Positions 1-64,000 are shown, counted from the first letter of the stretch. The stretch: DNA of 64,000 nucleotides from a virus (IMGVR_UViG_3300047560_000921:62001-126000), one strand, 5' to 3'. Translations and numbers: made by a program. The notes: a model not told the origin generated them from the letters alone.

Positions 1-796
1 GTCCGCTGTCAATTAACAAGTCATCGCGGATAACTTGGTTTTTCTTTTCGATATTAAGAATACGTGTAAATGAGTTTGTAATCGCCGCAGTGTAGTAAGC
101 AAACGGGTTTTCTGATTTTGATTCGTCAAACTGTAAACCAATTTGACTTAACTGTAGTAATGCTTGACCGCGCATTTCTTCTACGTAAGTGTAACCGCGC
201 CAGTTGCTACGCATACTATAACGTTCGCAAAGTTTGATATACATTTGGGCTAAACCACGTGTAGTTTGTCCATGGTCAACACTAAATGATCCTGTAGCCA
301 AATCGCCCTTCCAGTGACTGCGGGCAACTTCTTCCCATGCACCGTTAATTTTAGCAAAGTGCTTGTATGGTGGGAAATTTACTTTGCTGTGATAGTCAGA
401 TGTAATCTTAGGCTTGTTTTTGCGCCCAGGCTCTTCGGGAATATGCCCAAACGTCATTAGTCTAATAACTAAGTCGTCGGCATTAATAGTTTCTGGATCT
501 ACTTTGTGCTGAATAGCTTTTGGCCTTTCGCCCTTGCTGTTGCGTACTTCTTCCCATTCTTTAAGAGCGGCTTCGTGTGCTTTTACGCTGAGTACACTGG
601 CTCTGTTAGCTTTTGCTTCAGCAATAACGCCGTTAGGGAATTTTTCAGTGGGAGTATCGTTAAAATCATTTAAATCACGTACAATAATGTCATATTGAAA
701 GTATTCTGGGGCTTTGAGCCAGGAGTAAGTCATCTTACTTTTGTGAATTTCTTTAAGCAATTCTTTGTTGCTTAGATATATTTTAGGTGCGGTCAT
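1..796 (-). CDS. 55: Late-transcription sigma factor, T4 gp55 family (3' end outside window)
   Basis: Phage sigma factor that directs host RNA polymerase to late promoters, with the sliding clamp as co-activator in T4. About 265 codons are visible. From about residue 181 (GLAQMY) it aligns well with T4 gp55: a helical segment, NWRGYTYVEEM, then FDESKSENPFAYYTAAITNS, equivalent to FDETKYKNPHAYITQA in T4, which is sigma region 2. The first 180 residues have no equivalent in T4 gp55, where the match begins near residue 44, so this protein has a long N-terminal extension containing lysine- and tryptophan-rich stretches. The start at 796 has no Shine-Dalgarno sequence; a sigma-70 type -10 box ends 6 nt upstream, suggesting a leaderless mRNA. 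An alternative start is the in-frame ATG near 733. The family call is firm; the exact start is less so. Confidence 0.85.
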   Translation of the reverse strand, partial: MTAPKIYLSNKELLKEIHKSKMTYSWLKAPEYFQYDIIVRDLNDFNDTPTEKFPNGVIAEAKANRASVLSVKAHEAALKEWEEVRNSKGERPKAIQHKVDPETINADDLVIRLMTFGHIPEEPGRKNKPKITSDYHSKVNFPPYKHFAKINGAWEEVARSHWKGDLATGSFSVDHGQTTRGLAQMYIKLCERYSMRSNWRGYTYVEEMRGQALLQLSQIGLQFDESKSENPFAYYTAAITNSFTRILNIEKKNQVIRDDLLIDSG

Positions 797-802
797 AAGG
801 CT

Positions 803-832
803 ATTGTAACAGTTATGCAGTACAAGAGTCAA
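803..832 (-). promoter_or_regulatory. Sigma-70 promoter of gp55
   Basis: On the minus strand, TTGACT (827-832), 18 bp spacer, TACAAT (803-808). Six nt separate the -10 box from the gp55 ATG, so transcription should start on the A of the start codon. Confidence 0.55.
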
Positions 833-839
833 CTCTTGT
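822..839. repeat. 18-bp palindrome overlapping the gp55 -35 box
   Basis: ACAAGAGT-ca-ACTCTTGT: perfect 8-bp arms with a 2-bp centre, covering the -35 element (827-832). Its position fits a repressor or activator operator; it is not followed by a T-tract, so it is not an intrinsic terminator. Confidence 0.45.
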
Positions 840-868
840 CAACGTCAAAAACACCGTTTTTACTTGCC

Positions 869-877
869 ATAAATATT
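869..877 (+). promoter_or_regulatory. Probable late promoter of the nucleotidyltransferase/baseplate operon
   Basis: ATAAATATT 19 nt before the ATG at 895, with an AAGGA ribosome site between. It matches the core of the T4 late consensus TATAAATA and heads a run of virion genes. Confidence 0.55.
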
Positions 878-894
878 AGATAAGGATCCGTAAT

Positions 895-1515
895 ATGAGA
901 TTTAGTCAAATTAGCAAAAACTTTGTAGTAGTATATCCAGGCCGTTTTCAGCCTTTCCACTTAGGGCACAGGGGTGTTTACGACCATTTAGTGCATCAGT
1001 TTGGTGCAAGTGCTGTGAGTATTGCTACCAGCGATAAAGTTGAATTGCCTAAAAGTCCGTTTAGTTTTGCGGAAAAGAAAGCATTAATGATGCTTACTGG
1101 TGTACCGGGCAATGCAATCGTACAGACTAAAAACCCATATCAAGCTCAAGAAATTACAGCACAGCACAATCCTGCAAAAGACGTTCTAGTATTTGCAGTG
1201 AGCCAAAAAGATATGGACGAAGATCCTAGGTTTAAGTTTGGCACTAAAAAGGACGGAAGTCCAAGCTATTTACAGCCTTTTAAGAAAGATTTCGATTTCG
1301 CAACGTTTGACAAGCATGGCTACGTTTATGTTGCGCCTACGGTACAATTTAAGATTCTGGGACAGGAAATTCAAAGCGCCAGTGAGATTAGACGCATGTT
1401 TGCAGAATCAGATACAGAAACAAAAATGAAGTTGTTTACTGAGTTGTTTGGGAAGTTTGACCAGCAGTTGTTTAATATGGTTGATGCTAAACTAGGAGCA
1501 ATCCAGCATGATTGA
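895..1515 (+). CDS. Nucleotidyltransferase of the HIGH superfamily (cytidylyl/adenylyltransferase-like)
   Basis: Transfers a nucleotide to a phosphorylated substrate. Near the N terminus GRFQPFHLGH carries the HxGH motif of the nicotinamide/pantetheine adenylyltransferase and cytidylyltransferase superfamily; near the C terminus SASEIRRM stands where the second nucleotide-binding motif (ISSTxIR type) is expected. At 206 residues it is a single domain, without the Nudix or kinase domain of NadM/NadR-type fusions. It heads the baseplate operon and overlaps the next gene by 8 bp, so it is made late. The substrate (NMN, phosphopantetheine, CTP-linked) cannot be decided. Similar stand-alone genes occur beside virion genes in marine T4-like phages. 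Confidence 0.75.
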   Translation: MRFSQISKNFVVVYPGRFQPFHLGHRGVYDHLVHQFGASAVSIATSDKVELPKSPFSFAEKKALMMLTGVPGNAIVQTKNPYQAQEITAQHNPAKDVLVFAVSQKDMDEDPRFKFGTKKDGSPSYLQPFKKDFDFATFDKHGYVYVAPTVQFKILGQEIQSASEIRRMFAESDTETKMKLFTELFGKFDQQLFNMVDAKLGAIQHD

Positions 1516-2116
1516 TTATACAAAAAGAGTAGCATTGGCCAGCAAGAAAGGTGTTGCTGATCCATTGTTTACTAGTCCTATGCTTGCACCGCTAAAGCAG
1601 TTTGGCGGCGTAATGTTTCCTTACATGCCCGACATTCAATACGATGTGCGAGCAGTATGGGACCCACAGCCGTTAACACATACAAACTACGCACCTAACA
1701 TTTATCAAAGAACAGAAAACCCAAAGATAAGTATTAACAATGCTAAGTTTACAGCCAGTACAAAAGAAGAAGCAGAGTACATGGTTGCAGTTATGCATTT
1801 CTTTAAAACTGTAACTAAGATGCACTTTGGTGTAAACGACAGTTTACGTGGCAGTCCTCCTCCTGTACTAGAGTTTAGTGCGTATGGTCCTGCTATATTC
1901 CAAAGCGTTCCGGTAGTAATCAGTTCTGTAAACTACAGATACCCTAGTGATGTAGACTACACTCCAGTAGATACCCCAATCGGGCAAGTGGTTGTTCCTG
2001 TAGTGCTAGAAATGACTATCGACTTAACAACACAATACAATACTAACCCTATTAAAAACCAGTTTAGTATTAAGGATTTTGCAGACGGCAAGTTAGCTAA
2101 GAAAGGATACATTTAA
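1508..2116 (+). CDS. Baseplate tail-tube cap/initiator-like protein (gp48/gp54 type)
   Basis: Probable baseplate protein on which the tail tube is nucleated. Features typical of the gp48/gp54 group: a W-x-P segment early, a beta segment KISINNAKFT, a helix EEAEYMVAVMHFFKTVTKMHFG, then GSPPPVLEFSAYG and a closing VNYRYPSDVDY, the pattern of tube-like beta folds with one helix between strands. At 202 residues it is shorter than T4 gp48 (364) or gp54 (320). It sits directly before the gp53-like gene (1-bp TAATG overlap) within a baseplate cluster. The fold assignment comes from motif order, not from a strong match to T4; which of gp48 or gp54 it replaces is open. Confidence 0.5.
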   Translation: MIDYTKRVALASKKGVADPLFTSPMLAPLKQFGGVMFPYMPDIQYDVRAVWDPQPLTHTNYAPNIYQRTENPKISINNAKFTASTKEEAEYMVAVMHFFKTVTKMHFGVNDSLRGSPPPVLEFSAYGPAIFQSVPVVISSVNYRYPSDVDYTPVDTPIGQVVVPVVLEMTIDLTTQYNTNPIKNQFSIKDFADGKLAKKGYI

Positions 2117-2412
2117 TGGCATCAACATACGCAACAAGTAGTCCATACGCAAATACTCGCGTTAACAGATTCTATTTGGACTTAGCCAAGTTACCTGCTA
2201 TCGCCCTAGACGGTACAGAAGTAGAAGTAACCATTGAACCAAAGTACAATCACAGGCCAGACTTATTGGCCTACGAAGCCTATGGGTCTAGTAAACTGTG
2301 GTGGATATTTAGAGCAGTGAACCCCGACGAACTAAGTGACCCAGTGTTTGATTTTAAAGCTGGCAAGAAGATTAAATTATTAAGTAAAGACAGAGCAAAG
2401 ACATACTTGTAA
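2116..2412 (+). CDS. 53: Baseplate wedge protein, gp53 N-terminal/LysM-like domain
   Basis: Small protein (98 aa) with RPDLLAYEAYGSSKLWWIFRAVN, closely resembling the T4 gp53 segment RPEELANAIYGNPQLYWVLLMCN, followed by FDFKAGKKIKLLSKD, the LysM-like ending seen in short gp53 homologues of marine phages. T4 gp53 joins baseplate wedges into the hexagon. Here only this core domain is present; the C-terminal half of T4 gp53 (196 aa) is missing. It follows the tube cap-like gene with a TAATG overlap and precedes the hub-like gene by 1 nt, so all three are probably translated together. Confidence 0.65.
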   Translation: MASTYATSSPYANTRVNRFYLDLAKLPAIALDGTEVEVTIEPKYNHRPDLLAYEAYGSSKLWWIFRAVNPDELSDPVFDFKAGKKIKLLSKDRAKTYL

Positions 2413-2413
2413 T

Positions 2414-4756
2414 ATGGCAGACAAAAAACCCCCAATGAGTTCGGCTGAAACAGCCGCCTATGATGAAGGCAGAGCTAATGCAGCCAATAATATCAACGCA
2501 CGAGTAGAGGCACTAAAGAAGTCCGAAACTATCAAGGATGTAAATCAAGCCGATAAAACAGTAACGCCTATCCAAGTTGATATTGCCAAAAGTGCAGAAG
2601 CTATGGGTAGCTTTAGACCTAACGTATTAAACGATTATCAAAACATTGCTTACTACCTACGCCTAACAATGATTCACCCACAGTTACTACAAGACTGGAA
2701 TCCAGCGCAGGGTGTTGTTATTGCAGAAACTGCAACAACCAGTGATATGGTTATTAGCGAAACTAACATTAAGACTGTTTGTAACTGGGATAGTAAAACT
2801 CAAAACGTAGTAGCAACAACTGGTGAAATGACTATTGTAGAACCACTAGGTGTTCGCTTCTTAGATAAACTAGTACGTACAGCTAACGCATTGCGTATTT
2901 CAAATCATACACAAGCCCAGTATTATCTAGAAATTACATTTAAAGGTACAGATCCTACTAGCGGCGAGGAAGTATTCATTCCTGGCTTGTATTACATTTG
3001 GCCTATTGTATTCCGTAAAGTAGACATGGACATTACTGAACGTGGCGGGCAGTATAAGATTCAATTTGTTCACTTGGAAGTAAGCGCACAAGAACTAGTT
3101 GTCGAAAACTTAAAAGATATTGTTAACGTGTCTAGTACTAGTGTAGGCGAATACTTTGAAGGATTGCAAACGGCGCTTAACAACAAAGAAAAGCAAAAGG
3201 TATACGTTAGTAAAATCATACCTAACGAGTACGAATTTATTGTAGATCCTGAAATTGCCAAATACAAGTTTGCTAACTTTAATCCAGGTAAAATTGCAAC
3301 AACAAAAAGCTCACAAACAAGCCCAGACGGCAAAGGCAAACAAGTATTCCGAGAAGGCTCTGGCATATTAGGTTTGATTAACGTTATCCTTGCTGGTACA
3401 GATGAAATGCAACAAATGCAACGTGTAGAACGTAAAGGTTCGGCTGGCAATGAAAAAGGTTTGCCTAGCAAAGTAACACCAGACGAAGCCGCAGACCCAT
3501 ATAAGTTCTTCCGTGTACAAACTTATACACAGGCAATTGAATTTGATAGTTACACAAAAGACTACGCAAAGAAAATTACTTACAAGATTATGCCATTCAT
3601 CACGCCACAGGTGGTAACACCGGCTGACCAAGATTCACAACAGGGCGGAGATGATGCAGTTAACAAAGAAACAGTTAAGAAGCGTTACGAAAAGTTAAAA
3701 GTTCTTAACATGTTAAACAAGCGTTACGATTATTTTTACACTGGCTTGAACACTGAAGTAAGAAATTTCAAAATTACTTTGAACAATGCGTTCTTCCAAC
3801 CAGTGCCAACTAACGGAACAGCATTTGCCGACACTAGCCAACACGGTCCTAAGATTAAAGGTAGTCCCGAAGGCGAACGTGCAGAAATTGATAAAGCACG
3901 TAAAGAGTGGAAAGATAACGCACAAAAGCTAAAAGACAATAGAGAAGGTAAAGGCTTTTATCTATTCAATAACAGGGAAAAAGAAGAAGCTCGCTTGATG
4001 CAAGAACAGGCAAATAATCCTGTAATGAAAGCTAAACAAGAAGCCGCAACTACATTGCTAGGCCCTATTAAAAGGTTTGGTCAAAATGCACCTAAAGCCG
4101 ATCCACACCAGTTGCGTATATCTGGGTTAACATATCAGGACAGCGACGGTGTTGTTGATGATAACAGTGTTAACGCAGGATGGTTATTGAACCGTTTCTT
4201 AGAAGACGATACTGACAAAGAAAGCACTGAAGGTGTGGAAAGTCCGTTTAGTAACAACCGCGGCAGCTTTGGCTATATCTTCAACCAGCTACGTGCCAGT
4301 GCAGACTTATGTGCTATCGACATTGAGATTGTTGGTGATCCATTTTGGTTCGGTACACCTAACAGTATTTTGTTAGAAAAGCTAGCAGGTAATGCAGATA
4401 TGAAAAACTCTGATATGACGCTAGCAGACTACAACAAAGGCGGAAACTATTTCTACTTAACTGTGCAAACTCCTAGTGACTATGATCCTGCCGATGGCTT
4501 GATGAAGTTCGACCAGAACCAAATGATTTCGGGATTGTATCTAGCAACTACAGTTGAACACACGTTTAAAGGACAATTTGTACAAAAGATTCACGGTGTT
4601 CGTGATGCTAACATTATTGCTAGTTACTTAGGTGTTAGTAAAGAAGCGGTTGAAAAACAACAAGCAGATGCAAAGAAAGCATCGGATGCTACTAAGAGTG
4701 CAGTACAACAACAAGCAGACACGGCAGGAGCCAAAGTACCATCAGCGAAGAAATAA
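2414..4756 (+). CDS. Large baseplate hub-like structural protein (gp27 position)
   Basis: A 780-residue virion protein between the gp53-like gene and the gp5 spike, where the hub (gp27-type) is expected. Residues about 65-240 form a beta-rich domain (NVLNDYQNIAYYLRLTMI onward). The middle (about 400-600) is charged and probably helical or flexible (repeated Lys/Glu/Gln). The last 150 residues hold IEIVGDPFWFGT and MISGLYLATTVEHTFKGQFVQKI, the typical end of hub domains of the late-control-D/gp27 class, where a strand pair follows the phrase ISGLY-x-V-x-x-V-x-H-x-F. The extreme C terminus is Ala/Gln/Lys rich. Much larger than T4 gp27 (391 aa), so it may combine hub and another baseplate role. 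Confidence 0.55.
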   Translation: MADKKPPMSSAETAAYDEGRANAANNINARVEALKKSETIKDVNQADKTVTPIQVDIAKSAEAMGSFRPNVLNDYQNIAYYLRLTMIHPQLLQDWNPAQGVVIAETATTSDMVISETNIKTVCNWDSKTQNVVATTGEMTIVEPLGVRFLDKLVRTANALRISNHTQAQYYLEITFKGTDPTSGEEVFIPGLYYIWPIVFRKVDMDITERGGQYKIQFVHLEVSAQELVVENLKDIVNVSSTSVGEYFEGLQTALNNKEKQKVYVSKIIPNEYEFIVDPEIAKYKFANFNPGKIATTKSSQTSPDGKGKQVFREGSGILGLINVILAGTDEMQQMQRVERKGSAGNEKGLPSKVTPDEAADPYKFFRVQTYTQAIEFDSYTKDYAKKITYKIMPFITPQVVTPADQDSQQGGDDAVNKETVKKRYEKLKVLNMLNKRYDYFYTGLNTEVRNFKITLNNAFFQPVPTNGTAFADTSQHGPKIKGSPEGERAEIDKARKEWKDNAQKLKDNREGKGFYLFNNREKEEARLMQEQANNPVMKAKQEAATTLLGPIKRFGQNAPKADPHQLRISGLTYQDSDGVVDDNSVNAGWLLNRFLEDDTDKESTEGVESPFSNNRGSFGYIFNQLRASADLCAIDIEIVGDPFWFGTPNSILLEKLAGNADMKNSDMTLADYNKGGNYFYLTVQTPSDYDPADGLMKFDQNQMISGLYLATTVEHTFKGQFVQKIHGVRDANIIASYLGVSKEAVEKQQADAKKASDATKSAVQQQADTAGAKVPSAKK

Positions 4757-4759
4757 CAA

Positions 4760-6721
4760 ATGGCAATTAGTAACGCGGCCAGTAAAGTAAGGCCACAATC
4801 AAGAGACGATACCGCTAGTAGAATTAATATGCCCATGGGCATATACATAGCCATTGTTAAAGACAATGCTGACGATAAAGGCATGGGTAGACTGCGTGTT
4901 TGGATTCCTGAGTTCAAAAGCGACCCTGCTGACAGTTCGGCATGGACTACAGTAAGTTATGCTAGCCCGTTTGCAGGCGCCAGCGATCCACATGCAACAG
5001 GTTCTAATCCAAAGAGCAGTACAGAAACTCAACGTGCATATGGTATGTGGTTTGTACCGCCTGATGTAAACAACGAAGTTCTAGTATGTTTCCCTAACGG
5101 AGACATTACTAAAGGTGTTTGGTTTGCGTGTTTGTACCAAGAAGCTAATACGTTTACAGTGCCTGGTATACCATTTGGTAAGACTTACGGTGACACTACT
5201 AACGCAGAAACTTATCCTAGTGCAGAAAAGAATAAACGTGACTTAGACAACGATGCTAGCTTACGTCCACGCCATCCTACGCTAGCCGATGCATTAGATG
5301 ACCAAGGTTTAACCACAGACTTCTTGCGTGGTAACAGTACCAGCGGCGCCCAACGTGATGATATTAGTAAAGTATACGGCATTTTAACTCCGGGCCAACA
5401 TCAGTTTGTCATGGACGACGATAGCAAAAATGCTTACATTAGATTACGTACACAAAACGGCGCACAGATTTTTATCAATGATACCTTTGGTATGATTTAC
5501 TTGATCAACCGTGACGGCACAGCGTGGTTCGAGTTAAGTGCAGATGGACACATTGATGCATACGCAGAAGGCGGTATTAACATGCATACCTTAGGCGACA
5601 TTAACTTCCGTGCTGGCAAAGATATTAACTTAGAAGCCGCAGGTAAAATTCAAATGAACAGCGGCTCAGACTTAAAAGTTAGTGTCTCTGGTAATGGTAA
5701 CTTAATTGTAGGCGGCGATTTGCGTATAGGTGCAATGGGCGCAACACACTTAGGCGCCGGTGGCAACCTAGTATTAGGCGGCGCACAGTTGCACTTAAAC
5801 GGCCCAGCACCAGAAAGTCCAGAAGGCCCAGATGAAAACGGCCTGGCAGTTAACACTGGTATTCGTAGCAGTATTGCAAGCCGTGTTCCAGAACATGAAC
5901 CATGGCGCGGCCACGTTAACTTACCTAACCCAGGTTTAACTAGTAAGACTCGTAGCGAACAACAAACTGCCGCCGATGGCGGCCCTGGATTACCTGCAGA
6001 TCCAAACGCTAGCTCTACCCCATTGGACACAACAGGCATTGAACCTAATGCCAACGTAGATACAAAAAATGCAGTGGACGTGGCAGGATTACATTTAAGC
6101 AAGCCTGGAGCAGACTTCATCTTGGGCATGGAACGTTTCAGGCCAGTTGAGTACTGGGACTTTAGAGCGCACAGTATTGGATTCGGACACTTACAAGACG
6201 GAAAGAAATACGACAAGCCTAGTGACTTCGACAATGGTATGACTTACGATGCCGCTTATAATAAGTTCCTGGTTGATGTGCAACAATTTGAAAATTCTAT
6301 CAAGTCAGCTTTCAAAGGATGTAAGATGACCCAGAACCATTTTGATGCATTAGTAAGTTGTGCATATAATATGGGCGCCGGTGGCATGGGCAAGCTAAGT
6401 TACCAAAGTAAGAACATCAAAGACTGGGGTCGAGAAGGTAACTGGGATAACGTTGCTAACTGTATTAGTAGTTGTCCGCACGAAAATGCACGCCGCTTGA
6501 AAGAAGCCCAAGTCATGAAGTCAGGTAACTACCCACAAGGCTTGACGCGAGTACAGTTGGAAAAAGAAGGCTATAAAGTAGCTAAAGGGCAAATAGAAAA
6601 CAGTAAGGCGCAGATTAAAGGCCCTGAACTTGGCCCTGGACGATACAAGCCTATATTTGGTACACCAACAGAAGTACAGAAGCGCCAGTGGGCGGGCGTT
6701 AAAGGCAATGCAGTAACATGA
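4760..6721 (+). CDS. 5: Baseplate spike with tail lysozyme (gp5 family), lysozyme at the C terminus
   Basis: Cell-puncturing spike. Residues about 25-120 form the gp5-type OB fold (GIYIAIVKDNADDKGMGRLRVWI; VCFPNGDITKGVWF). Residues about 250-360 are the repeating beta-helix (GDINFRAGKDINLEAAGKIQ; GGDLRIGAMGATHLGAGGNL). A linker rich in Pro/Ser/Asp leads to a GH24 lysozyme domain at about 440-620: MERFRPVEYWDFRAHSIGFGH, with candidate catalytic E458 and D467, and S472 in the place of T26 of T4 lysozyme, then FDALVSCAYNMGAGG. In T4 gp5 the lysozyme lies between the OB fold and the helix; here it is last. The D-to-S distance is one residue shorter than in T4 lysozyme. Start 4 nt after the hub gene. 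Confidence 0.85.
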   Translation: MAISNAASKVRPQSRDDTASRINMPMGIYIAIVKDNADDKGMGRLRVWIPEFKSDPADSSAWTTVSYASPFAGASDPHATGSNPKSSTETQRAYGMWFVPPDVNNEVLVCFPNGDITKGVWFACLYQEANTFTVPGIPFGKTYGDTTNAETYPSAEKNKRDLDNDASLRPRHPTLADALDDQGLTTDFLRGNSTSGAQRDDISKVYGILTPGQHQFVMDDDSKNAYIRLRTQNGAQIFINDTFGMIYLINRDGTAWFELSADGHIDAYAEGGINMHTLGDINFRAGKDINLEAAGKIQMNSGSDLKVSVSGNGNLIVGGDLRIGAMGATHLGAGGNLVLGGAQLHLNGPAPESPEGPDENGLAVNTGIRSSIASRVPEHEPWRGHVNLPNPGLTSKTRSEQQTAADGGPGLPADPNASSTPLDTTGIEPNANVDTKNAVDVAGLHLSKPGADFILGMERFRPVEYWDFRAHSIGFGHLQDGKKYDKPSDFDNGMTYDAAYNKFLVDVQQFENSIKSAFKGCKMTQNHFDALVSCAYNMGAGGMGKLSYQSKNIKDWGREGNWDNVANCISSCPHENARRLKEAQVMKSGNYPQGLTRVQLEKEGYKVAKGQIENSKAQIKGPELGPGRYKPIFGTPTEVQKRQWAGVKGNAVT

Positions 6722-7191
6722 TTTACGAACTCAAAGGAATCAGCTTTCCTAATAGATGGAAAGAAGATAATTTAAAGTGGATCAACTGGGACAGGATACA
6801 TATTGCCCAACACAAGAAGTCAGTAACGCCTATCGGCGAGCATAAACAGGAATTTCTACAATGTATTCCTGCTAGTGTAAAAAGCATTGCCATAGAACCA
6901 AGCTATAGTATGTATGGTCCCACACTTCGTGAACACTACGGAAAAAGCATTTGGTTTACTTGCATGATTATGCACTTGCATACAGCAGGCGAGCAATACT
7001 ACTGCACCCAAAACAATGAGCGAGTATTACTTGAACAAGGCAAAGTGTATTTTGTAGATATACAAACTGACCCAATGCTTTGGGATGTGAAAAATACTGG
7101 CATGGTGTATGCCAGTATTAAATTTAAAATACCTACAAGTGAAGTGTTGGAAATACTAAAAGCAGATCCAACAATAGAAGTTATTTCTTAA
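6718..7191 (+). CDS. Oxygenase-fold-like protein lacking metal ligands, function unknown
   Basis: 157 residues, overlapping the spike gene by 4 bp (ATGA), so co-expressed with the baseplate. The second half, LLEQGKVYFVDIQTDPMLWDVKN, parallels INIEQGRVYYVNTKKTHRTISW of the 2OG oxygenase at 10631-11335, including the ending (IKFKIPTSEVLEIL against IMNIPFTVANVNKVI). The HxD and distal His ligands of the active enzyme are absent here. It may be a catalytically dead double-stranded beta-helix protein recruited to the virion, or an unrelated cupin. The gene converges on the minus-strand gene at 7181 with an 11-bp overlap. Confidence 0.4.
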   Translation: MIYELKGISFPNRWKEDNLKWINWDRIHIAQHKKSVTPIGEHKQEFLQCIPASVKSIAIEPSYSMYGPTLREHYGKSIWFTCMIMHLHTAGEQYYCTQNNERVLLEQGKVYFVDIQTDPMLWDVKNTGMVYASIKFKIPTSEVLEILKADPTIEVIS

Positions 7192-7420
7192 GATTTTCCA
7201 TGACCATATCTTTTGCTTTGTCTTCGATAGCAGTATCTTCGGCAATAAGCATTTGAGTGGTCATTAGTTTGACAAATTCTTTTACTTCGTGTTCGCCATT
7301 CTCGGTCCACTTACTGTACTCGTGCTGTCGTCCGATATCGCTTTTACGAAAGTATTTGTGGTTGTTGGCTAACTCTTTTAAGCCTCCATATAGCATTGCT
7401 TTTACTGTGTCTGGTGTCAT
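7181..7420 (-). CDS. Conserved small phage protein
   Basis: 79 residues from ATG at 7420 (MTPDTVKAMLYGGLKEL). The frame stays open upstream into the ligase gene, but the AAGG ribosome site 5-8 nt before 7420 and the fit just behind the ligase stop (7431) choose this start. Predicted mostly helical, acidic at the end, with a Tyr/His-rich middle (NHKYFRKSDIGRQHEYSKW). Function unknown; its place behind DNA ligase suggests a replication-period gene. Confidence 0.65.
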   Translation of the reverse strand: MTPDTVKAMLYGGLKELANNHKYFRKSDIGRQHEYSKWTENGEHEVKEFVKLMTTQMLIAEDTAIEDKAKDMVMENLKK

Positions 7421-7430
7421 AATTACCTTA

Positions 7431-8744
7431 TTAGATTTTCTCGCCAGCCTTGAAGCCTCGGAAACGTAAGAACCGTGGAAACCTGAGCGAATAAGAACCA
7501 TCCTGATTCTGTGTGACTGCGTCTGCGCGAACTTCGACAACTTGTCCCAGTAAGCGATTTTTATCAGCCCAATAGTCATCGCGGTTAGCGTCAGTAAAGC
7601 CACTGCCGACATTGACGGTGATAAATTTTCCGTCATCATCACCTTCGCAAATAATTGCACCAAGTCGTCCTTCATTGCGTCCCGTTCCTTCTTCAACCCC
7701 GATTACAGTCAAGCTAACTTCAATAAACGGCTTGAGCTTGAGCCAAGCTACACTGCGTTTACATTCGTATCCAGCCATTGGATCTTTAAGCATGATACCT
7801 TCGTATCCGCCGGCAATGGCTTGTGCATTAATTTCTTTATATCGCTTTTGCCCTTCGGGCTTGTCCAAGTCAACAAGCTCGTGTCCCACAACCTGCACGT
7901 TGGGCAATTCTGCTTGATACTTGTTAATCCATTCTGCTAGATTTTGACTACGGATAAGTTGATAGGTATCGTACTTGCCGCTTTCAAAGTTAGACAACGG
8001 CATCATGTCAAACAGATTAAGGACTGCGTCATTGCTTTGCACATCGCTTTTACGATGCACTTGTTTCATCAAATCTTGGAAGCTAGAGCTCATAATCTCG
8101 CCGTCAAAGACATAGGGCTCCGACAAGTTATGAGCTACCTTGGCAAACTGTTCTGTAACGTGCGGGAAGTTTACCAGCTCTTTACCATTACGACTAAACT
8201 GATCAACGCGACCATCAGGGTAAGCGATAGTAATGACCCGGACACCATCCAGTTTGACTTCGATGAGTTTCTGTCCAACCACTTTGGACTCATGATTAGT
8301 GCTATCGTGAGCAAGCTGACAACTAAAGACAGGAACTGCGTAAGATCCATATTTTTTCCCTACTACGTTATTAATTGTTTTTTCGCTAACGCCGCAACGC
8401 AGGTCCTTAATAAGGATTCGGCGATACCAAAAATTCCATTCGTCTTGCTTTGCGGCACTTAGGCAAAGCTCAATGGCGCTACGTGCATCGTTACCAGTAA
8501 GGGCACGAGTGCGAAGATTTTCTGCAAGCTCGACAAACGCATCCCATGGCAGGCCTTGCCCGTCTGGCCCACCGTGTGTGGGAACTTGCTTGACACCAAA
8601 GGTAACCATGGCGTCTAGCGCCATCCGGCAACCATCAAAGAATACAGTGTTGCCTTCTTTTGCAGTTGCTTCAATGACACCTTCTTTGAACAGTCGGCTA
8701 TTGTCAGATTCTAGTTGTTGGATAATTTCAAAAGGTTGACGCAT
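7431..8744 (-). CDS. 30: ATP-dependent DNA ligase (T4 gp30 family)
   Basis: Seals nicks in phage DNA during replication, recombination and repair. All nucleotidyltransferase motifs are visible: motif I EVKLDGVR with the adenylated Lys164, motif III FDGE (213-216), motif IV EGIMLK (315-320), motif V WLKLKP (334-339), then the OB domain ending in LRFPRFLRFRG. The N-terminal 150 residues match the gp30-type DNA-binding domain (IELCLSAAKQDEWNFWYRRI). 437 residues against 487 in T4. The start at 8744 follows the preceding gene's stop at 8757 by 12 nt, so it is probably transcribed from the strong promoter at 9212-9240. Confidence 0.93.
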   Translation of the reverse strand: MRQPFEIIQQLESDNSRLFKEGVIEATAKEGNTVFFDGCRMALDAMVTFGVKQVPTHGGPDGQGLPWDAFVELAENLRTRALTGNDARSAIELCLSAAKQDEWNFWYRRILIKDLRCGVSEKTINNVVGKKYGSYAVPVFSCQLAHDSTNHESKVVGQKLIEVKLDGVRVITIAYPDGRVDQFSRNGKELVNFPHVTEQFAKVAHNLSEPYVFDGEIMSSSFQDLMKQVHRKSDVQSNDAVLNLFDMMPLSNFESGKYDTYQLIRSQNLAEWINKYQAELPNVQVVGHELVDLDKPEGQKRYKEINAQAIAGGYEGIMLKDPMAGYECKRSVAWLKLKPFIEVSLTVIGVEEGTGRNEGRLGAIICEGDDDGKFITVNVGSGFTDANRDDYWADKNRLLGQVVEVRADAVTQNQDGSYSLRFPRFLRFRGFKAGEKI

Positions 8745-8756
8745 TTATTTTTCCTA

Positions 8757-9179
8757 TTAGGCGACTTGATAAGGCTTGTTCCAAGAACCAATGTTAACAT
8801 CAACGTACCAACCCACATCAAAGTAATCAGTTTGAATGTCCGAGTTGTCGTGATTACCCTTGTTCATAGCGGTCAACACTTCAGTAAGGAATTGTTTTGC
8901 ATCGCCGGAGAAGTGGTCCTGATACCAGTAAGGGTTAACGTCGAGGGTTTTGTTTTTACGGATGTATGCAACTTGGTCGTCTGACATGTACTTAGCATAA
9001 GGCTTTTCCTTGTCAGTTGCAATGAAGTTTTCAATGAAGTCGATGGAACCTGACTTAATGTTCAAAACAAAAGTGCTGTGGTTACGCACAGCCAGCGAAC
9101 CTTTGATGCCGTACTTTTTAAGGATGGCTTTGATAACTGGGGTACGTTCCGCCTTGCGCTCTTGATTGAAATAAGCCAT
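8757..9179 (-). CDS. Conserved phage/plasmid protein of unknown function
   Basis: 140 residues. A small basic N-terminal helix pair (RTPVIKAILKKYGIKGSL) leads to a beta segment AVRNHSTFVLNIKSGSIDFI and a conserved-looking C terminus with NHDNSDIQTDYFDVGWYVDVNIG. I recall similar proteins in many phages and mobile elements, sometimes grouped near LPD29-type domains, with no known activity. A strong AGGAG ribosome site and a consensus promoter at 9212-9240 serve it; DNA ligase follows, so the two form one early transcript. Confidence 0.7.
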   Translation of the reverse strand: MAYFNQERKAERTPVIKAILKKYGIKGSLAVRNHSTFVLNIKSGSIDFIENFIATDKEKPYAKYMSDDQVAYIRKNKTLDVNPYWYQDHFSGDAKQFLTEVLTAMNKGNHDNSDIQTDYFDVGWYVDVNIGSWNKPYQVA

Positions 9180-9211
9180 TTAAAACTCCTGTTTTGTTAA
9201 CGTATGCATGT

Positions 9212-9240
9212 ATTATACAATTAATTGGATTTATTGTCAA
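9212..9240 (-). promoter_or_regulatory. Consensus sigma-70 promoter, copy 1 of an identical set
   Basis: TTGACA (9235-9240), 17 bp, TATAAT (9212-9217). All 29 bp are identical to the copies at 9495-9523 and 9833-9861. The stop codon of the gene at 9237-9461 lies inside the -35 box. Drives the gene at 8757-9179 and the ligase. Confidence 0.85.
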
Positions 9241-9461
9241 CTAATTACTTGCACTTTAAAAGCAGAAATAGAGCCGTTGTCGCCTGGAATGTTAACAGTA
9301 GTAGAAAACTTAACACCTTTTTGTACAGGAATTCGCAGGGTGAGCCAAGTGTTAAGGAAGCCAGGCTTGGCAGTGGGGCCAACTTTAATGTTTTCAATGA
9401 TAGCAGAACGAGTGCCAGCGGCGCTGGTGTAACGAATTTCAGTACCAATTGCGAGTTCCAT
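9237..9461 (-). CDS. Small hypothetical protein
   Basis: 74 residues, predicted all beta (MELAIGTEIRYTSAAGTRSAI; WLTLRIPVQKGVKFSTTVNI). AAGGAG lies 6-9 nt before the ATG and the gene has its own promoter at 9495-9523. Possibly a small SH3- or OB-like barrel; no family recognised. The TGA stop is formed by TTGACA of the next promoter. Confidence 0.65.
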   Translation of the reverse strand: MELAIGTEIRYTSAAGTRSAIIENIKVGPTAKPGFLNTWLTLRIPVQKGVKFSTTVNIPGDNGSISAFKVQVIS

Positions 9462-9494
9462 TTAGTGCTCCTTGTTTTGTTGCGCTATGATGTT

Positions 9495-9523
9495 ATTATA
9501 CAATTAATTGGATTTATTGTCAA
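9495..9523 (-). promoter_or_regulatory. Consensus sigma-70 promoter, copy 2
   Basis: TTGACA (9518-9523), 17 bp, TATAAT (9495-9500), identical to copies 1 and 3. The stop of the upstream WGR-like gene (9504) lies inside the spacer. Drives the gene at 9237-9461. Confidence 0.85.
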
Positions 9524-9803
9524 TTGGAAACTTAACCCTGCCCAAACAGGCCATCATTAGCTGTCCATCAAAATCAGCAGGTAGTACTTCAGTACTACAT
9601 TTTCTGTAGCCCGAACGTTCCTTTTTATCTGCTATCCGCCCAGCGTCCCATGCATTTTCGTGTTGTTTAAATGCAACACTTTTGCCACGTTTGCCCCAGA
9701 AGCTAAAAAGCCCTTGACTAGTTTTTACTAGTCCCCAAATCTTGTCGTGTCCTTCTGTGTTGTTCCACCCTAAGAACAGGAAGTCATCTACAGCAAATTC
9801 CAT
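9504..9803 (-). CDS. WGR-like domain protein
   Basis: 99 residues with DKIWGLVKTSQGLFSFWGKRGKSVAFK, the W-G-R type strand pattern found in WGR domains of PARPs, MolR and small phage proteins, where it binds DNA ends or tRNA-like substrates in some relatives. It has its own promoter (9833-9861) and no neighbour that fixes a role. Its last residues, IDNKSN, are encoded by the promoter of the following gene. Confidence 0.55.
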   Translation of the reverse strand: MEFAVDDFLFLGWNNTEGHDKIWGLVKTSQGLFSFWGKRGKSVAFKQHENAWDAGRIADKKERSGYRKCSTEVLPADFDGQLMMACLGRVKFPIDNKSN

Positions 9804-9832
9804 AGCACCTCAAATTTGTTAACTATTTCGCT

Positions 9833-9861
9833 ATTATACAATTAATTGGATTTATTGTCAA
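9833..9861 (-). promoter_or_regulatory. Consensus sigma-70 promoter, copy 3
   Basis: TTGACA (9856-9861), 17 bp, TATAAT (9833-9838), identical to copies 1 and 2. The stop of the zinc-ribbon gene (9842) is inside it. Drives the WGR-like gene. Confidence 0.85.
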
Positions 9862-10024
9862 TAGCCCATTTCCCTTCAGGGCATCGGGTCTTTTTGAAGC
9901 TGGCTTTAGCAGGCAAGTAGCACCAGCACTTTTTACAAGTCCATGCAGCCTGCACAAAGAACGGACATGCAGTACACACATCCAAACGTCTTTGTTTTTC
10001 GGTAGCAGGGACTCTTTCAAGCAT
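9842..10024 (-). CDS. Small cysteine-rich (zinc-ribbon-like) phage protein
   Basis: 60 residues: CTACPFFVQAAWTCKKCWCYL followed by PAKASFKKTRCPEGKW. Six cysteines in C-x2-C and C-x2-C-x-C spacing suggest a zinc knuckle; the motif C-x-C-x-L-P-x-K-A...CP-x-G-K-W is one I recognise from many short phage proteins of unknown function. An overlapping frame reading through the same region loses this motif and was not chosen. Ends in promoter-encoded IDNKSN. No clear ribosome site or own promoter upstream. Confidence 0.7.
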   Translation of the reverse strand: MLERVPATEKQRRLDVCTACPFFVQAAWTCKKCWCYLPAKASFKKTRCPEGKWAIDNKSN

Positions 10025-10035
10025 ACACTATTTAA

Positions 10036-10064
10036 TTGCTCGAAATTCATTTCGGTGTTATACT
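10036..10064 (+). promoter_or_regulatory. Possible plus-strand sigma-70 promoter
   Basis: TTGCTC (10036-10041), 17 bp, TATACT (10059-10064), pointing at the HNH gene. It is the only sigma-70-like site I see on the plus strand. Confidence 0.4.
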
Positions 10065-10083
10065 AGCGTTTTGACCACCCGCT

Positions 10084-10089
10084 TAAATA
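10084..10089 (+). promoter_or_regulatory. TAAATA late-promoter box adjacent to the HNH start codon
   Basis: TAAATA, then TTACT, then ATG (10095). The arrangement is the same as at gp25 (TAAATA-TTAGT-ATG, 14028) and predicts a leaderless late mRNA. No Shine-Dalgarno sequence is present. Confidence 0.45.
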
Positions 10090-10094
10090 TTACT

Positions 10095-10634
10095 ATGAGC
10101 AACGACACACTTGTATTGAACGCAGACTATCAACCTCTGTGCTTGGTTCCACTGAGCACTGTTGATTGGCAAACTGCTATTAAGGCCGTCTTCTCAGAGA
10201 AGGCTATTGTAATTAAAAACTATGACGACTGGGAAGTGCATAGTCAGCATCTGACGATTCCTGTCCCCAGCATCATTGTGGCTACAAAGTATGTCAACCC
10301 TAGCTTTGGCGTAGCGTTCAACCGTAAAATGGTTTACATGCGTGACGGCTACCGTTGCCAGTACTGCGGCGATGAGTTCCATGCCGACGACCTGACTTTT
10401 GACCACGTGATTCCGCGTAGCCAAGGCGGCGAAACTAACTGGGACAACATTGTAACGGCTTGCCGTACATGTAACTTCGTTAAAGGTACTGACCCAATGG
10501 AACCTTTGGTTGCACCACGTGCGCCAACGTATTGGGAAATGGCTAAACTTGCTCGTAAACAAACAATTTACATCAGGGACGAAGCGTGGAAGGAATACAT
10601 CCACTGGCCTGATGAGCTAGTAAGGGCCGCATGA
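10095..10634 (+). CDS. HNH endonuclease, bacterial HNH_5-like
   Basis: 179 residues. N-terminal LVLNADYQPLCLVPLSTVDW is the leader typical of chromosomal HNH proteins; the nuclease core is RDGYRCQYCGDEF (first Cys pair), LTFDHVIPRSQGGETNWDN (DH and N of the beta-beta-alpha-Me fold), and TACRTCNFVKG (second Cys pair). This is not the homing-endonuclease type with NUMOD repeats. It opens a four-gene operon with two oxygenases and a QueC-like enzyme (ATGA overlap). The start at 10095 follows the TAAATA box; an upstream TTG at 10071 would lie inside the promoter region. Confidence 0.85.
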   Translation: MSNDTLVLNADYQPLCLVPLSTVDWQTAIKAVFSEKAIVIKNYDDWEVHSQHLTIPVPSIIVATKYVNPSFGVAFNRKMVYMRDGYRCQYCGDEFHADDLTFDHVIPRSQGGETNWDNIVTACRTCNFVKGTDPMEPLVAPRAPTYWEMAKLARKQTIYIRDEAWKEYIHWPDELVRAA

Positions 10635-11335
10635 CAGTAGACGGAAAAGGTATAAGCCATAGTAGGAGTGCAGTAGATCCGGCAATTAGCAATTACGACA
10701 AACTAGTTGCGGAAACTGCGCTTCTTGGTATAGGCGATTTCGAACCGTTAGACTTCTTAGTTAACACTGCCCAGCTTGAACAAGAGCTGGCAGTGTTTTC
10801 TACTGACTGGGTCGATTACTTGCCGCGCACTGATAGGCCAAACAATCGCAAAGGCCTTAGCTTAACTACATTGGACATCGAAGGATGGGATCATCGTAGC
10901 TTGCCCAGCTTGCCTGAAGCCGCACAGGCCTTGGGTCGACCTGTTGGAGACAGTGCATTTACTAAACCCACTGCTCTATATGATGCTTGTGCTAGCTTGC
11001 ACCCATTGTTTGAAGAGTTCGCTCCCATTGGGCGTAGCTTTTTTGTTAAGTGTGGTACTGGTGGCTACTTTGTTCCCCATAGGGATAGCCCGGGATTCCC
11101 ACGTAGAGAATTTAGATTAGTATGCTTTGTTAAGAATGTTGCACCGTTACAGTATGACTGGTTAATGGATGATAGAAAAATTAACATTGAACAAGGCCGT
11201 GTATACTATGTGAACACGAAAAAGACGCATAGAACGATTAGCTGGACAGATGATAGCATCCACTTAATCATGAACATACCATTTACAGTTGCCAACGTCA
11301 ATAAGGTTATTGCCCATTTGCAACACAGACATTAA
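10631..11335 (+). CDS. 2OG-Fe(II) oxygenase, Asp/Asn beta-hydroxylase-like
   Basis: 234 residues. Iron ligands are clear: H150 and D152 in VPHRDSPG and H200 in KKTHRT, with strands FRLVCFVKN and RVYYVNTKK between. This is the double-stranded beta-helix pattern of the aspartyl/asparaginyl beta-hydroxylase and related small-molecule hydroxylases. Substrate unknown: free amino acid, peptide or nucleobase derivative are all possible. Overlaps the HNH gene by 4 bp and the PP-loop gene by 1 bp, so the three are coupled. Confidence 0.75.
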   Translation: MTVDGKGISHSRSAVDPAISNYDKLVAETALLGIGDFEPLDFLVNTAQLEQELAVFSTDWVDYLPRTDRPNNRKGLSLTTLDIEGWDHRSLPSLPEAAQALGRPVGDSAFTKPTALYDACASLHPLFEEFAPIGRSFFVKCGTGGYFVPHRDSPGFPRREFRLVCFVKNVAPLQYDWLMDDRKINIEQGRVYYVNTKKTHRTISWTDDSIHLIMNIPFTVANVNKVIAHLQHRH

Positions 11336-11970
11336 TGCTTATTACATGCGGACCTGCCAACGACCGTAGGACGTTTAATATATACATTCCTGAGTGGCCA
11401 AAGAAGATTGGTGTAACAGTTAGTGGCGGCATGGACAGTGCAATACTGTTATACCTTGTAGCAAAACTAAACAAAGAGTCGGCACACCCTAAGGAATTAA
11501 TTCCTTTTACAGTACCTCGTACGGACGGTGCTTACCGTTACAGTCCTGATATTGTGCAATATGTTAATAGGGTGTTAGATTTAAACTTACCTGCACCTAT
11601 CGCCATCGGCGATCCAACAGTACATCACAGCAAGCAGGTGGAAACAGGTACAGTGGCCATGCTAGACAATGGCATTGTGGATTATATATTTTACGGTAGC
11701 CAACAAACTCCGCCAAAGACTTGGCCCATGCCCGGGCTATATCCAGAACGCCCTACACACAACAAGTATAAACGTGCCCAAGTGCCCTTTGTGGACTTAG
11801 ACAAGCGTCATACTACCGAGTTGTACTATCAGTTCGGGCAAGAAGATTTATTGGAACTTAGTCACAGTTGTACAGAGAAACAAGTGGGCAGATGCGGACA
11901 ATGCTTTCAATGTGCAGAACGTCATTGGGCTTTTACACAATTAACCAAACGAGATCCAGGTATACAGTAA
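11335..11970 (+). CDS. queC: QueC-like PP-loop ATPase (7-cyano-7-deazaguanine synthase family)
   Basis: 211 residues. The PP-loop VSGGMDSA (29-36) activates a carboxylate or similar group with ATP. The C-terminal C179, C187, C190 and C193 in SCTEKQVGRCGQCFQC, followed by AERHWAF, match the QueC zinc site (SC...CG-x-C-x2-C-x2-R-x3-F). QueC turns 7-carboxy-7-deazaguanine (CDG) into preQ0. The window also encodes QueE (61744-62616), the preceding enzyme; QueD and GTP cyclohydrolase are not in view. Products in phages are deazaguanine DNA modifications or host tRNA queuosine. Its placement between two oxygenases is unusual, so a related PP-loop reaction on another substrate is possible. Confidence 0.65.
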   Translation: MLITCGPANDRRTFNIYIPEWPKKIGVTVSGGMDSAILLYLVAKLNKESAHPKELIPFTVPRTDGAYRYSPDIVQYVNRVLDLNLPAPIAIGDPTVHHSKQVETGTVAMLDNGIVDYIFYGSQQTPPKTWPMPGLYPERPTHNKYKRAQVPFVDLDKRHTTELYYQFGQEDLLELSHSCTEKQVGRCGQCFQCAERHWAFTQLTKRDPGIQ

Positions 11971-12653
11971 TGGCTTACTTTTTAGAAAATGCTGTAGATT
12001 TATATACTCGCACCCAGTTGCTAATGGAGCACAGGGCCGCAGGATATAAAGAAGAACTAAAAGACTACGACCCTAACAGCTATGCACAGTACAAGGGCAG
12101 GTACTTTAGTAACTTAACACCTAAGGTGCTGGAGATTATCACGCCTATTATTGATAAAGAGTTAGGCGAAGGCACTTGGAAGATAGACAGCGGCAACTTC
12201 TTCGACACTAAAGTGCCGTATAGAATACACACTGACACAGGATTGCCTGATGTAAGTCCATGGAAAACGTTTGTATTCCCACTTAAAGTATTTGCTGGCA
12301 CTGACTATGACCCAAGTAAAAATGCTTTGTACGTACTAAACCAACGTTGGTATGGACCTGCGGCATTCTTTGTTAAAGGTAGCACAGATGTTGAAGAAGA
12401 ATACAACAAAGTGGTAACTGATTACCGGGATGTTGCAGAACTATGTACGGGATTCGACGAAGACTTAGTTGCAGATTGCAGTCACTTGCCTCGTAGTAAC
12501 TTTGAAGGCCTTACAGTCAAACAACGTTTTGATTGGAAACCAGGAAATGTATTAGTGTTTGACCGCAGGCACTTGCATGTTGCTAGTAACTTTTTACGAG
12601 CTGGCGCTCATGGTAAGATTGGGCTCAGCGTGTTTACTAGTGCGATAGAATAA
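11970..12653 (+). CDS. 2OG-Fe(II) oxygenase family protein
   Basis: 227 residues from ATG 11970, which overlaps the QueC-like stop (TAATG). H87 and D89 in RIHTDTG are the proximal iron ligands; the distal His is one of RRHLHVASNF, followed by HGKIGLSVF where the 2OG-binding residue sits. A tyrosine-rich, substrate-specific insertion separates them. It belongs to the phage 2OG oxygenase group common in marine phages. Being last in the HNH-oxygenase-QueC operon, it may act on the same product as the enzyme at 10631. Confidence 0.7.
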   Translation: MAYFLENAVDLYTRTQLLMEHRAAGYKEELKDYDPNSYAQYKGRYFSNLTPKVLEIITPIIDKELGEGTWKIDSGNFFDTKVPYRIHTDTGLPDVSPWKTFVFPLKVFAGTDYDPSKNALYVLNQRWYGPAAFFVKGSTDVEEEYNKVVTDYRDVAELCTGFDEDLVADCSHLPRSNFEGLTVKQRFDWKPGNVLVFDRRHLHVASNFLRAGAHGKIGLSVFTSAIE

Positions 12654-12655
12654 CA

Positions 12656-13306
12656 TTACTTTAACATTTTGTTAAGTTGCGGAGTGGCACCGACGAGTTC
12701 TTGACATACATTTAGATACGCTATTTCCTGTGGTTTGTGTGTAGTTGACGGCATGTCATATTCTTTGCCACATACCGTTACTTTAACTGTGGTAATTTCG
12801 CACGGCTTTGCCCAAAGGCTAACTTCGGCACCGCCTAATATTGCTTCTCTTAGAGAATCGCGGATAACAACGTCGGTGTCGTCGCGTTGTCCGTTTGGTC
12901 TTGCTTTTCTACCATGCGAAGATAATCGACCAAACCTAGACTCTGTGCCCGTGCCTGGCTGATCATTGAATGCCGTTTGTTTCCTACGAACTCCCAATGG
13001 CTTTTCCGTTTCGCCAATTTTAACAACAGCTCCGTTAACTACAATAAAATACACCCACGATGTATGAGAAGAAAACATTGAATTGAAGTTAATGTTAATA
13101 TATCTCCAAAAGTTTTTAGTTAGATCTTTAATTTTAACATTACAGATATGTTTGAACCCATCTGGAATAAAATAGTCTATGTGTACATTAAGTTTGTTAG
13201 GATTTAGGTATTTCCCGCAAATTGCAGAATCGAGTAATGTAGTAACCGAAGTCACCGCCTCGCTCGGTTCTTTTTCGATAATATCAAATAACCTATTGAA
13301 CGACAT
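12656..13306 (-). CDS. GIY-YIG-like nuclease domain protein
   Basis: 216 residues. VYFIVVNGAVVKIGET (85-100) corresponds to the GIY and YIG strands in the T5orf172/MUG113 subgroup (VYF...KIG). R107 is the expected catalytic arginine and E194 in KPQEIAYLN the candidate metal ligand. A basic Arg/Lys/Gly-rich loop (SRFGRLSSHGRKARPNG) separates them. Could be a free-standing homing-type or restriction-type nuclease. GGAGAGG gives a strong ribosome site inside the end of the preceding gene. It converges with the oxygenase operon 2 nt apart. Confidence 0.6.
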   Translation of the reverse strand: MSFNRLFDIIEKEPSEAVTSVTTLLDSAICGKYLNPNKLNVHIDYFIPDGFKHICNVKIKDLTKNFWRYININFNSMFSSHTSWVYFIVVNGAVVKIGETEKPLGVRRKQTAFNDQPGTGTESRFGRLSSHGRKARPNGQRDDTDVVIRDSLREAILGGAEVSLWAKPCEITTVKVTVCGKEYDMPSTTHKPQEIAYLNVCQELVGATPQLNKMLK

Positions 13307-13307
13307 A

Positions 13308-13709
13308 TTAACCTCTCCGCATACGGCTGATTTCTACAGCCTCTTCATCACTGAACACAGGAACTGCATTGCTCTTGTGCATGGTCGCGATACCTTTAAC
13401 TTTGGTACCGGTATAGACTTTTGGCGCGGCCATAGTAGCTACACCGTTGTCTTGCCCCAAACTTTTGATGTGTTGGGTAGTTTCTCGGCCTGGCGGCGGC
13501 TTGAGTGAATAAGTGCTAGTCAGAGGAGCCGCTTCCATTGCACGTTTGCGCCGTTTATCTTCTGCCGTAATGCCGTAAGACTTTTTAAGTTCGGTCCAGC
13601 TAGCATCAAGTGCTTCTGCTCTGCGCTTGGCTTCTGCGCTTGCAAACTTACGTTTACCTTTTTTCTTGCCAGTGGTACTGAGACTGGGGTGTGCAAGGTG
13701 CATGGTCAT
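13308..13709 (-). CDS. Conserved T4-like phage protein of unknown function
   Basis: 133 residues, very basic N terminus (LSTTGKKKGKRKFASAEAKR), a middle with KPPPGRETTQHIKS, and the C-terminal signature MHKSNAVPVFSDEEAVEISRM. I recognise this signature from many myoviruses; no function is established. The basic region suggests nucleic-acid binding. TGGAG sits 7 nt before ATG 13709; the second ATG (13703) is less well placed. Promoter at 13742-13770. Confidence 0.75.
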   Translation of the reverse strand: MTMHLAHPSLSTTGKKKGKRKFASAEAKRRAEALDASWTELKKSYGITAEDKRRKRAMEAAPLTSTYSLKPPPGRETTQHIKSLGQDNGVATMAAPKVYTGTKVKGIATMHKSNAVPVFSDEEAVEISRMRRG

Positions 13710-13733
13710 AAAAATCTCCAGAAAATTGCCAAA

Positions 13734-13739
13734 TAAATA
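13734..13739 (+). promoter_or_regulatory. TAAATA late-promoter box
   Basis: AATAAATACTATT lies 24 nt before the ATG at 13764 and matches the late core. It overlaps the region transcribed from the opposite-strand early promoter. Confidence 0.45.
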
Positions 13740-13741
13740 CT

Positions 13742-13770
13742 ATTTTACAATAAATCATTATTCATGTCAA
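13742..13770 (-). promoter_or_regulatory. Sigma-70 promoter overlapping a divergent start codon
   Basis: TTGACA (13765-13770), 17 bp, TAAAAT (13742-13747), reading toward the gene at 13308-13709. The -35 box overlaps the ATG region of the plus-strand gene at 13764. Confidence 0.75.
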
Positions 13771-14006
13771 CCGATTTAAACAAAGGATATCAATGCGGAC
13801 CCAAGGACTGCGCCATTATTATTAAAGAAAATGGCCAGCTAGATTTTATCTACCCTAGCCTAACAAACAGCATTGAGTTGCCGAAAAATGTAGAGTTCTT
13901 CAAAGAGGTTATTAAGCTAATTAATACCCAAATGCTCAACGACGACAACATTTCGGATTTACTTGACAAGATTGAAGTACAACGAGCAAAGCCTACTTTG
14001 CATTAA
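13764..14006 (+). CDS. Small protein preceding the baseplate wedge genes
   Basis: 80 residues; starts MSTDLNKGYQCGPKDCAIII, then a predicted helix pair ending DNISDLLDKIEVQRAK. No family recognised. It is transcribed with late polarity toward gp25 and could be a virion or assembly protein. No clear ribosome site. Confidence 0.6.
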   Translation: MSTDLNKGYQCGPKDCAIIIKENGQLDFIYPSLTNSIELPKNVEFFKEVIKLINTQMLNDDNISDLLDKIEVQRAKPTLH

Positions 14007-14027
14007 GTATGTAGTTTATTTTACTGG

Positions 14028-14033
14028 TAAATA
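14028..14033 (+). promoter_or_regulatory. TAAATA late-promoter box adjacent to the gp25 start
   Basis: TAAATA-TTAGT-ATG: five nt between box and start codon, no Shine-Dalgarno. Predicts a leaderless gp25 mRNA. Confidence 0.5.
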
Positions 14034-14038
14034 TTAGT

Positions 14039-14404
14039 ATGGCAACATTAACATATAAAGGCTTTACAACACAAAATGACGCACTAAAAGCGTATGATGT
14101 TGACCTAGCCAAGCAGGACTTAATGAATCATTTCATGACTCGCAAAGGCGAGCGTGTTATGGCTCCTGAATTTGGTACGAACATTTGGGAACTGTTATTT
14201 GATCCGTTAACTCCAGAATTACAAAACTACATTAAACGTGAGTGCGAAATGATTGTTGCACAGGATATTAGATTTCAGTACATGGGTACAGAAGTAATTC
14301 AAATGCCCAGCGGTTTCACACTAGTAATAAGATTGATATATTTGCCAGATAACTTAGTAACAGATTTACAAGTAGAATTTGATGCTAATTCGGCAATACA
14401 ATAA
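14039..14404 (+). CDS. 25: Baseplate wedge protein gp25 (GPW/gp25 family)
   Basis: 121 residues with the family hallmarks: DLMNHFMTRKGERVMAPEFGTNIWELLFDP, where the EFG-x-x-(I/L)-x-x-L-F-D motif marks the gp25/GpW fold, and a closing beta segment FTLVIRLIYLPDNL. Gp25 sits at the start of sheath assembly in the baseplate wedge and nucleates the sheath. Length equals the usual 120-135. Followed 9 nt later by gp6, its wedge partner. Confidence 0.9.
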   Translation: MATLTYKGFTTQNDALKAYDVDLAKQDLMNHFMTRKGERVMAPEFGTNIWELLFDPLTPELQNYIKRECEMIVAQDIRFQYMGTEVIQMPSGFTLVIRLIYLPDNLVTDLQVEFDANSAIQ

Positions 14405-14413
14405 GGTTAAGCA

Positions 14414-17400
14414 ATGACTCAAACTATCAGACAAGAAAATTTATTTGCCGCAGAGAACTGGCAAAGTGTATATCAGAGTTTTAGAAACGCTGATTTCAAA
14501 GCCTACGATTTCGACACATTGCGTTCGGCAATGATTGATTATATTCGTACCAACTATCCAGAAGATTTCAACGACTGGATCCAGTCCAGCGAATTTGTTG
14601 CCCTTATTGACTTAGTTGCCTTCTTAGGACAAAACTTAGGTTTTCGTATTGACTTAAACAGTCGTGAAAACTTCATCGACACAGCAGAGCGTAAGGAAAA
14701 CGTATTACGTCTTGCTCGTTTCTTAAGCTACAACCCTAAGCGTAACATTGCCGCACAGGGTTTGATGAAAATTAAAGCCATTAAGACTACAGAAAACGTC
14801 TTGGATAACACAGGCAATAACTTAGCTAACAAAACAATTCAATGGGCAGGTGTAAACGACCCTGATAGCTTTGAAAAGTTTATTACTATTATGAATAGTG
14901 CGTTCAGCACTAACCATTTGTTTGGCAATCCCATTAAAGCAGGTACAGTCGGTGGCGTGACTAGCCACTTGTACAGTTTAAACAGTATTCCAGACCAGCA
15001 AGTTGCAATCAGCTACACTGCATCTGTTGCAGGTGTTAGCAGTAACTTTGAAATTTGTAACAGTGACTTTGCCGACTTGGGTTACTATGAAGAAGCAACA
15101 CCAGATCCAATGTCTGCGTTTAACTTGTTGTACCGCAATGACGGAACAGGTAATACTAGCGCCAACACTGGCTTCTTTGTTACATTCAAACAAGGCCAAT
15201 TAAACAAAAACGATTACCAACTTAACGATTACATTGAAAACCGTGTGTTAGACATTGACATTGAAAACATCAATGAGCAAGACGTTTACGTACAAACAAT
15301 TAACGAAGATGGTAGCGTTGTAACTAACTGGAAAAATGTGCCTAACCTAGTAGGCAACAACGTAATTTATAACAGTTACAGTCTTGGTGAGCGTAAGATT
15401 TGTAGCATTATTACTCGCGACAGTGATAAGATTAGTATTAAGTTTGGTGATGGCTACTTCAGTGATGTACCGCGTGGTATTATCCGTGTTTGGAGTCGTA
15501 CTAGCAATGGCTTAACATATACAATTCGTCCCGATGACATGAAAAACATCACTTGGGATATTGCATACTACGACAAAGTTGGTAAGAAGCAGTTCTTGAC
15601 ATTGATTGCTGACTTAGAATATAACGTAAACAATAGCACACCGTCCGAAAGCATTGACAGTGTTCGTGCTAACGCACCTAGTGCATACTACAGCCAGGAC
15701 CGCATGGTCACAGGCCAAGACTATAGCGTATATCCATTAACACAAAGCTCTAACATCTTAAAGATTAAAGCGGTTAATAGGATTCACAGCGGCTTTAGCA
15801 GATATACTAACGTAACTGATCCAACTGGAACTAACCAAAGTTTGGATATCTTCAGCGATGATGGTTATGTTTACAAAGACGAGTTCTATACAACCAATTA
15901 CTATACAGTTAGCAACAATTACTTTTTGCGTAACTTAATCACCGAACACATCTCTGGGGCATTTACACAACCTGAAGTTGTTAACATGTTCTACAGCATC
16001 TTCCCTGCAATCACATACAGTGAAATTACAGGAAGCCCTACTTCTGTGGCATGGAACCGTGCCACAATTAACAGCGGCACAAGTACTGGTTACTTTACGG
16101 GAATCCCACAAAGTGGCACAACTGCCGAAGTTATTAAAGTAGGATCGGCTACTACTGGTCTATTGCGTTTATTGCAACAAGGATCCTTGATAGAGTTTGA
16201 CAGTGCAGGCACAAAAACATGGGCCGCAATTACTAACGTATATGGCAATGGCCTGGGCGAACAGGATTTAAACGGCGTCGACACTGGCAAAAAGCTAGAC
16301 GGCTCAGGCACTGTAGCACTAAGCAAAAACATCAAGTCTGCTAGCACTATTTCTAGAATCATTCCTAGATTTAAGCAAGAGTTCAGTGCAACTGAGTACG
16401 GATTAATCTTCGACTTGCTAGTGGCCAAAAACACTTTTGGTATCCGTTACGATTACCTAACACAAACTTACAAAATTGTAAGCCAAAACAACTTAGGATC
16501 TAGTACATTTTACAGCACTGAGTTTGCCGGAGACACTAGTGAGCTAAACAAAGACAACAGCTGGCTGATTAAAGTAACTTACGAAAACGGACAGTATGTA
16601 GTAGTTAATAAAGCTATTCGTTACATTGTCGGTAGCGAAAACAAAGTACGTTTCTTCAATGAAAACTTTAAGAAGGCACTTAACAACGAAACAACTAAAG
16701 TAGAACGCGACAGTATCTACTTCTTGCAAACAAACACCAATGCTGAAGGCACAGGTATTCTAGGCAAGAAGGCAGAGTTCAAGAGCGACAAGTATTTCAT
16801 TGGCGCAGACAGTTATACAGACAACACCAAGTTGGTAGTAGCAGTGTCTGACGACAACAGTGACTTCTTACCCGACGATCCATATGTATTTGAACGCCTA
16901 GTAGGCTCTAACCAAATTAAAGTTGACTACACAACAGTTAACGGAATTACATTCCAACAAGCATATGGCGACGATTATGAAGACACTGCAACAACACAAT
17001 ATGTAACTGGACGTAAAGACTTGTACATGCAATGGCATCATGTTGCTGAAAGCAATCAGCGTATTGATCCAAGTACAATTAACATTATCGACTTGTTTGT
17101 ACTGACTAGCGACTACGATTTAACATATCGTCGTTGGTTAAAGAACGGCGGCAAAATACAGGACATGCCGCTTCCTCCAACACCGCAGGAATTGTATCAA
17201 AACTTTGCCGCGTTGGAAGAAGTTAAGACTAGTAGCGATACTATTGTATATCGTCCTGCCAAGTACAAGTTGCTATTTGGAAATCATGCAGACAAAGAAC
17301 TAGTTGGCAAATTTAAAGTTATTAAGATGCCAGGTACAGCAATGACAGACAACGAAATAAAGAGTAAAGTACTAACAGCCATTGATGAATTTTTCTCTAT

Positions 17401-17641
17401 TATCAACTGGACATTTGGTGAGACATTTTATTTCACTGAACTTGCGGCTTACATTCACACTAAGCTGGCAGGATCAATTAGCTCTGTGGTATTAGTACCA
17501 CAAGGCACAAGTACAACATTTGGCGACCTGTTCCAAGTTAGCAGTGGCGCAAATGAATTGTTCATAAGTAGTGCAACAGTAGATGACATTGATATTATCA
17601 CTCAACTAACTGATGTTAATTTAAAACAGATTAAGGGTTAA
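14414..17641 (+). CDS. 6: Baseplate wedge protein gp6
   Basis: 1075 residues; the N-terminal 130 (YIRTNYPEDFNDWIQSSEFV, LIDLVAFLGQNLGFRIDLNS, ENVLRLARFLSYNPKR) are the conserved start of gp6-type wedge proteins, whose dimers form the inner ring of the baseplate. The C terminus (LFGNHADKELVGKFKVIKMP; then a J-like segment FFSIINWTFGETFYFTELAAYIHTKLAGSI) is also gp6/gpJ-like. T4 gp6 is 660 residues, so an insertion of several hundred residues with beta-rich, Asn/Ser/Thr-rich composition is present in the middle. AAGG precedes the start. Confidence 0.88.
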   Translation: MTQTIRQENLFAAENWQSVYQSFRNADFKAYDFDTLRSAMIDYIRTNYPEDFNDWIQSSEFVALIDLVAFLGQNLGFRIDLNSRENFIDTAERKENVLRLARFLSYNPKRNIAAQGLMKIKAIKTTENVLDNTGNNLANKTIQWAGVNDPDSFEKFITIMNSAFSTNHLFGNPIKAGTVGGVTSHLYSLNSIPDQQVAISYTASVAGVSSNFEICNSDFADLGYYEEATPDPMSAFNLLYRNDGTGNTSANTGFFVTFKQGQLNKNDYQLNDYIENRVLDIDIENINEQDVYVQTINEDGSVVTNWKNVPNLVGNNVIYNSYSLGERKICSIITRDSDKISIKFGDGYFSDVPRGIIRVWSRTSNGLTYTIRPDDMKNITWDIAYYDKVGKKQFLTLIADLEYNVNNSTPSESIDSVRANAPSAYYSQDRMVTGQDYSVYPLTQSSNILKIKAVNRIHSGFSRYTNVTDPTGTNQSLDIFSDDGYVYKDEFYTTNYYTVSNNYFLRNLITEHISGAFTQPEVVNMFYSIFPAITYSEITGSPTSVAWNRATINSGTSTGYFTGIPQSGTTAEVIKVGSATTGLLRLLQQGSLIEFDSAGTKTWAAITNVYGNGLGEQDLNGVDTGKKLDGSGTVALSKNIKSASTISRIIPRFKQEFSATEYGLIFDLLVAKNTFGIRYDYLTQTYKIVSQNNLGSSTFYSTEFAGDTSELNKDNSWLIKVTYENGQYVVVNKAIRYIVGSENKVRFFNENFKKALNNETTKVERDSIYFLQTNTNAEGTGILGKKAEFKSDKYFIGADSYTDNTKLVVAVSDDNSDFLPDDPYVFERLVGSNQIKVDYTTVNGITFQQAYGDDYEDTATTQYVTGRKDLYMQWHHVAESNQRIDPSTINIIDLFVLTSDYDLTYRRWLKNGGKIQDMPLPPTPQELYQNFAALEEVKTSSDTIVYRPAKYKLLFGNHADKELVGKFKVIKMPGTAMTDNEIKSKVLTAIDEFFSIINWTFGETFYFTELAAYIHTKLAGSISSVVLVPQGTSTTFGDLFQVSSGANELFISSATVDDIDIITQLTDVNLKQIKG

Positions 17642-17642
17642 G

Positions 17643-20600
17643 ATGGCAGAAAAAAAGAATTTCTCCGCACAGCCAGTAGTAGCTAGCAAGAACACAGTAC
17701 CTGGGGAAGCATCAGGTAATGAAATATTACAAACAAGTAATTTCTTGCCCGGCTATTTCCGTACGGATACTAACGTAAAGTTTTTATCTACTACACTAGA
17801 CAAGCTAGTAAGCAAAGGCACGCCTGAAGATATTAACTTGTATGTAGGTAAGAAGAGTGGTACAGTATATCGTCCTACTAAAGACTTTTACTTAGAAGAA
17901 AACAGATCCATTAGAGCAGACTATCAGTTAGAGCCAGGTGTTGTGTTTAAAGACATTGACGGCACTATCACTAACGCACTGGCCTATGACGATTTTATGG
18001 ATCAGTTAAAACTTAACTGGTCGAAGACTAAACCCGACTACTTGGACAGCGAGTACTACATTTGGAATCCTCCAATTGATACTGACATGTTTACTAACTT
18101 TACTAGTTACTACTGGTTAAAGTTTGATCCATTACCTATTCAGTTAGAAGGCACAATTAACGTAACTACCGATATCATTGGCAAGTTGCAGTACACTACT
18201 CCTGTACAACCAAACGGAAAAACACTTACATTCCATAACGGCATGAAAGTGTACTTTATTAACAAGAACGCTATCACTAGTTTTAGTGGCCAAAACCCAG
18301 GTACGGGTTACACTAATGGCTACTATGCAGGTGTAACACTAGTTGGACAAACTGAAGATGTCACTGGCGCAGGTGTTAAGGTTAACTTAACAGTTGCAGG
18401 CGGAGCAGTAACCGAAGTTGAATTAGTAGAAGGTGGCCAAGGATATAAAGTTGGCGACATGCTACGTTGTGGCCCAAATATTATAGGTGCAGGAACTAAC
18501 TTCTCTGTAACAGTAACAGCAATTACAGCACCGACAGTGACTCCAAGTGAATATGTTAGCGATCCTGATCCGCTAGCTGATCCAACTTACTTTATTGTTA
18601 GTGGCGTTGGTGACAGCATCAAACTAGTACCTAGCGCACATTTAGATGCACGTACTCCTTATACCATGTTGGCTTATGTACCATGGGATGGAGTAAACTG
18701 GGATCGTAAAAAGTGGGACACTAGCGAGCCAGCACCGATTCAAAAAGAATATATTGTAATGGAACGCGGCGCCAAGGATCAAAACCCATGGAGCAGAACT
18801 AACAAGTGGTATCATGTAGATGCAGTTAAGGCAGTGTGTGAGTTCTTGGATGTTAACAGTGCTGACTACTTAAAGATTGACCAACGTGCTGCCCGCCCTA
18901 TTGTACAATTTAATTGCAACATTGAATTGTTTAACTACGGTAAGAACCCTATTACACCTGTTGACTTAGTTATTGATGGTATTGCACCTAGCACAATTAC
19001 TAGCGAAACCGCATACACTGTTGACGGTATAACTCTTAAGAATGATTACAGAGTGGTGTTTATCAACGGCAACAATACTTACAACAATAAGATTTTCCGT
19101 GTTACTGGTGTAGGTACTGGCATCAGCTTTATTGCAGAACCGGACAACATTCCTAGTGCAGACGACAAAGTATTTGTACTTCGTGGTAGCACATACATCT
19201 ATAGAGAAATGTGGTTTGACGGATTCAATTGGCTATTGGGACAAAACAAAACTAAGCGTGACCAATTCCCGCTATTCACATTGTATGACAAAAATGCTGT
19301 GGGCATTGGCAATACAGCAGAGTATCCAGATAGCGACTTTGCCGGAAATACATTGTTCCAGTATCAAATTGGTACAGTCTACGACAACGAGTTAGGCTTT
19401 AACATTGCCTACGAAAGCACAAACTTTGACATCATTGATAATGCTAGTCCGTTTGCAAAAACATTTACTAACATTGTATTTGACGTAACACAACACAACC
19501 CTATCTATTATAAAGATACATTGGGTTTACGTAGTCAAATTGCTGGCAACTACTACTACCAGTACTGGGATGAAAAATTAGGACGTTACAACCAAAGCAA
19601 TGGTTGGGTTAAGAACAGTGAGCCTCCAAAGACTTACCAACGTATCAGTAAAACAGTTAACAACAAGTTAACAGACAACGTTGTTACAATTCCATTAGAC
19701 AGCACACCTAGCTATAGCTTTATGTTAACACAAGAGTACGGCCAAGCTGTATTTTGGTGCCTAAGTAAAAATGGCGAATGGGAAAGATTCGACCCAGTTA
19801 CTAACACGCTAGTAGTGCCACACATGGACACAGCAACAGTGCTTAACATGTCGGGTCTACCGTTGACATTTGTCGACGACGATAACAATCCTGATTTAAC
19901 TATTGTAACTAACAACGGCGCATCGTCCGGGGTGATTGAAATTACTTGTTTAGATAAAGTCAACTTGCGTTACACATTTAACGGCCAAGTTGGACAAGTA
20001 ATTGTCACTGATACGTATAACGATCCTCGCAGTTTCCTTGTACGTATTAATGGTTACGACAAAACAGTTGGATTTACCTACGATGTAAACAACGGTGCAA
20101 TCGACGTTACGGTTGACAGCACAGTGTTAAAAACCGGCGACATCATCGAGATTTTATTTGAAAGCTCGTTAGAGTGGGGCACGTATGCAGTACACAATAC
20201 TATAGAAGCAAACGCAAACAACGAAACGTTTATGAGCGTGGGCTACAACCAAGTATTCAACCACTTCAAGAGCAAACTACTAAGCACATATGGCTTAGAA
20301 GGGGAAGGCTATGGTAAAAACAACTACTACAACATTCACAAAAATGCTGGCGCTGGTTGGGTAATCCAACAACAAGAAAACAGCTCATTGAAGTTGGCCG
20401 CACTATTGCGCTTGAATGAAACTAACCCTATCAACGTATTGCGTTTTGGTGCAGAACAGTCTAAGATTTTTAGACAAAAGTTCCTACAAAAGATTTCTGT
20501 ATTAGTAACAGAAGTGGACGTTGTTGAGTTAACTACAGCAGAGTTATTAGATAAAGCGTTGACAGATATCAACGTAGGTAAGAGTCACGACTTTACTCAT

Positions 20601-23600
20601 GCATACAGTGACATGTTGTACTATGGTCCAGTAAAGAGTTCAGTTAGCTATGTTATCAATGATTTGGCACCAGCCACTGTGACCTACGCATTACCAATCG
20701 CCGTTGACACTACAGATCCGTACCGTAATCATGTTTACGTTTACGTTGACAATGTAATTAAAACACAAGGTGTGGATTATATCTTAAATGCAACAACAGT
20801 AGAATTCACACAACTAACAGGCCCATGCACAATTAAGATTGTTGTATACGAAACAAAAGATAATTGCTTCGTACCAACATCATTGAGCAAGCTAGGTATG
20901 GCACCTGTATATTGCCCACAAGTTATCGTAGACAGTACTTACCCTACACCAACTAGCTTTATACAATGCCACGATGGTAGCATGATTGTAGCGTACAACG
21001 ATTACCGTGATGCAATCATTTACGAATTTGAAACAAGAATTTACAACAATATTTGCGACAAGTTTAAGGAAAAGCGTTTCCCATGGGCAAACGCTGAGCC
21101 AGGCGTGTTTAGAGCTACCCGTGTTACTAGAGAAGACAAAGCCAATTATCTAGGTGATTTGTTTAGACTATGGAAAACAACTAACGGTGTTAACGATTTA
21201 GATAACAGCCAGTTCTACCAACAACCTAATAAGTTTACATGGAACTACTCTACTGTTAGTAGCGGCCTGGGCGGCAGTTGGAGAAGCATTTATAAAGCGT
21301 TATACGACACTGACCGTCCGCATAGCCATCCATGGGAAATGGTGGGCTACAGTATTAAACCAACTTGGTGGGACACATACTACAGCTGGACCGATCCATA
21401 CAAGCGTCAGCCATTGATTGATGCATTACAAGCAGGTAATGTGGCTTGCCCACCTAGCATGGTAATCGACCATAAATTTGCTCGCCCTACAATGACTTTC
21501 CCTGTGGATTATGCAGGACAGTTGCAAGATCCAGTTACAGCGGGATTGTTGTCCGCACCTACACAAGAAAACGCACAGTTGAATTGGGTTGCAGGTGATA
21601 TTGGTAACCAAGAACTTGCATGGGTTCGCAGTGAAGAATATCCATGGGCAATGGCCCAATGGTACTATACTGTAGCACCTAACAAGTACATCGAAAAGTC
21701 ATGGCAACCAGAATATGCAGGTACTGACTTTTACAATACGCAATACTCTGTTAGCCAATTGCAAAATGCTAGACCAATGGTAGGCGACTACTTGTTCCAT
21801 AGAGAACTATTTGACGGCAACGTTACAGTTCGCTATGGTTTAGAAAACGTTATTGCCGAAAGTTTAATCAGCGATAGCAAAACATTGGCTGATTACTTCT
21901 ACGACCTGATTCGTTATGCAACAGTGCAGAACATCTTTAAGGTTGGCGGTTTTGCTGACAAGCGTAACTTAACGTTCCTTGCAGATAGCTTGAAGACACA
22001 AAGCGGTGGCAACTTCATCCCTGAAGAAAATTACAACTTAACCTTCTACAAAGGTACTCCATACAAAGAGTTCTTCTACAGTGGTGTTAAGGTAGTTTAC
22101 AACGGCACTGGATATGAAGTACAAGGTTATGACTTTGTAAATCCATACTTTACAGTATACAAGCCAAAGAACTCTAGCCGTGTAACAGAATTTACATACG
22201 GTAACATTACAGTTAAAGAAGCACTAGACTGGGAAACAACTGCTAGTACAGTTGACTACGGCACTACATTTAACAGCAGAGAAGGCGTTGTTAACTTCCT
22301 ATTAGGATTACAACGTTGGATCTTGGAACAAGGCGTTGTGTTCACCGATTATGACAGCAACATGAACAGCATTAAAGACTTCCGTCAAAGTGCTCAACAG
22401 TTCTTGTTCTGGAGCGAAACAAAGTGGACAGATGGATACTATATTGCCCTAAGCCCATGTGCCAACAAGTTAGTAATTCAAAACCCACAAGGTTTCGTAG
22501 AAGACTTTAATCAATTAAGCAGAGGCTTTGCTCCTCTAATTGATAAGGACAAAGTGCCATTGGATGTTAGCAACGTTCGTGTAACTCGTGCAGACGACGG
22601 CGTAACAACAGTTACAACAAAGAGCGACCAAACTGGTTTGTTTGGTGTTCGTATCCGTATTATCGACATTGAACATGCTGTAGTATTCGATAACATTACT
22701 GCGTTTAACGACATTGTATACGATCCTATCCTACGACTAAAACAGTACCGCTTGAAGTTTATCGGACAGCGTACTGCTGATTGGATGGGTCGTCCAAGTG
22801 CTCCTGGTTACTTGATTAACGGTAGCACAGTGATTGCTAACTACGATAGAACAATTAGCGATATGGAAACCAGATACTTCAACGTTGAAGGTAGTACATT
22901 GAACACACGTTTAGTTGAAACTGCACGTCACAACTTGGGTATCAACACTACGAGCTACTTAGATAACTTGTTACTGAACCCAAGCGTGGCGTTTGAATTC
23001 CAACGCGGCATGATTCGTCAGCAAGGTACTCCTGCGGTATACAACAAGCTATTGCGTAACACAAACGTTGAAGGCACAATTAGCACATTACAAGAACTTC
23101 AAGTAGATGAAGAATGGATGTTTAAGCTAGGTGAGTTTGGTGCAAACGAAACACAAACGTCGTGGGAATTGCAATTAAGACAACGTGAATTTAAAGACAA
23201 TAAACAGTTGTTTAGATTCCTACCTGACTATGACCCTAATACTGAACGTAGTAATGTTGACAGAAGCACTGATAGAGTTATTGATGTTATGTCGTCCGAC
23301 AATCGTTGGATTGATAGACCTGGTACAAGTAATTTAGAATTCCCTGTTCGTAAGAAAACAGAGATGACCGACGACCAAAACGAAATCGTATTTGATACAG
23401 ACTTGCCTAACGCTGGCTTTATTAACTTTGATGATGTAGACTTTGTAACCAGTGACGCTACTACTGTTGTAGATTTATACGACAGTATAGATGTTTCTAC
23501 TAAGCCTACTATTTGGTTAGGTAACTATAAAGAAGGTAACTGGAGTGTAATTGCACAACAGAATTCATACACTATTGTTGAAATCGTAAAAGCAGATGCT

Positions 23601-26600
23601 AGCCCAACCGGTGCAACAAACGTAGTGTTCGATACAGCTCATAGCTTTGTTGTTGGTGATGTGTTATACATTACTGGTAGCGACAGTAGTGCAATCATTG
23701 ATGGCATAGTAACAGTGGCTAAAGTAGTAGACACCTTAACCGTTCAAATTTCTACTATTATCACTGACGCAGGTACAACGGGTACTGCATACTTGTATGC
23801 TCCGGTGGTATTTGAAACTAAAGCAGAACTTGAAGCTACCCTAGACAATACTCGTTACAATTGGATTGACAACGAACTAGCCTATGTAAAAGAAGACGCA
23901 GGTTACACAGTATATCAGTGGCAAAGCGAATATCGTACTGGCGACGATATCACTATGATTCCTGTACTATATCAAGCGTTTGATCAGTACAGCAAAGAAA
24001 CTCCTTTAGTGGATACTTACAAGATTCACGAAGCTAACATATATGACCACAAGTTAGACAGAATTTTAGTTGACTTAGAACTGTTTGATCCATACAAGGG
24101 CGTTATCCCAAGCGTAGCAGATATTGAAATTGACCACAAAGGCAGTGTAGATCCTGCACAATACGAATTCAGTACTGATGACAATGTTACAGTTAACAGC
24201 GATAGTCCATGGGGCGAACGCCAAGTTGGTACAGTATGGTGGGATACCGGCAACGTCAAGTATGTTGAGTACGAACAAGGTACACTAGACTACAGAAGTA
24301 AAAATTGGGGCAAGTTGTTTACTGGAAGTACTATTGATATATACGAATGGATCGAAACCTCAGTTGATCCAGTGGCATACAATGATGCAGTAAGTAAAGG
24401 TACTCCGGTCGACGGACAAGTTCCTAGCGGAACAGCAAAAGTAACACCAACGGCAGATATTAGCAACACTAGCTATTCTACTAAAGTGTATACTACTGAA
24501 ACGGGTGCAGATGCAACCAAGTATTATTTCTGGGTGAAGAACAAAACTACATTGCCTGGCAATCGTAGAGAACGTCGTATACCTGTAGCTAGCTTGGCTA
24601 GCATAATTACTGACCCAACTAACAACGGTATCAGTTGGTTTGCTCCTATTAGCAAAGACTCGTTCATTGTTGCTAACGTATCACAGTTCTTAAACGACAC
24701 TACGACTAGTTTGCAAATCAAGTTCAAGTCAGATGAAACAAACGTACACAGCCAATGGATGATCCTGCGCGAAAACGATGGCACTGTTGGTATTCCTGAA
24801 TGGCTACACATCAGACTGCGTGACAGTTTAGTTGGTTACGACAGTACGACTTATGTGGCAGACTACACTACATACCAAGCTAATACAGCGTATGTGTTTG
24901 GTTCGATTGTTAAACAAAACAACAGCTTCTATAGAGCTTATAGAACATTCACAGACGATGATGTTACAAAAGCGTTTGGACAACAGCCGTTCTATAAGTT
25001 GTATGAGTACACATTGCTGGCTAACAATACAATTAGAATGCCATTGCCAAATGACGTACCTGATCCAAGATTGAATCAGTTTAATCGTTACGGTAACCGT
25101 ATTCGTCCTACACAACAAAGCTGGATTAGAAACCGTAGTGAAGCTCGCAGAAACTTTGTAGAAGTTGCTAACCAGTTGTTGGCAAAGATTGACCTAGTAA
25201 ACACAGTAGCTAATTGGGATGACCATTTGCATGATTTTACTAAAGGCGAGTACGACTATCAATTGACTAAGTTCTGGGATTACATTGATTATGTAGATCC
25301 TGCTTACGACGATACAATTCCATATAGCTATGAAGTTGAAACTGAACAACAAATTTATCAGTTAACTGCAACGCTAAACAATGGCGACTATGTTTTAGTT
25401 AAGAACGATGCCATTGGTAAGTTTGCAGTATATGAATATGTCGATGAGCAACAAGTTCTTCGTTACAGAAAGAACGGAACCATTGCTTTCAAAGAGATTT
25501 TATTCAATAGTCAAAAGCAACAAGATACATGGGATGCAGGTCCATGGGACTTTAAACAATGGGACCCAGAGCCAAGCCAAGAGTTTTATGAAATCTTAAC
25601 TGCATTGCGCGAAGATATCTTCATCAATCAGTATGCAACATACTATAACAAACTATTCTTTGCTATGGTACGTTATGTATACAGTGAACACAACCGTGTT
25701 GAATGGATTGCAAAGAGTACTTACTTACACGTTGATAACTTGGCGGTAAAAGGCTTGGAGCAAAAGCCATTCTACGAAAAAGATACAGTAGAACAGTTTG
25801 TTGACTATATTGACCAAACTAAGCCGTATCGTAGCAAGTTGCGCGAAGTACTAGATACACGTAACGTAGACGACAGCGGTGACGTAACTGCTGAAGATTA
25901 TGTATACCCGCACGTTACATTGAGATTTAACAGAACAGGACAAGGTCCAAGTTTAGTTAACACAATTAACGCTAACGTAGATGTTGAAGCGGGTATATTA
26001 ACTACCATGGACTTCAACACATACGAGCCAGGACAAAACCGTCGTCCATGGGACTTCCCAGGTGTTGGTTTAGATCCAACCCGCGAACAGTTAGAAGCAT
26101 TATTAGATGCAGTATACAATGGCGGTGATTTTGGTATTTTACCAGAACAGCTACAAATTGCCATCGACGGTGCACCATTCAATATCCAACGTTTGGAACA
26201 AAACCCAGACGAAGAATTGGCTATTTTACGTGCCGGCGACGCATTAGAAATTCTAGTAGAAACACGCTACTTAAAAGATACGCCTCCTGCCCCAGGAGAA
26301 AGCGAATACGAAACTTACAGTTTCCGTATGCTTAAAGCGTTAAATAATGAGTGGTCCTACAGTAGAATTGCTAACGATGCTAAGACAACATTAGTAACAG
26401 CAATAACTCCAGAAAGCGAGTACATTGAAGTTGCAGATGCTACCCGACTAAGCGGCGTTGATATTACGTTTAGACGCCCAGGTATTATATTCATTGGCGG
26501 CGAGCGTATTGAATACTATGAAGCTAACGGAAATGTGCTAGGTAAACTAGTACGTGGAACACTAGGTACAGGTGCTGCCAACCACAGCGCAGGTGCTATT

Positions 26601-26771
26601 GTAATGGATGCAGATCCATTACAAACAATTCCTGTAGAAAGAGAACGTACAGGGGCTATTATTTTCAACAAGCCTACTGTGATTTTCAACGAACTAGGAA
26701 AAACTATGAAAGAAAGCCGCACGTTGGCTACTATTTTCATCACTGAAAAACAGGGTGATTTAAATAGGTAA
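17643..26771 (+). CDS. Giant virion structural protein (gp7 position)
   Basis: 3042 residues in one uninterrupted frame, 1 nt after gp6 stop. N terminus LPGYFRTDTNVKFLSTTLDKLV and YVGKKSGTVYRPTKDFYLEE resemble the first part of wedge/fibre-network proteins of marine myoviruses. Around 210-290 a glycine-rich beta module appears (GTGYTNGYYAGVTLVGQ; GGQGYKVGDMLRC), a fold often found in fibres. The rest is Asp/Tyr/Trp-rich with repeated W-D and D-P-Y turns, and ends with an exposed beta domain (RRPGIIFIGGERIEYYEANG; LVRGTLGTGAANHSAGA). Most likely replaces T4 gp7 and perhaps other peripheral baseplate proteins. No transmembrane segment or enzyme motif seen. Confidence 0.7.
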   Translation: MAEKKNFSAQPVVASKNTVPGEASGNEILQTSNFLPGYFRTDTNVKFLSTTLDKLVSKGTPEDINLYVGKKSGTVYRPTKDFYLEENRSIRADYQLEPGVVFKDIDGTITNALAYDDFMDQLKLNWSKTKPDYLDSEYYIWNPPIDTDMFTNFTSYYWLKFDPLPIQLEGTINVTTDIIGKLQYTTPVQPNGKTLTFHNGMKVYFINKNAITSFSGQNPGTGYTNGYYAGVTLVGQTEDVTGAGVKVNLTVAGGAVTEVELVEGGQGYKVGDMLRCGPNIIGAGTNFSVTVTAITAPTVTPSEYVSDPDPLADPTYFIVSGVGDSIKLVPSAHLDARTPYTMLAYVPWDGVNWDRKKWDTSEPAPIQKEYIVMERGAKDQNPWSRTNKWYHVDAVKAVCEFLDVNSADYLKIDQRAARPIVQFNCNIELFNYGKNPITPVDLVIDGIAPSTITSETAYTVDGITLKNDYRVVFINGNNTYNNKIFRVTGVGTGISFIAEPDNIPSADDKVFVLRGSTYIYREMWFDGFNWLLGQNKTKRDQFPLFTLYDKNAVGIGNTAEYPDSDFAGNTLFQYQIGTVYDNELGFNIAYESTNFDIIDNASPFAKTFTNIVFDVTQHNPIYYKDTLGLRSQIAGNYYYQYWDEKLGRYNQSNGWVKNSEPPKTYQRISKTVNNKLTDNVVTIPLDSTPSYSFMLTQEYGQAVFWCLSKNGEWERFDPVTNTLVVPHMDTATVLNMSGLPLTFVDDDNNPDLTIVTNNGASSGVIEITCLDKVNLRYTFNGQVGQVIVTDTYNDPRSFLVRINGYDKTVGFTYDVNNGAIDVTVDSTVLKTGDIIEILFESSLEWGTYAVHNTIEANANNETFMSVGYNQVFNHFKSKLLSTYGLEGEGYGKNNYYNIHKNAGAGWVIQQQENSSLKLAALLRLNETNPINVLRFGAEQSKIFRQKFLQKISVLVTEVDVVELTTAELLDKALTDINVGKSHDFTHAYSDMLYYGPVKSSVSYVINDLAPATVTYALPIAVDTTDPYRNHVYVYVDNVIKTQGVDYILNATTVEFTQLTGPCTIKIVVYETKDNCFVPTSLSKLGMAPVYCPQVIVDSTYPTPTSFIQCHDGSMIVAYNDYRDAIIYEFETRIYNNICDKFKEKRFPWANAEPGVFRATRVTREDKANYLGDLFRLWKTTNGVNDLDNSQFYQQPNKFTWNYSTVSSGLGGSWRSIYKALYDTDRPHSHPWEMVGYSIKPTWWDTYYSWTDPYKRQPLIDALQAGNVACPPSMVIDHKFARPTMTFPVDYAGQLQDPVTAGLLSAPTQENAQLNWVAGDIGNQELAWVRSEEYPWAMAQWYYTVAPNKYIEKSWQPEYAGTDFYNTQYSVSQLQNARPMVGDYLFHRELFDGNVTVRYGLENVIAESLISDSKTLADYFYDLIRYATVQNIFKVGGFADKRNLTFLADSLKTQSGGNFIPEENYNLTFYKGTPYKEFFYSGVKVVYNGTGYEVQGYDFVNPYFTVYKPKNSSRVTEFTYGNITVKEALDWETTASTVDYGTTFNSREGVVNFLLGLQRWILEQGVVFTDYDSNMNSIKDFRQSAQQFLFWSETKWTDGYYIALSPCANKLVIQNPQGFVEDFNQLSRGFAPLIDKDKVPLDVSNVRVTRADDGVTTVTTKSDQTGLFGVRIRIIDIEHAVVFDNITAFNDIVYDPILRLKQYRLKFIGQRTADWMGRPSAPGYLINGSTVIANYDRTISDMETRYFNVEGSTLNTRLVETARHNLGINTTSYLDNLLLNPSVAFEFQRGMIRQQGTPAVYNKLLRNTNVEGTISTLQELQVDEEWMFKLGEFGANETQTSWELQLRQREFKDNKQLFRFLPDYDPNTERSNVDRSTDRVIDVMSSDNRWIDRPGTSNLEFPVRKKTEMTDDQNEIVFDTDLPNAGFINFDDVDFVTSDATTVVDLYDSIDVSTKPTIWLGNYKEGNWSVIAQQNSYTIVEIVKADASPTGATNVVFDTAHSFVVGDVLYITGSDSSAIIDGIVTVAKVVDTLTVQISTIITDAGTTGTAYLYAPVVFETKAELEATLDNTRYNWIDNELAYVKEDAGYTVYQWQSEYRTGDDITMIPVLYQAFDQYSKETPLVDTYKIHEANIYDHKLDRILVDLELFDPYKGVIPSVADIEIDHKGSVDPAQYEFSTDDNVTVNSDSPWGERQVGTVWWDTGNVKYVEYEQGTLDYRSKNWGKLFTGSTIDIYEWIETSVDPVAYNDAVSKGTPVDGQVPSGTAKVTPTADISNTSYSTKVYTTETGADATKYYFWVKNKTTLPGNRRERRIPVASLASIITDPTNNGISWFAPISKDSFIVANVSQFLNDTTTSLQIKFKSDETNVHSQWMILRENDGTVGIPEWLHIRLRDSLVGYDSTTYVADYTTYQANTAYVFGSIVKQNNSFYRAYRTFTDDDVTKAFGQQPFYKLYEYTLLANNTIRMPLPNDVPDPRLNQFNRYGNRIRPTQQSWIRNRSEARRNFVEVANQLLAKIDLVNTVANWDDHLHDFTKGEYDYQLTKFWDYIDYVDPAYDDTIPYSYEVETEQQIYQLTATLNNGDYVLVKNDAIGKFAVYEYVDEQQVLRYRKNGTIAFKEILFNSQKQQDTWDAGPWDFKQWDPEPSQEFYEILTALREDIFINQYATYYNKLFFAMVRYVYSEHNRVEWIAKSTYLHVDNLAVKGLEQKPFYEKDTVEQFVDYIDQTKPYRSKLREVLDTRNVDDSGDVTAEDYVYPHVTLRFNRTGQGPSLVNTINANVDVEAGILTTMDFNTYEPGQNRRPWDFPGVGLDPTREQLEALLDAVYNGGDFGILPEQLQIAIDGAPFNIQRLEQNPDEELAILRAGDALEILVETRYLKDTPPAPGESEYETYSFRMLKALNNEWSYSRIANDAKTTLVTAITPESEYIEVADATRLSGVDITFRRPGIIFIGGERIEYYEANGNVLGKLVRGTLGTGAANHSAGAIVMDADPLQTIPVERERTGAIIFNKPTVIFNELGKTMKESRTLATIFITEKQGDLNR

Positions 26772-26774
26772 ATA
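26761..26774 (+). promoter_or_regulatory. Tandem TAAATA late-promoter boxes
   Basis: TAAATAGG-TAAATATG at 26761-26766 and 26769-26774, spanning the stop codon of the giant gene and lying 21 nt before the next ATG (26796), which has an AAAAGG ribosome site. Confidence 0.5.
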
Positions 26775-26795
26775 TGTAAAATAAAAGGCAAAACC

Positions 26796-27443
26796 ATGTT
26801 ACCAAATGAAAATGCAAATCTAAAAATAGAAGGACATTTGAAAGTATTTGACCCAGCAACGGGTCAAGTATTTGTGAATCAGCGCAATGCAATTAACCCA
26901 GAAAACCTGAGTATTGCACTGGCACAGAGCCTAGCTTATGCTCACACAAGTCCAACAACACGAATCGGTCCTATCTTTGAAATGCACTTCGGCAACGGCG
27001 GAACTGTTATTGACTCTATGGGCGTTATTACGTACAAGGGCTCTAATGTTAGCGGCCAAAACGAAGATTTATACAGTCCTACATTTTTTAAAGTAGTTGA
27101 CGGCAACGATACTGTTAATAACACAGATACTACTAGCAATTTTATTACGTTTGAGCACATTAATGGCTTAACTTACAGTGATATTGTTGTTAACTGTGTT
27201 ATTGACTATAACGAACCTGCTGTGGGAGACACTACTTTTAACTTGGCAGGACAGTCGCAAGATGCTTTAGATAATGCTAGTACATTTGATGGCTCATTTG
27301 TATTTGACGAGATTGGCTTAAAAAGCAAAGGAACAACACTGAACGGTGGCTTATTGTTAACTCACGTTACATTCCACCCAGTACAAAAGTCCGCAAATAG
27401 ACTCTTGCAAGTACGTTACACTATACGAATTAGAGTGGCCTAA
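26796..27443 (+). CDS. Virion structural protein
   Basis: 215 residues, predicted all beta: LKVFDPATGQVFVNQRNAIN, then HFGNGGTVIDSMGVITYKG and a C-terminal VRYTIRIRV. The opening resembles small baseplate/fibre-linking proteins in marine myoviruses that precede tail fibres (xVFDxxTGxVxxxxxNAIN-x-x-N). Placed between the giant protein and the fibres and served by its own late box. Confidence 0.6.
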   Translation: MLPNENANLKIEGHLKVFDPATGQVFVNQRNAINPENLSIALAQSLAYAHTSPTTRIGPIFEMHFGNGGTVIDSMGVITYKGSNVSGQNEDLYSPTFFKVVDGNDTVNNTDTTSNFITFEHINGLTYSDIVVNCVIDYNEPAVGDTTFNLAGQSQDALDNASTFDGSFVFDEIGLKSKGTTLNGGLLLTHVTFHPVQKSANRLLQVRYTIRIRVA

Positions 27444-27450
27444 GGTTGGT

Positions 27451-27456
27451 TAAATA
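27451..27456 (+). promoter_or_regulatory. TAAATA late-promoter box before the tail fibre gene
   Basis: GTTAAATATAATA, 20 nt before ATG 27477, with CGAGGA as ribosome site. Confidence 0.5.
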
Positions 27457-27476
27457 TAATATAACGAGGAATTAAG

Positions 27477-28529
27477 ATGGCATATGATGTCAATAAAACA
27501 GATGGTACGCTACTGACAAGTATTGCTGATGGCACCTTGGATGTTAGCACCAGCATTAGGCTAGTAGGTAAAAACTACGCAGGCTATGGCGAAGTAATGG
27601 CTGAAAACCTAGTAGCAATGCTAGAAAACTTTTCATACCCTACGGCTCCTGCTAATCCTGTTGTCGGACAACTTTGGTTCAACAAAGGCAACAAGGCATT
27701 AAGCGTATTTGATACTAGTGGTGCATGGAAAGAAATTGCCAACAGATATATCAGAGATTCTGAGCCAATCGTCGACGGTAACAGAACTGGTGACTTTTGG
27801 TTTAATCCTACTACAAAGACATTGTACGTTTGGGACGGATCTAAGTGGGTAATGTTAGGATTCCCTGACAGTAACACTATTGTATATTCTAGTATTCGTG
27901 ACGTTAACGGTTTATACCATGATGTTATTATTCACTATAATACTGAAAAAGTTCCAGCTGATCCGTTATACCCAACAGTAAACATTACAGCTACTAAGTT
28001 GATTATGGCAATTATGAGTGCAGACGAGTTTACTCCTGCTACTACAGAAACAGCCATTATCGGCGAGTTCCCAACGATCGGCAAAGGTATGAACTTACCA
28101 ATCCGCACAGGAGTTAAGTTCCGCGGTGTTGCTGTACAAGCAGAATTTGCTGACGTTGCAGAATATTATGAATCAGATGTTCCTTATAGTCCAGGAACAG
28201 TGGTTAAATTGGGCGGAGAAAAAGAAGTCACACAAACACAAAGCGAAGCAGACGACCAAGTGTTTGGTGTTGTTTCTACTGACCCAGCGTTTATACTTAA
28301 CGGTGCTGGCTTGCGTAAAGGTGCGGCACTTCCAGTAGCATTAACAGGTCGTGTACCAGTGCAAGTAATTGGCCCAGTATGGAAAGGCGCTAGATTAGTT
28401 TCTAGCCATATCCCAGGCGTTGCAAAAGCAGTTGAGCGACCAGACCCCTACACAGTAATTGGTCGATCACTTGCAAATTCAGATGATCAAGGAATACGAT
28501 CAATCGAGGCTGTTGTAGGAGTACGTTAA
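27477..28529 (+). CDS. Tail fibre protein
   Basis: 350 residues. Two copies of the fibre unit P-x-x-GQLWFN...VFD-x-SGAWKEI and TGDFWFNPTTKTLYVWDGSKWVML (residues about 55-125) are followed by a C-terminal module FADVAEYYESDVPYSPGTVV, GGEKEVTQTQ, VFGVVSTDPAFILN. That module closes many marine myovirus fibres and resembles the region around peptidase G2-type autoprocessing domains; I see no proof of cleavage. It probably contacts the host receptor or carries the next protein at its tip. Confidence 0.75.
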   Translation: MAYDVNKTDGTLLTSIADGTLDVSTSIRLVGKNYAGYGEVMAENLVAMLENFSYPTAPANPVVGQLWFNKGNKALSVFDTSGAWKEIANRYIRDSEPIVDGNRTGDFWFNPTTKTLYVWDGSKWVMLGFPDSNTIVYSSIRDVNGLYHDVIIHYNTEKVPADPLYPTVNITATKLIMAIMSADEFTPATTETAIIGEFPTIGKGMNLPIRTGVKFRGVAVQAEFADVAEYYESDVPYSPGTVVKLGGEKEVTQTQSEADDQVFGVVSTDPAFILNGAGLRKGAALPVALTGRVPVQVIGPVWKGARLVSSHIPGVAKAVERPDPYTVIGRSLANSDDQGIRSIEAVVGVR

Positions 28530-28530
28530 A

Positions 28531-29577
28531 GTGTCAGATTTTATCCAAGGTCAAATAATAACAGCGGCTCAGTGGAATGAGCTAGCTCAGGCCGTGAATA
28601 AAATCTGGGGTGACGATATGGCCGGCGGCGGCCCAACCGCTGATCCGGTACTTAAAGAAGCATTAAAGTATGGCTGGGGACAAAGTCCGTTGGCCCAACA
28701 AGCAGTAGCAGGTAATACTATTGATCATACATTATGGAATAGTACAATTGATATTGTTAACATTTCTGCACATAATACAGGCGCCCTGGCATTAGGAACG
28801 AACTTAGCTAGAACAGCAACAGGACAAAAGATTACAGCAGCACAAGCTCAAGTGCTTAACGTCCTTAACTCACTAGTCGATGCAAATCGCAATAATTTAG
28901 TAGCGGCAAGAAAACAATTTGCCACACTAGGAACTAACTCTAGAACTGCTCCATGGAAAAATAAAATTTCCGCTGAAGTACATTATCAATTTGGTAGCTT
29001 TGACAACGCACGTTATTTCTTTAATAGTGGCGGACAGTTACGACTACATATGACGGCTAGCGGCGGATCAACCCGCGGATACCAGTCATGGCAACAAGTA
29101 TACGGAAAGCTAGGTACATTTGTTTTAGATATCAACTCTTGCACTAACACCGGCACTTATGCTGTAAGTGAAAGCAAAGGCTTCTACGAATTGTCGGCCA
29201 CAGAAACATTACTAATGACAGCTACCAGTTCGGGTAGCGGCAGTGGGTATGGCGGCTACGGCGGCTACGGCGGCTATGGGGGATACGGCTGTTATGGCGG
29301 CTACGGTGGCTACGGCGGCTATGGCGGCTACGGCGGATACGGAAGCTACTGTACATTCAGATTGAAAGTATACGGAAGATTGGTTGACAACGGCACAGTT
29401 GCTATTAGATTTGAAATGGATAGTACTGCATTTAGGATCAATGTTGACGGCACACATGTATTAACCGCCAACGTATTATATGCGGCCCCAGATACATACG
29501 GTGATGCACAATTCAATATTCCAGCTCCAAATTATTATTTGGCAGATGGATTTGACACAGCCGGCTTAGACAACTAA
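28531..29577 (+). CDS. Tail fibre/adhesin-like protein with Gly-Tyr repeat
   Basis: 348 residues, GTG start 1 nt after the preceding stop, with GGAG about 15 nt earlier. N terminus IITAAQWNELAQAVNKIWG is a common attachment module of phage fibre-linked proteins; residues about 150-230 are beta (FNSGGQLRLHMTASGG). Residues about 233-273 are a low-complexity Gly-Tyr tract made of repeated GGY with single Cys and Ser interruptions, followed by TFRLKVYGRLVDNGTVAIRF, so the tract is an insertion between strands. Glycine-rich loops on an exposed beta scaffold are typical of receptor-binding tips (compare T4-like gp38 adhesins), but here Tyr is the partner residue. Confidence 0.7.
   Translation: MSDFIQGQIITAAQWNELAQAVNKIWGDDMAGGGPTADPVLKEALKYGWGQSPLAQQAVAGNTIDHTLWNSTIDIVNISAHNTGALALGTNLARTATGQKITAAQAQVLNVLNSLVDANRNNLVAARKQFATLGTNSRTAPWKNKISAEVHYQFGSFDNARYFFNSGGQLRLHMTASGGSTRGYQSWQQVYGKLGTFVLDINSCTNTGTYAVSESKGFYELSATETLLMTATSSGSGSGYGGYGGYGGYGGYGCYGGYGGYGGYGGYGGYGSYCTFRLKVYGRLVDNGTVAIRFEMDSTAFRINVDGTHVLTANVLYAAPDTYGDAQFNIPAPNYYLADGFDTAGLDN
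29232..29349 (+). repeat. Coding repeat, about 13 units of GGC-TAY-GGN (Gly-Tyr-Gly)
   Basis: Nine-base units encoding GYG/GGY with third-base differences (ggc/ggt/gga; tac/tat), so codons vary while the protein repeat is kept. One TGT and one AGC interruption. Such a tract can change length by slippage or recombination. Confidence 0.85.
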
Positions 29578-29587
29578 AATAATTGCG

Positions 29588-29593
29588 ATAAAT
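29588..29593 (+). promoter_or_regulatory. TAAATA late-promoter box
   Basis: GATAAATAACT, 32 nt before ATG 29626; GAGAG is the ribosome site. Probably serves the fibre-accessory gene and the glycosyltransferase cluster behind it. Confidence 0.5.
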
Positions 29594-29625
29594 AACTGCG
29601 TACTTAATACACAGAGAGAATCGCA

Positions 29626-29979
29626 ATGGATAAACGTCTTCAGGAAGCGTTAGACTTTAGTAACTATAGACTAACGCTATCTAATCAAAAAAACAATCTT
29701 AAACAACGAGCAGAAGTTCAAAAGCTCGTAAACCACAATAATGGAATCTTCACAGCTCGTGTAGAACAAATGGGCTACATAAGCTATTTGATTTCCAGCG
29801 GCGCAGAGCAACAGGTGTTCATGGACAACAACGATATACCTGTGCTAGTTAAAGACTTGCCTGTATTTTTAGAAAAACTTAACAGTGCATACACTATGGC
29901 TATGAATGAGTTCTTTGTGGAAAACGAAAAGCTCAAGCGCCTGCGTAATGTAAAAAGTTTGGTTAACTTAAATGAGTAA
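29626..29979 (+). CDS. Small conserved protein behind the tail fibres
   Basis: 117 residues, predicted helical (LSNQKNNLKQRAEVQKLVNH; FLEKLNSAYTMAMNEFFVEN) around a short beta segment FTARVEQMGYISYLI. Position suggests a fibre assembly or capping role, but no family is recognised. Overlaps the next gene by 8 bp. Confidence 0.6.
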   Translation: MDKRLQEALDFSNYRLTLSNQKNNLKQRAEVQKLVNHNNGIFTARVEQMGYISYLISSGAEQQVFMDNNDIPVLVKDLPVFLEKLNSAYTMAMNEFFVENEKLKRLRNVKSLVNLNE

Positions 29980-30856
29980 CGGTGTAGTTCTTTTTGCCTA
30001 CACTAACGATACTATCGATTACACTAAACTAGCTGTAATGACAGCGTTGTCTGTAAAGGCAAATTTAAAAAACAATAATGTAGCATTGCTAACAGATGTA
30101 AAAACACAGGATCATTTGTTGGCAACACATCCTGCTGATTTGATTAGATATTGCTTCGACAAAATTATAGTCGAAGATTTAACACACGATGAGAATACTC
30201 GTGTACACAACGACAGTCCGTGGCATTCTTTTAGAACACAGTTTAGCAACGGTAACAAACATAACGTTTACAATTTGAGTCCATGGGATAAGAGTTTACT
30301 AATAGACGTTGATTACATTGTAAACAGTAACGCACTAGACAGTCTGTTTGATTCTGATTATGAACTTGCACTGTTCAGAAATGCAAGAGGCTTACGATGG
30401 GAATTACCACACCACGAAGAACAACGTTTACATCCTGACGGAATCGACATGTGGTGGAGCACAGTTGTATATTGGCAACGTAGTGAACCTAGTACACAGT
30501 TCTTTAATATGTGGCACCATGTTAAAGAGAACTACGACTATTACAAGTTCCTTTATAAGTTCCCTGGTAAGATGTTTAGAACAGATTATGCGTCCAGCAT
30601 AGCCATACATTTGTTAAACGGACAGCGAGAAGGTAACTGGGTTAAAGAAATTCCGCCTGGCACCATGCGTTACATGGATCAAAAAGATGAAATGGTAAGC
30701 ATCAACGGCAAGAATGATTTTACTTTCCTCAGTAACTTCCATCATGAACCATGGCGAAATTTGCCAGTGAGGCTAGTCAATGAAGATATCCATATGATGA
30801 ACAAGCTGGCGTTACTAAGGCACTATGATAAGTTTGTAAAGGAATACTATGTCTAA
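29972..30856 (+). CDS. Glycosyltransferase-like protein (GT-A fold, GT8-like)
   Basis: 294 residues. Starts GVVLFAYTNDTIDYTKLAVM, the first Rossmann-like strand and helix of GT-A enzymes; SPWDKSLLIDVDYIVNSNAL holds the metal-binding DxD (DVD); LFRNARGLRWELP and WHHVKENYDYYKF follow. A His near the end (FHHEPW) may be the second metal ligand. Overlaps its neighbours by 8 bp on both sides, so it is translated with its paralogue at 30849. Likely decorates a phage fibre or host surface glycan. Confidence 0.6.
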   Translation: MSNGVVLFAYTNDTIDYTKLAVMTALSVKANLKNNNVALLTDVKTQDHLLATHPADLIRYCFDKIIVEDLTHDENTRVHNDSPWHSFRTQFSNGNKHNVYNLSPWDKSLLIDVDYIVNSNALDSLFDSDYELALFRNARGLRWELPHHEEQRLHPDGIDMWWSTVVYWQRSEPSTQFFNMWHHVKENYDYYKFLYKFPGKMFRTDYASSIAIHLLNGQREGNWVKEIPPGTMRYMDQKDEMVSINGKNDFTFLSNFHHEPWRNLPVRLVNEDIHMMNKLALLRHYDKFVKEYYV

Positions 30857-31664
30857 GGGAATTATAACTTATGCAAACAATGAGCAGTACATCAAGCAAG
30901 CGGTAATACTAGCAGTAACAGCACGTAAAAATAGTAACTTGCCGGTATCGCTAGTCGTTCCTGAATCCGTAGTAGTTGACGATTCATTTAGAAACTACTT
31001 TGATACAGTAATTTCGCTAGAGCTTAGTGTTGGGCCTGACAGGGGCTTATTAGATACTTTGACTAATAGTCCTTACGAAAATACACTGTTCTTGTATAGT
31101 GACTCTTTAGTATTGTCTGATATTAATGATATCTATGCACAGCTAGACTTTTATGACATTGTCATGAATGATCAGTTGCTCGACTTTAAAGGCAGCAACA
31201 TTACTAGACAGTTATATGAGCAACGTAAAATTATAGTCAAGAACAATTTAACTGATGTATGGAGCAATGCTATCTTGTATAAGAAAACGGATAACTTGTT
31301 GGAATGGACCAAGTTGGCACACCGCATTATTACATTTTGGCAATTTTTCAGGGATCAACACTTAACTGAGTACGGTATAGACGATAAGCTACGTTTAAAG
31401 TTTAACACTGCATTATGTCTAGCTATGAAATTAGCAGACACTACTGTGGCCCGAGGATTTCCGCTTACAACATTATCCATGCAAGAAGAAAACACTGCAA
31501 GTTTAGCATGGGCCAACTTGGACTGGTTTGTATTTTTAAATGCATGGATATTAGACAACGGGCAAGTTAAAGTTGAAAACTATGTTCAGTCAGGAATACT
31601 TCATTACGGCAAGAGTTGGATGAACGATGATATTTACAATAGACTACTAAAAGTATATGCATGA
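30849..31664 (+). CDS. Glycosyltransferase-like paralogue of the preceding gene
   Basis: 271 residues with the same plan as 29972-30856: GIITYANNEQYIKQAVILAV at the start and SPYENTLFLYSDSLVLSDIN in place of the DVD strand. Here the motif reads DSD, which keeps the first and last Asp. Sequence identity between the two looks low apart from these segments. May be an active partner or a non-catalytic subunit. Confidence 0.5.
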   Translation: MSKGIITYANNEQYIKQAVILAVTARKNSNLPVSLVVPESVVVDDSFRNYFDTVISLELSVGPDRGLLDTLTNSPYENTLFLYSDSLVLSDINDIYAQLDFYDIVMNDQLLDFKGSNITRQLYEQRKIIVKNNLTDVWSNAILYKKTDNLLEWTKLAHRIITFWQFFRDQHLTEYGIDDKLRLKFNTALCLAMKLADTTVARGFPLTTLSMQEENTASLAWANLDWFVFLNAWILDNGQVKVENYVQSGILHYGKSWMNDDIYNRLLKVYA

Positions 31665-32640
31665 TAGTTTAAAACAATTTGCAGAATTTTTTGAAGTAGT
31701 CAAACAGCCGCCGGTACAGTACTACGTTTACTACAATCCAGAAAACGGGTCGATAGATAAAATACAAACACATCAGCAAGCCACCGGTGAGTATATAGTG
31801 TTAGATGACGCAAACAGTTATATACAAAGTATCCTAACTGCGAAGTCTAGTGAAAACGATTACATTGTTGCATTTGACAAGGAACAAGATACAAAAGGTC
31901 TTTTTAAGAAAGACACTTTCCTTAGAAAGCTACATTCTAATAATGACAACCTGTATGGTATACCGTTCAAAGCTGAAGCAGACTTTAAAGATCAAATCAA
32001 TTTAAATTTTCATCTGAGTACACAACGACTGGAAATAGCAGTCAATAGGTCAGCGTTGGAAAACTTATTAAAGGCAGTACACACTGAAAAGATACATTTG
32101 CAGACTTCTGAAAAGATTGTGTTTTATATAACTGACAAATACGATCCAAACCTTATACACGATACGATTGTTTGCGACCCAGATGCATTATTAAATAGTA
32201 GACTAAATTTTAAGTTAGATTGGCTAACAGAAGAAAAGCTAAACAGAATAATAATTTGGACAAAGCGTTTCTTCCATTCGTATTCTTGGAGTTGGCAGGC
32301 AGTTCAATATGTTACCCCAGTGGCCAACGGCGACATATACAGCATCAATAATGGACATTGTTCCGCATCACCTGACTGCCACTTACGGTTGCAATTTACT
32401 AACAATGGTGTTATTATTACTAGTAACCTTAAAGATCCTGCCAACGTTAAATTTTATGATGAACTGGCATGCCATGTTATAAAAGGCAATGACCCTAGTC
32501 AGTACTATGGTACGTTTAGTATACCTCCTGATAAAGTTGCTAACGGCCAAACATACACAATCGATTATGTAAAGCCAATAGATGACTTAGGCATTATTTT
32601 TAATAACACGAATATACGATTACACTGGACAACAGAATGA
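31657..32640 (+). CDS. Hypothetical protein in the glycosyltransferase cluster
   Basis: 327 residues, no family recognised. The N terminus (VQYYVYYNPENGSIDKIQ) and the C-terminal 130 residues (HCSASPDCHLRLQFTNNGVI) look beta-rich; two Cys flank the latter. The first motif is reminiscent of small phage structural domains. Overlaps both neighbours by 4-8 bp. Confidence 0.6.
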   Translation: MHDSLKQFAEFFEVVKQPPVQYYVYYNPENGSIDKIQTHQQATGEYIVLDDANSYIQSILTAKSSENDYIVAFDKEQDTKGLFKKDTFLRKLHSNNDNLYGIPFKAEADFKDQINLNFHLSTQRLEIAVNRSALENLLKAVHTEKIHLQTSEKIVFYITDKYDPNLIHDTIVCDPDALLNSRLNFKLDWLTEEKLNRIIIWTKRFFHSYSWSWQAVQYVTPVANGDIYSINNGHCSASPDCHLRLQFTNNGVIITSNLKDPANVKFYDELACHVIKGNDPSQYYGTFSIPPDKVANGQTYTIDYVKPIDDLGIIFNNTNIRLHWTTE

Positions 32641-33620
32641 TAGTACCTATTACAGAATTTGATGTAGTTTTTATGAGCTACGATGAACCCAATGCAGATG
32701 AAAACTATGCAGACTTGCTAACTAAAATTCCATGGGCACTACGAAGCCACGGTGTTAAAGGTAGCGATGCTTGCCATAAGGCCGCGGCCGCGCTATGCTC
32801 TACAGACAGATTCATTACTATTGACGCTGATAACATTGTTAGAGAAGATTTCATGAACATTCAGATTGACATTAACAAAATTGACCGCAGTGATGTTATT
32901 AGCTGGGCTGGTAAGAATGTAGTTAACGGTTTAGTCTACGGCAACGGTGGGATTAAGTGCTGGCCAAGACATGTGGTAGAGCAAATGAAAAGCCATGAAG
33001 CATCGGATACACCCGAAAGCCAAGTTGATTTTTGCTGGAACATTAATTACATTCAAATGAATAATGTGTATAGCGATGTGCTTAATAACGCAACTCCCTA
33101 TCAGGCATATCGTGCAGGATTCCGTGAAGGTGTAAAGCTAGGATTGGAGCGTGGCGTAACAGTTGATCCTAGAAAATTTAAACAAGCAGTTCACTATAAA
33201 AATTATCAACGTTTGCTAGTATGGGCTAGTGTTGGAGCAGATGTACCCAATGGCGAATGGGCAGTATATGGTACTCGTCTTGGATGTTACTTGACTAACA
33301 TGAAACGAGATGAGTTTGATTTTGTCAATGTCAGAGACTTTGAGTGGCATGACGAATTTTGGGCCAAAGAAGTTGCACCTAAATTCTCTGGCAATGGCAA
33401 AACTTGTCCTCGTAGCGGATACAGCTGGGACCCGCAAGCATTACAACAGGAAACATTAAGACTGGGTGTAATATTAAAACAAGAATTAGGACTAGAGTTA
33501 GCAGACTTAGACGCCGAAGCAAGCAAATTCTTTAAAGCAACCTATGTAAACCCTAATAGGCTCGGACCAATGATTCGAGAGGACTCAGTACTCAAGGGAG
33601 TGGGATCAGACAATGAGTGA
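32637..33620 (+). CDS. Phage glycosyltransferase-like family, copy 1
   Basis: 327 residues. FDVVFMSYDEPNADENYADL, HGVKGSDACHKAAAALCSTD, FITIDADNIVREDF and NVVNGLVYGNGGIKCW define a family present three times here (also 35018 and the C-terminal half of 35691). The DAD triad sits where GT-A enzymes bind metal-nucleotide sugar. A C-terminal extension after WHDEFWAKEVAP is specific to this copy. Family proteins are common in marine T4-like phages without a known substrate. Confidence 0.6.
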   Translation: MIVPITEFDVVFMSYDEPNADENYADLLTKIPWALRSHGVKGSDACHKAAAALCSTDRFITIDADNIVREDFMNIQIDINKIDRSDVISWAGKNVVNGLVYGNGGIKCWPRHVVEQMKSHEASDTPESQVDFCWNINYIQMNNVYSDVLNNATPYQAYRAGFREGVKLGLERGVTVDPRKFKQAVHYKNYQRLLVWASVGADVPNGEWAVYGTRLGCYLTNMKRDEFDFVNVRDFEWHDEFWAKEVAPKFSGNGKTCPRSGYSWDPQALQQETLRLGVILKQELGLELADLDAEASKFFKATYVNPNRLGPMIREDSVLKGVGSDNE

Positions 33621-35025
33621 TTATAGTTACTTTAATCAAAGATTAGGACACATTAAACAGGTTATCGATAATGTAAGTCCTAGCTTCTGTGCGGCTAAAT
33701 GGACGCAAGTAACTATTCATTTACAAACAGGAATGACGCATAGTTGCCACCATCCTATGCAACATAAGATTCCGTTAGAAGAAATTAAATCTAATCCTAG
33801 CGCCCTGCACAATACTGCGTACAAAAAGAACCAACGTGCTCAAATGTTAAACGGCGAGCGGCCACGTGAGTGTGACTATTGCTGGAGAGTGGAAGATACA
33901 GAAGGTACTCACTTTAGCGACAGGATATTAAAGACTGCCGAAGAGTGGAGCTACCCATACATGCATAAGATTGTCAATGCACCGTGGGACGATAACACTA
34001 TACCAAGCTATGTTGAAGTTAGTTTTGGTAACGGTTGTAATTTTAAATGTGCATATTGCAGTCCTGATATTAGTAGCAAGTGGATGGAGGAGTCCACTAA
34101 GTATGGCCCGTACAATTTGGAACATACTGTATTCAATAACGTTGAGCGTCTTAAAGAGCTGGATAGAATGCCTATACCTGACAGAGAAGACAATCCTTAT
34201 GTAGATGCCTGGTGGGCTTGGTGGCCAGAGTTGTATCCTAACTTACACACATTCCGTATTACGGGCGGTGAGCCACTGATGAATAAAAATACATTTAGGA
34301 CATTGGATTACATAGAAGCTAATCCTAACCCTAATTTGAATTTTGCAATTAACACTAACTTGTGTTTGCCTGACAGCATCATCGATAAGACTATTGCTCA
34401 ATTGAATAGGATTACTTCTAATAAGGCTGTAAAGAAACTACACATCTATACTAGTGCTGACACTTATGGTCCACATGCAGAGTACATTCGCAATGGCATG
34501 GATTATAGACAGTGGTACAAGAACATGCAACGCATTATCAAAGAATGTCCGGATGTAAGCGTTACAATTATGGTTACGTTTAACGTAATGAGCTTGCCTA
34601 TGTTTAAGTATTTCTTAGAAGATGTGGCAGCAATTAAGAACGATACAACAATTTTACGCACAGAAGAACGTAAGCATCCGTTGTACGTAGACTTTCCATA
34701 TTTAAGACATCCTGAGTTTTTAAGTAGTTTGATTGCTAGTGATAGTATGAAGGCCAGCTTTAACGAATGTGTGGATTACATTAAAGAAAACTTAGGGCAC
34801 GGTCACAAGCACCCGGATCACTTTGGGTTCTATCAGCATGAGCTACATGCCGCAGAGCGTATACAGCATTTGTTAGCCAATCATAAACTAAGTGAAGAAC
34901 AATTAAAAAAGAATCGTAGAAGTTTTGCATTGTTTATTGAAGAGCATGACAAGCGCCGCGGCACAAACTTTAAGGTAACGTTCCCAGAGCTTATCCCATT
35001 CCTTAAGGAGTGTAGAAATGCTTGA
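33613..35025 (+). CDS. Radical SAM protein, twitch-type
   Basis: 470 residues. The 4Fe-4S motif GCNFKCAYC (C142, C146, C149, spacing CX3CX2C) and ITGGEPLMN (SAM binding) are intact. An N-terminal region contains C45 (TGMTHSCHHP) and C87/C90 (RECDYCW) that could bind a second cluster, and the distance between motifs is large. This is the arrangement of phage twitch radical SAM proteins of unknown reaction. It overlaps both neighbouring glycosyltransferase-like genes by 8 bp, which suggests action on the same glycan or its donor. Confidence 0.8.
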   Translation: MSDYSYFNQRLGHIKQVIDNVSPSFCAAKWTQVTIHLQTGMTHSCHHPMQHKIPLEEIKSNPSALHNTAYKKNQRAQMLNGERPRECDYCWRVEDTEGTHFSDRILKTAEEWSYPYMHKIVNAPWDDNTIPSYVEVSFGNGCNFKCAYCSPDISSKWMEESTKYGPYNLEHTVFNNVERLKELDRMPIPDREDNPYVDAWWAWWPELYPNLHTFRITGGEPLMNKNTFRTLDYIEANPNPNLNFAINTNLCLPDSIIDKTIAQLNRITSNKAVKKLHIYTSADTYGPHAEYIRNGMDYRQWYKNMQRIIKECPDVSVTIMVTFNVMSLPMFKYFLEDVAAIKNDTTILRTEERKHPLYVDFPYLRHPEFLSSLIASDSMKASFNECVDYIKENLGHGHKHPDHFGFYQHELHAAERIQHLLANHKLSEEQLKKNRRSFALFIEEHDKRRGTNFKVTFPELIPFLKECRNA

Positions 35026-35725
35026 TGTTATCTTCTTAAGCTACAACGAACAATATGCAGACCGTAACTATGAACGTCTGCTAGAAATTGCTCCACATGC
35101 AAAGCGAGTACACGGTGTTAAGGGTATATTAAACGCACACCAAGCTGCCGCACGTAAGAGCATGACTAACAACTTTTACATCGTTGATGCAGATGCGTAT
35201 ATAGTTGACGAGTTTGATTTTAGTTACACACCTACACAAAAGGAATTGATATACGGAAGAATCCCGTCAACTGATTGTGTATTCTGCTGGGCAAGCAAAA
35301 ATCCAATCAATGGATTAGAATACGGCTACGGCGGCGTTAAGTTGTTCCGTAAAGATTTATTGTTAGCTGTCACTGACTGGAGAGTTGACTTAGCAACCAG
35401 CATGGGTGCAGAGTTTGTTAGCAAGCCCGAAGTAAGTAACATCACGGCATTTAACACAGACGCTTATAGTACTTGGCGTAGTGCGTTTAGAGAATGTACT
35501 AAACTGGCTAGCGGTATAATTAGTGATGATGCTGTTACTGCTAGTAGACTCGATACGTGGTGCTCAGTAGGAGCAGACGCTCAATGTGGATCGTATGCTA
35601 TTGCAGGTGCAATAGCAGGCAAAGACTACGGAACTTTGAATAAAGATAACGTAGAAGCACTTAAATTAATTAACGACTTTGATTGGTTATATGATAGATT
35701 TAAACAACATTACCCAAACGTCTAA
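35018..35725 (+). CDS. Phage glycosyltransferase-like family, copy 2
   Basis: 235 residues, the minimal form of the family: DVIFLSYNEQYADRNYERLL, HGVKGILNAHQAAARKSMTN, FYIVDADAYIVDEFDF and NPINGLEYGYGGVKLF, closing with INDFDWLYDRFKQHYP. The DAD motif is intact. Coupled to the radical SAM gene before it (8-bp overlap) and overlapping the next gene by 35 bp. Confidence 0.65.
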   Translation: MLDVIFLSYNEQYADRNYERLLEIAPHAKRVHGVKGILNAHQAAARKSMTNNFYIVDADAYIVDEFDFSYTPTQKELIYGRIPSTDCVFCWASKNPINGLEYGYGGVKLFRKDLLLAVTDWRVDLATSMGAEFVSKPEVSNITAFNTDAYSTWRSAFRECTKLASGIISDDAVTASRLDTWCSVGADAQCGSYAIAGAIAGKDYGTLNKDNVEALKLINDFDWLYDRFKQHYPNV

Positions 35726-37775
35726 GTTCAATGTAATATTTGTTAATCAGCCGTACACAGACATAGAGCTAGCCGAAATGTGTAATGGCAAAACAACATG
35801 GTTTGTTAACGGTGAAATACAAGACGCAGAAGTATTTGACGGATTTGACTGGGGGTTCACACCAGTGGGCTACGAGTCAAAAAACTTGCACATGTGGGTA
35901 TGGCCAGACAGGAGCTTTTGGTTAGCTAAATTGATTCCTGCCAGATGGGACCTAGGTTATGTGCAATATATTACCGAACCAAAACGTAGAGTTACAGTTA
36001 GTACATATTACAACGGTGATGCACAATCTATGCTAGAGTATTTGCCGCCTACATACGATTTGAAATACGAACATGTTTGGTTATTTGACGTTACAACAAC
36101 AGACGGCAATGACATAGAGGCAGTTAGAATATCTTATGTTTCCGAGCCACAAGGCTTAAAAATCGTAGATAAAACTACAAAAAATGTCTTTAATTTAGTT
36201 AAAAATCCTGCCCTGCCTGACAGGGCATACGTAGGCATAGACACCAGCAACAAATTCCACTATAGTCAAGGAAAGTATAGACATGTATGGAACTTGGGCG
36301 GAGATGTTACCCTGCCTAATTATGACGTATGGGCTTATAGTTTAGAACCTGCTACATTTGTGGGTACAGTAGTAGAAGGCAAATTGGAAGTAACTGATTT
36401 TTACAAAGATATGACATGGGAAGTCAATCCGTTATTTGAAAATATTAAGTTTGCCGATTTCAATTTTGACTACAAGCCCTTGGCAGACAAAATGAATCTA
36501 GTACATACGTGGTACCTAGACTCTAGCTACACACCTCCAGGCGAACGTATATGGGCAGTTAGATTAACTCCTACTAACAGTTGCATGGGAGAGCTGGACA
36601 TGGGCCAACTTAGTTTAAACTTAACACCTAAAGTCATAGTGAACCCAGACTTCCAGTTGTATGATTGGAACAACGTTGTTAGCAAGTTCACACCCAGCTA
36701 CGATAGTTTGCAGTTTTTACATGTATGGTATTGCGAAGGAACAGATAAGAAGTACGGCGTTAAGATATCCTTTACAGATACAACAACAGGATACAAAGAG
36801 CATGGCTATGCTCGCCCATTTATGACAGAATGGAGCATGGGCCCGGGCGACACCAAACTGTATTGGCATTTTGATAAAGACTGTTACCCTGTTCCGCAGT
36901 GGAACAGAAAGTTTATGCCAGCTAGAGGTAATGAGTCTAAGGTGCATGTGTTTACGATGACTAATCCCAAGACTGGCCGTGTAACAGATTGGACAGGATG
37001 TTACCTTGTACCTAACGGTGTAGTACTTACAGACAAACTACGTAAGTCAGCAGTTAAGTGCTTTGAGCATGGCTGCACCGAGCAAGAGTTTGATATTGTG
37101 TTTTTAAGCAATGGCGAACCATATGCAGACGCAAACTTTGCCAAGCTAGAAAAGTTAGTACATGATAAGTCTAAGCTACACAGGGTAGATAGAGTTAAAG
37201 GTATCCTGGAAGCACACAAGGCCGCCGCCGATATTGTTACTACGGAAATGTTTTACCTAGTAGATGCAGACTGCGTCATTGAGGGTAGCTTTGCATTTGA
37301 CTTATATCCTAAATCCCATGACCGGGACACTGTATATGTTTGGCATGTACGTAACCCTGTCAACGGTTTAACATATGGATATGGTGGCGTAAAATTATTC
37401 CCCACACAGTTATTAAGAGACACTAAAGAATGGAAAATAGACTTAGCTACAAGCATTGGGGCAAAGTTTAAAGTATTGCCTAGAACAATAGGCTCTACAG
37501 AGTTTAACTGCGATCCGGAAACAGCATGGCGTAGTGGATTTAGAGAAGCAGCTAAACTTGCCAGCAAGATTATTAAAAATCAAGTTGATGCAGAAACAGA
37601 TCGTCGACTTGAAACATGGTGTACAGTTGATTTAGGTGTACCCAACGGAGAACATGCTATGCAAGGAGCACAGTGTGGCCGCACATGGGCACAAAACCAT
37701 CCTAGTTTAATTGATAAAATTAACGACTTCGAATGGTTACACAAACAATGGTTAAATTATGTTACTACAGAGTAA
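35691..37775 (+). CDS. Repeat protein fused to glycosyltransferase-like domain, copy 3
   Basis: 694 residues from ATG 35691. Residues about 1-465 contain roughly six degenerate units whose core reads x-Y-x-x-(x)-H-x-W, for example KNLHMWVWPD, KYEHVWLFD, KYRHVWNLG, LVHTWYLDS, FLHVWYCEG and KVHVFTMTN, each followed by a strand ending in AV-x-I or similar. Residues about 470-694 are the full glycosyltransferase-like domain (FDIVFLSNGEPYADANFAKL; VDADCVIEGSF; NPVNGLTYGYGGVKLF). The repeats may bind the acceptor. The start overlaps the preceding gene by 35 bp without a visible ribosome site, so a later start cannot be excluded. Confidence 0.6.
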   Translation: MIDLNNITQTSKFNVIFVNQPYTDIELAEMCNGKTTWFVNGEIQDAEVFDGFDWGFTPVGYESKNLHMWVWPDRSFWLAKLIPARWDLGYVQYITEPKRRVTVSTYYNGDAQSMLEYLPPTYDLKYEHVWLFDVTTTDGNDIEAVRISYVSEPQGLKIVDKTTKNVFNLVKNPALPDRAYVGIDTSNKFHYSQGKYRHVWNLGGDVTLPNYDVWAYSLEPATFVGTVVEGKLEVTDFYKDMTWEVNPLFENIKFADFNFDYKPLADKMNLVHTWYLDSSYTPPGERIWAVRLTPTNSCMGELDMGQLSLNLTPKVIVNPDFQLYDWNNVVSKFTPSYDSLQFLHVWYCEGTDKKYGVKISFTDTTTGYKEHGYARPFMTEWSMGPGDTKLYWHFDKDCYPVPQWNRKFMPARGNESKVHVFTMTNPKTGRVTDWTGCYLVPNGVVLTDKLRKSAVKCFEHGCTEQEFDIVFLSNGEPYADANFAKLEKLVHDKSKLHRVDRVKGILEAHKAAADIVTTEMFYLVDADCVIEGSFAFDLYPKSHDRDTVYVWHVRNPVNGLTYGYGGVKLFPTQLLRDTKEWKIDLATSIGAKFKVLPRTIGSTEFNCDPETAWRSGFREAAKLASKIIKNQVDAETDRRLETWCTVDLGVPNGEHAMQGAQCGRTWAQNHPSLIDKINDFEWLHKQWLNYVTTE

Positions 37776-38583
37776 AGACTTATTATACGGACTAGACGAG
37801 TACATTACAGTACAAACAAATCCTAAGTTGTTCAGAGCAATCTACAACTACATACATCATAAAAGTACAGAAAACAGGAATGCTATAGCAGATGGCGTTC
37901 CGTACATGTTACGCACTAAAACTTTAGCGACCTTGGATAGACTTGATAACAATGATACAGACGTAGACGTACTAATTGATTTGTTTTTAACTTGTCATGC
38001 AGTTGATGCAAAGTTTATTAGTAACCTGCGTACAGCAGTAAAAGAATTTCCAGAAGTTAATTGGCGCGATGGCCTGAGCAGATTCCAAATGCAAAGTAAG
38101 GTATGGGCCGCAAACATCTTAAAGAGCTATGACTTGGGTAATGTATATTTGTGTGGCGGCTGGATAGGGACACTAGCCCGTGTAATATTTGATGTATCTA
38201 AGTCAACTGCTACTATTACTAGCTTTGACATAGACGATGTTGCCAATAAAGCTAGCATGATACTAAATCTAGAATTAGCTAGTTCGGGTAAGTATGCGGC
38301 AGTAAATCAAGACATATACACTTTAGATTACACAGTTCCTGACACAGTAGTAAACACTATCTGTGAACATGTACCAGACTTCCAGCGCTGGCTGGATATG
38401 ATTCCTAGCGGCAAGTTAGTGTTATTGCAAACAAACAATATGTTTGAAATGACAGACCATGTAAATTGTGTAGAAACTTTAGAAGAATTTAAAACGCAAT
38501 GCCAGGACGTTGACATTGCGTATTCGAATACAATCAGTTATGCTGGGTGGCACAGATTTATGATTGTTGGAGTTAAACGTTAA
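37759..38583 (+). CDS. Methyltransferase-like protein (class I Rossmann fold)
   Basis: 274 residues. After a helical N-terminal third, GNVYLCGGWIGTLARVIFDV (127-146) is a variant of the SAM-binding glycine motif and ITSFDIDDVANKAS the strand-2 acid that binds ribose; NTICEHVPDFQRWLDMIPSG and LVLLQTNNMF continue the fold. Similar proteins occur next to phage glycosyltransferases. The acceptor is unknown. Ends the plus-strand block: its stop overlaps that of the convergent gene at 38580 by 4 bp. Confidence 0.6.
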   Translation: MLLQSKDLLYGLDEYITVQTNPKLFRAIYNYIHHKSTENRNAIADGVPYMLRTKTLATLDRLDNNDTDVDVLIDLFLTCHAVDAKFISNLRTAVKEFPEVNWRDGLSRFQMQSKVWAANILKSYDLGNVYLCGGWIGTLARVIFDVSKSTATITSFDIDDVANKASMILNLELASSGKYAAVNQDIYTLDYTVPDTVVNTICEHVPDFQRWLDMIPSGKLVLLQTNNMFEMTDHVNCVETLEEFKTQCQDVDIAYSNTISYAGWHRFMIVGVKR

Positions 38584-38888
38584 CCAATGTAAACGTCAAA
38601 CTGGCAGTTGTTAGTAGTACACCACTCGTCCATTAACATACCGCGTTGAATCATCAAGTCTTCGTTAACGTTAACAAAGTCTCGCAGGTCGTTGTCATTT
38701 GTAAACTCTAAAGTAACTGTACTAGTTAACCTATCCTCGCTTACTTCAACTCGTGTACCTACGAACCCGTCGTGCTCCATGGCCCGATTACGCATCTGTT
38801 CCATAATGGGATGATCCCTGTATTCTGCGAAAAAGAACTCAACATCTGGACTAGGTCTTTTCATAATAGTAATGATTTTAATGCTCAT
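38580..38888 (-). CDS. Small ferredoxin-like-fold protein
   Basis: 102 residues with a beta-alpha-beta pattern (IKIITIMKRPSPDVEFFFAE; FVGTRVEVSEDRLTSTVTLEF) typical of small dimeric alpha/beta-barrel proteins. AGGAG lies 7 nt before the ATG. It stands at the downstream end of the biosynthetic island and has a candidate late box (38907). Function unknown. Confidence 0.55.
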   Translation of the reverse strand: MSIKIITIMKRPSPDVEFFFAEYRDHPIMEQMRNRAMEHDGFVGTRVEVSEDRLTSTVTLEFTNDNDLRDFVNVNEDLMIQRGMLMDEWCTTNNCQFDVYIG

Positions 38889-38906
38889 TGCTGTCTCCTA
38901 ATGTGT

Positions 38907-38912
38907 TATTTA
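38907..38912 (-). promoter_or_regulatory. TAAATA late-type box on the minus strand
   Basis: ACTAAATAACA, 18 nt before ATG 38888, overlapping the stop of the preceding gene. Confidence 0.35.
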
Positions 38913-39536
38913 GTTTATCAAATGTTCGGCATCTTTTAAGACGGATACTTCGGGATCGTGTTCGGACTTTAGTGTGTAGCTTTTTATAATAACTGGGGTA
39001 GGATTTCTGCCCTCTAGAATCCCTAAAATATTACTGCCGAATTCATACTTTGCCCTGCTATACGGTGGTACGATTTCTACAATTTTTACATCGTATAAAT
39101 GATTTCTACTTTCGGGCCCAAGTCGATGTATACCTTTTACTGTACTTTTTGTGTGCTGGTAGTCTCTTGCCATGTAGCATACCTTCCGTCCAAAGTTATT
39201 TGCACTGTCCAGGAATACTGGAGTTAGAAACTCGTTAATTACATGCAAGTTTTCTTTTAGCATAGAAAACTTATGCCTGTCGGCAAACACATTGCCTATA
39301 GTAGCGTAAGGCATACTAGACCAATGAGACCTGGTAACAAACATAGACATTTCTTCCTGCTCATTAAACCAACCCCATGCGCTATGTCCCAGCTCATTAT
39401 TAGCACTGATGTTAAATGATTTTCTAAAGTATTGGTCAATAGCAGTAGTAATCTTAACTTTCATGTTAGACCCGTGCGCTTGATATATTTCAAGCATACG
39501 TGGCAAGTCGGCACTAGTGAGTTTGCGTACACTCAT
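38910..39536 (-). CDS. GNAT-like acyltransferase
   Basis: 208 residues. Starts MSVRKLTSADLPRMLEIYQAH, the usual first strand and helix of GNAT enzymes; the centre WGWFNEQEEMSMFVTRSHW is the expected strand 2-3 hairpin. The acetyl-CoA loop is not clearly canonical (NNFGRKVCYMARDYQHTK). It shares the plan of 43558-44175. ATGA overlap with the PP-loop gene suggests a joint pathway. Donor and acceptor unknown. Confidence 0.5.
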   Translation of the reverse strand: MSVRKLTSADLPRMLEIYQAHGSNMKVKITTAIDQYFRKSFNISANNELGHSAWGWFNEQEEMSMFVTRSHWSSMPYATIGNVFADRHKFSMLKENLHVINEFLTPVFLDSANNFGRKVCYMARDYQHTKSTVKGIHRLGPESRNHLYDVKIVEIVPPYSRAKYEFGSNILGILEGRNPTPVIIKSYTLKSEHDPEVSVLKDAEHLIN

Positions 39537-40603
39537 AGATAGTCGGTGATGTTAATATTGTCAACAAATTCAAACTTGTCAGTAATAAAGTTATGGACAC
39601 GGCGATATCTAAACACACCTGGCAAGCTAGGGAATTTAGTCTTACGTGCAAGATAGTCTTCGTCTTTAGACAATTTGTAAATTAGTTCTTTAGCAGGGAA
39701 TTTGTAACTAACCCATGTATCTTTGATTTTACTATTGGGATTGTTCAAACTCCATTGTTGCCATTCTTCGCCTGCCCAAAAGTGACATACATGCCTATCC
39801 ATCCATGCATCGTCAATATTCTGCGAATCGTTCTTGTGACTTAAAATACGGAACTCTACTGCCTGCCACTTCATTGCAAAGTTCTGATACCACAAGTAGT
39901 CACTCCATGTTTTAATTTCCCAGGGGCAGTTTTTAATGAGCAGTTCCATTTGATCCAAGAACCACTTAGTGCGCTCTTCGTTACCAATCCTGGCATTAAA
40001 GAAATCAAAGGCAAACACTTTATAGTTGCTGTTGATTACAGATTCTGTGCCAAAGAAGTCGATGCTAGACTTTAATGTTAAGCTACCAAATACGTTATCT
40101 GCAAACTCACCAGTGATAACATAGTTGAAGCTGTTGAAGTAATTCTCAAAGCTATTGGAACTTTCTGTCTTGTAGTTACGCTTAATAACAGTTTCGTACA
40201 AGGTAGGATTTTCCTGTATACTATTGCTGTTTAAGATAATTAGCAATCGTTCTTTGAATTCTTTACTAGCATAGGTATGCATTATGTTTACAATTAGCGT
40301 ACTATCGATGCCCCCGCTATACATAATAACAGGTCTTAGATGTGTAGTCCTAACGTGTTGTTCAATCTTTTGCCATGTTAAGTAACATAGTTCTTCGAAC
40401 GTGTGCGTAAACGTTCTTACTTGAGGCATGGGATGCCTGTTAACTAGGTTAACAGGAAACTTAATAGTATTAGTTCTATCTACTAAGCTGATGCCACTGT
40501 TAAATGCTTTACTGAATACACTGTACTTGTCTAAAGCAGGGTATTGTTTACACCATTCTGGCTTGTATAAATCTAACTGGTTGTAATAAAGTAGTGCGCT
40601 CAT
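39533..40603 (-). CDS. Asparagine-synthase-like PP-loop enzyme without glutaminase domain
   Basis: 356 residues. MYSGGIDSTLIV (94-105) is the ATP pyrophosphatase loop and GEFADNVFG (165-173) corresponds to GEGADELFGG of asparagine synthetase B. The usual N-terminal class II glutaminase (Cys2) is absent; the first 90 residues are unrelated. Such enzymes adenylate a carboxylate and join it to an amine, as asparagine and beta-lactam synthetases do. Either free ammonia or another amine is used. Coupled by ATGA overlaps to the GNAT gene and the hypothetical gene at 40600. Confidence 0.75.
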   Translation of the reverse strand: MSALLYYNQLDLYKPEWCKQYPALDKYSVFSKAFNSGISLVDRTNTIKFPVNLVNRHPMPQVRTFTHTFEELCYLTWQKIEQHVRTTHLRPVIMYSGGIDSTLIVNIMHTYASKEFKERLLIILNSNSIQENPTLYETVIKRNYKTESSNSFENYFNSFNYVITGEFADNVFGSLTLKSSIDFFGTESVINSNYKVFAFDFFNARIGNEERTKWFLDQMELLIKNCPWEIKTWSDYLWYQNFAMKWQAVEFRILSHKNDSQNIDDAWMDRHVCHFWAGEEWQQWSLNNPNSKIKDTWVSYKFPAKELIYKLSKDEDYLARKTKFPSLPGVFRYRRVHNFITDKFEFVDNINITDYL

Positions 40604-41220
40604 AGTAAAATATTCAAAAATGTCTCTTTGTGTAAGTTATCCATAACTTGTTTAACTTCGTTGGCAGTAGTTGCAGCCTTTAACAGTCTTAGGTATTTGA
40701 TTCTAAACCATTCAGTCTTTGTCATCATTTCCAAGTGCATGGTATACTGTAAAATGATTTGGTCAGCCGCTTGCTCTGCGGTGCAGTTGTCTAGCTCTGC
40801 ATAGTCTAATACTAATTGTACATTACTCAAGCCGACTAAGTTTGCATCATAGCCGTGTGTCCTGAGTAGTACAGCCTGGTCGTATTTCATTTTGTATACT
40901 TCGTCTTGGCCGGCACATACTTCTATTTCCTTAACTCTAGCTAGATTAATCTTAGTAAGGATATCATAGTAGCTCCATTGCTTGTACTCGACGAACTTGC
41001 GATATTCGTCGATGTTTTCGCCCGGACTGTATACTATTTTAGATCCACGTAAAATAAAATCACTAGGGTTAGATTTAAATTGCTGTTCTAGTGACTTATC
41101 TAAGTCTCCTGTATATACGTGCGTATCAAAGAAACATTCGTTAACAAAATATAAATGTTTCTTCTCTGGTGTAGAAAGCAAAACCCGATTAAGGCTGTTA
41201 GTTAATATGTGTACCCACAT
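40600..41220 (-). CDS. Hypothetical protein of the biosynthetic island
   Basis: 206 residues. N-terminal third beta-like (MWVHILTNSLNRVLLSTPEK), the rest helical with several Leu/Lys-rich helices (DEVYKMKYDQAVLLRTHGYD; WFRIKYLRLLKAATTANEVK). It lies between the PP-loop and radical SAM genes, 4 bp overlapping the former, so may be a subunit or carrier of the pathway. No family recognised. Confidence 0.6.
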   Translation of the reverse strand: MWVHILTNSLNRVLLSTPEKKHLYFVNECFFDTHVYTGDLDKSLEQQFKSNPSDFILRGSKIVYSPGENIDEYRKFVEYKQWSYYDILTKINLARVKEIEVCAGQDEVYKMKYDQAVLLRTHGYDANLVGLSNVQLVLDYAELDNCTAEQAADQIILQYTMHLEMMTKTEWFRIKYLRLLKAATTANEVKQVMDNLHKETFLNILL

Positions 41221-41231
41221 GTCTGTCTCTC

Positions 41232-42779
41232 TTATAAATTTAAAAGTCTGTTTTTATAAAGCTGGAACCATTCTGCTTTTTTGTCTTTAAGGAAGTCTGC
41301 ACTAACGTTTTTAACGCTCACGCCTGCTAAGTCGTCGGCAGTAAGTCCAGTACCGTTCATCCACATAAACTGGAAGAACCCTGCAGGCTTAATACGACCG
41401 CTACGATATCCGCGCATAATATATTCGTCTGCAATAGCCCATGCCTTAGGTAAAGTCATATGCGGATTGCTCCACATGCTCCATCTAAAGAAGCTGTTGT
41501 TAGCAACACCTTTGTTGACGATGTTATATCCGTAAGATTCGGGATCAGCTTCGAACTTGCTAGGCCAGATTTTCTTTTCGTTAATGTTGAAGCCCAAAGG
41601 TTCAACTGTATATCCGTCTAGTGGACAGTTTTCGTCTTCGACCCACTTCATCCATTCGCGGAATGTTTCTTCCGTTTCGTGCGGCAAGCCTACAATAAAC
41701 CCACTGCTCATTGTAATGTCTTTGCCCCATGCTTCGTCTCGCAACCAGTGTAATAGTTCTTTGCTTTTCTCTGGGTGCAGTCCTTTGCCAATGGCTAACG
41801 CACTCTTATGGTTTAAACTTTCTAATCCAAATACACAGGTTTTAAGTCCGCTTTCTTTTAGCAGGGGTGCCATGTCCCTATTAGCATGGATTAAATCATG
41901 TCTTAGGTATGCACTAAACTGTATCTTAAAAGGAAGTTGTGAAAAGACTTCGTTGTATAGCTTTTCTACTTTATAGATGCTGTCGTTGTATGTATCGTCT
42001 GCAAAGATATAGTTAGTAATGCCCCACTTTTCGTAGTTACGAATGAACTCTTCTTTTAACGGCGCACTATCCTTGATGTAGTCGAACTTGTCTTTGCCGT
42101 TCATAGGAAAACTACAAAAGTCGCATCTAAAGATACATCCACGACTAATTTCAATGGGCAACACTTCGTTTTCGTAGATTAAGTCATTGTCTTCCCATAG
42201 TACTTGACTGGTTTGAAAATTCCACTCAGGGTCTTTAATCCAATCGACTTCAACTTGATGCTCGTTGATAGGAACCATTTTAAGTACAGTTTCGTCGTAA
42301 GGCTTACCTGCCAAGAAGTTAGCGTACTCTACTGTAGTATGGTCAGCATAGCCATGAATGAAGCAGTCTACTAGTTTACTGTTCTTGTATTGGCTACGTT
42401 GCCCGCCTAGTACAATTTTTGTCTTGGGATTTACTTGTTTGATATGATTAATAAACGCATAACTGACTTCAGGCTTAAACGGAAAGTCTTCAGTATATCT
42501 TAATTCGCGCCTATAGTGGTTAGGCCTACTTTTATCGCTTAGTGCTTGGTCTCTGATAGCATACAAGGTGCTACTGAATCCAACGAATAATGTGTTAGGA
42601 CCTACAAACTTGTCTACAATTTGTTTAAGCTCGTCCAAGCTCCATTCGGTTAAGTAGTCGACAACTTGTACTGTATAACCGTTCTTTCTTAATTCCGTAG
42701 CAATGCGATAAGCACCTAGTAGGCGCTGAAAAACCGTAGTGCTAGTGAACTCCGTAAAAATTACAATGTCTGCTGTCAT
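41232..42779 (-). CDS. Radical SAM enzyme, B12-binding-domain type
   Basis: 515 residues. Residues 1-165 form a Rossmann-like domain of the kind preceding the core in B12-dependent radical SAM enzymes, but the cobalamin motif DxHxxG is not seen. ISRGCIFRCDFC gives C215, C219, C222 (CX3CX2C). FGLESLN and SSGFIVGLPHETEETFREWM are the later TIM-barrel motifs of this class. Such enzymes methylate unreactive carbons, cyclise or rearrange. The 1-bp overlap with the desaturase gene suggests they act on the same acyl or lipid-like substrate, which is inference. Confidence 0.8.
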   Translation of the reverse strand: MTADIVIFTEFTSTTVFQRLLGAYRIATELRKNGYTVQVVDYLTEWSLDELKQIVDKFVGPNTLFVGFSSTLYAIRDQALSDKSRPNHYRRELRYTEDFPFKPEVSYAFINHIKQVNPKTKIVLGGQRSQYKNSKLVDCFIHGYADHTTVEYANFLAGKPYDETVLKMVPINEHQVEVDWIKDPEWNFQTSQVLWEDNDLIYENEVLPIEISRGCIFRCDFCSFPMNGKDKFDYIKDSAPLKEEFIRNYEKWGITNYIFADDTYNDSIYKVEKLYNEVFSQLPFKIQFSAYLRHDLIHANRDMAPLLKESGLKTCVFGLESLNHKSALAIGKGLHPEKSKELLHWLRDEAWGKDITMSSGFIVGLPHETEETFREWMKWVEDENCPLDGYTVEPLGFNINEKKIWPSKFEADPESYGYNIVNKGVANNSFFRWSMWSNPHMTLPKAWAIADEYIMRGYRSGRIKPAGFFQFMWMNGTGLTADDLAGVSVKNVSADFLKDKKAEWFQLYKNRLLNL

Positions 42780-43546
42780 TAAAGTCTTTTAAGTATAGGT
42801 AAGAAAATCATACACGGATCTAGTTCCCACCATTTTTCACCGAAGTTATAGTTAGCAGGATGCTTGTGATGGTTATTGTGCCAACCTTGTCCCCAAGCAA
42901 AGTATCCTAATAGCGGCACGTTGCGGCTATTATCGTCGATTTCATGATTCCTATATCCAAAGCCTTTAAGGTGGCAGAATAAGTTGATGCAAGCCTCTTG
43001 GTGTATGCCAGTAATCATGGGCAACAAGATTAAGCCAACTGCAAGTTGCCAGTTGAGTAATGCTGTAGCAATGATGATACCCCATACTATCTTATAGTAG
43101 TTAGTATGTACCCATACTTGGAATTTGTCACGTAATAAGTCTACGGCATATTTCAAGTTAACATCGGTTGGTGCAATTTTCCAACTCCAGCTAAGGTAAG
43201 CATGGAACTTGCCATGAATAGGACTGTGTATGTCTCTTGGTTTGTCAGAATGACTATGATGATATCCTCTGTGTAAAGCTACCCAGAAAATAGGACTGCC
43301 TTGTCCAGCCATGCATCCAAGTATAGTAATAACTTTTCTTGTAAACGCACTCATCTCTGGAATACACTTGTGACTAAGCACACGGTGTAATCCAATGGCA
43401 CTACCTAAACCACTAATTAAAACCCAGCCAACGGGCCAAAACCATAGGTACGACAAATCGCCCCATAGTACTAGTGCTGTTGCACCTAGCAAGGCCGCTA
43501 AGTGTACAGGCCAAAATAATTTAATGCTGTGTCCGGTAGTTTTCAT
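42779..43546 (-). CDS. Membrane fatty acid desaturase (acyl-CoA delta-9 type)
   Basis: 255 residues, with two to four hydrophobic membrane stretches (FWPVHLAALLGATALVLW; VWGIIIATALLNWQLAVGLI). All three di-iron histidine boxes are present: HRVLSH (54-59), HRGYHHSHSD (92-101) and HNNHHKHP near 225. This is the delta-9 acyl-CoA/acyl-lipid desaturase class, shorter than bacterial DesC/Ole1-type (about 300). It inserts a double bond using O2 and an electron donor that the host must supply. The ATG is 5 nt after a TAAATA box with no ribosome site. Confidence 0.85.
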   Translation of the reverse strand: MKTTGHSIKLFWPVHLAALLGATALVLWGDLSYLWFWPVGWVLISGLGSAIGLHRVLSHKCIPEMSAFTRKVITILGCMAGQGSPIFWVALHRGYHHSHSDKPRDIHSPIHGKFHAYLSWSWKIAPTDVNLKYAVDLLRDKFQVWVHTNYYKIVWGIIIATALLNWQLAVGLILLPMITGIHQEACINLFCHLKGFGYRNHEIDDNSRNVPLLGYFAWGQGWHNNHHKHPANYNFGEKWWELDPCMIFLPILKRL

Positions 43547-43551
43547 ATGCG

Positions 43552-43557
43552 TATTTA
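43552..43557 (-). promoter_or_regulatory. TAAATA late-type box adjacent to the desaturase start
   Basis: AATAAATA-CGCAT-ATG on the minus strand, the same 5-nt distance as at gp25 and the HNH gene. Would give a leaderless mRNA for desaturase and the genes behind it. Confidence 0.45.
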
Positions 43558-44175
43558 TTATTCTATCTCTTTGCGAAACTCTGGCTTTAAGTACTGCATA
43601 GTAACAACTAAGTCAGTGGGCCATAGTGCGCTGTTCATTAACCACATCCATTGGTCCAGGAACGGCGGCCTTGTGTTAGCGGGAATTACATTCATTACTA
43701 CGCTATCATAACGTTCCTGGCGTTGCTTAACATACTTGGGCCAAATGCGTTTGTGTGCAAGGTAGTAACGCTTAGGGTATGCCATAATGTACTGAAAGCA
43801 ATCACGCTTTTCTGCAAAGTCAATGGCGTGTTGCATTACTTCTACGAGTCCATTACGGTTACCTAAACTGGGCACACGTTCTGTTCTGCGAGTAATAGCT
43901 TTTTGTATGTACCACATGTTAACGTCAGGATTGAAGTACTGGGTCATGGCCGCATACAATTTGTTATCGTTAGTTTCGTCTACATATCCCCACATCATGA
44001 ACTGGGGATTATCTTCGCCTAAATATAAATTGGCAAGATTATTGTGCTTGTTCATGGACATGTCTGCCCTATAATAAGGAACACTGCTTACGTCAACACC
44101 AGCAAAGGTATTGTAGTCTCGCTGTATCTCATCGATTTGGTCAAAGTAACTAAGGTCAAGTTTTACGATTTTCAT
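43558..44175 (-). CDS. GNAT-like acyltransferase
   Basis: 205 residues. MKIVKLDLSYFDQIDEIQRD is a GNAT-like start, FMMWGYVDETNDNKLYAAMT the substrate-side hairpin, and RNGLVEVMQHAIDFAEKRDC the helix after the CoA loop. Related in plan to 38910-39536. ATGA overlap with the second PP-loop gene mirrors the GNAT/PP-loop pair at 38910-40603, so the island contains the same two-gene module twice. Confidence 0.5.
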   Translation of the reverse strand: MKIVKLDLSYFDQIDEIQRDYNTFAGVDVSSVPYYRADMSMNKHNNLANLYLGEDNPQFMMWGYVDETNDNKLYAAMTQYFNPDVNMWYIQKAITRRTERVPSLGNRNGLVEVMQHAIDFAEKRDCFQYIMAYPKRYYLAHKRIWPKYVKQRQERYDSVVMNVIPANTRPPFLDQWMWLMNSALWPTDLVVTMQYLKPEFRKEIE

Positions 44176-45107
44176 TCTAGTGTCTTAATAAAGTCTGTGG
44201 CTAACATTTCAAACCTATGGTCGTTATAAGGTATGTACTGTAGCATTTCTTGCTGAGCCTGTACGTTTAACAACTTCAATGTTTCGTACCCATGATACTT
44301 CTTTCTAGGTTTCAAGAAGAAGTACTTATTATATATGGAATACTTGCTACTTGCAATACTTAATTTACCAACTAGTTTATCTGCTAGCAAATCTTGTACA
44401 ATCGAATCGTTAACATAGGCTTTCATAATCTCAGGGGTGTAACTAAAGAACTCACTGATAACAGGGCGTTGGTTGAGTACACTGTACTTTGGTACACTCA
44501 AGTCATTATTTTCCCTAACATAATAAACCCAATTGTATTCTTGCTTTGGTTCATCAGCTAGCCACGATTTCCAGTTGAATACTTTTTCAAAGAATACTTC
44601 GCCTGTGCCTAGTACGGGAATATCGTCTTGGATTTTGTCTAGTGCCCACAAACATTGTATTTGTGCAAGTTGAATACTTTGATACTTCATACCAATTGGT
44701 ATGTACTCTTTACTACGATAAAACTCAACAATGTCTATCTCTAGGATTTTGTATTCTACGTTGTAGTAGTTACAAAAGTCTATGGCATACTTAATGTCGT
44801 GGTCATTGTATCCGTCCTTGAACCGAATAATAGTGGCACGAACACGTCGCTTTAGTCCTGCCCAAATAAATGCTTGAAGTACAAGTTCGCTGTCAATGCC
44901 GCCACTGAAGAATACATTAAACTTTTGCCCAGGGTATTTGTCTGCAAGCATTTTGCATACGTTAAGGCTTTCTTGTTTAAAATCTCCAACGGGACGGCTT
45001 GGTTTGCCCCAATGCATTTTAAATGTGCTGTAAGGATTCTTACGTAATGCAAAAGGAACGTTGTCGTAAGTCCAATGGAAGTGGTTGTTTTCTGTGTACT
45101 GGATCAT
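44172..45107 (-). CDS. Second asparagine-synthase-like PP-loop enzyme
   Basis: 311 residues. FFSGGIDSELVLQAF (66-80) is the PP-loop, followed by a long strand-helix domain (RFKDGYNDHDIKYAIDFCNY) and PVLGTGEVFFEKV in the region that corresponds to the GEGADE loop. No glutaminase domain. It differs greatly from 39533-40603 outside these motifs, so the two probably form different amide or ester bonds. ATGA overlaps join it to the GNAT-like gene and to the TauD-type gene. Confidence 0.7.
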   Translation of the reverse strand: MIQYTENNHFHWTYDNVPFALRKNPYSTFKMHWGKPSRPVGDFKQESLNVCKMLADKYPGQKFNVFFSGGIDSELVLQAFIWAGLKRRVRATIIRFKDGYNDHDIKYAIDFCNYYNVEYKILEIDIVEFYRSKEYIPIGMKYQSIQLAQIQCLWALDKIQDDIPVLGTGEVFFEKVFNWKSWLADEPKQEYNWVYYVRENNDLSVPKYSVLNQRPVISEFFSYTPEIMKAYVNDSIVQDLLADKLVGKLSIASSKYSIYNKYFFLKPRKKYHGYETLKLLNVQAQQEMLQYIPYNDHRFEMLATDFIKTLE

Positions 45108-45970
45108 TGTGTAAATGGAGGCATCTTATCAAATTCGTGGTCAATGCTGATACGTATAAAACTTCTACGCCCTTCACTGCCTTCTAAGATTTCCATATCT
45201 CCGCGTCTGTGTATTGTAGCCCAATTGTCAAATACTAGCACGTCATTGATTTCCCATTTGTGTTCTAGGAAGTCAGTTGCTTCGATTTGACTAGTGCTTA
45301 ACTCTCTCATGAATTCGTTTGAAAGGCGTAGTTCGCCTTCTTCTTTGTCTATGACTGTTCGTAAGATCCATGCGCCGTCATTGCCAAATGCATTATAACG
45401 TATAAACTCTTCGCCTGTCCATGGATGCTTGTCTAGTGCCGGATACCATTTTTGATTAGTAAAGTTTTTCTGCCAGCTATTGTACAAGAACTTTAAGTTG
45501 TCCAAGTTAATGTTATGCTTGTCCTTTTCAGTCCATTCTCGTCTAATGATACCTAAGTCTGCAACATCAGTGCTACCGCCAGTCATGTTAGTAGGTAAAT
45601 CCTTACAGTACAACAATCGGAATGGGAACGGCTCCAGGCCACGCTCATTGGCAATGTCACAGTGCCATGTAAGGCTCTTGTATAGTCTAGGATAGCTTTT
45701 ATCATCGTATTCTGTATATGCGACACCGTTGCTGGCAACCTTAAAATGTTCTTTAGTATGATTCTGATACATATCCGCAGTCCATGGGCGCCCGAACTTC
45801 TTACTAAATGCAGCCATTTCATCTGCACTTACATCTATGTTTTTAAACACTAAAGCCTTACGACGGTAAATTAATTCACGCAGTTCGATGTCGTCAAAAG
45901 CCATAATCTCGTCGAAGGTACCTTCTACAATGCTACCAACATCTTTTGTTATAGGAGTATGTTTAATCAT
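45104..45970 (-). CDS. TauD/TfdA-family 2OG dioxygenase
   Basis: 288 residues from ATG 45970, directly after the preceding stop; an upstream in-frame ATG would overlap that gene by 77 bp and adds an unrelated leader. Ligands: H103 and D105 in LTWHCDIANE, and the distal His in FDNWATIHRRG near residue 262. RLLYCKDLPTNMTGGSTDVA matches the TauD segment that binds 2OG (T/GG-x-T). The family includes taurine dioxygenase, gamma-butyrobetaine hydroxylase and clavaminate synthase, so both catabolic and biosynthetic roles exist. Confidence 0.8.
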   Translation of the reverse strand: MIKHTPITKDVGSIVEGTFDEIMAFDDIELRELIYRRKALVFKNIDVSADEMAAFSKKFGRPWTADMYQNHTKEHFKVASNGVAYTEYDDKSYPRLYKSLTWHCDIANERGLEPFPFRLLYCKDLPTNMTGGSTDVADLGIIRREWTEKDKHNINLDNLKFLYNSWQKNFTNQKWYPALDKHPWTGEEFIRYNAFGNDGAWILRTVIDKEEGELRLSNEFMRELSTSQIEATDFLEHKWEINDVLVFDNWATIHRRGDMEILEGSEGRRSFIRISIDHEFDKMPPFTQ

Positions 45971-45971
45971 A

Positions 45972-46565
45972 TTAGTAATCGTAAAATCTAGGGTTGTGGG
46001 CAACGTCGAAAATAATGTGCAGTCTATCCGTAGTGCCATTATTTCCACCCCAGTGTTTAGCTCTATTGTTAAAGCGCCACAGTTCGCCAGGTTTACATTT
46101 AATGCTTTCAGTTTCGGTTATGAACTCAACATCAGGATTAGTAGCCAGCACAATATGATACCTATTATGAATAGCAAAATACAGTCCGGGATCAACGTGC
46201 GGGTATATCTTACCGCCAGGCACTAGCTTTGAAACGTATGCTCTACCCAAATGGCCAGCTGGTATTAAAGTCATTGCATGTTCAATTAATTTTCTAACTT
46301 CGGGCAATTGCGTATAGTGTTCTGAGTCTACGATACTAATTGCATGTTGGTCTGCTAGGTCTTTTGCATCCCAGTGTTCCCCTTGATTCCTGCTTAAAAT
46401 TTCCGCAGGAGGATGAATACGCAAATGAATACTTTCGACTTCCTCTAACGCAGGGCTAATGGCTTTCACTTTGGTATGACTAGCAAACCAATCACTGTGT
46501 GCTAATACTTCTTCTAGCGCGGCTGTAACATCTATGTTAGATGCAATGTGGTCAAAATATATCAT
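45972..46565 (-). CDS. Aspartyl/asparaginyl beta-hydroxylase-like oxygenase
   Basis: 197 residues. H123 and D125 in GGKIYPHVDPG, H171 in NRAKHWGGN and R181 in TTDRLHIIFD are the iron and 2OG ligands; CKPGELWRFNN is the expected strand. Complete and probably active. Overlaps the next hydroxylase gene by 4 bp and is followed after 1 nt by the TauD-type gene. Confidence 0.8.
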   Translation of the reverse strand: MIYFDHIASNIDVTAALEEVLAHSDWFASHTKVKAISPALEEVESIHLRIHPPAEILSRNQGEHWDAKDLADQHAISIVDSEHYTQLPEVRKLIEHAMTLIPAGHLGRAYVSKLVPGGKIYPHVDPGLYFAIHNRYHIVLATNPDVEFITETESIKCKPGELWRFNNRAKHWGGNNGTTDRLHIIFDVAHNPRFYDY

Positions 46566-47116
46566 TTGTTGTAAGTAGAAAACACAAGATGCACTCTAGG
46601 TTTGAAACTGGCATTCAATGCAGTGTGCCAAACAGTGCTTACTAATGTATATAGTCTACCTTCCTCTTCCATTCTGTACAAGCCCTTCTCCGTGGCTATA
46701 AAATTATTAGGATTGGTGCTAATAGGGATATGATACCTAACTGCATCGCTGTCCTTGTGCCAACTATAACAAGTCTTTGGCCTTAATAACATAAGCCTAA
46801 TCCTACCAAGTGGCAACGGACTAACTTCTTGTACCTTGTTAATTACTTCTTCCCAATATCTTCCTTTTACATAAGAAGATATGTGAGTATAGTTTTCTTC
46901 TTGGTCTAGCTCTATGTTATTTTGTCTATCGTATAAGCTGCCAACACCGTCATACATTTGTTCTTTTATGGTATCAAATTTGCCGCTGTGACTTAAGGCA
47001 ATTTGATTAGCATCCTTGTGGAAAGGATATTGACGATACAGCACGTCTAGTTCTAGTTTTAACCGTATAGGGTCGAATTTAACGTCTAACTTTTGTACGT
47101 CTAGTGTATCGCTCAT
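46562..47116 (-). CDS. Aspartyl/asparaginyl beta-hydroxylase-like oxygenase, second copy
   Basis: 184 residues. H120 and D122 in CYSWHKDSDA, H164 in TVWHTALNA and R174 in FKPRVHLVFS are present. It shares fold and motif order with 45972-46565 but little other sequence, so the two may hydroxylate different positions. ATGA overlaps on both sides. Confidence 0.75.
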   Translation of the reverse strand: MSDTLDVQKLDVKFDPIRLKLELDVLYRQYPFHKDANQIALSHSGKFDTIKEQMYDGVGSLYDRQNNIELDQEENYTHISSYVKGRYWEEVINKVQEVSPLPLGRIRLMLLRPKTCYSWHKDSDAVRYHIPISTNPNNFIATEKGLYRMEEEGRLYTLVSTVWHTALNASFKPRVHLVFSTYNK

Positions 47117-47709
47117 ATAGTACTCGTATCGCCTTTGTATGTTACATTACTTATGTAACTCTTCTCATCGGCGATGTCCACCGCAAAAGCAATTACTTTA
47201 ACTAATTGACTTACAGACATAATACTGTTAGGCTGTCTAATTTGTGCGTAGGTATAAGTGCTAGTGTCTGTCAAGAAATCTGTTTTAACGTGTCCTGGCT
47301 TTACATTAATGATTTTACACTTGCAGCCAGCAGCCATATTCATTTGATAGCCTGCATCGTCTAATGCTTTCTTGTGTAGTCCGTAAGGGTATACTTTGCC
47401 CATGTGCATACATGCATCTCCTGCTAGACTACTGACATTGACAATCATGTAGTTGGGTTTCTTTTGATGAAAGCCGTACCAACGTTGTAGCAAGTCTACT
47501 TGTGCATACCTAAAGTACGCATTGTTGATAAACAAGTCGCAGTCCAGAGTTTCGTTTATAATACGCTCTTGGTCGTCACCCTTACTGATATCATAGCCAT
47601 TGGATCTACTGAACCCAATAACTTCAATACCTAGGCCTGTATAGTAGTCATATAGCGCCTTACCGATGCCTTTTGTGTGTCCCGTTATTGCTATCTTATT
47701 TGGAGTCAT
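47113..47709 (-). CDS. Short-chain dehydrogenase/reductase
   Basis: 198 residues. ITGHTKGIGKAL is the NAD(P)-binding TGxxxGIG, LFINNAY replaces NNAG, VNVSSLAG provides the catalytic Ser, and YPYGLHKKAL the Tyr-x3-Lys pair; IINVKPGHVKTDF closes the site. Short for the family (about 250), but all catalytic residues are present. Probably reduces or oxidises a carbonyl or hydroxyl in the island's pathway. Confidence 0.85.
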   Translation of the reverse strand: MTPNKIAITGHTKGIGKALYDYYTGLGIEVIGFSRSNGYDISKGDDQERIINETLDCDLFINNAYFRYAQVDLLQRWYGFHQKKPNYMIVNVSSLAGDACMHMGKVYPYGLHKKALDDAGYQMNMAAGCKCKIINVKPGHVKTDFLTDTSTYTYAQIRQPNSIMSVSQLVKVIAFAVDIADEKSYISNVTYKGDTSTI

Positions 47710-48313
47710 TGCATTGCTCGCATGTTATTTCTTTTAAGTATCCGATAAAGTCTAAATCGGAACCAGGTTTGAGTGGCATAGTTGCAACCCATTGGCAACA
47801 TTCTTGTGGCATATATCCGGGCGGCAATGGCCCGCATACACCTAACTTAGTGTCGTGCATTTTAAAGTTGTAGCCACCGTTGGCATTAACTAAGTCTATA
47901 AACTTACTGAAACTTCTTTGTTTGTCTTCCCTGCTAATGAACACGCAATCTAAATTTAAACTGCGGGCAACAGCTATTTGTCTAGGAATCAAATACGCAC
48001 TATTAACGTATCTGTCACTAGGTTCGAACTTCTGTAAATGTGTATGACGATACTTTGGTGGGATGTAAAATCTAGCACTAACTCTAGCTTTACCTGGACC
48101 CCATCTGTCCTGTTGAATTTGCATACCGCTAAAAGCTAAAACCTCACTACCGCGCAAGGCAACAGTGAGGCTGGCAAAGTCTTTAGGCTGGATTCCAACG
48201 TAATTGGCTTTTAGTTCATCATCTCCCAGTTGAATTTCTTCTACTACTTGATTGAACAATGCCAAATACGTTGTGTCTCTGCATAAGTCAGTTACAATTA
48301 CTTGTTCAGCCAT
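47696..48313 (-). CDS. GNAT-like acyltransferase, third in the island
   Basis: 205 residues. LTVALRGSEVLAFSGMQIQQ and KARVSARFYIPPKYRHTHLQ form the GNAT beta-strand 2-4 region; the C terminus has four Cys (VCGPLPPG, QECCQW, EITCEQC) that might bind metal. Overlaps the SDR gene by 14 bp and ThyX by 16 bp, marking it as the promoter-proximal gene of the island. Confidence 0.5.
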   Translation of the reverse strand: MAEQVIVTDLCRDTTYLALFNQVVEEIQLGDDELKANYVGIQPKDFASLTVALRGSEVLAFSGMQIQQDRWGPGKARVSARFYIPPKYRHTHLQKFEPSDRYVNSAYLIPRQIAVARSLNLDCVFISREDKQRSFSKFIDLVNANGGYNFKMHDTKLGVCGPLPPGYMPQECCQWVATMPLKPGSDLDFIGYLKEITCEQCNDSK

Positions 48314-49185
48314 TTCTCAGTGAACTCTCGAATCTCTCGTTGACCCATACCGTACTGCTTGGCAATACCGTTAACATCACGGAAGTCTTCTAGTAGGTTC
48401 AGCCACTTTTCTTCGCTAAGTAGACGTTTAATCAAATCAACCTCCATGCGACTGCATGTTACACTGTGTTGTTCGTAATCTTCGAAGGCCTCGCACACTT
48501 GAGGGAATAGTGCCTTAACCAAGTTGTACATAGCATTGGCAAGTTCTCTAATCTCCCATTGGGCATGAGGATCAGCACGTAGGCGAACCATATGCAAGAA
48601 GTTCTTCATGTTAGCTTTCCAGTATAGCTCGGTATATCCGCCAACTGGTAATACCATACGACTAAGTTCACGGGCAACACCGTCACCGTCTTTACCTAGT
48701 AGGTATTCGTAGTCCTTGAAGCTATTGTTGTAAGCTCTCATGAACGCATGTTGATAGTCCTGACGTTGTGCTGTGTCCCACCCGTCGAACTCTTCGCGTC
48801 CTTGCTTGTTTAATGTGCTTTGTGGTGCAATTTGATTAAGTTCGGGAATGTAAAACTCATCGGTCATTACGCTGTAACGTGCGCTGTATTCGTTAATACT
48901 AGCAGTACGATGACGTACAAGTTGGCGCATAACAAAGATAGGTACCTTAATGTGGAATTTAACTTCGCACATTTCAAACGGTGTAGTGTGCTTGTGACGC
49001 ATCAAGTAACGAATCAAGTTTCTATCATCGCTTACTTGCTTAGTGCCTTCGCCGTAACTTACTCGTGCGGCTTGTACTACTGCCGCATCGTTGCCCATAT
49101 GGTCAACAAGTCCTACAAAGCCATGGTCCAATAAAGGAACATACGTTTTGTCATTTTCAAAATCAATATCACTTCTTAGTGTCAT
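48298..49185 (-). CDS. thyX: Flavin-dependent thymidylate synthase
   Basis: 295 residues from ATG 49185, chosen because GGAG stands 7 nt upstream. Converts dUMP to dTMP with FAD and methylene-tetrahydrofolate. The ThyX signature RHRTASINEYSARYS begins at residue 91. ARVSYGEGTK and HTTPFEMCEVKFHIKVPIF also match. Supplies dTTP for phage replication. It overlaps the first gene of the biosynthetic island, but thymidylate synthesis itself gives no link to it. Confidence 0.95.
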   Translation of the reverse strand: MTLRSDIDFENDKTYVPLLDHGFVGLVDHMGNDAAVVQAARVSYGEGTKQVSDDRNLIRYLMRHKHTTPFEMCEVKFHIKVPIFVMRQLVRHRTASINEYSARYSVMTDEFYIPELNQIAPQSTLNKQGREEFDGWDTAQRQDYQHAFMRAYNNSFKDYEYLLGKDGDGVARELSRMVLPVGGYTELYWKANMKNFLHMVRLRADPHAQWEIRELANAMYNLVKALFPQVCEAFEDYEQHSVTCSRMEVDLIKRLLSEEKWLNLLEDFRDVNGIAKQYGMGQREIREFTEKWLNK

Positions 49186-49495
49186 CTGTGTCTCCGCCGC
49201 CTTCAAAATGTTTTGCTAGCAATGTGCTAACATACTTTTTCATGTGTTTCTTAATCCTAGTCAAGTCCATGGTAATCTCTACGTCGGTAACCATGTCCTT
49301 GGTCTCGATAAGACCTTCTTCTTGTAGTTTGTCTGGTAAGCTGTCTAGCTTTGCTATTTCTTTTCCAGTGAACCTAATAGTTTGTCCAGTAACTAAGTGA
49401 ACTAGCACTTCTTCGATGTACTCGGCAGGTACATGATTCATAACAACATCATCTAGGATGTCGTCAAAGCCACGATCTTTTCTTCTAATAGCCAT
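49169..49495 (-). CDS. Conserved hypothetical protein
   Basis: 108 residues, starting MAIRRKDRGFDDILDDVVMN, acidic-helical, with a central hydrophobic beta pair (VLVHLVTGQTIRFTG) and an Asp/Gly/Lys tail. Overlaps thyX by 17 bp. I recall similar short proteins in T4-like phages; function unknown. Confidence 0.65.
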   Translation of the reverse strand: MAIRRKDRGFDDILDDVVMNHVPAEYIEEVLVHLVTGQTIRFTGKEIAKLDSLPDKLQEEGLIETKDMVTDVEITMDLTRIKKHMKKYVSTLLAKHFEGGGDTDDTKK

Positions 49496-49496
49496 G

Positions 49497-49763
49497 TTAT
49501 TCTTTTATGTGACCTTTTCGAACTAGGTTCTCTTCATACTCTAGTGCCGCTACAATTACTGCCGCCGCTTTTACTAAACTACTGTGAAAATCTTGTCTTG
49601 TAGGTTTAATACCTTTGCGAGTACAGTCTTGTGTTAAGTAATGACTGGCTATTGTCAACCAGTCATTAACCCCATTAACAAGATCATATTCGCTACCTGG
49701 CAAATCTATTTGCCGTTGTCGCTCTATTTTAACTTCTTCTAAAATTTTGTCAAGCAACGACAT
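49497..49763 (-). CDS. Small all-alpha protein, possibly NTP-pyrophosphatase-like
   Basis: 88 residues: VKIERQRQIDLPG, DLVNGVNDWLTIASHYLTQD and SSLVKAAAVIVAALEYEENL. The ER-x-RQ opening and the A-x-x-Y helix resemble short MazG/phage NTP-PPase-like proteins, but the metal-binding EExxE motif is not clear. Overlaps the next gene upstream by 14 bp. Confidence 0.5.
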   Translation of the reverse strand: MSLLDKILEEVKIERQRQIDLPGSEYDLVNGVNDWLTIASHYLTQDCTRKGIKPTRQDFHSSLVKAAAVIVAALEYEENLVRKGHIKE

Positions 49764-50277
49764 TAGATTTTTTAGATGCTTTTTTAGCTTTAGGTGGATC
49801 TAACTCATCCGCCTGTTTGCGTAACTCGCTGGCTTGTTGGTCAAACATATCTGCTTGCCGGCGCAAGTCAGATGCTAGCTTGCCATTATCAAGAACGCCT
49901 TCTGAAGTTACAGGCTCGTCTCCGTTCATTGCGGAAATTTGATTGTTAAGGTCTAACAAACTAATTTCAATGTCTGGGCGTGGTCGCATAACAACTGCAT
50001 CAGTTTTAACTTTCATCATCCAACCTTTTTGGTGCATGGTTGTTAGCATGTTAGTGCCATCGCTAAAGAACTGACGGTTAGCATATTCATAAAAATCCAA
50101 TGCTTCCTGGGCTGTAATAGTTTCAACTGCATCCATTAAGTCGTCGTGGTACTTGTCAGGTAATGCGTCTGTGTCAACGACCAAACAGTTAGTTGGTTCG
50201 TTTGGGATTTGTCTAAAAACAACAAGTGCGCGATGTCCTGTTGCTTTTAATACTCCCACGTGTCTGAGAAATTTCAT
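49750..50277 (-). CDS. Conserved myovirus protein of unknown function
   Basis: 175 residues. MKFLRHVGVLKATGHRALVV, FRQIPNEPTNCLVVDTDALP and NMLTTMHQKGWM are a pattern I recognise from many marine T4-like phages. A C-terminal coiled-coil-like tail (DLRRQADMFDQQASELRKQA) ends in a Lys-rich segment. GGAG lies 7 nt before the ATG. Likely early, as part of the small-gene block. Confidence 0.7.
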   Translation of the reverse strand: MKFLRHVGVLKATGHRALVVFRQIPNEPTNCLVVDTDALPDKYHDDLMDAVETITAQEALDFYEYANRQFFSDGTNMLTTMHQKGWMMKVKTDAVVMRPRPDIEISLLDLNNQISAMNGDEPVTSEGVLDNGKLASDLRRQADMFDQQASELRKQADELDPPKAKKASKKSNVVA

Positions 50278-50289
50278 AGTGGTCTCCGT

Positions 50290-50526
50290 TTATTGCACTT
50301 TGGCATCTGCTGGGACTTCGCCTTGCGATGCTTCTGCTTGTCCAGCGGCCTCTGCTTCAGCGGCCTTTTGTGCTTCTTGTTGTTTAGCTACTTCGCCCAA
50401 GAAAGCGTTAATCTTTTCAAAGCACTCGCCAACGGCTTTTGCTTCTGCGGCACGGAAAGCGCCACGTTGTACAGCCAAATCAATGATTTGAGCCGCTACT
50501 TGAATGTCGGAAATTTGAAGTTCCAT
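50290..50526 (-). CDS. Conserved small phage protein
   Basis: 78 residues; MELQISDIQVAAQIIDLAVQ and RGAFRAAEAKAVGECFEKI form two helices, followed by an Ala/Glu/Gln-rich tail that looks disordered. The N-terminal part is conserved in many phages as far as I recall. GGAG 7 nt before the ATG. Confidence 0.7.
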   Translation of the reverse strand: MELQISDIQVAAQIIDLAVQRGAFRAAEAKAVGECFEKINAFLGEVAKQQEAQKAAEAEAAGQAEASQGEVPADAKVQ

Positions 50527-50539
50527 TTGTTTCTCCTTG

Positions 50540-50800
50540 TTAGTGTGTCTTGCTATTAAAGCTAGCTATAATATTTAGCTCTGATGGAGGCTGTGTCGAT
50601 TGTTCTAACAATTCGCTCCATGCGCTAAGTTGCAGTAAGAAGCTGTCTTCAGCTTCCTGTAGTTCAATTACTGCTTTTCCGTTCAACACAAAAACGGAAA
50701 AAGGCCCTGTGGCATTCAGGGCCAGATAGTCTTTAGCGATCCAGACTATATTGCTGAGATGGTTCTCATCGTGAGCACTTATCGTAAAGCGCCAGCTCAT
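50540..50800 (-). CDS. Small hypothetical protein
   Basis: 86 residues; starts MSWRFTISAHDENHLSNIVW. Predicted beta-alpha-beta. Coupled to the VWA gene by a TAATG overlap, so it may be a partner of the MoxR/VWA module. No family recognised. Confidence 0.6.
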   Translation of the reverse strand: MSWRFTISAHDENHLSNIVWIAKDYLALNATGPFSVFVLNGKAVIELQEAEDSFLLQLSAWSELLEQSTQPPSELNIIASFNSKTH

Positions 50801-52044
50801 TAACCATGTTCATACTGTACCGTTACTCCGAACGGCGCAGTGATGTCTCTGCCAGAATTGATAACCCAAAGGGTATCACAGAAGTCCTTGTCGCCCCATT
50901 CACCGTAGGGATAACCGTCAGTGAACACGACAAGTTGTTTGGGTTCCATGTCTTCTTGTTTCATGTATTCCCAATTGACCATAAAGTCAGTACCACCACC
51001 GCCACCTGGTTGGTATGTACGGATATCGTCACCTTGGTCAGAACTAAAGTTAGCGTCTGCGTGGATAGCAGTGTCGAAACACCACACTCGAATATTCCAA
51101 GCATCGTAATTGTCCATAATGCCCTTAACTTCGCTAAGGAATTCACGAACCATTGCTTCGCTAATAGAACCCGAAGTGTCAATTGCAACGTGTACGTTAA
51201 CTTCTTCACCAGGCAACATGCCGGGCAGTACTGCACCAGTATGCCATGCCTTACGGCTAGGACGAGTAAACGAATAGTCGTTACGGATCATACTTTCCAG
51301 TTGGATACGCAACAGGTCTTTCCAGTTCAACTTAGGTGCAGTAAGTTCTTGGATCATACGTGCAACAGCGGCCGGAACTTTACCAGCACCTGCGGCTTGT
51401 GCCGCTTGCAAAACAGCGTTTTTAATTTCGTCTTGCAAAGCCTTGCGTTCTTCTTCAGACATTTTGCCGCCGCCTGGGACAAGAACTTCAACACCTTGAC
51501 CTTCGCCATCGCCGTCACTATCACCGGAACCAGTCAAGTCCATGTGAACGTCCAAAGGCATTTTAATAGTAACAGCATCTTCCATGAGCTGGTCATAGAC
51601 TTGCTCGGTAGTCATGTCTGCAAACTTACGGTCCAACAGGATGTCAACTTTCTTAATGACATCGCCGATGCGGTCACGTTCCAGTAACAGGTTAATAACG
51701 TAGTCACCTGCCATGTTCCACACTTGAGGATTTCTGTCACCGCGGCGCAACATGTGTTCAAAGACGCAGTGCATAACTTCGTGGCCGATAAGGAACATTA
51801 GTTCGCCATCAGACAGTGCATGAACAAAGTCTCGGTTAATAAACAAGTTGCGACCATCTACAGCCGCAGTGGGCAGTCGGTCAGTGGCATCGATAATCTT
51901 CAGACGAGTTGCAAGGTTGCCGAAGAAAGGATGTTGGAGCAAGAGTTTGACACGTGCCTTGGTAACACGGTCCTTAATTTTTTCCCAAGGAAGATTGCAC
52001 TTAGGAAAAGTTTGCGATGTTTTGTGCTCTGATTGTGTAGCCAT
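50800..52044 (-). CDS. VWA-like metallopeptidase-domain protein (MoxR partner)
   Basis: 414 residues. N-terminal domain with HEVMH (88-92), a zinc-peptidase-like HExxH in variant form, of the DUF2201 type; a Gly/Asp-rich linker (about 170-195); then a VWA domain with MIDAS DTSGS (289-293) and FTDGYPYGEW. Such proteins work with a MoxR ATPase, encoded next to it (52151-53230), as a chaperone- or metal-insertion-like complex. Own promoter at 52074-52102. Proteolytic activity is not certain. Confidence 0.85.
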   Translation of the reverse strand: MATQSEHKTSQTFPKCNLPWEKIKDRVTKARVKLLLQHPFFGNLATRLKIIDATDRLPTAAVDGRNLFINRDFVHALSDGELMFLIGHEVMHCVFEHMLRRGDRNPQVWNMAGDYVINLLLERDRIGDVIKKVDILLDRKFADMTTEQVYDQLMEDAVTIKMPLDVHMDLTGSGDSDGDGEGQGVEVLVPGGGKMSEEERKALQDEIKNAVLQAAQAAGAGKVPAAVARMIQELTAPKLNWKDLLRIQLESMIRNDYSFTRPSRKAWHTGAVLPGMLPGEEVNVHVAIDTSGSISEAMVREFLSEVKGIMDNYDAWNIRVWCFDTAIHADANFSSDQGDDIRTYQPGGGGGTDFMVNWEYMKQEDMEPKQLVVFTDGYPYGEWGDKDFCDTLWVINSGRDITAPFGVTVQYEHG

Positions 52045-52073
52045 TGTATAGTGCTCCTAACTATTTAATATGT

Positions 52074-52102
52074 ATTATACACTAATTCTGAATTAATGTC
52101 AA
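52074..52102 (-). promoter_or_regulatory. Sigma-70 promoter of the VWA gene
   Basis: TTGACA (52097-52102), 17 bp, TATAAT (52074-52079). Lies directly behind the terminator of the MoxR gene. Confidence 0.85.
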
Positions 52103-52107
52103 TATCG

Positions 52108-52139
52108 AAAAAAAGGACGGGCACCGAAGTGCCACGTCC
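52108..52139 (-). terminator. Intrinsic terminator after the MoxR gene
   Basis: On the minus strand GGACG-t-GGCAC-TTCG-GTGCC-CGTCC followed by seven T. A UUCG tetraloop caps a 10-bp stem with one bulge. Separates the MoxR transcript from the VWA promoter. Confidence 0.9.
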
Positions 52140-52150
52140 AGGAGCAACCA

Positions 52151-53230
52151 TTAGTTACCGATATCGATAACAAGGTGTGCATACTTCTTGAAGAACTCTG
52201 GGAAGTTCTTCAGCTTCTTGTGCTCGAAAGGCAGTGCATGTGTCTTCAGAGCAGTATGAGCACCCATAATAACCATTTCAGGTTCGAAGTTATCCATCAT
52301 GTATTGGATAAAGTTTTCGCACATTGGATGCCAGTTAGTCAGGTCACCTGCCTTCTTAGCATTTTGGTATGCGTCGACCAGTTCGTAGCACAAGCTGGCA
52401 GTCAGCGAGTACATTGCGGACACTTCTTTGACCTTCAAGTCCTTGACCTTACCTGCAAGAATGTCAGTAGGGTTAGGCAGTTTGCTGGCAATCTTACGAT
52501 GTGCCATAAACTTAATTGCAAGGCCTTCACCAACGCAACCTGCAACGATGTCAGTTTGCGTAGATTCGCTCAGTGAGCTATCCAGCAAGTCGCTAACAAA
52601 CGCCCAAGAACGAGGAGTTGCAAAACTACGGTCATGCTGTGCAGGATCGAAGTTGTACAGGTCGCCTTTAGCAAAGCTCAGGTAACCAACCACGTCGGAG
52701 TCGATGCGGTTTGCAAGTGCCCACTTTTGCCAATCTTCAAAGTCCACACGGAGTTCCAAGTGAACAAAACGGTTAGCCAGTGGGCTAGGCATACGATAAG
52801 TAACACCCTTGTCAGACATGCGGTTACCTGCGGCAACGATGCCAACACCCTTAGGCAAGTTGTAAGTACCAACCTTCTTGTTCAGCACAAGTTGATAAGC
52901 GGCGGCTTGAACAGCAGGCGCGGCGCTAACAAGTTCGTCCAAGAACAGAATGTTGTCTGCATCTTCGTTAACAGGCAGTTCAGCAGGCGGAGCCCACTTC
53001 ATAGTGTTTTCGGTGGAGTTGTAGTAAGGGATACCTTTAATGTCAGTAGGTTCCCACAGGTTAAGACGAACGTCAGTAACAGGACGGTTGTCTTCAGTTG
53101 CAAGTTCCGCAATCAGGTCGGACTTACCGATACCGGGCGGACCCCAAACCATAACGGGGCGACCCTTCTGAAGGGCTTTGCGAATGATAACTTTAGCTTC
53201 GCTAATCTTAACTGTGCGGGACTCTGCCAT
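52151..53230 (-). CDS. MoxR-type AAA+ ATPase
   Basis: 359 residues. Walker A GPPGIGKS (30-37), Walker B ILFLDEL (94-100), sensor-1 region GVGIVAAGNR and the arginine-finger region PSPLANRFVHLEL are intact; the C terminus is a helical lid. This is the MoxR subgroup that pairs with VWA proteins to remodel or activate targets. Preceded by a promoter (53278-53306) and AGGAG, and ended by a strong terminator. Targets in phage infection are unknown. Confidence 0.88.
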   Translation of the reverse strand: MAESRTVKISEAKVIIRKALQKGRPVMVWGPPGIGKSDLIAELATEDNRPVTDVRLNLWEPTDIKGIPYYNSTENTMKWAPPAELPVNEDADNILFLDELVSAAPAVQAAAYQLVLNKKVGTYNLPKGVGIVAAGNRMSDKGVTYRMPSPLANRFVHLELRVDFEDWQKWALANRIDSDVVGYLSFAKGDLYNFDPAQHDRSFATPRSWAFVSDLLDSSLSESTQTDIVAGCVGEGLAIKFMAHRKIASKLPNPTDILAGKVKDLKVKEVSAMYSLTASLCYELVDAYQNAKKAGDLTNWHPMCENFIQYMMDNFEPEMVIMGAHTALKTHALPFEHKKLKNFPEFFKKYAHLVIDIGN

Positions 53231-53277
53231 TTGTTGCTCCTAAAAATTGCAGTTGAAAAGTGTTTGTTGAAGTGTTT

Positions 53278-53306
53278 ATTATACAATAAATTGTATTTTC
53301 TGTCAA
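53278..53306 (-). promoter_or_regulatory. Sigma-70 promoter of the MoxR gene
   Basis: TTGACA (53301-53306), 17 bp, TATAAT (53278-53283). The -35 and part of the spacer form one arm of a 15-bp inverted repeat. Confidence 0.88.
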
Positions 53307-53339
53307 TTCATTTTTTGCGTAAACTGACAGAAAATACAA
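53291..53339. repeat. 15-bp inverted repeat around the MoxR promoter
   Basis: Arms 53291-53305 and 53325-53339 are perfect reverse complements (TTGTATTTTCTGTCA and TGACAGAAAATACAA), 19 bp apart. One arm is the -35/spacer, the other is the tail of the terminator next door. Confidence 0.8.
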
Positions 53340-53357
53340 GGGCATTGCGCCCTTGTA
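53335..53357 (-). terminator. Intrinsic terminator after the small gene at 53360
   Basis: Minus strand TACAAGGGC-gcaat-GCCCTTGTA then TTTTCT: 9-bp perfect stem with a 5-nt loop, directly after the stop at 53360. Confidence 0.85.
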
Positions 53358-53359
53358 TG

Positions 53360-53593
53360 TTAGGCGCTAGCCGCGTCTTTTTCTGCCTCGGTTGCATTAG
53401 GCATGACCTTGTCGAGGTGGCCCTCGGCGCGGATTTCTGCTTTGGTCATTGCACGGGGCAACTCAACAAAGTTAACATCCGTATGGCCGTTCTTCATAAG
53501 AACTTTGATGCGAGTTGCATCATTAGTAAAGCGAGCCTTTACCTTGCCTTTAAGAGTTGAAACACCAACGTAAGTAAAAGTTTTATCAGACAT
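53360..53593 (-). CDS. Small conserved hypothetical protein
   Basis: 77 residues, beta-rich N-terminal half (FTYVGVSTLKGKVKARFTND, IKVLMKNGHTDVNFVEL), then RAMTKAEIRAEGHLDK and an Ala/Glu tail. Ribosome site AGGAG. Expressed from one or more of three tandem promoters upstream and closed by a terminator, so it is a single-gene early unit. Confidence 0.7.
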   Translation of the reverse strand: MSDKTFTYVGVSTLKGKVKARFTNDATRIKVLMKNGHTDVNFVELPRAMTKAEIRAEGHLDKVMPNATEAEKDAASA

Positions 53594-53615
53594 ACATGAC
53601 TCCTGTCATTAGTTT

Positions 53616-53638
53616 AAAAAATGTAGCACTGCGCTACA
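53616..53638 (-). other. Stem-loop at the 5' end of the mRNA for 53360-53593
   Basis: Minus strand TGTAGC-gcagt-GCTACA-TTTTTT. The stem begins at 53638, the predicted +1 of the promoter at 53645-53673. It could be a 5' protective hairpin, an attenuator, or the terminator of transcripts from the two promoters further upstream. Confidence 0.6.
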
Positions 53639-53644
53639 GCCATT

Positions 53645-53673
53645 ATGTTACTACGAATTCGAATTCTTGTCAA
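53645..53673 (-). promoter_or_regulatory. Sigma-70 promoter, third of a tandem set
   Basis: TTGACA (53668-53673), 17 bp, TAACAT (53645-53650). Nearest promoter to the gene at 53360-53593. Confidence 0.7.
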
Positions 53674-53716
53674 TATGTTTTGGAAGAATTGAATTTGCGA
53701 TAACATAAATTCCCTA

Positions 53717-53854
53717 CTAAGCCATTATTATACAATAAATGGATTTAATTGTCAACCAAAAAACAAGCCCTACGACAGCCCATTCTACAAGAGTAAAATT
53801 AGTACTAATGTACGCATTGTACACTGTACGCAGGAGCTTGTTTTTATACCACAT
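53717..53854 (-). CDS. Possible 45-residue membrane protein, leaderless
   Basis: Reads MWYKNKLLRTVYNAYISTN and then a hydrophobic segment VEWAVVGLVFWLTIKSIYC ending IIMA. One transmembrane helix with a basic N-terminal side. ATG lies 5 nt after TATAAT of the promoter at 53860, the same spacing as at 62998. The last codons are the next promoter (53727-53755). Alternatively the same stretch is a short non-coding RNA: AACAAGC near its 5' end can pair with GCTTGTT before a T-tract near 53760. Confidence 0.4.
   Translation of the reverse strand: MWYKNKLLRTVYNAYISTNFTLVEWAVVGLVFWLTIKSIYCIIMA
53727..53755 (-). promoter_or_regulatory. Sigma-70 promoter, second of a tandem set
   Basis: TTGACA (53750-53755), 17 bp, TATAAT (53727-53732). 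No gene starts between it and the next promoter. Confidence 0.8.
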
Positions 53855-53859
53855 GATGT

Positions 53860-53888
53860 ATTATACAATAAATTGGATTTATTGTCAA
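53860..53888 (-). promoter_or_regulatory. Sigma-70 promoter, first of a tandem set
   Basis: TTGACA (53883-53888), 17 bp, TATAAT (53860-53865); all 29 bp identical to 56884-56912. Begins at the base after the stop codon of 53889-54161. Confidence 0.85.
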
Positions 53889-54161
53889 TCAGATGGCCAT
53901 TTGGACCATCATTGCGTCTTCGGCGTAGCACCCAATCCAGTAAGGTCTAGACATACCACTTGGCGCATGTCCGAACTTAGTAGTCCACCGACCTTGCTGA
54001 CGACTGGTACACCAATTGTCTCTACTGTACTGAGATCCAATTACACGTTCGAACGCACGACTTACGTCTTGTGCTTCCTTACCGTAACTGTTAAACCGAA
54101 ACGCATGTGAGTATCCTTGATGATATAGGCTATGTGTCTTGTTCAGCTTCACTAGCCTCAT
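53889..54161 (-). CDS. Conserved hypothetical protein
   Basis: 90 residues from ATG 54161: MRLVKLNKTHSLYHQGYSHA, then SRAFERVIGSQYSRDNWC and YWIGCYAEDAM. The aromatic ending resembles short phage proteins I cannot name. A start further up (54176) or a GTG at 54152 with GAGG is possible. Overlaps the HNH gene by 32 bp. Confidence 0.6.
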   Translation of the reverse strand: MRLVKLNKTHSLYHQGYSHAFRFNSYGKEAQDVSRAFERVIGSQYSRDNWCTSRQQGRWTTKFGHAPSGMSRPYWIGCYAEDAMMVQMAI

Positions 54162-54612
54162 TGAACTTTTTTGCACCTAAATAATCCTTGTTCTTCATAG
54201 TTTTAATTCTATGGCATCTGCAACACCTAGTAACAATATTACCTTTTGTGTCACTGCCGCCATCGCTTTTTAAATGTTGATGGTCGCCTTCAAGTGTGGC
54301 TCGCATACATGCAAGTTTATGAAACGGGTCTTCAATGTCATCAAATGCAGAATCTGTCCTAGGATCATATCCGCAGTCGTTGCAAACCCAATCACGATAA
54401 AATGTATGCGGACGATCCGCCTTACCCATGCCACCATATTCCGTAAGCATCAATTGATGTTCGCGGCAGTAACTATCACTACCTGGTCCTTCAAAATCAG
54501 TTAACGCAAGGTCGCAATCTTCTAATCGACACACGGGAACATACCGCACTTGACTCTTCAGAAGGCTAAAACTCTTACGCTTGTCCTTTATGGGATCACG
54601 CAGTTTAGACAT
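54130..54612 (-). CDS. HNH endonuclease (phage type)
   Basis: 160 residues. Two Cys pairs early (VCRLEDC...YCREH) and VCNDCGYD form a zinc site; LEGDHQHLKSDGGSDTKGN and TRCCRCHRIKTMKNK hold the DH, N and Cys pair of the HNH motif. ATG 54612 overlaps the preceding stop (TAATG); a GTG two codons earlier is possible. Could be a free-standing homing endonuclease or act in packaging or recombination. Confidence 0.75.
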   Translation of the reverse strand: MSKLRDPIKDKRKSFSLLKSQVRYVPVCRLEDCDLALTDFEGPGSDSYCREHQLMLTEYGGMGKADRPHTFYRDWVCNDCGYDPRTDSAFDDIEDPFHKLACMRATLEGDHQHLKSDGGSDTKGNIVTRCCRCHRIKTMKNKDYLGAKKFNEASEAEQDT

Positions 54613-55766
54613 TACCACAGTTCCTTCTTAGAAGGAACAAACTCGCCATCGCTATCTACAGCAGGCACTTTGAGTTTGGTGCTTTTACGCAGTTGCGCTA
54701 GCAGAAACGGACCACCGCACTTCCACTCCTTATTAAAGCCTTTAACTTTAATTTCGCCTTCGTCGTCTCGTTCGGCGTCAGGATTGTTAGCATTAGCCGC
54801 GCGGTACCACGCACTATAGACCATCTTACACTTACTCCAAAACGGCCCGCTTGGGCTAAAGTCTGCATCAAAATAGTCCAACGTAAACTGTGCAAATACC
54901 TTAAGGTATTCTGAATCTACTTCAATACCTGCTTTGTAGCAAGCATCGAAAAACTCAAACAATTGGCGTGCTTCCTTGCCTGCTACTGGACGTTGTTGAT
55001 TAATCAATACCCAATATTCGGCAAACATCCTTGTGACTTCGGGATCTTTGATATTCGTTTCGCTCTTACTCATGATAGTATCAGCCAGCAAAGTAAACGC
55101 ACCTACTTCATTTTCGTCTCCGAACTTTTCGTGTGTAACAAAAATACCTGCGGACTCGAGATAACTTTGCTTGAGTTCTGTAGAAATCCAAAGCGGATCA
55201 TCTGCACCATCGACTCGTACGCCCGACACCATTTGACGCCACAAGTCAATAAAGTCCAATGGCTCTTTAGCGTCGCCGTTGAGCAAAATAAAGTTACGAC
55301 GAATTTCTGCTTTTTGCTTGACGTTGTACACTACAACCGGCACCATCAATTCGGCAATGCGTTCTCCAAATGCCTTAGTTGCAAGTGCATAGAGCACAAT
55401 CGCAGTATGTTGTCCGTCCCATGCAATGTAATAGCCAGGCTTCTCGGGGTCTTTGTAGACCTGAATAGCCATAACCATCGTTTCCTTAAAGTAAGAAATA
55501 ATATTAAGGATATGATTCAAGTTGACTTGTCGTTGCATAGTGGTGTCAATAAGGATCTTGTCCATTGGCACTTGAATGGCTTGACAAAGTTGCATATCCG
55601 CAAACTTCTTCCATTCTTTATGTCGACGCTTAAATTCTTCAATCATTCGATCCAGCAAAGGTTCGAAAGAGTCGCCGAGGCTTTCTACAAGGCGTTCCCG
55701 CAAAGAAACAAAATGACTTTCTTTTTGATTATAAAAATTGTTTACCTTTGTTGCGTAAGCACTCAT
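54612..55766 (-). CDS. ParB/sulfiredoxin-like domain protein
   Basis: 384 residues. QVPMDKILIDTTMQRQVNLN and YYIAWDGQHTAIVLYAL (DGQH at 117-120) are the ParB-like nuclease/CTPase fold seen in phage and DNA-modification proteins; the remaining 220 residues are helical. No helix-turn-helix partner or parS-like repeat is visible, so partitioning is unlikely. Precedes the HNH gene with a TAATG overlap; the pair may act on DNA together. Confidence 0.65.
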   Translation of the reverse strand: MSAYATKVNNFYNQKESHFVSLRERLVESLGDSFEPLLDRMIEEFKRRHKEWKKFADMQLCQAIQVPMDKILIDTTMQRQVNLNHILNIISYFKETMVMAIQVYKDPEKPGYYIAWDGQHTAIVLYALATKAFGERIAELMVPVVVYNVKQKAEIRRNFILLNGDAKEPLDFIDLWRQMVSGVRVDGADDPLWISTELKQSYLESAGIFVTHEKFGDENEVGAFTLLADTIMSKSETNIKDPEVTRMFAEYWVLINQQRPVAGKEARQLFEFFDACYKAGIEVDSEYLKVFAQFTLDYFDADFSPSGPFWSKCKMVYSAWYRAANANNPDAERDDEGEIKVKGFNKEWKCGGPFLLAQLRKSTKLKVPAVDSDGEFVPSKKELW

Positions 55767-55951
55767 ACGACTTCCTTTTCATTTTCCAAAATAATGTTAC
55801 TAATTGTATTCAGCACAACCATCATGCCAGTGTATGCATGGGGGTTGCCCATCATAAGTTCCATGGCATAATTGTATGCTTCGTTGAGGTCAGTGCCACG
55901 GTCAGCAAACATGCCATTTCGAATACCCTTAGCCAGTTCAATGTTAGTCAT
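55763..55951 (-). CDS. Small hypothetical protein
   Basis: 62 residues, helical (MTNIELAKGIRNGMFADRG; YAMELMMGNPHAY). AAGGAG precedes the ATG, which overlaps the preceding stop. No family recognised. Confidence 0.65.
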   Translation of the reverse strand: MTNIELAKGIRNGMFADRGTDLNEAYNYAMELMMGNPHAYTGMMVVLNTISNIILENEKEVV

Positions 55952-56400
55952 TATACAGTCTCCTTAACAGCTTCTAATGCTTCGGACAATACAACCAGTT
56001 TCTTGTAAAACTTAGTATCACGTTGATATACGTTGCCCACATACCACACACCATCCTTCATGATGTAGTACCATTCGCCACAGCAGTCTTCAACACGCTC
56101 AACGAACGCTTCGAAGGTACCGTCAGTTTTGAACTCGCCGTCACTCTCGCCACGATCCCGTCCGTAAAACACAGTGATGCCTTCGGCGGGCTTTTCAAAC
56201 GAGTGTTCAACACCGTCGGGGATTTCAATTTTGGTTCCCAGGCTAGACATGTCGCCTAGTGCTACAAGATGATTGGCTTTGGCGCTGTCGTAATTCTCTT
56301 GCAGAATACGACCATTGTGCTCCAGATAGCCATCCCAATGGCAATAAACAGATTTACAGTTGTCACCGTGCATGACAGCAATGCGTGAACGAGTACCCAT
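55951..56400 (-). CDS. Conserved phage protein (MGTRSRIAV family)
   Basis: 149 residues beginning MGTRSRIAVMHGDNCKSVYC, HWDGYLEHNGRILQE. This N terminus is widespread in phages and some bacteria without known function; Cys-Tyr/Trp-His-Trp-Asp pattern suggests an enzyme fold. WYYIMKDGVWYVGNV closes the domain. Promoter at 56424-56452. Confidence 0.75.
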   Translation of the reverse strand: MGTRSRIAVMHGDNCKSVYCHWDGYLEHNGRILQENYDSAKANHLVALGDMSSLGTKIEIPDGVEHSFEKPAEGITVFYGRDRGESDGEFKTDGTFEAFVERVEDCCGEWYYIMKDGVWYVGNVYQRDTKFYKKLVVLSEALEAVKETV

Positions 56401-56423
56401 GTTAACTCCTAGTTGAATTCGTT

Positions 56424-56452
56424 ATTATACAATAAAATGATTTTTGGATCAA
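56424..56452 (-). promoter_or_regulatory. Sigma-70 promoter (weaker -35)
   Basis: TTGATC (56447-56452), 17 bp, TATAAT (56424-56429). The stop codon of 56449-56622 overlaps its -35 box. Confidence 0.7.
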
Positions 56453-56622
56453 CCCTCGACGTCGAACTGGTCAGCATCCATAACTTTTGCAAGACGCTGT
56501 GCCAGTAGCATAGCATGAGAATAGTCGTCGGACTCGATTTCGTAGGTCATCTTTGCTTGGAAGTCAGTGTACAAACTGTTATCCAAGTTTGTAAACAGAA
56601 GTGTTACTTGATATTTGTGCAT
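56449..56622 (-). CDS. Small hypothetical protein
   Basis: 57 residues: MHKYQVTLLFTNLDNSLYTD, FQAKMTYEIESDDYSHAMLL, then AQRLAKVMDADQFDVEG. A beta-hairpin followed by a helix. ATG is 2 nt after the preceding stop, so translation is coupled; no separate ribosome site. Confidence 0.65.
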   Translation of the reverse strand: MHKYQVTLLFTNLDNSLYTDFQAKMTYEIESDDYSHAMLLAQRLAKVMDADQFDVEG

Positions 56623-56624
56623 AA

Positions 56625-56852
56625 TTAAGCAGCCTGCTTGGCTTCCATCATTTCGGACAGGATGAACTTAGCGATGTTGATTTGTTTACGAGCGGCTTCG
56701 GTGCGACCCATAGCCATCAGTTCTTGTGCATCGGACAGTACACCCATTGCAACCATTTCCAGGCCTGTGAACTTAGCTGTAATGCTTTCCATGTACTGTT
56801 CGCGGATATCCGATGCAGACATACCGTAGCAGTTAGTTTCGAATTCAGTCAT
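56625..56852 (-). CDS. Small helical phage protein
   Basis: 75 residues: MTEFETNCYGMSASDIREQY, LEMVAMGVLSDAQELMAMG, RKQINIAKFILSEMM. Resembles short early proteins found in several myoviruses. Ribosome site GGAG and a consensus promoter at 56884-56912. Confidence 0.7.
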   Translation of the reverse strand: MTEFETNCYGMSASDIREQYMESITAKFTGLEMVAMGVLSDAQELMAMGRTEAARKQINIAKFILSEMMEAKQAA

Positions 56853-56883
56853 TTAATTCTCCTGTTTGCGTTACAATACAAGT

Positions 56884-56912
56884 ATTATACAATAAATTGG
56901 ATTTATTGTCAA
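56884..56912 (-). promoter_or_regulatory. Sigma-70 promoter
   Basis: TTGACA (56907-56912), 17 bp, TATAAT (56884-56889); identical over 29 bp to 53860-53888. Confidence 0.88.
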
Positions 56913-56917
56913 TCCAA

Positions 56918-57106
56918 TTAACGGGTTGCAAGCCTTGTCAGTACAGCCATCATTTCTGGAGTTTCCAGACGTTCTTTAAGACTTTCCAGGGCCAAACTCT
57001 GTTGTGTAAAAACAACACCGCCGTATGCTTGCTGATACGTGTCTGCGAGCGCTTTGATGTAGAATGTGTAAACTTTGCCTTTTTTGGTAATCAGTGTGTA
57101 CTGCAT
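56918..57106 (-). CDS. Small hypothetical protein
   Basis: 62 residues from ATG 57106 (MQYTLITKKGKVYTFYIKAL), with AGGA 8 nt upstream. The longer frame would start inside the promoter at 57137-57165 and is excluded. Beta-hairpin then helix (SLALESLKERLETPEMMAVL). No family recognised. Confidence 0.65.
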   Translation of the reverse strand: MQYTLITKKGKVYTFYIKALADTYQQAYGGVVFTQQSLALESLKERLETPEMMAVLTRLATR

Positions 57107-57136
57107 TCTATGTCCTGTTTTGCTTGCTATGAAATA

Positions 57137-57165
57137 ATTATACAATAAATTGGATTTCTAGTCAA
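57137..57165 (-). promoter_or_regulatory. Sigma-70 promoter
   Basis: TTGACT (57160-57165), 17 bp, TATAAT (57137-57142). Confidence 0.85.
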
Positions 57166-57180
57166 CCAAAATTTGTAGTA

Positions 57181-57798
57181 CTATTGTTTAAGTCTTGCGT
57201 TCTTAAAACCTTGCATGGTAAATGCAAGCCGTTCTAATTGAATTACATGCTTGGGACAAATAAATCGATATATTACATATAAACTGGCAAACTCTTTAGT
57301 AATAATATCAACAGGATATACAGACGGAACTAGATACGGTTGGTTAATATCCAAAGATAAAATAGTATCGCCGATTAATTCCTTTTTAAATGAATATGTT
57401 TTATCGTTGATAATGTTATCGGGATATTGCTTAAAATTAATAGTAACTTGACCGCTGATAGGAACAATAATAGAATATGGTGCTACTATTTTGTTTCCTG
57501 CTTCGGTGGTTTTAAGGAACTCATTAAAGTCATCCCAATTAGTTTGTTGTTCTGTACCTATTAACAATTCTGTGCCCCACGTAGTATGTCTTTGTTGGCC
57601 TACTAAATCAACGACATTGGGCGCAATATTATTTTCTAAACAGAATATTGTTGAATAATAATTTTCATTAGGAGGTAATCCTAATACATTAACTGACTTG
57701 TTGGATTTAATTGTTTTGTCCAACCATGCAGAAGTACAATACTGTTTAAAGTCAGAATAGTTATTATCAAAACTTAATTCAAAAACAGGTACATGCAT
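57181..57798 (-). CDS. Hypothetical protein
   Basis: 205 residues with cupin-like beta features (YSIIVPISGQVTINFKQYPD; SLDINQPYLVPSVYPVD) and an N-terminal MHVPVFELSFDNNYSDFKQY. A possible small oxygenase-like barrel, but no metal motif is visible. Overlaps the next gene by 1 bp (57798). Confidence 0.55.
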   Translation of the reverse strand: MHVPVFELSFDNNYSDFKQYCTSAWLDKTIKSNKSVNVLGLPPNENYYSTIFCLENNIAPNVVDLVGQQRHTTWGTELLIGTEQQTNWDDFNEFLKTTEAGNKIVAPYSIIVPISGQVTINFKQYPDNIINDKTYSFKKELIGDTILSLDINQPYLVPSVYPVDIITKEFASLYVIYRFICPKHVIQLERLAFTMQGFKNARLKQ

Positions 57799-58202
57799 TA
57801 TACTATGTATACTTGCTCTAGGAATACCTTAAGTAAATCAGCAGGCATGTTGTTTTCATTTTTCCATGCCAGTCTGTTTTTCATTGCCGTAAACCAGAAC
57901 ATACTATTATTAGATTCACCGTCTAGTTTTCTATTATAAAAGTAATCGTCGGTCCATTTGTCGCTAGGACGCATCACCTCAGGTAAATGTTCTCGTATTC
58001 TTTGATACTCGTTATATAGAATATCTGTGCTATTAGTGCCAACACTTGCCCCCGAGAACTTGCCAACTAATGCCAATGCAGTAGTATAAGTCATGGCAAT
58101 ATCATGCCATACTACCCACTTGTCATTTACTTGTACAGGCCGTTTAGATAATGTGCTTATCAGTTTAGCCTGATTAAAATCGTCAATATGTAGCACTTTC
58201 AT
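57798..58202 (-). CDS. Hypothetical protein
   Basis: 134 residues, helical, with WVVWHDIAMTYTTALALVGK and FWFTAMKNRLAWKNENNMPA. No family recognised. Overlaps both neighbours (20 bp with the nucleotidyltransferase gene), so the three are one unit. Confidence 0.55.
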   Translation of the reverse strand: MKVLHIDDFNQAKLISTLSKRPVQVNDKWVVWHDIAMTYTTALALVGKFSGASVGTNSTDILYNEYQRIREHLPEVMRPSDKWTDDYFYNRKLDGESNNSMFWFTAMKNRLAWKNENNMPADLLKVFLEQVYIV

Positions 58203-58839
58203 CTTTAACAGTCCAGTCGAGGTCGGGTTGATTTAGGAAAGAATGAAGTTCTTCCGCAGGCATTTTATATCCGTAGATATTATACTTGATAAAGCGAGTG
58301 ATAAATCCCTCTGCTAGGTATTTTGTACAGCGCAAACGTCCGTGAGCTAAATCTTCTAGGGCTTGGTCGCCGAAAATAAATGTACCTTGTCCGTCAGTGG
58401 CAATTTTGCAAACACTAAAATCAAAGTCATTAAAAATTTCTGTTAATGAAGAATAAAACTTCTTGCGGATTAACTGTACTTTGTATTCAGAGCTTTGTTT
58501 ACTACTCTTACTGAACATTGATAGTTCGAGTTTATCAATTAAACCGGGCTCTTTATACACACCTGTAGTTGTTTCTGGTTCCCAGTCTACATTAATATTA
58601 ACTGTAACAGCATTATCAGTTGTATACGGGCTAGATATTCTGTGTTGGTTAACTCTGTTGGATGCTTCGGACCATTTACCAACATTACTGTACCACACAT
58701 CGACGTCATTGAGTGGACTGCCTAGGAATAAACACCTTGCGGCACCACCGGCAATCCATGCACCGTCACCAATGCCACAGGCTGATAATAGTTTTGGCGG
58801 CAAATGTTTTGATTTATCGGAAATAAAGATAGTTTGCAT
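58183..58839 (-). CDS. Nucleotidyltransferase-like protein (poly(A) polymerase head type)
   Basis: 218 residues. AWIAGGAARCLFLGSPLNDVDVW (residues 27-49) matches the G-G-x-x-R-(x)n-L-G...D-x-D pattern of the CCA-adding/poly(A) polymerase family; DFSVCKIATDGQGTF is the third-acid strand. The RNA-binding domains of CCA enzymes are missing. It may be an antitoxin-like or minimal nucleotidyltransferase. ATG lies 6 nt after a TATACT box with no ribosome site, so the mRNA is probably leaderless. Confidence 0.65.
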   Translation of the reverse strand: MQTIFISDKSKHLPPKLLSACGIGDGAWIAGGAARCLFLGSPLNDVDVWYSNVGKWSEASNRVNQHRISSPYTTDNAVTVNINVDWEPETTTGVYKEPGLIDKLELSMFSKSSKQSSEYKVQLIRKKFYSSLTEIFNDFDFSVCKIATDGQGTFIFGDQALEDLAHGRLRCTKYLAEGFITRFIKYNIYGYKMPAEELHSFLNQPDLDWTVKDESATY

Positions 58840-58845
58840 AATGCA

Positions 58846-58874
58846 AGTATAGCATTATTGTTCATTATCGTCAA
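58846..58874 (-). promoter_or_regulatory. Sigma-70 promoter, leaderless geometry
   Basis: TTGACG (58869-58874), 17 bp, TATACT (58846-58851); 6 nt to ATG 58839. Confidence 0.65.
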
Positions 58875-59214
58875 GGTTGACTCCAACCGTTTGTCCTAAA
58901 TGCTCAATGTCGCCACCATTTAACTTGAGCATAAAGGCATCCTGTTCACTGAATAGCCAAATAGCACTGCCAGTTATGTAATATGGAAAGGTCATTGCTC
59001 TTTCCAATATAATTAAGTGCTTGTTTCGTATTCTATGTTCTTTGTCTAATTGGATTTTGTAACTAGTGAATATAGGTTGGAGTAACATAAACCCTTGTTT
59101 GGTTAGTCTAGTACCACTACCTTTATTGTAGTTGTAAAAGACATGCCATGGATTTACTTTATCTAGTTTGTGGAACTTTTTAATCTCTTCGGTGATGACT
59201 TCACTTAGATTCAT
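58855..59214 (-). CDS. Conserved hypothetical phage protein
   Basis: 119 residues: HVFYNYNKGSGTRLTKQGFM, KHLIILERAMTFPYYITGSA. I recognise the first motif from T4-like phages as a small protein of unknown function. Overlaps the next upstream gene by 14 bp; its 3' end carries the promoter of 58183-58839. Confidence 0.65.
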   Translation of the reverse strand: MNLSEVITEEIKKFHKLDKVNPWHVFYNYNKGSGTRLTKQGFMLLQPIFTSYKIQLDKEHRIRNKHLIILERAMTFPYYITGSAIWLFSEQDAFMLKLNGGDIEHLGQTVGVNLDDNEQ

Positions 59215-59497
59215 CTGATAGAGGCTTACCTTGTGTTAACTCAAACACTTGGAATTTATCAGTTTTAAAAAGTTTATTAAGTCTTTCAGCTAGGTTAAAT
59301 GCGTGTCCGCTATTGCTGAATGAAACTTTCTTGTACTTAGGGCCAGGATAGTTAACTAGACTGTTTAGTGTGCGAAGATTAATCGGATTACCGTCGTAGA
59401 ATACTGCAAAGATGGCATCTGCTTCTAGGATTTGTTCGCTTTTGTATGTTTTAGGGTTAGTGTAATCTAACAGTATCTGTGGTTTAGGTCTCGCCAT
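59201..59497 (-). CDS. Conserved hypothetical phage protein
   Basis: 98 residues: MARPKPQILLDYTNPKTYKS, EADAIFAVFYDGNPINLRTL, and HAFNLAERLNKLFKTDKFQV. Looks like a small alpha/beta protein. GGAAG ribosome site and a TAAATA box upstream. Confidence 0.65.
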   Translation of the reverse strand: MARPKPQILLDYTNPKTYKSEQILEADAIFAVFYDGNPINLRTLNSLVNYPGPKYKKVSFSNSGHAFNLAERLNKLFKTDKFQVFELTQGKPLSDESK

Positions 59498-59513
59498 CGT
59501 AACTTCCTTTGTA

Positions 59514-59527
59514 TGGATATTTATCCA
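59514..59527 (-). promoter_or_regulatory. TAAATA box within a 14-bp palindrome
   Basis: TGGATATTTATCCA; the minus strand reads ATAAATA (box 59518-59523), 20 nt before ATG 59497. Could be a late promoter or, as a palindrome, a binding site. Confidence 0.4.
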
Positions 59528-59554
59528 TTAAAGTAAGTTTTTATTGGCTTTAGA

Positions 59555-59758
59555 TTACTTAAAAGAGCCGCCGTCTGTAACTTGTGGCTTGTGTATTACC
59601 TGTGGTTTTTCTATAGCTTTTACGCTTAGATTAGTAATAACTGCAAGTAAAGATACAGCATCGGCGGTAGAAAGGCGTACTTCTTTGCTATGTGTGCGTG
59701 TAGCAGTCTCAACAATGTCGCTGAGCTTTTTTACTACTGCAAAGTTAATTTCTTTCAT
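59555..59758 (-). CDS. Small conserved hypothetical protein
   Basis: 67 residues from ATG 59758 (MKEINFAVVKKLSDIVETAT, STADAVSLLAVITNLSVKAI), helical. The start is placed 3 codons inside the end of the preceding gene; a longer frame would overlap it further. Ends in Gly-Ser-Phe-Lys. Confidence 0.6.
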   Translation of the reverse strand: MKEINFAVVKKLSDIVETATRTHSKEVRLSTADAVSLLAVITNLSVKAIEKPQVIHKPQVTDGGSFK

Positions 59759-60227
59759 TTTTCTTTCTTTGAATGGCCAGCAACATGTCTTCTTGTGTTT
59801 TAAACGGACCAATATATGTGTAGCCTTTGAGCGTTGTTAGCCTTGGGCAAAAGCTAGTAGTCCAGCCATTGGGGAATTGAATTCCATAATAGCCTGCGGC
59901 ATGAAAGCTCTTGGACTTTTCTGTCTTAGTAAAGATAGGCAATCCGTCTTCTTCTTGCTTGTTAAAGATTTGTGGCCATGCGGTAGGATAATCTAGGACA
60001 AAGTCGTTGCTATTTTTGATACTAACTTCTTGGGCACTGGCACCTAGGCTAATTTCCAATTCGTCTTCTAATACTTTAACATCAGTGTAACGTCTCATTC
60101 CGCCTTTAAAGCTCAAAGTAAAGACGTTATCACCGTTATGTATAGTACCAATCTTCTGCCCGCTTTCTTCTAGGATCCAAAACTTACCGGGCATAATAGT
60201 TTTGGCTAACATTTTAGTACTTTGCAT
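59745..60227 (-). CDS. Conserved hypothetical phage protein
   Basis: 160 residues: MPGKFWILEESGQKIGTIHN, a beta domain, then HAAGYYGIQFPNGWTTSFCP and YTYIGPFKTQEDMLLAIQ. I recognise it from marine T4-like phages; function unknown. ATG 60227 has GTGAG upstream; ATG 60212 right after the exonuclease stop is an equally good start. Confidence 0.7.
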   Translation of the reverse strand: MQSTKMLAKTIMPGKFWILEESGQKIGTIHNGDNVFTLSFKGGMRRYTDVKVLEDELEISLGASAQEVSIKNSNDFVLDYPTAWPQIFNKQEEDGLPIFTKTEKSKSFHAAGYYGIQFPNGWTTSFCPRLTTLKGYTYIGPFKTQEDMLLAIQRKKNERN

Positions 60228-61194
60228 TCAAATAACTCACATGGTCGTCGGGTCGCTTGGCAATTTCTTGCAAGTCCCACTTACCACAAAATCGCAAGAA
60301 TTCCACACCTACTTGCTTCTTGGGTTCCTTTTGCAGATTATCTGCAATGGTTGTGTCTAGCGCAAGTTTAATATCATCAGGCTGTTGTGTCAAGTCAATG
60401 ATATGTTTATTTTCTTCGTACCTGTCACGTACTCTGTGTTCAACTCCATCGTGGTCAGTCCAACGTTGAAGCATGAGATTGTTCCAAGAATATCCTTTGT
60501 CATTTCTATCAGCAAAGGCTTCTTGCAAACCTACTTTATTCTTAGTGCCTTTGGTACGAACACCCGGATAAGCACTGAAGACGTTATCGCTAGTATCGCC
60601 ACGCATACATTTCTCAAACAGTAGCCATTGTGGATCAGGGACAACCTTAGGCAGTTTAGTTTTCTTATCAATAACTGGCTTGCCCTTGTCGTCAAAGATA
60701 CCTGTAGTGGTAATTGTTTCTTTAGTAATACCGTTGTACTGTTTCACATTAGCGCCGAGCAATTGGTAAAAGTCGCTGTCGCTTGAAACAATTACATGCT
60801 CCGACTCTGGATGTGTTTGAATCCAACGTGCAATGAAGTCATCTGCTTCGCAACGTTCATGTCGCAGTGTAGTACAGTTAGTCTTGTTAGTAAGGAATTC
60901 TTTGAAATAATCAAATGCCTCCCAAAACATCTTGTCTTCTTCTGCTTCTTTCTCAGTAAGTGCGGCACGTGCCGCGGCACGATTAGCTTTATACGGAGGG
61001 TAAACATCTTTGCGCCAGCTACGACCTTCGAAACAGAAGATTACGTGCTTGCCCTGAAAGTCACGCCACACCTTGTTGATACTGTTAAACATAATGTGGT
61101 AAGCCATACCCACTTTAGTTTCCGCATCGTCGCCACGAACAACGTGACGAGCACGGAAAAACATATTACTTGCATCAACTAGAATATAACTCAT
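60214..61194 (-). CDS. rnh: RNase H/5'-3' exonuclease, flap endonuclease family (T4 Rnh-like)
   Basis: 326 residues. ILVDASNMFFRA is the first acidic motif of the PIN-like 5'-nuclease fold, HERCEADDFIARW and SSDSDFYQLL the central acidic motifs, RGDTSDNV the last acids before the H3TH domain (GVRTKGTKNKVGLQEAF). Removes RNA primers and flaps during lagging-strand synthesis. Size equals T4 RNase H (305). AAAGG before ATG 61194. Confidence 0.85.
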   Translation of the reverse strand: MSYILVDASNMFFRARHVVRGDDAETKVGMAYHIMFNSINKVWRDFQGKHVIFCFEGRSWRKDVYPPYKANRAAARAALTEKEAEEDKMFWEAFDYFKEFLTNKTNCTTLRHERCEADDFIARWIQTHPESEHVIVSSDSDFYQLLGANVKQYNGITKETITTTGIFDDKGKPVIDKKTKLPKVVPDPQWLLFEKCMRGDTSDNVFSAYPGVRTKGTKNKVGLQEAFADRNDKGYSWNNLMLQRWTDHDGVEHRVRDRYEENKHIIDLTQQPDDIKLALDTTIADNLQKEPKKQVGVEFLRFCGKWDLQEIAKRPDDHVSYLNAKY

Positions 61195-61196
61195 TA

Positions 61197-61523
61197 TTAA
61201 CCTTTGCGTTTTTGCAGAACATCTGCGTCAGCGATAAATTTCTCTTCTTCAATTTGACTACGAGCAATGCTATTGCACAAGTCATTGAACCATTGGTCTA
61301 CGATTGCATCTGGTGTGCCACCTTGATAACCTGCACGACTTAGCATAGTTACAAAGTGGTCATTCCAGTCTAGCTCAAAGTAACCTTGATTAGGACTTTC
61401 TGGATCTACATCTACTTTAACTACTTTGACCCATGGCTCACCGTTTAGTGTAGCTTGGTCCTTTTCGCTTTTTGTTTCTTCTTTCTTTTTAAAGAAACGT
61501 TTAATTTTATCAATGAATGCCAT
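61197..61523 (-). CDS. Conserved T4-like phage protein
   Basis: 108 residues from ATG 61523, preceded by GGAAGG. MAFIDKIKRFFKKKEETKSE is strongly basic; then NGEPWVKVVKVDVDPESPNQ, GYFELDWNDHFVTMLSRAGY and DQWFNDLCNSIA, a pattern I recognise from many marine myoviruses without a known role. An upstream in-frame ATG would overlap the -35 of the promoter at 61540-61568. Confidence 0.75.
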   Translation of the reverse strand: MAFIDKIKRFFKKKEETKSEKDQATLNGEPWVKVVKVDVDPESPNQGYFELDWNDHFVTMLSRAGYQGGTPDAIVDQWFNDLCNSIARSQIEEEKFIADADVLQKRKG

Positions 61524-61539
61524 TTTTAATCCTTCCGTA

Positions 61540-61568
61540 ATTGTAACATAAAGAACATATTGTGTCAA
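61540..61568 (-). promoter_or_regulatory. Sigma-70 promoter
   Basis: TTGACA (61563-61568), 17 bp, TACAAT (61540-61545). Drives 61197-61523 and probably the exonuclease. Confidence 0.8.
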
Positions 61569-61747
61569 ACATGTTCTTTACCCCATTCGATTTTAAGCCA
61601 AACTCTTTCCATAACATAATGGATAAGGGTAAGAATGATATGGATAACAATAGCAGTGCCCAAACCTGTAATAAGGGCAGTGATCAGTGTTGCAACAATC
61701 CTATAGGAAATTGCCCTAGCTAATGTTCTGCTATGTGTTTCTGTCAT
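61565..61747 (-). CDS. DUF2061-type small membrane protein
   Basis: 60 residues from ATG 61747 (ATGA overlap with queE): THSRTLARAISYRIVATLIT, LITGLGTAIVIHIILTLIH, YYxMERVWLKIEWG-like ending. This is the pattern of DUF2061 proteins: a basic first helix, a transmembrane pair and (H/M)ERVW-x-x-x-x-WG. Its coupling to queE is of interest, since no link between the families is known to me. Confidence 0.75.
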   Translation of the reverse strand: MTETHSRTLARAISYRIVATLITALITGLGTAIVIHIILTLIHYVMERVWLKIEWGKEHV

Positions 61748-62616
61748 TTGCCCCATCCATTGCCCCACAAGTCTACGTGTAGACGCGGGCTATAGTTCCA
61801 ACCTTGCTCTGCACAGATGTTTGCAATTCGAACCTTATTAGCATCGTAAGGAGCAACAACGCCGCCCTGTGGCATCAAGTATACAGAGCCCTTAAAGCCA
61901 CCGGCTCTAAACTCTGCAACTGCACGTCGAGCCTCTTCAATGTGTTCATCTGTTTCTACAACAAACTTCAAGTAGGTATGTCCAACTTCTTGATAGCTAG
62001 CAACAATGTCTGGACAAATAGCTTCTTCCCATTTCTCGCCACTAGCACTTAGTTTAGCACTAACACTGAATGTCACAAAGCGACTTTGCTTTTCGCCTAG
62101 TGCAGGTTGTTGCCAAGCATTTAAGAAGTCGCGGAATCCTGGCTGTAGCTTTTGAGTGCCGTTAGTTTCAAAAGTAATGTTTCTAAGATTGTGCATCTTA
62201 GGATTGCTAATTAGTTCTTCGTACGCACGTTGCCAACCTAGTAACGGTTCGCCACCTGTAATAACTAGATGCACATCATTGCCGTTGTCCTGTAGCCAAT
62301 CGCCACTAGGGCAAATTGCTCGCATAGAATCAACTAGCTCTTCTGTAGTGTATGTTGGACTTAGTTCTTTAAATGCAGGATGCCAACTTGCATAACTGTC
62401 ACAACCAGTATTAACTAGTGGTAGCTCTTCAAATGTGTTGTACATGTGTACGACTTGTGCTACATCGTCTGCTTCGGTACTCTTCTCGCCTGGCTTGCAT
62501 CCAAACCCTGCACAAGTAAAGTTACAACCAAATGTACGCAAGAACACACTAGGTACACCAACAAAGCGACCCTCGCCTTGCAAACTATAAAATTTCTCAG
62601 ATACCTTGATCTTCAT
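61744..62616 (-). CDS. queE: 7-carboxy-7-deazaguanine synthase
   Basis: 290 residues. SLQGEGRFVGVPSVFLRTFG and VITGGEPLLGWQRA are QueE hallmarks, with VYLMPQGG and PRLHVDLWGN at the end. It converts 6-carboxy-tetrahydropterin to CDG by a radical SAM ring contraction. The cluster cysteines are unusual: C31, C35 and C40 (CX3CX4C), with a fourth at C72 (NTGCDSYASW) in a phage-type insertion. Works upstream of the QueC-like enzyme at 11335, for DNA or tRNA modification. QueE from phages is also reported to affect host cell division. Confidence 0.85.
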   Translation of the reverse strand: MKIKVSEKFYSLQGEGRFVGVPSVFLRTFGCNFTCAGFGCKPGEKSTEADDVAQVVHMYNTFEELPLVNTGCDSYASWHPAFKELSPTYTTEELVDSMRAICPSGDWLQDNGNDVHLVITGGEPLLGWQRAYEELISNPKMHNLRNITFETNGTQKLQPGFRDFLNAWQQPALGEKQSRFVTFSVSAKLSASGEKWEEAICPDIVASYQEVGHTYLKFVVETDEHIEEARRAVAEFRAGGFKGSVYLMPQGGVVAPYDANKVRIANICAEQGWNYSPRLHVDLWGNGWGK

Positions 62617-62998
62617 AATACTTCCATTTCCATCCTAATCGTTTCAAATCGTTTTCGATTTCTTCTTTAACTTGACCTTCGTTGGCAAACGTTCTGCCTT
62701 CGTCGCCCATTTCGTCGCCGTCATGATCCGCATCACGAATGCCACTACAGTAATAGTCTAAGTAGTCTTCGTCGCGCTTGCCCAGACCCGCAACAAAGCC
62801 ACCTGCCCAACGCCAACTGCAACTCCATTCGTTGTTACCAGTTAATACAGGCAGGAATTCTGTTTCTTTGTACCAAATAATGTTGCACAATGCCGCATAT
62901 AAGTTTTGTGCATATATCCTGTCGTGAATTATTTTACCAACAACAACGGGGTCGTTGGTAATGTCGTCGCTTAAACTAACGTGTTCTTCAAGGTCCAT
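62597..62998 (-). CDS. Conserved hypothetical phage protein
   Basis: 133 residues: NLYAALCNIIWYKETEFLPV, NEWSCSWRWAGGFVAGL, DYLDYYCSGIRDADHDGDEM, EEIENDLKRLGWKW. Cys/Trp-rich core of a family common in T4-like phages. ATG 62998 is 5 nt after TATAAT and has no ribosome site: probable leaderless mRNA. Overlaps queE by 20 bp. Confidence 0.75.
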   Translation of the reverse strand: MDLEEHVSLSDDITNDPVVVGKIIHDRIYAQNLYAALCNIIWYKETEFLPVLTGNNEWSCSWRWAGGFVAGLGKRDEDYLDYYCSGIRDADHDGDEMGDEGRTFANEGQVKEEIENDLKRLGWKWKYYEDQGI

Positions 62999-63003
62999 GT
63001 CGT

Positions 63004-63032
63004 ATTATAACTTATAATGTCTTTTGCGTCAA
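63004..63032 (-). promoter_or_regulatory. Sigma-70 promoter, leaderless geometry
   Basis: TTGACG (63027-63032), 17 bp, TATAAT (63004-63009); 5 nt to ATG 62998. The stop codon of the GNAT gene (63029) lies in the -35 box. Confidence 0.75.
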
Positions 63033-63604
63033 GTCCACATTTTCTTACAAGCATCGATGATTTGTTGGTTCCGGATAAAAGCCCTATCCACTAATCCAAT
63101 TTGTTTATCAAACCATTCTGCGCCAACACTAGCACTAGTAGGCGTAGGAATACTGATTTTGGCAGTACTGTCGGGACCTTCTCTTACGATACCAATGTTA
63201 TGCTTGTGCAATAGCCTGACCATTTTGTCGTTGTAGCTCAAGCAATGCATATAGACCCAATTGTAATTTCTATTCTGGCACCAGCGTAAAGCAAACAGTA
63301 ACAAGTCACTGCCAGCGCCGTGTCGCTGATACTTCTTATCGATGCTTAGGCCAATCTCGGCTTCTTCGTCGTTGTTAATTGCAATGTGACAAATACCAGC
63401 AATGTTGCCTTCAATGTCTTTAACTGCAATAATTGTGTCAACGTCTTTGGCCGCCCACTCATCAATCATTTTGTCAATCATGTATTCGGTAGCATGGTAA
63501 CTAAAGCGACATGTTAGACTATCTGGATCTAAGCTCTTTAAATGCTTGCGATAAATTTCCCACTTGTCTGTTGTTAAGACAAATGGGTGTGTTAAGTTAG
63601 GCAT
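63029..63604 (-). CDS. GNAT acetyltransferase
   Basis: 191 residues. DTIIAVKDIEGNIAGICHIA and EAEIGLSIDKKYQRHGAGSD contain strands 2-4 and the acetyl-CoA loop (Q-R-x-G-x-G), followed by LLLFALRWCQNRNYNWVYMH. A complete GNAT, closer to the standard family than the three in the biosynthetic island. Substrate unknown. Overlaps the next upstream gene by 8 bp. Confidence 0.8.
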   Translation of the reverse strand: MPNLTHPFVLTTDKWEIYRKHLKSLDPDSLTCRFSYHATEYMIDKMIDEWAAKDVDTIIAVKDIEGNIAGICHIAINNDEEAEIGLSIDKKYQRHGAGSDLLLFALRWCQNRNYNWVYMHCLSYNDKMVRLLHKHNIGIVREGPDSTAKISIPTPTSASVGAEWFDKQIGLVDRAFIRNQQIIDACKKMWT

Positions 63605-63824
63605 TGGCTAGTACCGAGGCAACTGACTTCATTTCTTCTGGGTTTAGAAAAAACTCGTAAGTGCTTTCGTTGATTTGTTCGCCTTTGTCGTTAAACTCTT
63701 CGCGAACAAAGTAAACAGCTTTAAGGTTAGATGGACGTAGTACGTCATTGACCTTAACAGTCATTTTGAAACTAGGTGTGTCAGTAATAACTGCTTGTCT
63801 TGTGTTTAGGTTAAAAGTTGTCAT
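63597..63824 (-). CDS. Small hypothetical protein
   Basis: 75 residues, beta-rich: MTTFNLNTRQAVITDTPSFK, MTVKVNDVLRPSNLKAVYFV, STYEFFLNPEEMKSVASVLA. Coupled to the HIT gene by an ATGA overlap. No family recognised. Confidence 0.6.
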   Translation of the reverse strand: MTTFNLNTRQAVITDTPSFKMTVKVNDVLRPSNLKAVYFVREEFNDKGEQINESTYEFFLNPEEMKSVASVLANA

Positions 63825-64000
63825 TTCTCTGCCTTCTTGTAATTTCCTTTTGACGGGATTACATGTCTAACGCCGCCAGTAGGATCCTCCATATCACCGT
63901 GATATCTAGGAATAAGGTGTACGTGAGGCCAATCAACAGTTTGGCCCGCCGCCTTACCGTAGTTAAGTCCAATGTTAAAGCCGTCCCATTCGCCGTTCTT
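63821..64000 (-). CDS. HIT-family hydrolase, C-terminal part (5' end outside window)
   Basis: 59 codons are visible: WDGFNIGLNYGKAAGQTVDW, PHVHLIPRYHGDMEDPTGG, VRHVIPSKGNY. This is the second half of a histidine-triad nucleotide hydrolase/transferase. The usual triad HxHxH reads WPHVH here, so the first His is replaced by Trp while the nucleophilic pair remains; some HIT relatives share this. Confidence 0.8.
   Translation of the reverse strand, partial: KNGEWDGFNIGLNYGKAAGQTVDWPHVHLIPRYHGDMEDPTGGVRHVIPSKGNYKKAEK

Follow-up and report, generated by a model that had tools for sequence, protein, structure and literature searches.

A QueC-like gene between two putative 2OG oxygenase genes in an uncultured phage with 7-deazaguanine pathway genes

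An uncultured phage that encodes a QueC-like PP-loop protein between two putative Fe(II)/2OG oxygenases probably produces an unusual oxidised guanine-like base. This reading follows from the content of the genome, which carries the rest of the 7-deazaguanine pathway in addition to the QueC-like/oxygenase operon, and is based on which genes are present and co-occur, on the motifs they encode and on the relationships of their families. The window, i.e. the whole stretch of DNA analysed (64,000 nucleotides), spans bases 62001-126000 of a 231,384-base virus record (IMGVR_UViG_3300047560_000921); positions below are those of the window unless given as genome positions. The terminase matches those of T4-like large phages, among which a Wroclawvirus is the nearest (55%).

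The operon and its QueC-like protein

Four plus-strand open reading frames overlap one another at 10095-12653, as an earlier note on this DNA had described. Their junctions read ATGA (HNH/OX1, a 4-bp overlap), TAATG (OX1/QueC-like, 1 bp) and again TAATG (QueC-like/OX2, 1 bp). The same gene order is found in three other IMG/VR records at 76-96% protein identity, and owing to this conservation in further contigs the arrangement is not attributed to chance. The features of the operon, along with a QueE-like gene near the right edge of the window, are as follows:

10095-10634, + strand: HNH endonuclease-family protein, 179 aa, first gene of the operon (Pfam HNH, 61.6 bits; PHROG 16726, 135 bits)
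10631-11335, + strand: OX1, putative Fe(II)/2OG oxygenase, 234 aa, aspartyl/asparaginyl beta-hydroxylase-like; homologue adjacent or near in 31 loci
11078-11086, + strand: HxD motif of OX1, H150-R-D152; invariant columns, with a presumed role in metal binding
11335-11970, + strand: QueC-like PP-loop/zinc-ribbon protein, 211 aa, of a family distinct from canonical QueC
11422-11439, + strand: PP-loop motif SGGMDS, residues 30-35; S30, G32, D34 and S35 invariant (n=56)
11869-11913, + strand: four-cysteine zinc-binding motif C179-(x)7-C187xxC190xxC193; invariant in the family and homologous to the QueC/Cap9 Cys site
11970-12653, + strand: OX2, putative Fe(II)/2OG oxygenase, 227 aa; homologue in 24 loci, 23 of them also with OX1
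12228-12236, + strand: HxD motif of OX2, H87-T-D89; invariant columns, with a presumed role in metal binding
61744-62616, - strand: QueE-like radical SAM protein at the start of the transglycosylase cluster (PHROG QueE-like, 176 bits)

Neither oxygenase of this phage matches Pfam by itself, and a PADLOC search returned no matches for OX1 or OX2. The H150 and D152 residues of OX1, together with a distal His200 (11228-11230), are invariant across 22 sequences; one relative matches Asp_Arg_Hydrox weakly (PF05118; E 6.5e-4), and OX1 itself shares 30% identity with a protein of Pelagibacter phage Mosig that carries the annotation Asp_Arg_Hydrox. In OX2, H87, D89 and a distal His203 (12576-12578) are invariant and K216 is nearly so, and the best PDB matches of an AlphaFold2 model (pLDDT 89.5) are Fe/2OG oxygenases (E 6.6e-6 to 3e-5). 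The PP-loop protein thus lies, as the earlier note had proposed, between two proteins with features of 2OG oxygenases, OX1 being the more tentatively assigned of the two, and the pairing is conserved.

The HNH gene, on the other hand, adjoins OX1 in only four oxygenase-type loci (L007, L055, L042 and L005). It was considered as a component of the module and rejected, as it is conserved only in the nearest relatives. The suggestion that its product could discriminate modified from unmodified DNA gained no support from this distribution or from membership of a generic HNH family. The stretch 54130-55766 (-) holds a second HNH-like gene beside one for a 384-aa protein that has no Pfam match and appears ParB-like by eye. 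Between OX2 and the next gene, an endonuclease-like gene with a weak match to PHROG 1111 occupies 12656-13306 (-); the relatives used for comparison do not have it, their OX2 directly abutting the next gene, and it is therefore probably a recent mobile insertion.

Judged by its sequence, the PP-loop protein is QueC-like and not a true QueC. Its Pfam QueC match (35 bits) is confined to the C-terminal 55 residues, and against the QueC equivalog model TIGR00364 it scores 26.1 bits vs a cut-off of 150.3. Among 56 family sequences, the invariant elements are those of SGGxDS, a central G, P...K, HxC and GRCGxCxxCxER; the PP-loop pattern is exact in 54 members and the cysteine spacing C(x)7CxxCxxC is found in 55, the (x)7 spacing also being present in the QueC of phage Finch and the Gat-QueC of phage 9g. 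By pattern search, the substrate motifs YxQxHxxE, VPxRN and YPDC occur in none of the 56, whereas the same patterns find all three in the QueC of E. coli, Arbiter, Finch (as YADC) and phiSM. These missing motifs include three residues, Tyr35, Arg99 and Tyr131, none of which E. coli QueC can do without (PMC13329287). In a tree, the family separates from true QueC. The earlier note had called the enzyme QueC-like and had named its clustering away from QueC as an outcome that would refute its reading; that is the outcome obtained, with the substrate signature also gone. Given this separation and the lost signature, it does not follow that the protein makes preQ0.

The best solved relatives of the family in a profile search are Cap9 (1e-6) and QueC (2e-6). 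A predicted model of the protein (pLDDT 94) likewise has its best fold match in Cap9 (E 1.2e-5, 14% identity), the nearest fold being a Cap9 structure with its deazaguanine product. Loss of the recognition residues speaks for a pocket unlike that of QueC, by analogy with QatC (PMC13279940). The family is outside the clusters analysed in a 2026 survey of QueC (PMC13329287).

No canonical QueC was found in any record with the QueC-like gene, and in the present genome the QueC-like protein is the sole QueC-family protein above the Pfam cut-off. A second QueC match, at 44724-44915, belongs to a different PP-loop protein. Additionally, a long run of overlapping enzyme genes occupies 38910-49206 (-), encoding two further PP-loop/asparagine-synthetase-like proteins, a B12-type radical SAM protein, a desaturase-like protein, TauD-like and LpxO-like oxygenases, an SDR-like protein and ThyX.

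Distribution of the family and its two contexts

A DNA pattern for GRCGxCxxCxER occurs in 112 IMG/VR stretches, about 100 of which encode one QueC-like protein family. Two family members searched by tblastn against 50,697 phage genomes, cultured phages included, gave no match, and none of six motif matches in 84,980 bacterial and archaeal species genomes is a PP-loop family member, one of them being a chance reading frame (16 bits). The family can thus be described as virus-restricted within the limits of a genome motif scan that required an exact match and a tblastn search that used two members.

Clustering of the neighbours at 99 loci resolves two contexts. NrdB is encoded near the QueC-like gene in 54 loci and NrdA in 50, with OX1 and OX2 homologues in 31 and 24, respectively; OX1 and OX2 occur together, both adjacent, in 23, and none of the clustered loci combines OX1 with Nrd. 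The tree mirrors this division, with oxygenase-type proteins, that of the present phage among them, forming one clade (support 0.94) and RNR-type proteins another (0.72). In the RNR-type loci (L020-L130), about half of the family, the QueC-like gene adjoins nrdA and nrdB, mostly lying between them, and often thyX and glutaredoxin; primase genes are also among the neighbours. The genome of the present phage has no match to nrdA or nrdB. In eight oxygenase-type loci, L021 and L089 among them, the QueC-like gene adjoins an oppositely oriented radical SAM gene (cluster 16).

Pathway genes and a divergent transglycosylase

The earlier note reported a QueE gene and advised searching the full genome for queD and folE; all three are encoded. 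FolE (genome 127379-128074; 137 bits) and QueD (genome 200251-200754; 56 bits) lie outside the window and score above their Pfam cut-offs, and the QueE-like protein reaches 48 bits against the NCBIfam QueE models, below their cut-off, as all three proteins do against the NCBIfam equivalogs. Of the claim that the phage makes a deazaguanine, the part that concerns 7-deazaguanine genes (FolE, QueD, QueE and a transglycosylase) stands, and the part that would imply preQ0 production does not follow.

Searches with Pfam TGT (PF01702) and with a DpdA profile, built from nine sequences with phage 9g as the positive control, detected no transglycosylase in the genome. This provisional conclusion was overturned by a TGT-like protein at genome 132615-134144 that carries the motif DSGGFQ. 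When aligned together with its relatives against E. coli TGT by hhalign, it matches with a probability of 96.4 (E 1.4e-9) over 191 columns, spanning DSGGFQ and the FDC nucleophile region; in a PDB profile search most of its matches are TGT, each weak singly (best E 0.013). The DpdA-like transglycosylase that the earlier note had suggested seeking is thus represented by a divergent TGT-like one. Incorporation at the nucleotide level, which had been considered in view of a phosphoribosyltransferase by FolE, a dNMP kinase and the QueC-like genes in RNR operons of other phages, became unneeded once the transglycosylase was found.

The transglycosylase belongs to a widespread cluster that extends from position 61744 to beyond the window's right end (genome 123744-134144) and includes a protein of about 120 aa containing PHRHIFHF, a glycosyltransferase-like protein, FolE, a phosphoribosyltransferase and QueE. 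Relatives of the transglycosylase occur in over 500 IMG/VR stretches and match PHROG 10773 (‘unknown function’). Within 10 kb of the gene in 80 stretches, the ~120-aa protein is encoded in at least 68, the glycosyltransferase-like protein in 62, FolE in 53, the phosphoribosyltransferase in 38 and QueE in 33, all of these being lower bounds because the flanks are often short. Cultured carriers are the Wroclawviruses, Acidovorax phage ACP17 and, as a partial match, Sinorhizobium phage Phosso; the gene is annotated as hypothetical in the Wroclawviruses and ACP17. The ~120-aa protein (genome 129956-130321, -) is possibly another QueD/PTPS-like enzyme, very divergent from the first, as it is still encoded in transglycosylase-cluster records that contain no PF01242 QueD. 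An hhalign match (probability 71) over its C-terminal part is suggestive at most, and the PDB gave this no support.

The association of the oxygenase module with the pathway is uneven. QueD is present in 17 of 25 QueC-like records vs none of 15 terminase-matched related records (Fisher p 1e-5), although such p-values overstate the evidence and are to be read as descriptive because the records are fragmentary and the relatives are not independent. Among oxygenase-type records, the present phage included, 13/17 have QueD. The QueC-like protein and OX1 are absent from the ten of the 15 control records that were read in pieces, four of which have the transglycosylase cluster without QueD or the QueC-like gene. 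All eight FolE-bearing records among 26 with the QueC-like gene encode the transglycosylase, and QueD too, as compared with 0/18 of the others for the transglycosylase. In the reciprocal search, only 2 of 21 long transglycosylase-bearing contigs carry the QueC-like gene, and so the idea that it is an obligate part of the transglycosylase cluster was rejected; nor was it borne out that the oxygenases are a general part of that cluster. The cultured phages PAC2, ACP17 and Phosso have no convincing QueC-like match, the weak one in PAC2 scoring 16.7 bits. Two records (G017, 139 kb; G018, 161 kb) have the QueC-like gene without QueD or the transglycosylase, and a 244-kb record (G014) encodes the QueC-like protein, OX1, OX2 and QueD, whereas FolE, QueE and the transglycosylase are all missing from it. 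The genes thus seem to fall into two units that can occur apart: one is the CDG/transglycosylase cluster, the other consists of QueD, the QueC-like protein, OX1 and OX2. The present phage carries both.

Proposed function and rival explanations

From this context, we give slightly less than an even chance to OX1, the QueC-like protein and OX2 forming an oxygenase-tailored 7-deazaguanine module, i.e. a phage base-tailoring module. By analogy with QueC and Cap9, the QueC-like enzyme would adenylate a carboxylate with ATP. Its substrate would most likely be 7-carboxy-7-deazaguanine (CDG) or a close relative, supplied by FolE, QueD and QueE; CDG is favoured because the phage has the means to synthesise it and because it is the substrate of the nearest solved relatives. 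Coupling to ammonia or another amine would then give an amide or other conjugate, not necessarily preQ0, which OX1 and OX2 would presumably oxidise afterwards. The divergent TGT/DpdA-like transglycosylase and its glycosyltransferase-like partner could place the base in nucleic acid. The target would most likely be phage DNA, as anti-restriction camouflage, in view of the transglycosylase and of precedent (PMC6884629), and tRNA is also possible. The full proposal is more tentative and in its entirety rather unlikely: a QueC-derived ligase confined to viruses would act with the two 2OG oxygenases to yield a 7-deazaguanine in hydroxylated or conjugated form, and a transglycosylase family so far unrecognised would insert this base into phage DNA, where glycosylation may follow.

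Three other explanations bear on the same observations. The module may act outside deazaguanine metabolism, the QueC-like protein amidating another nucleotide or pterin carboxylate, such as 6-carboxytetrahydropterin from a QueD-like enzyme, and the oxygenases modifying the product. The residues for CDG are missing, the second clade has nrdA/nrdB, thyX, glutaredoxin and primase genes as its neighbours, two of its long records being devoid of QueD, FolE and transglycosylase, and it is QueD rather than the transglycosylase that tracks the oxygenase-type module; even so, the closest characterised relatives act on 7-deazaguanine (PMC13279940) and QueD accompanies FolE and the transglycosylase in all eight records that have them, and we regard this explanation as unlikely. 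The proximity of Cap9 in both fold and sequence raises instead the prospect of a protein-modifying ligase like Cap9/QatC, which would attach a deazaguanine to a partner protein, with the oxygenases serving as that partner or as its modifiers. The N-terminal tail of OX1 varies, although an (I/V)SG motif recurs in it, and QatC, too, is without the canonical Tyr/Asp of QueC (PMC13279940). However, OX1 N-termini begin MT, MK, MN, ML or MS, and the Met-Gly acceptor start of CdnD and QatB (PMC13279940) is found in just 1/21 (L130); the Cap9 fold match is weak, and neither a CD-NTase nor QatA/B/D was identified among the operon genes, all of which renders such a ligase improbable.

A fast-diverged but functional preQ0 synthase, which would raise queuosine in host tRNA or supply preQ0, is the remaining candidate. 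As the only QueC-family protein of the genome above the Pfam cut-off, the QueC-like protein would fill the QueC slot beside FolE, QueD and QueE, and it has been proposed in print that phages without DpdA boost the Q of their host (PMC6884629). Set against this are the absence of the motifs with the essential Tyr35, Arg99 and Tyr131 (PMC13329287) from all family members, two oxygenases that have no role in preQ0 synthesis, and the encoded transglycosylase; we consider it very unlikely.

Relation to known systems

Deazaguanine modification of phage DNA is already known (PMC6884629), and an oxygenase-tailored 7-deazaguanine would add oxidation to the known chemistry of these bases. A literature search with incomplete coverage gave no link of 2OG oxygenases to phage 7-deazaguanine in titles and abstracts, and no report that connects QueC-like genes with phage RNR operons and oxygenases. 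The assignment of the transglycosylase, if true, would place PHROG 10773 and its relatives, a large phage family now labelled ‘unknown’ and encoded in the IMG/VR stretches counted above, in the TGT superfamily. It would also explain base insertion in some pathway-bearing phages that have no recognisable DpdA, a question left open for 48 phages without DpdA (PMC6884629).

The QueC-like family shares with canonical QueC the SGGxDS PP-loop, the four-Cys zinc site, a PF....K element, a length of about 220 aa and co-occurrence with QueD, QueE and FolE. It differs in the three absent substrate motifs, in a score far below TIGR00364, in its oxygenase or RNR neighbours and in the Cys spacing, which is (x)8 in E. 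coli QueC. Cap9 (type IV CBASS) and QatC provide the precedent of a QueC-like fold diverged from preQ0 synthesis, but the phage protein lies outside a defence locus, with none of their partners identified, and Cap9 keeps Y.DC-type residues that the phage family does not have.

The DpdA phages 9g, CAjan and Rosebush (PMC6884629) likewise combine FolE, QueD, QueE, a QueC-family protein and a TGT-superfamily protein in one phage. Unlike theirs, the present transglycosylase falls outside the DpdA profile built here, its relatives belonging to PHROG 10773, its cluster contains glycosyltransferase-like and phosphoribosyltransferase genes, and oxygenases lie beside the QueC-like gene. Campylobacter phages with dADG and no DpdA (cited in PMC6884629) also have deazaguanine genes without a recognisable DpdA; since a divergent transglycosylase is present here, unlike in those phages, dNTP-level synthesis need not be invoked. 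Finally, the CmoX/CmoY carboxymethylcytosine hypermodification system of an aquatic phage (PMC12783734) resembles the proposed module in that an amide ligase dependent on ATP uses a base-borne carboxylate as its handle, although that ligase is of the asparagine-synthetase type, acts on cytosine and has no QueC-type zinc ribbon, and no oxygenase pair is reported in the part of the description covered here.
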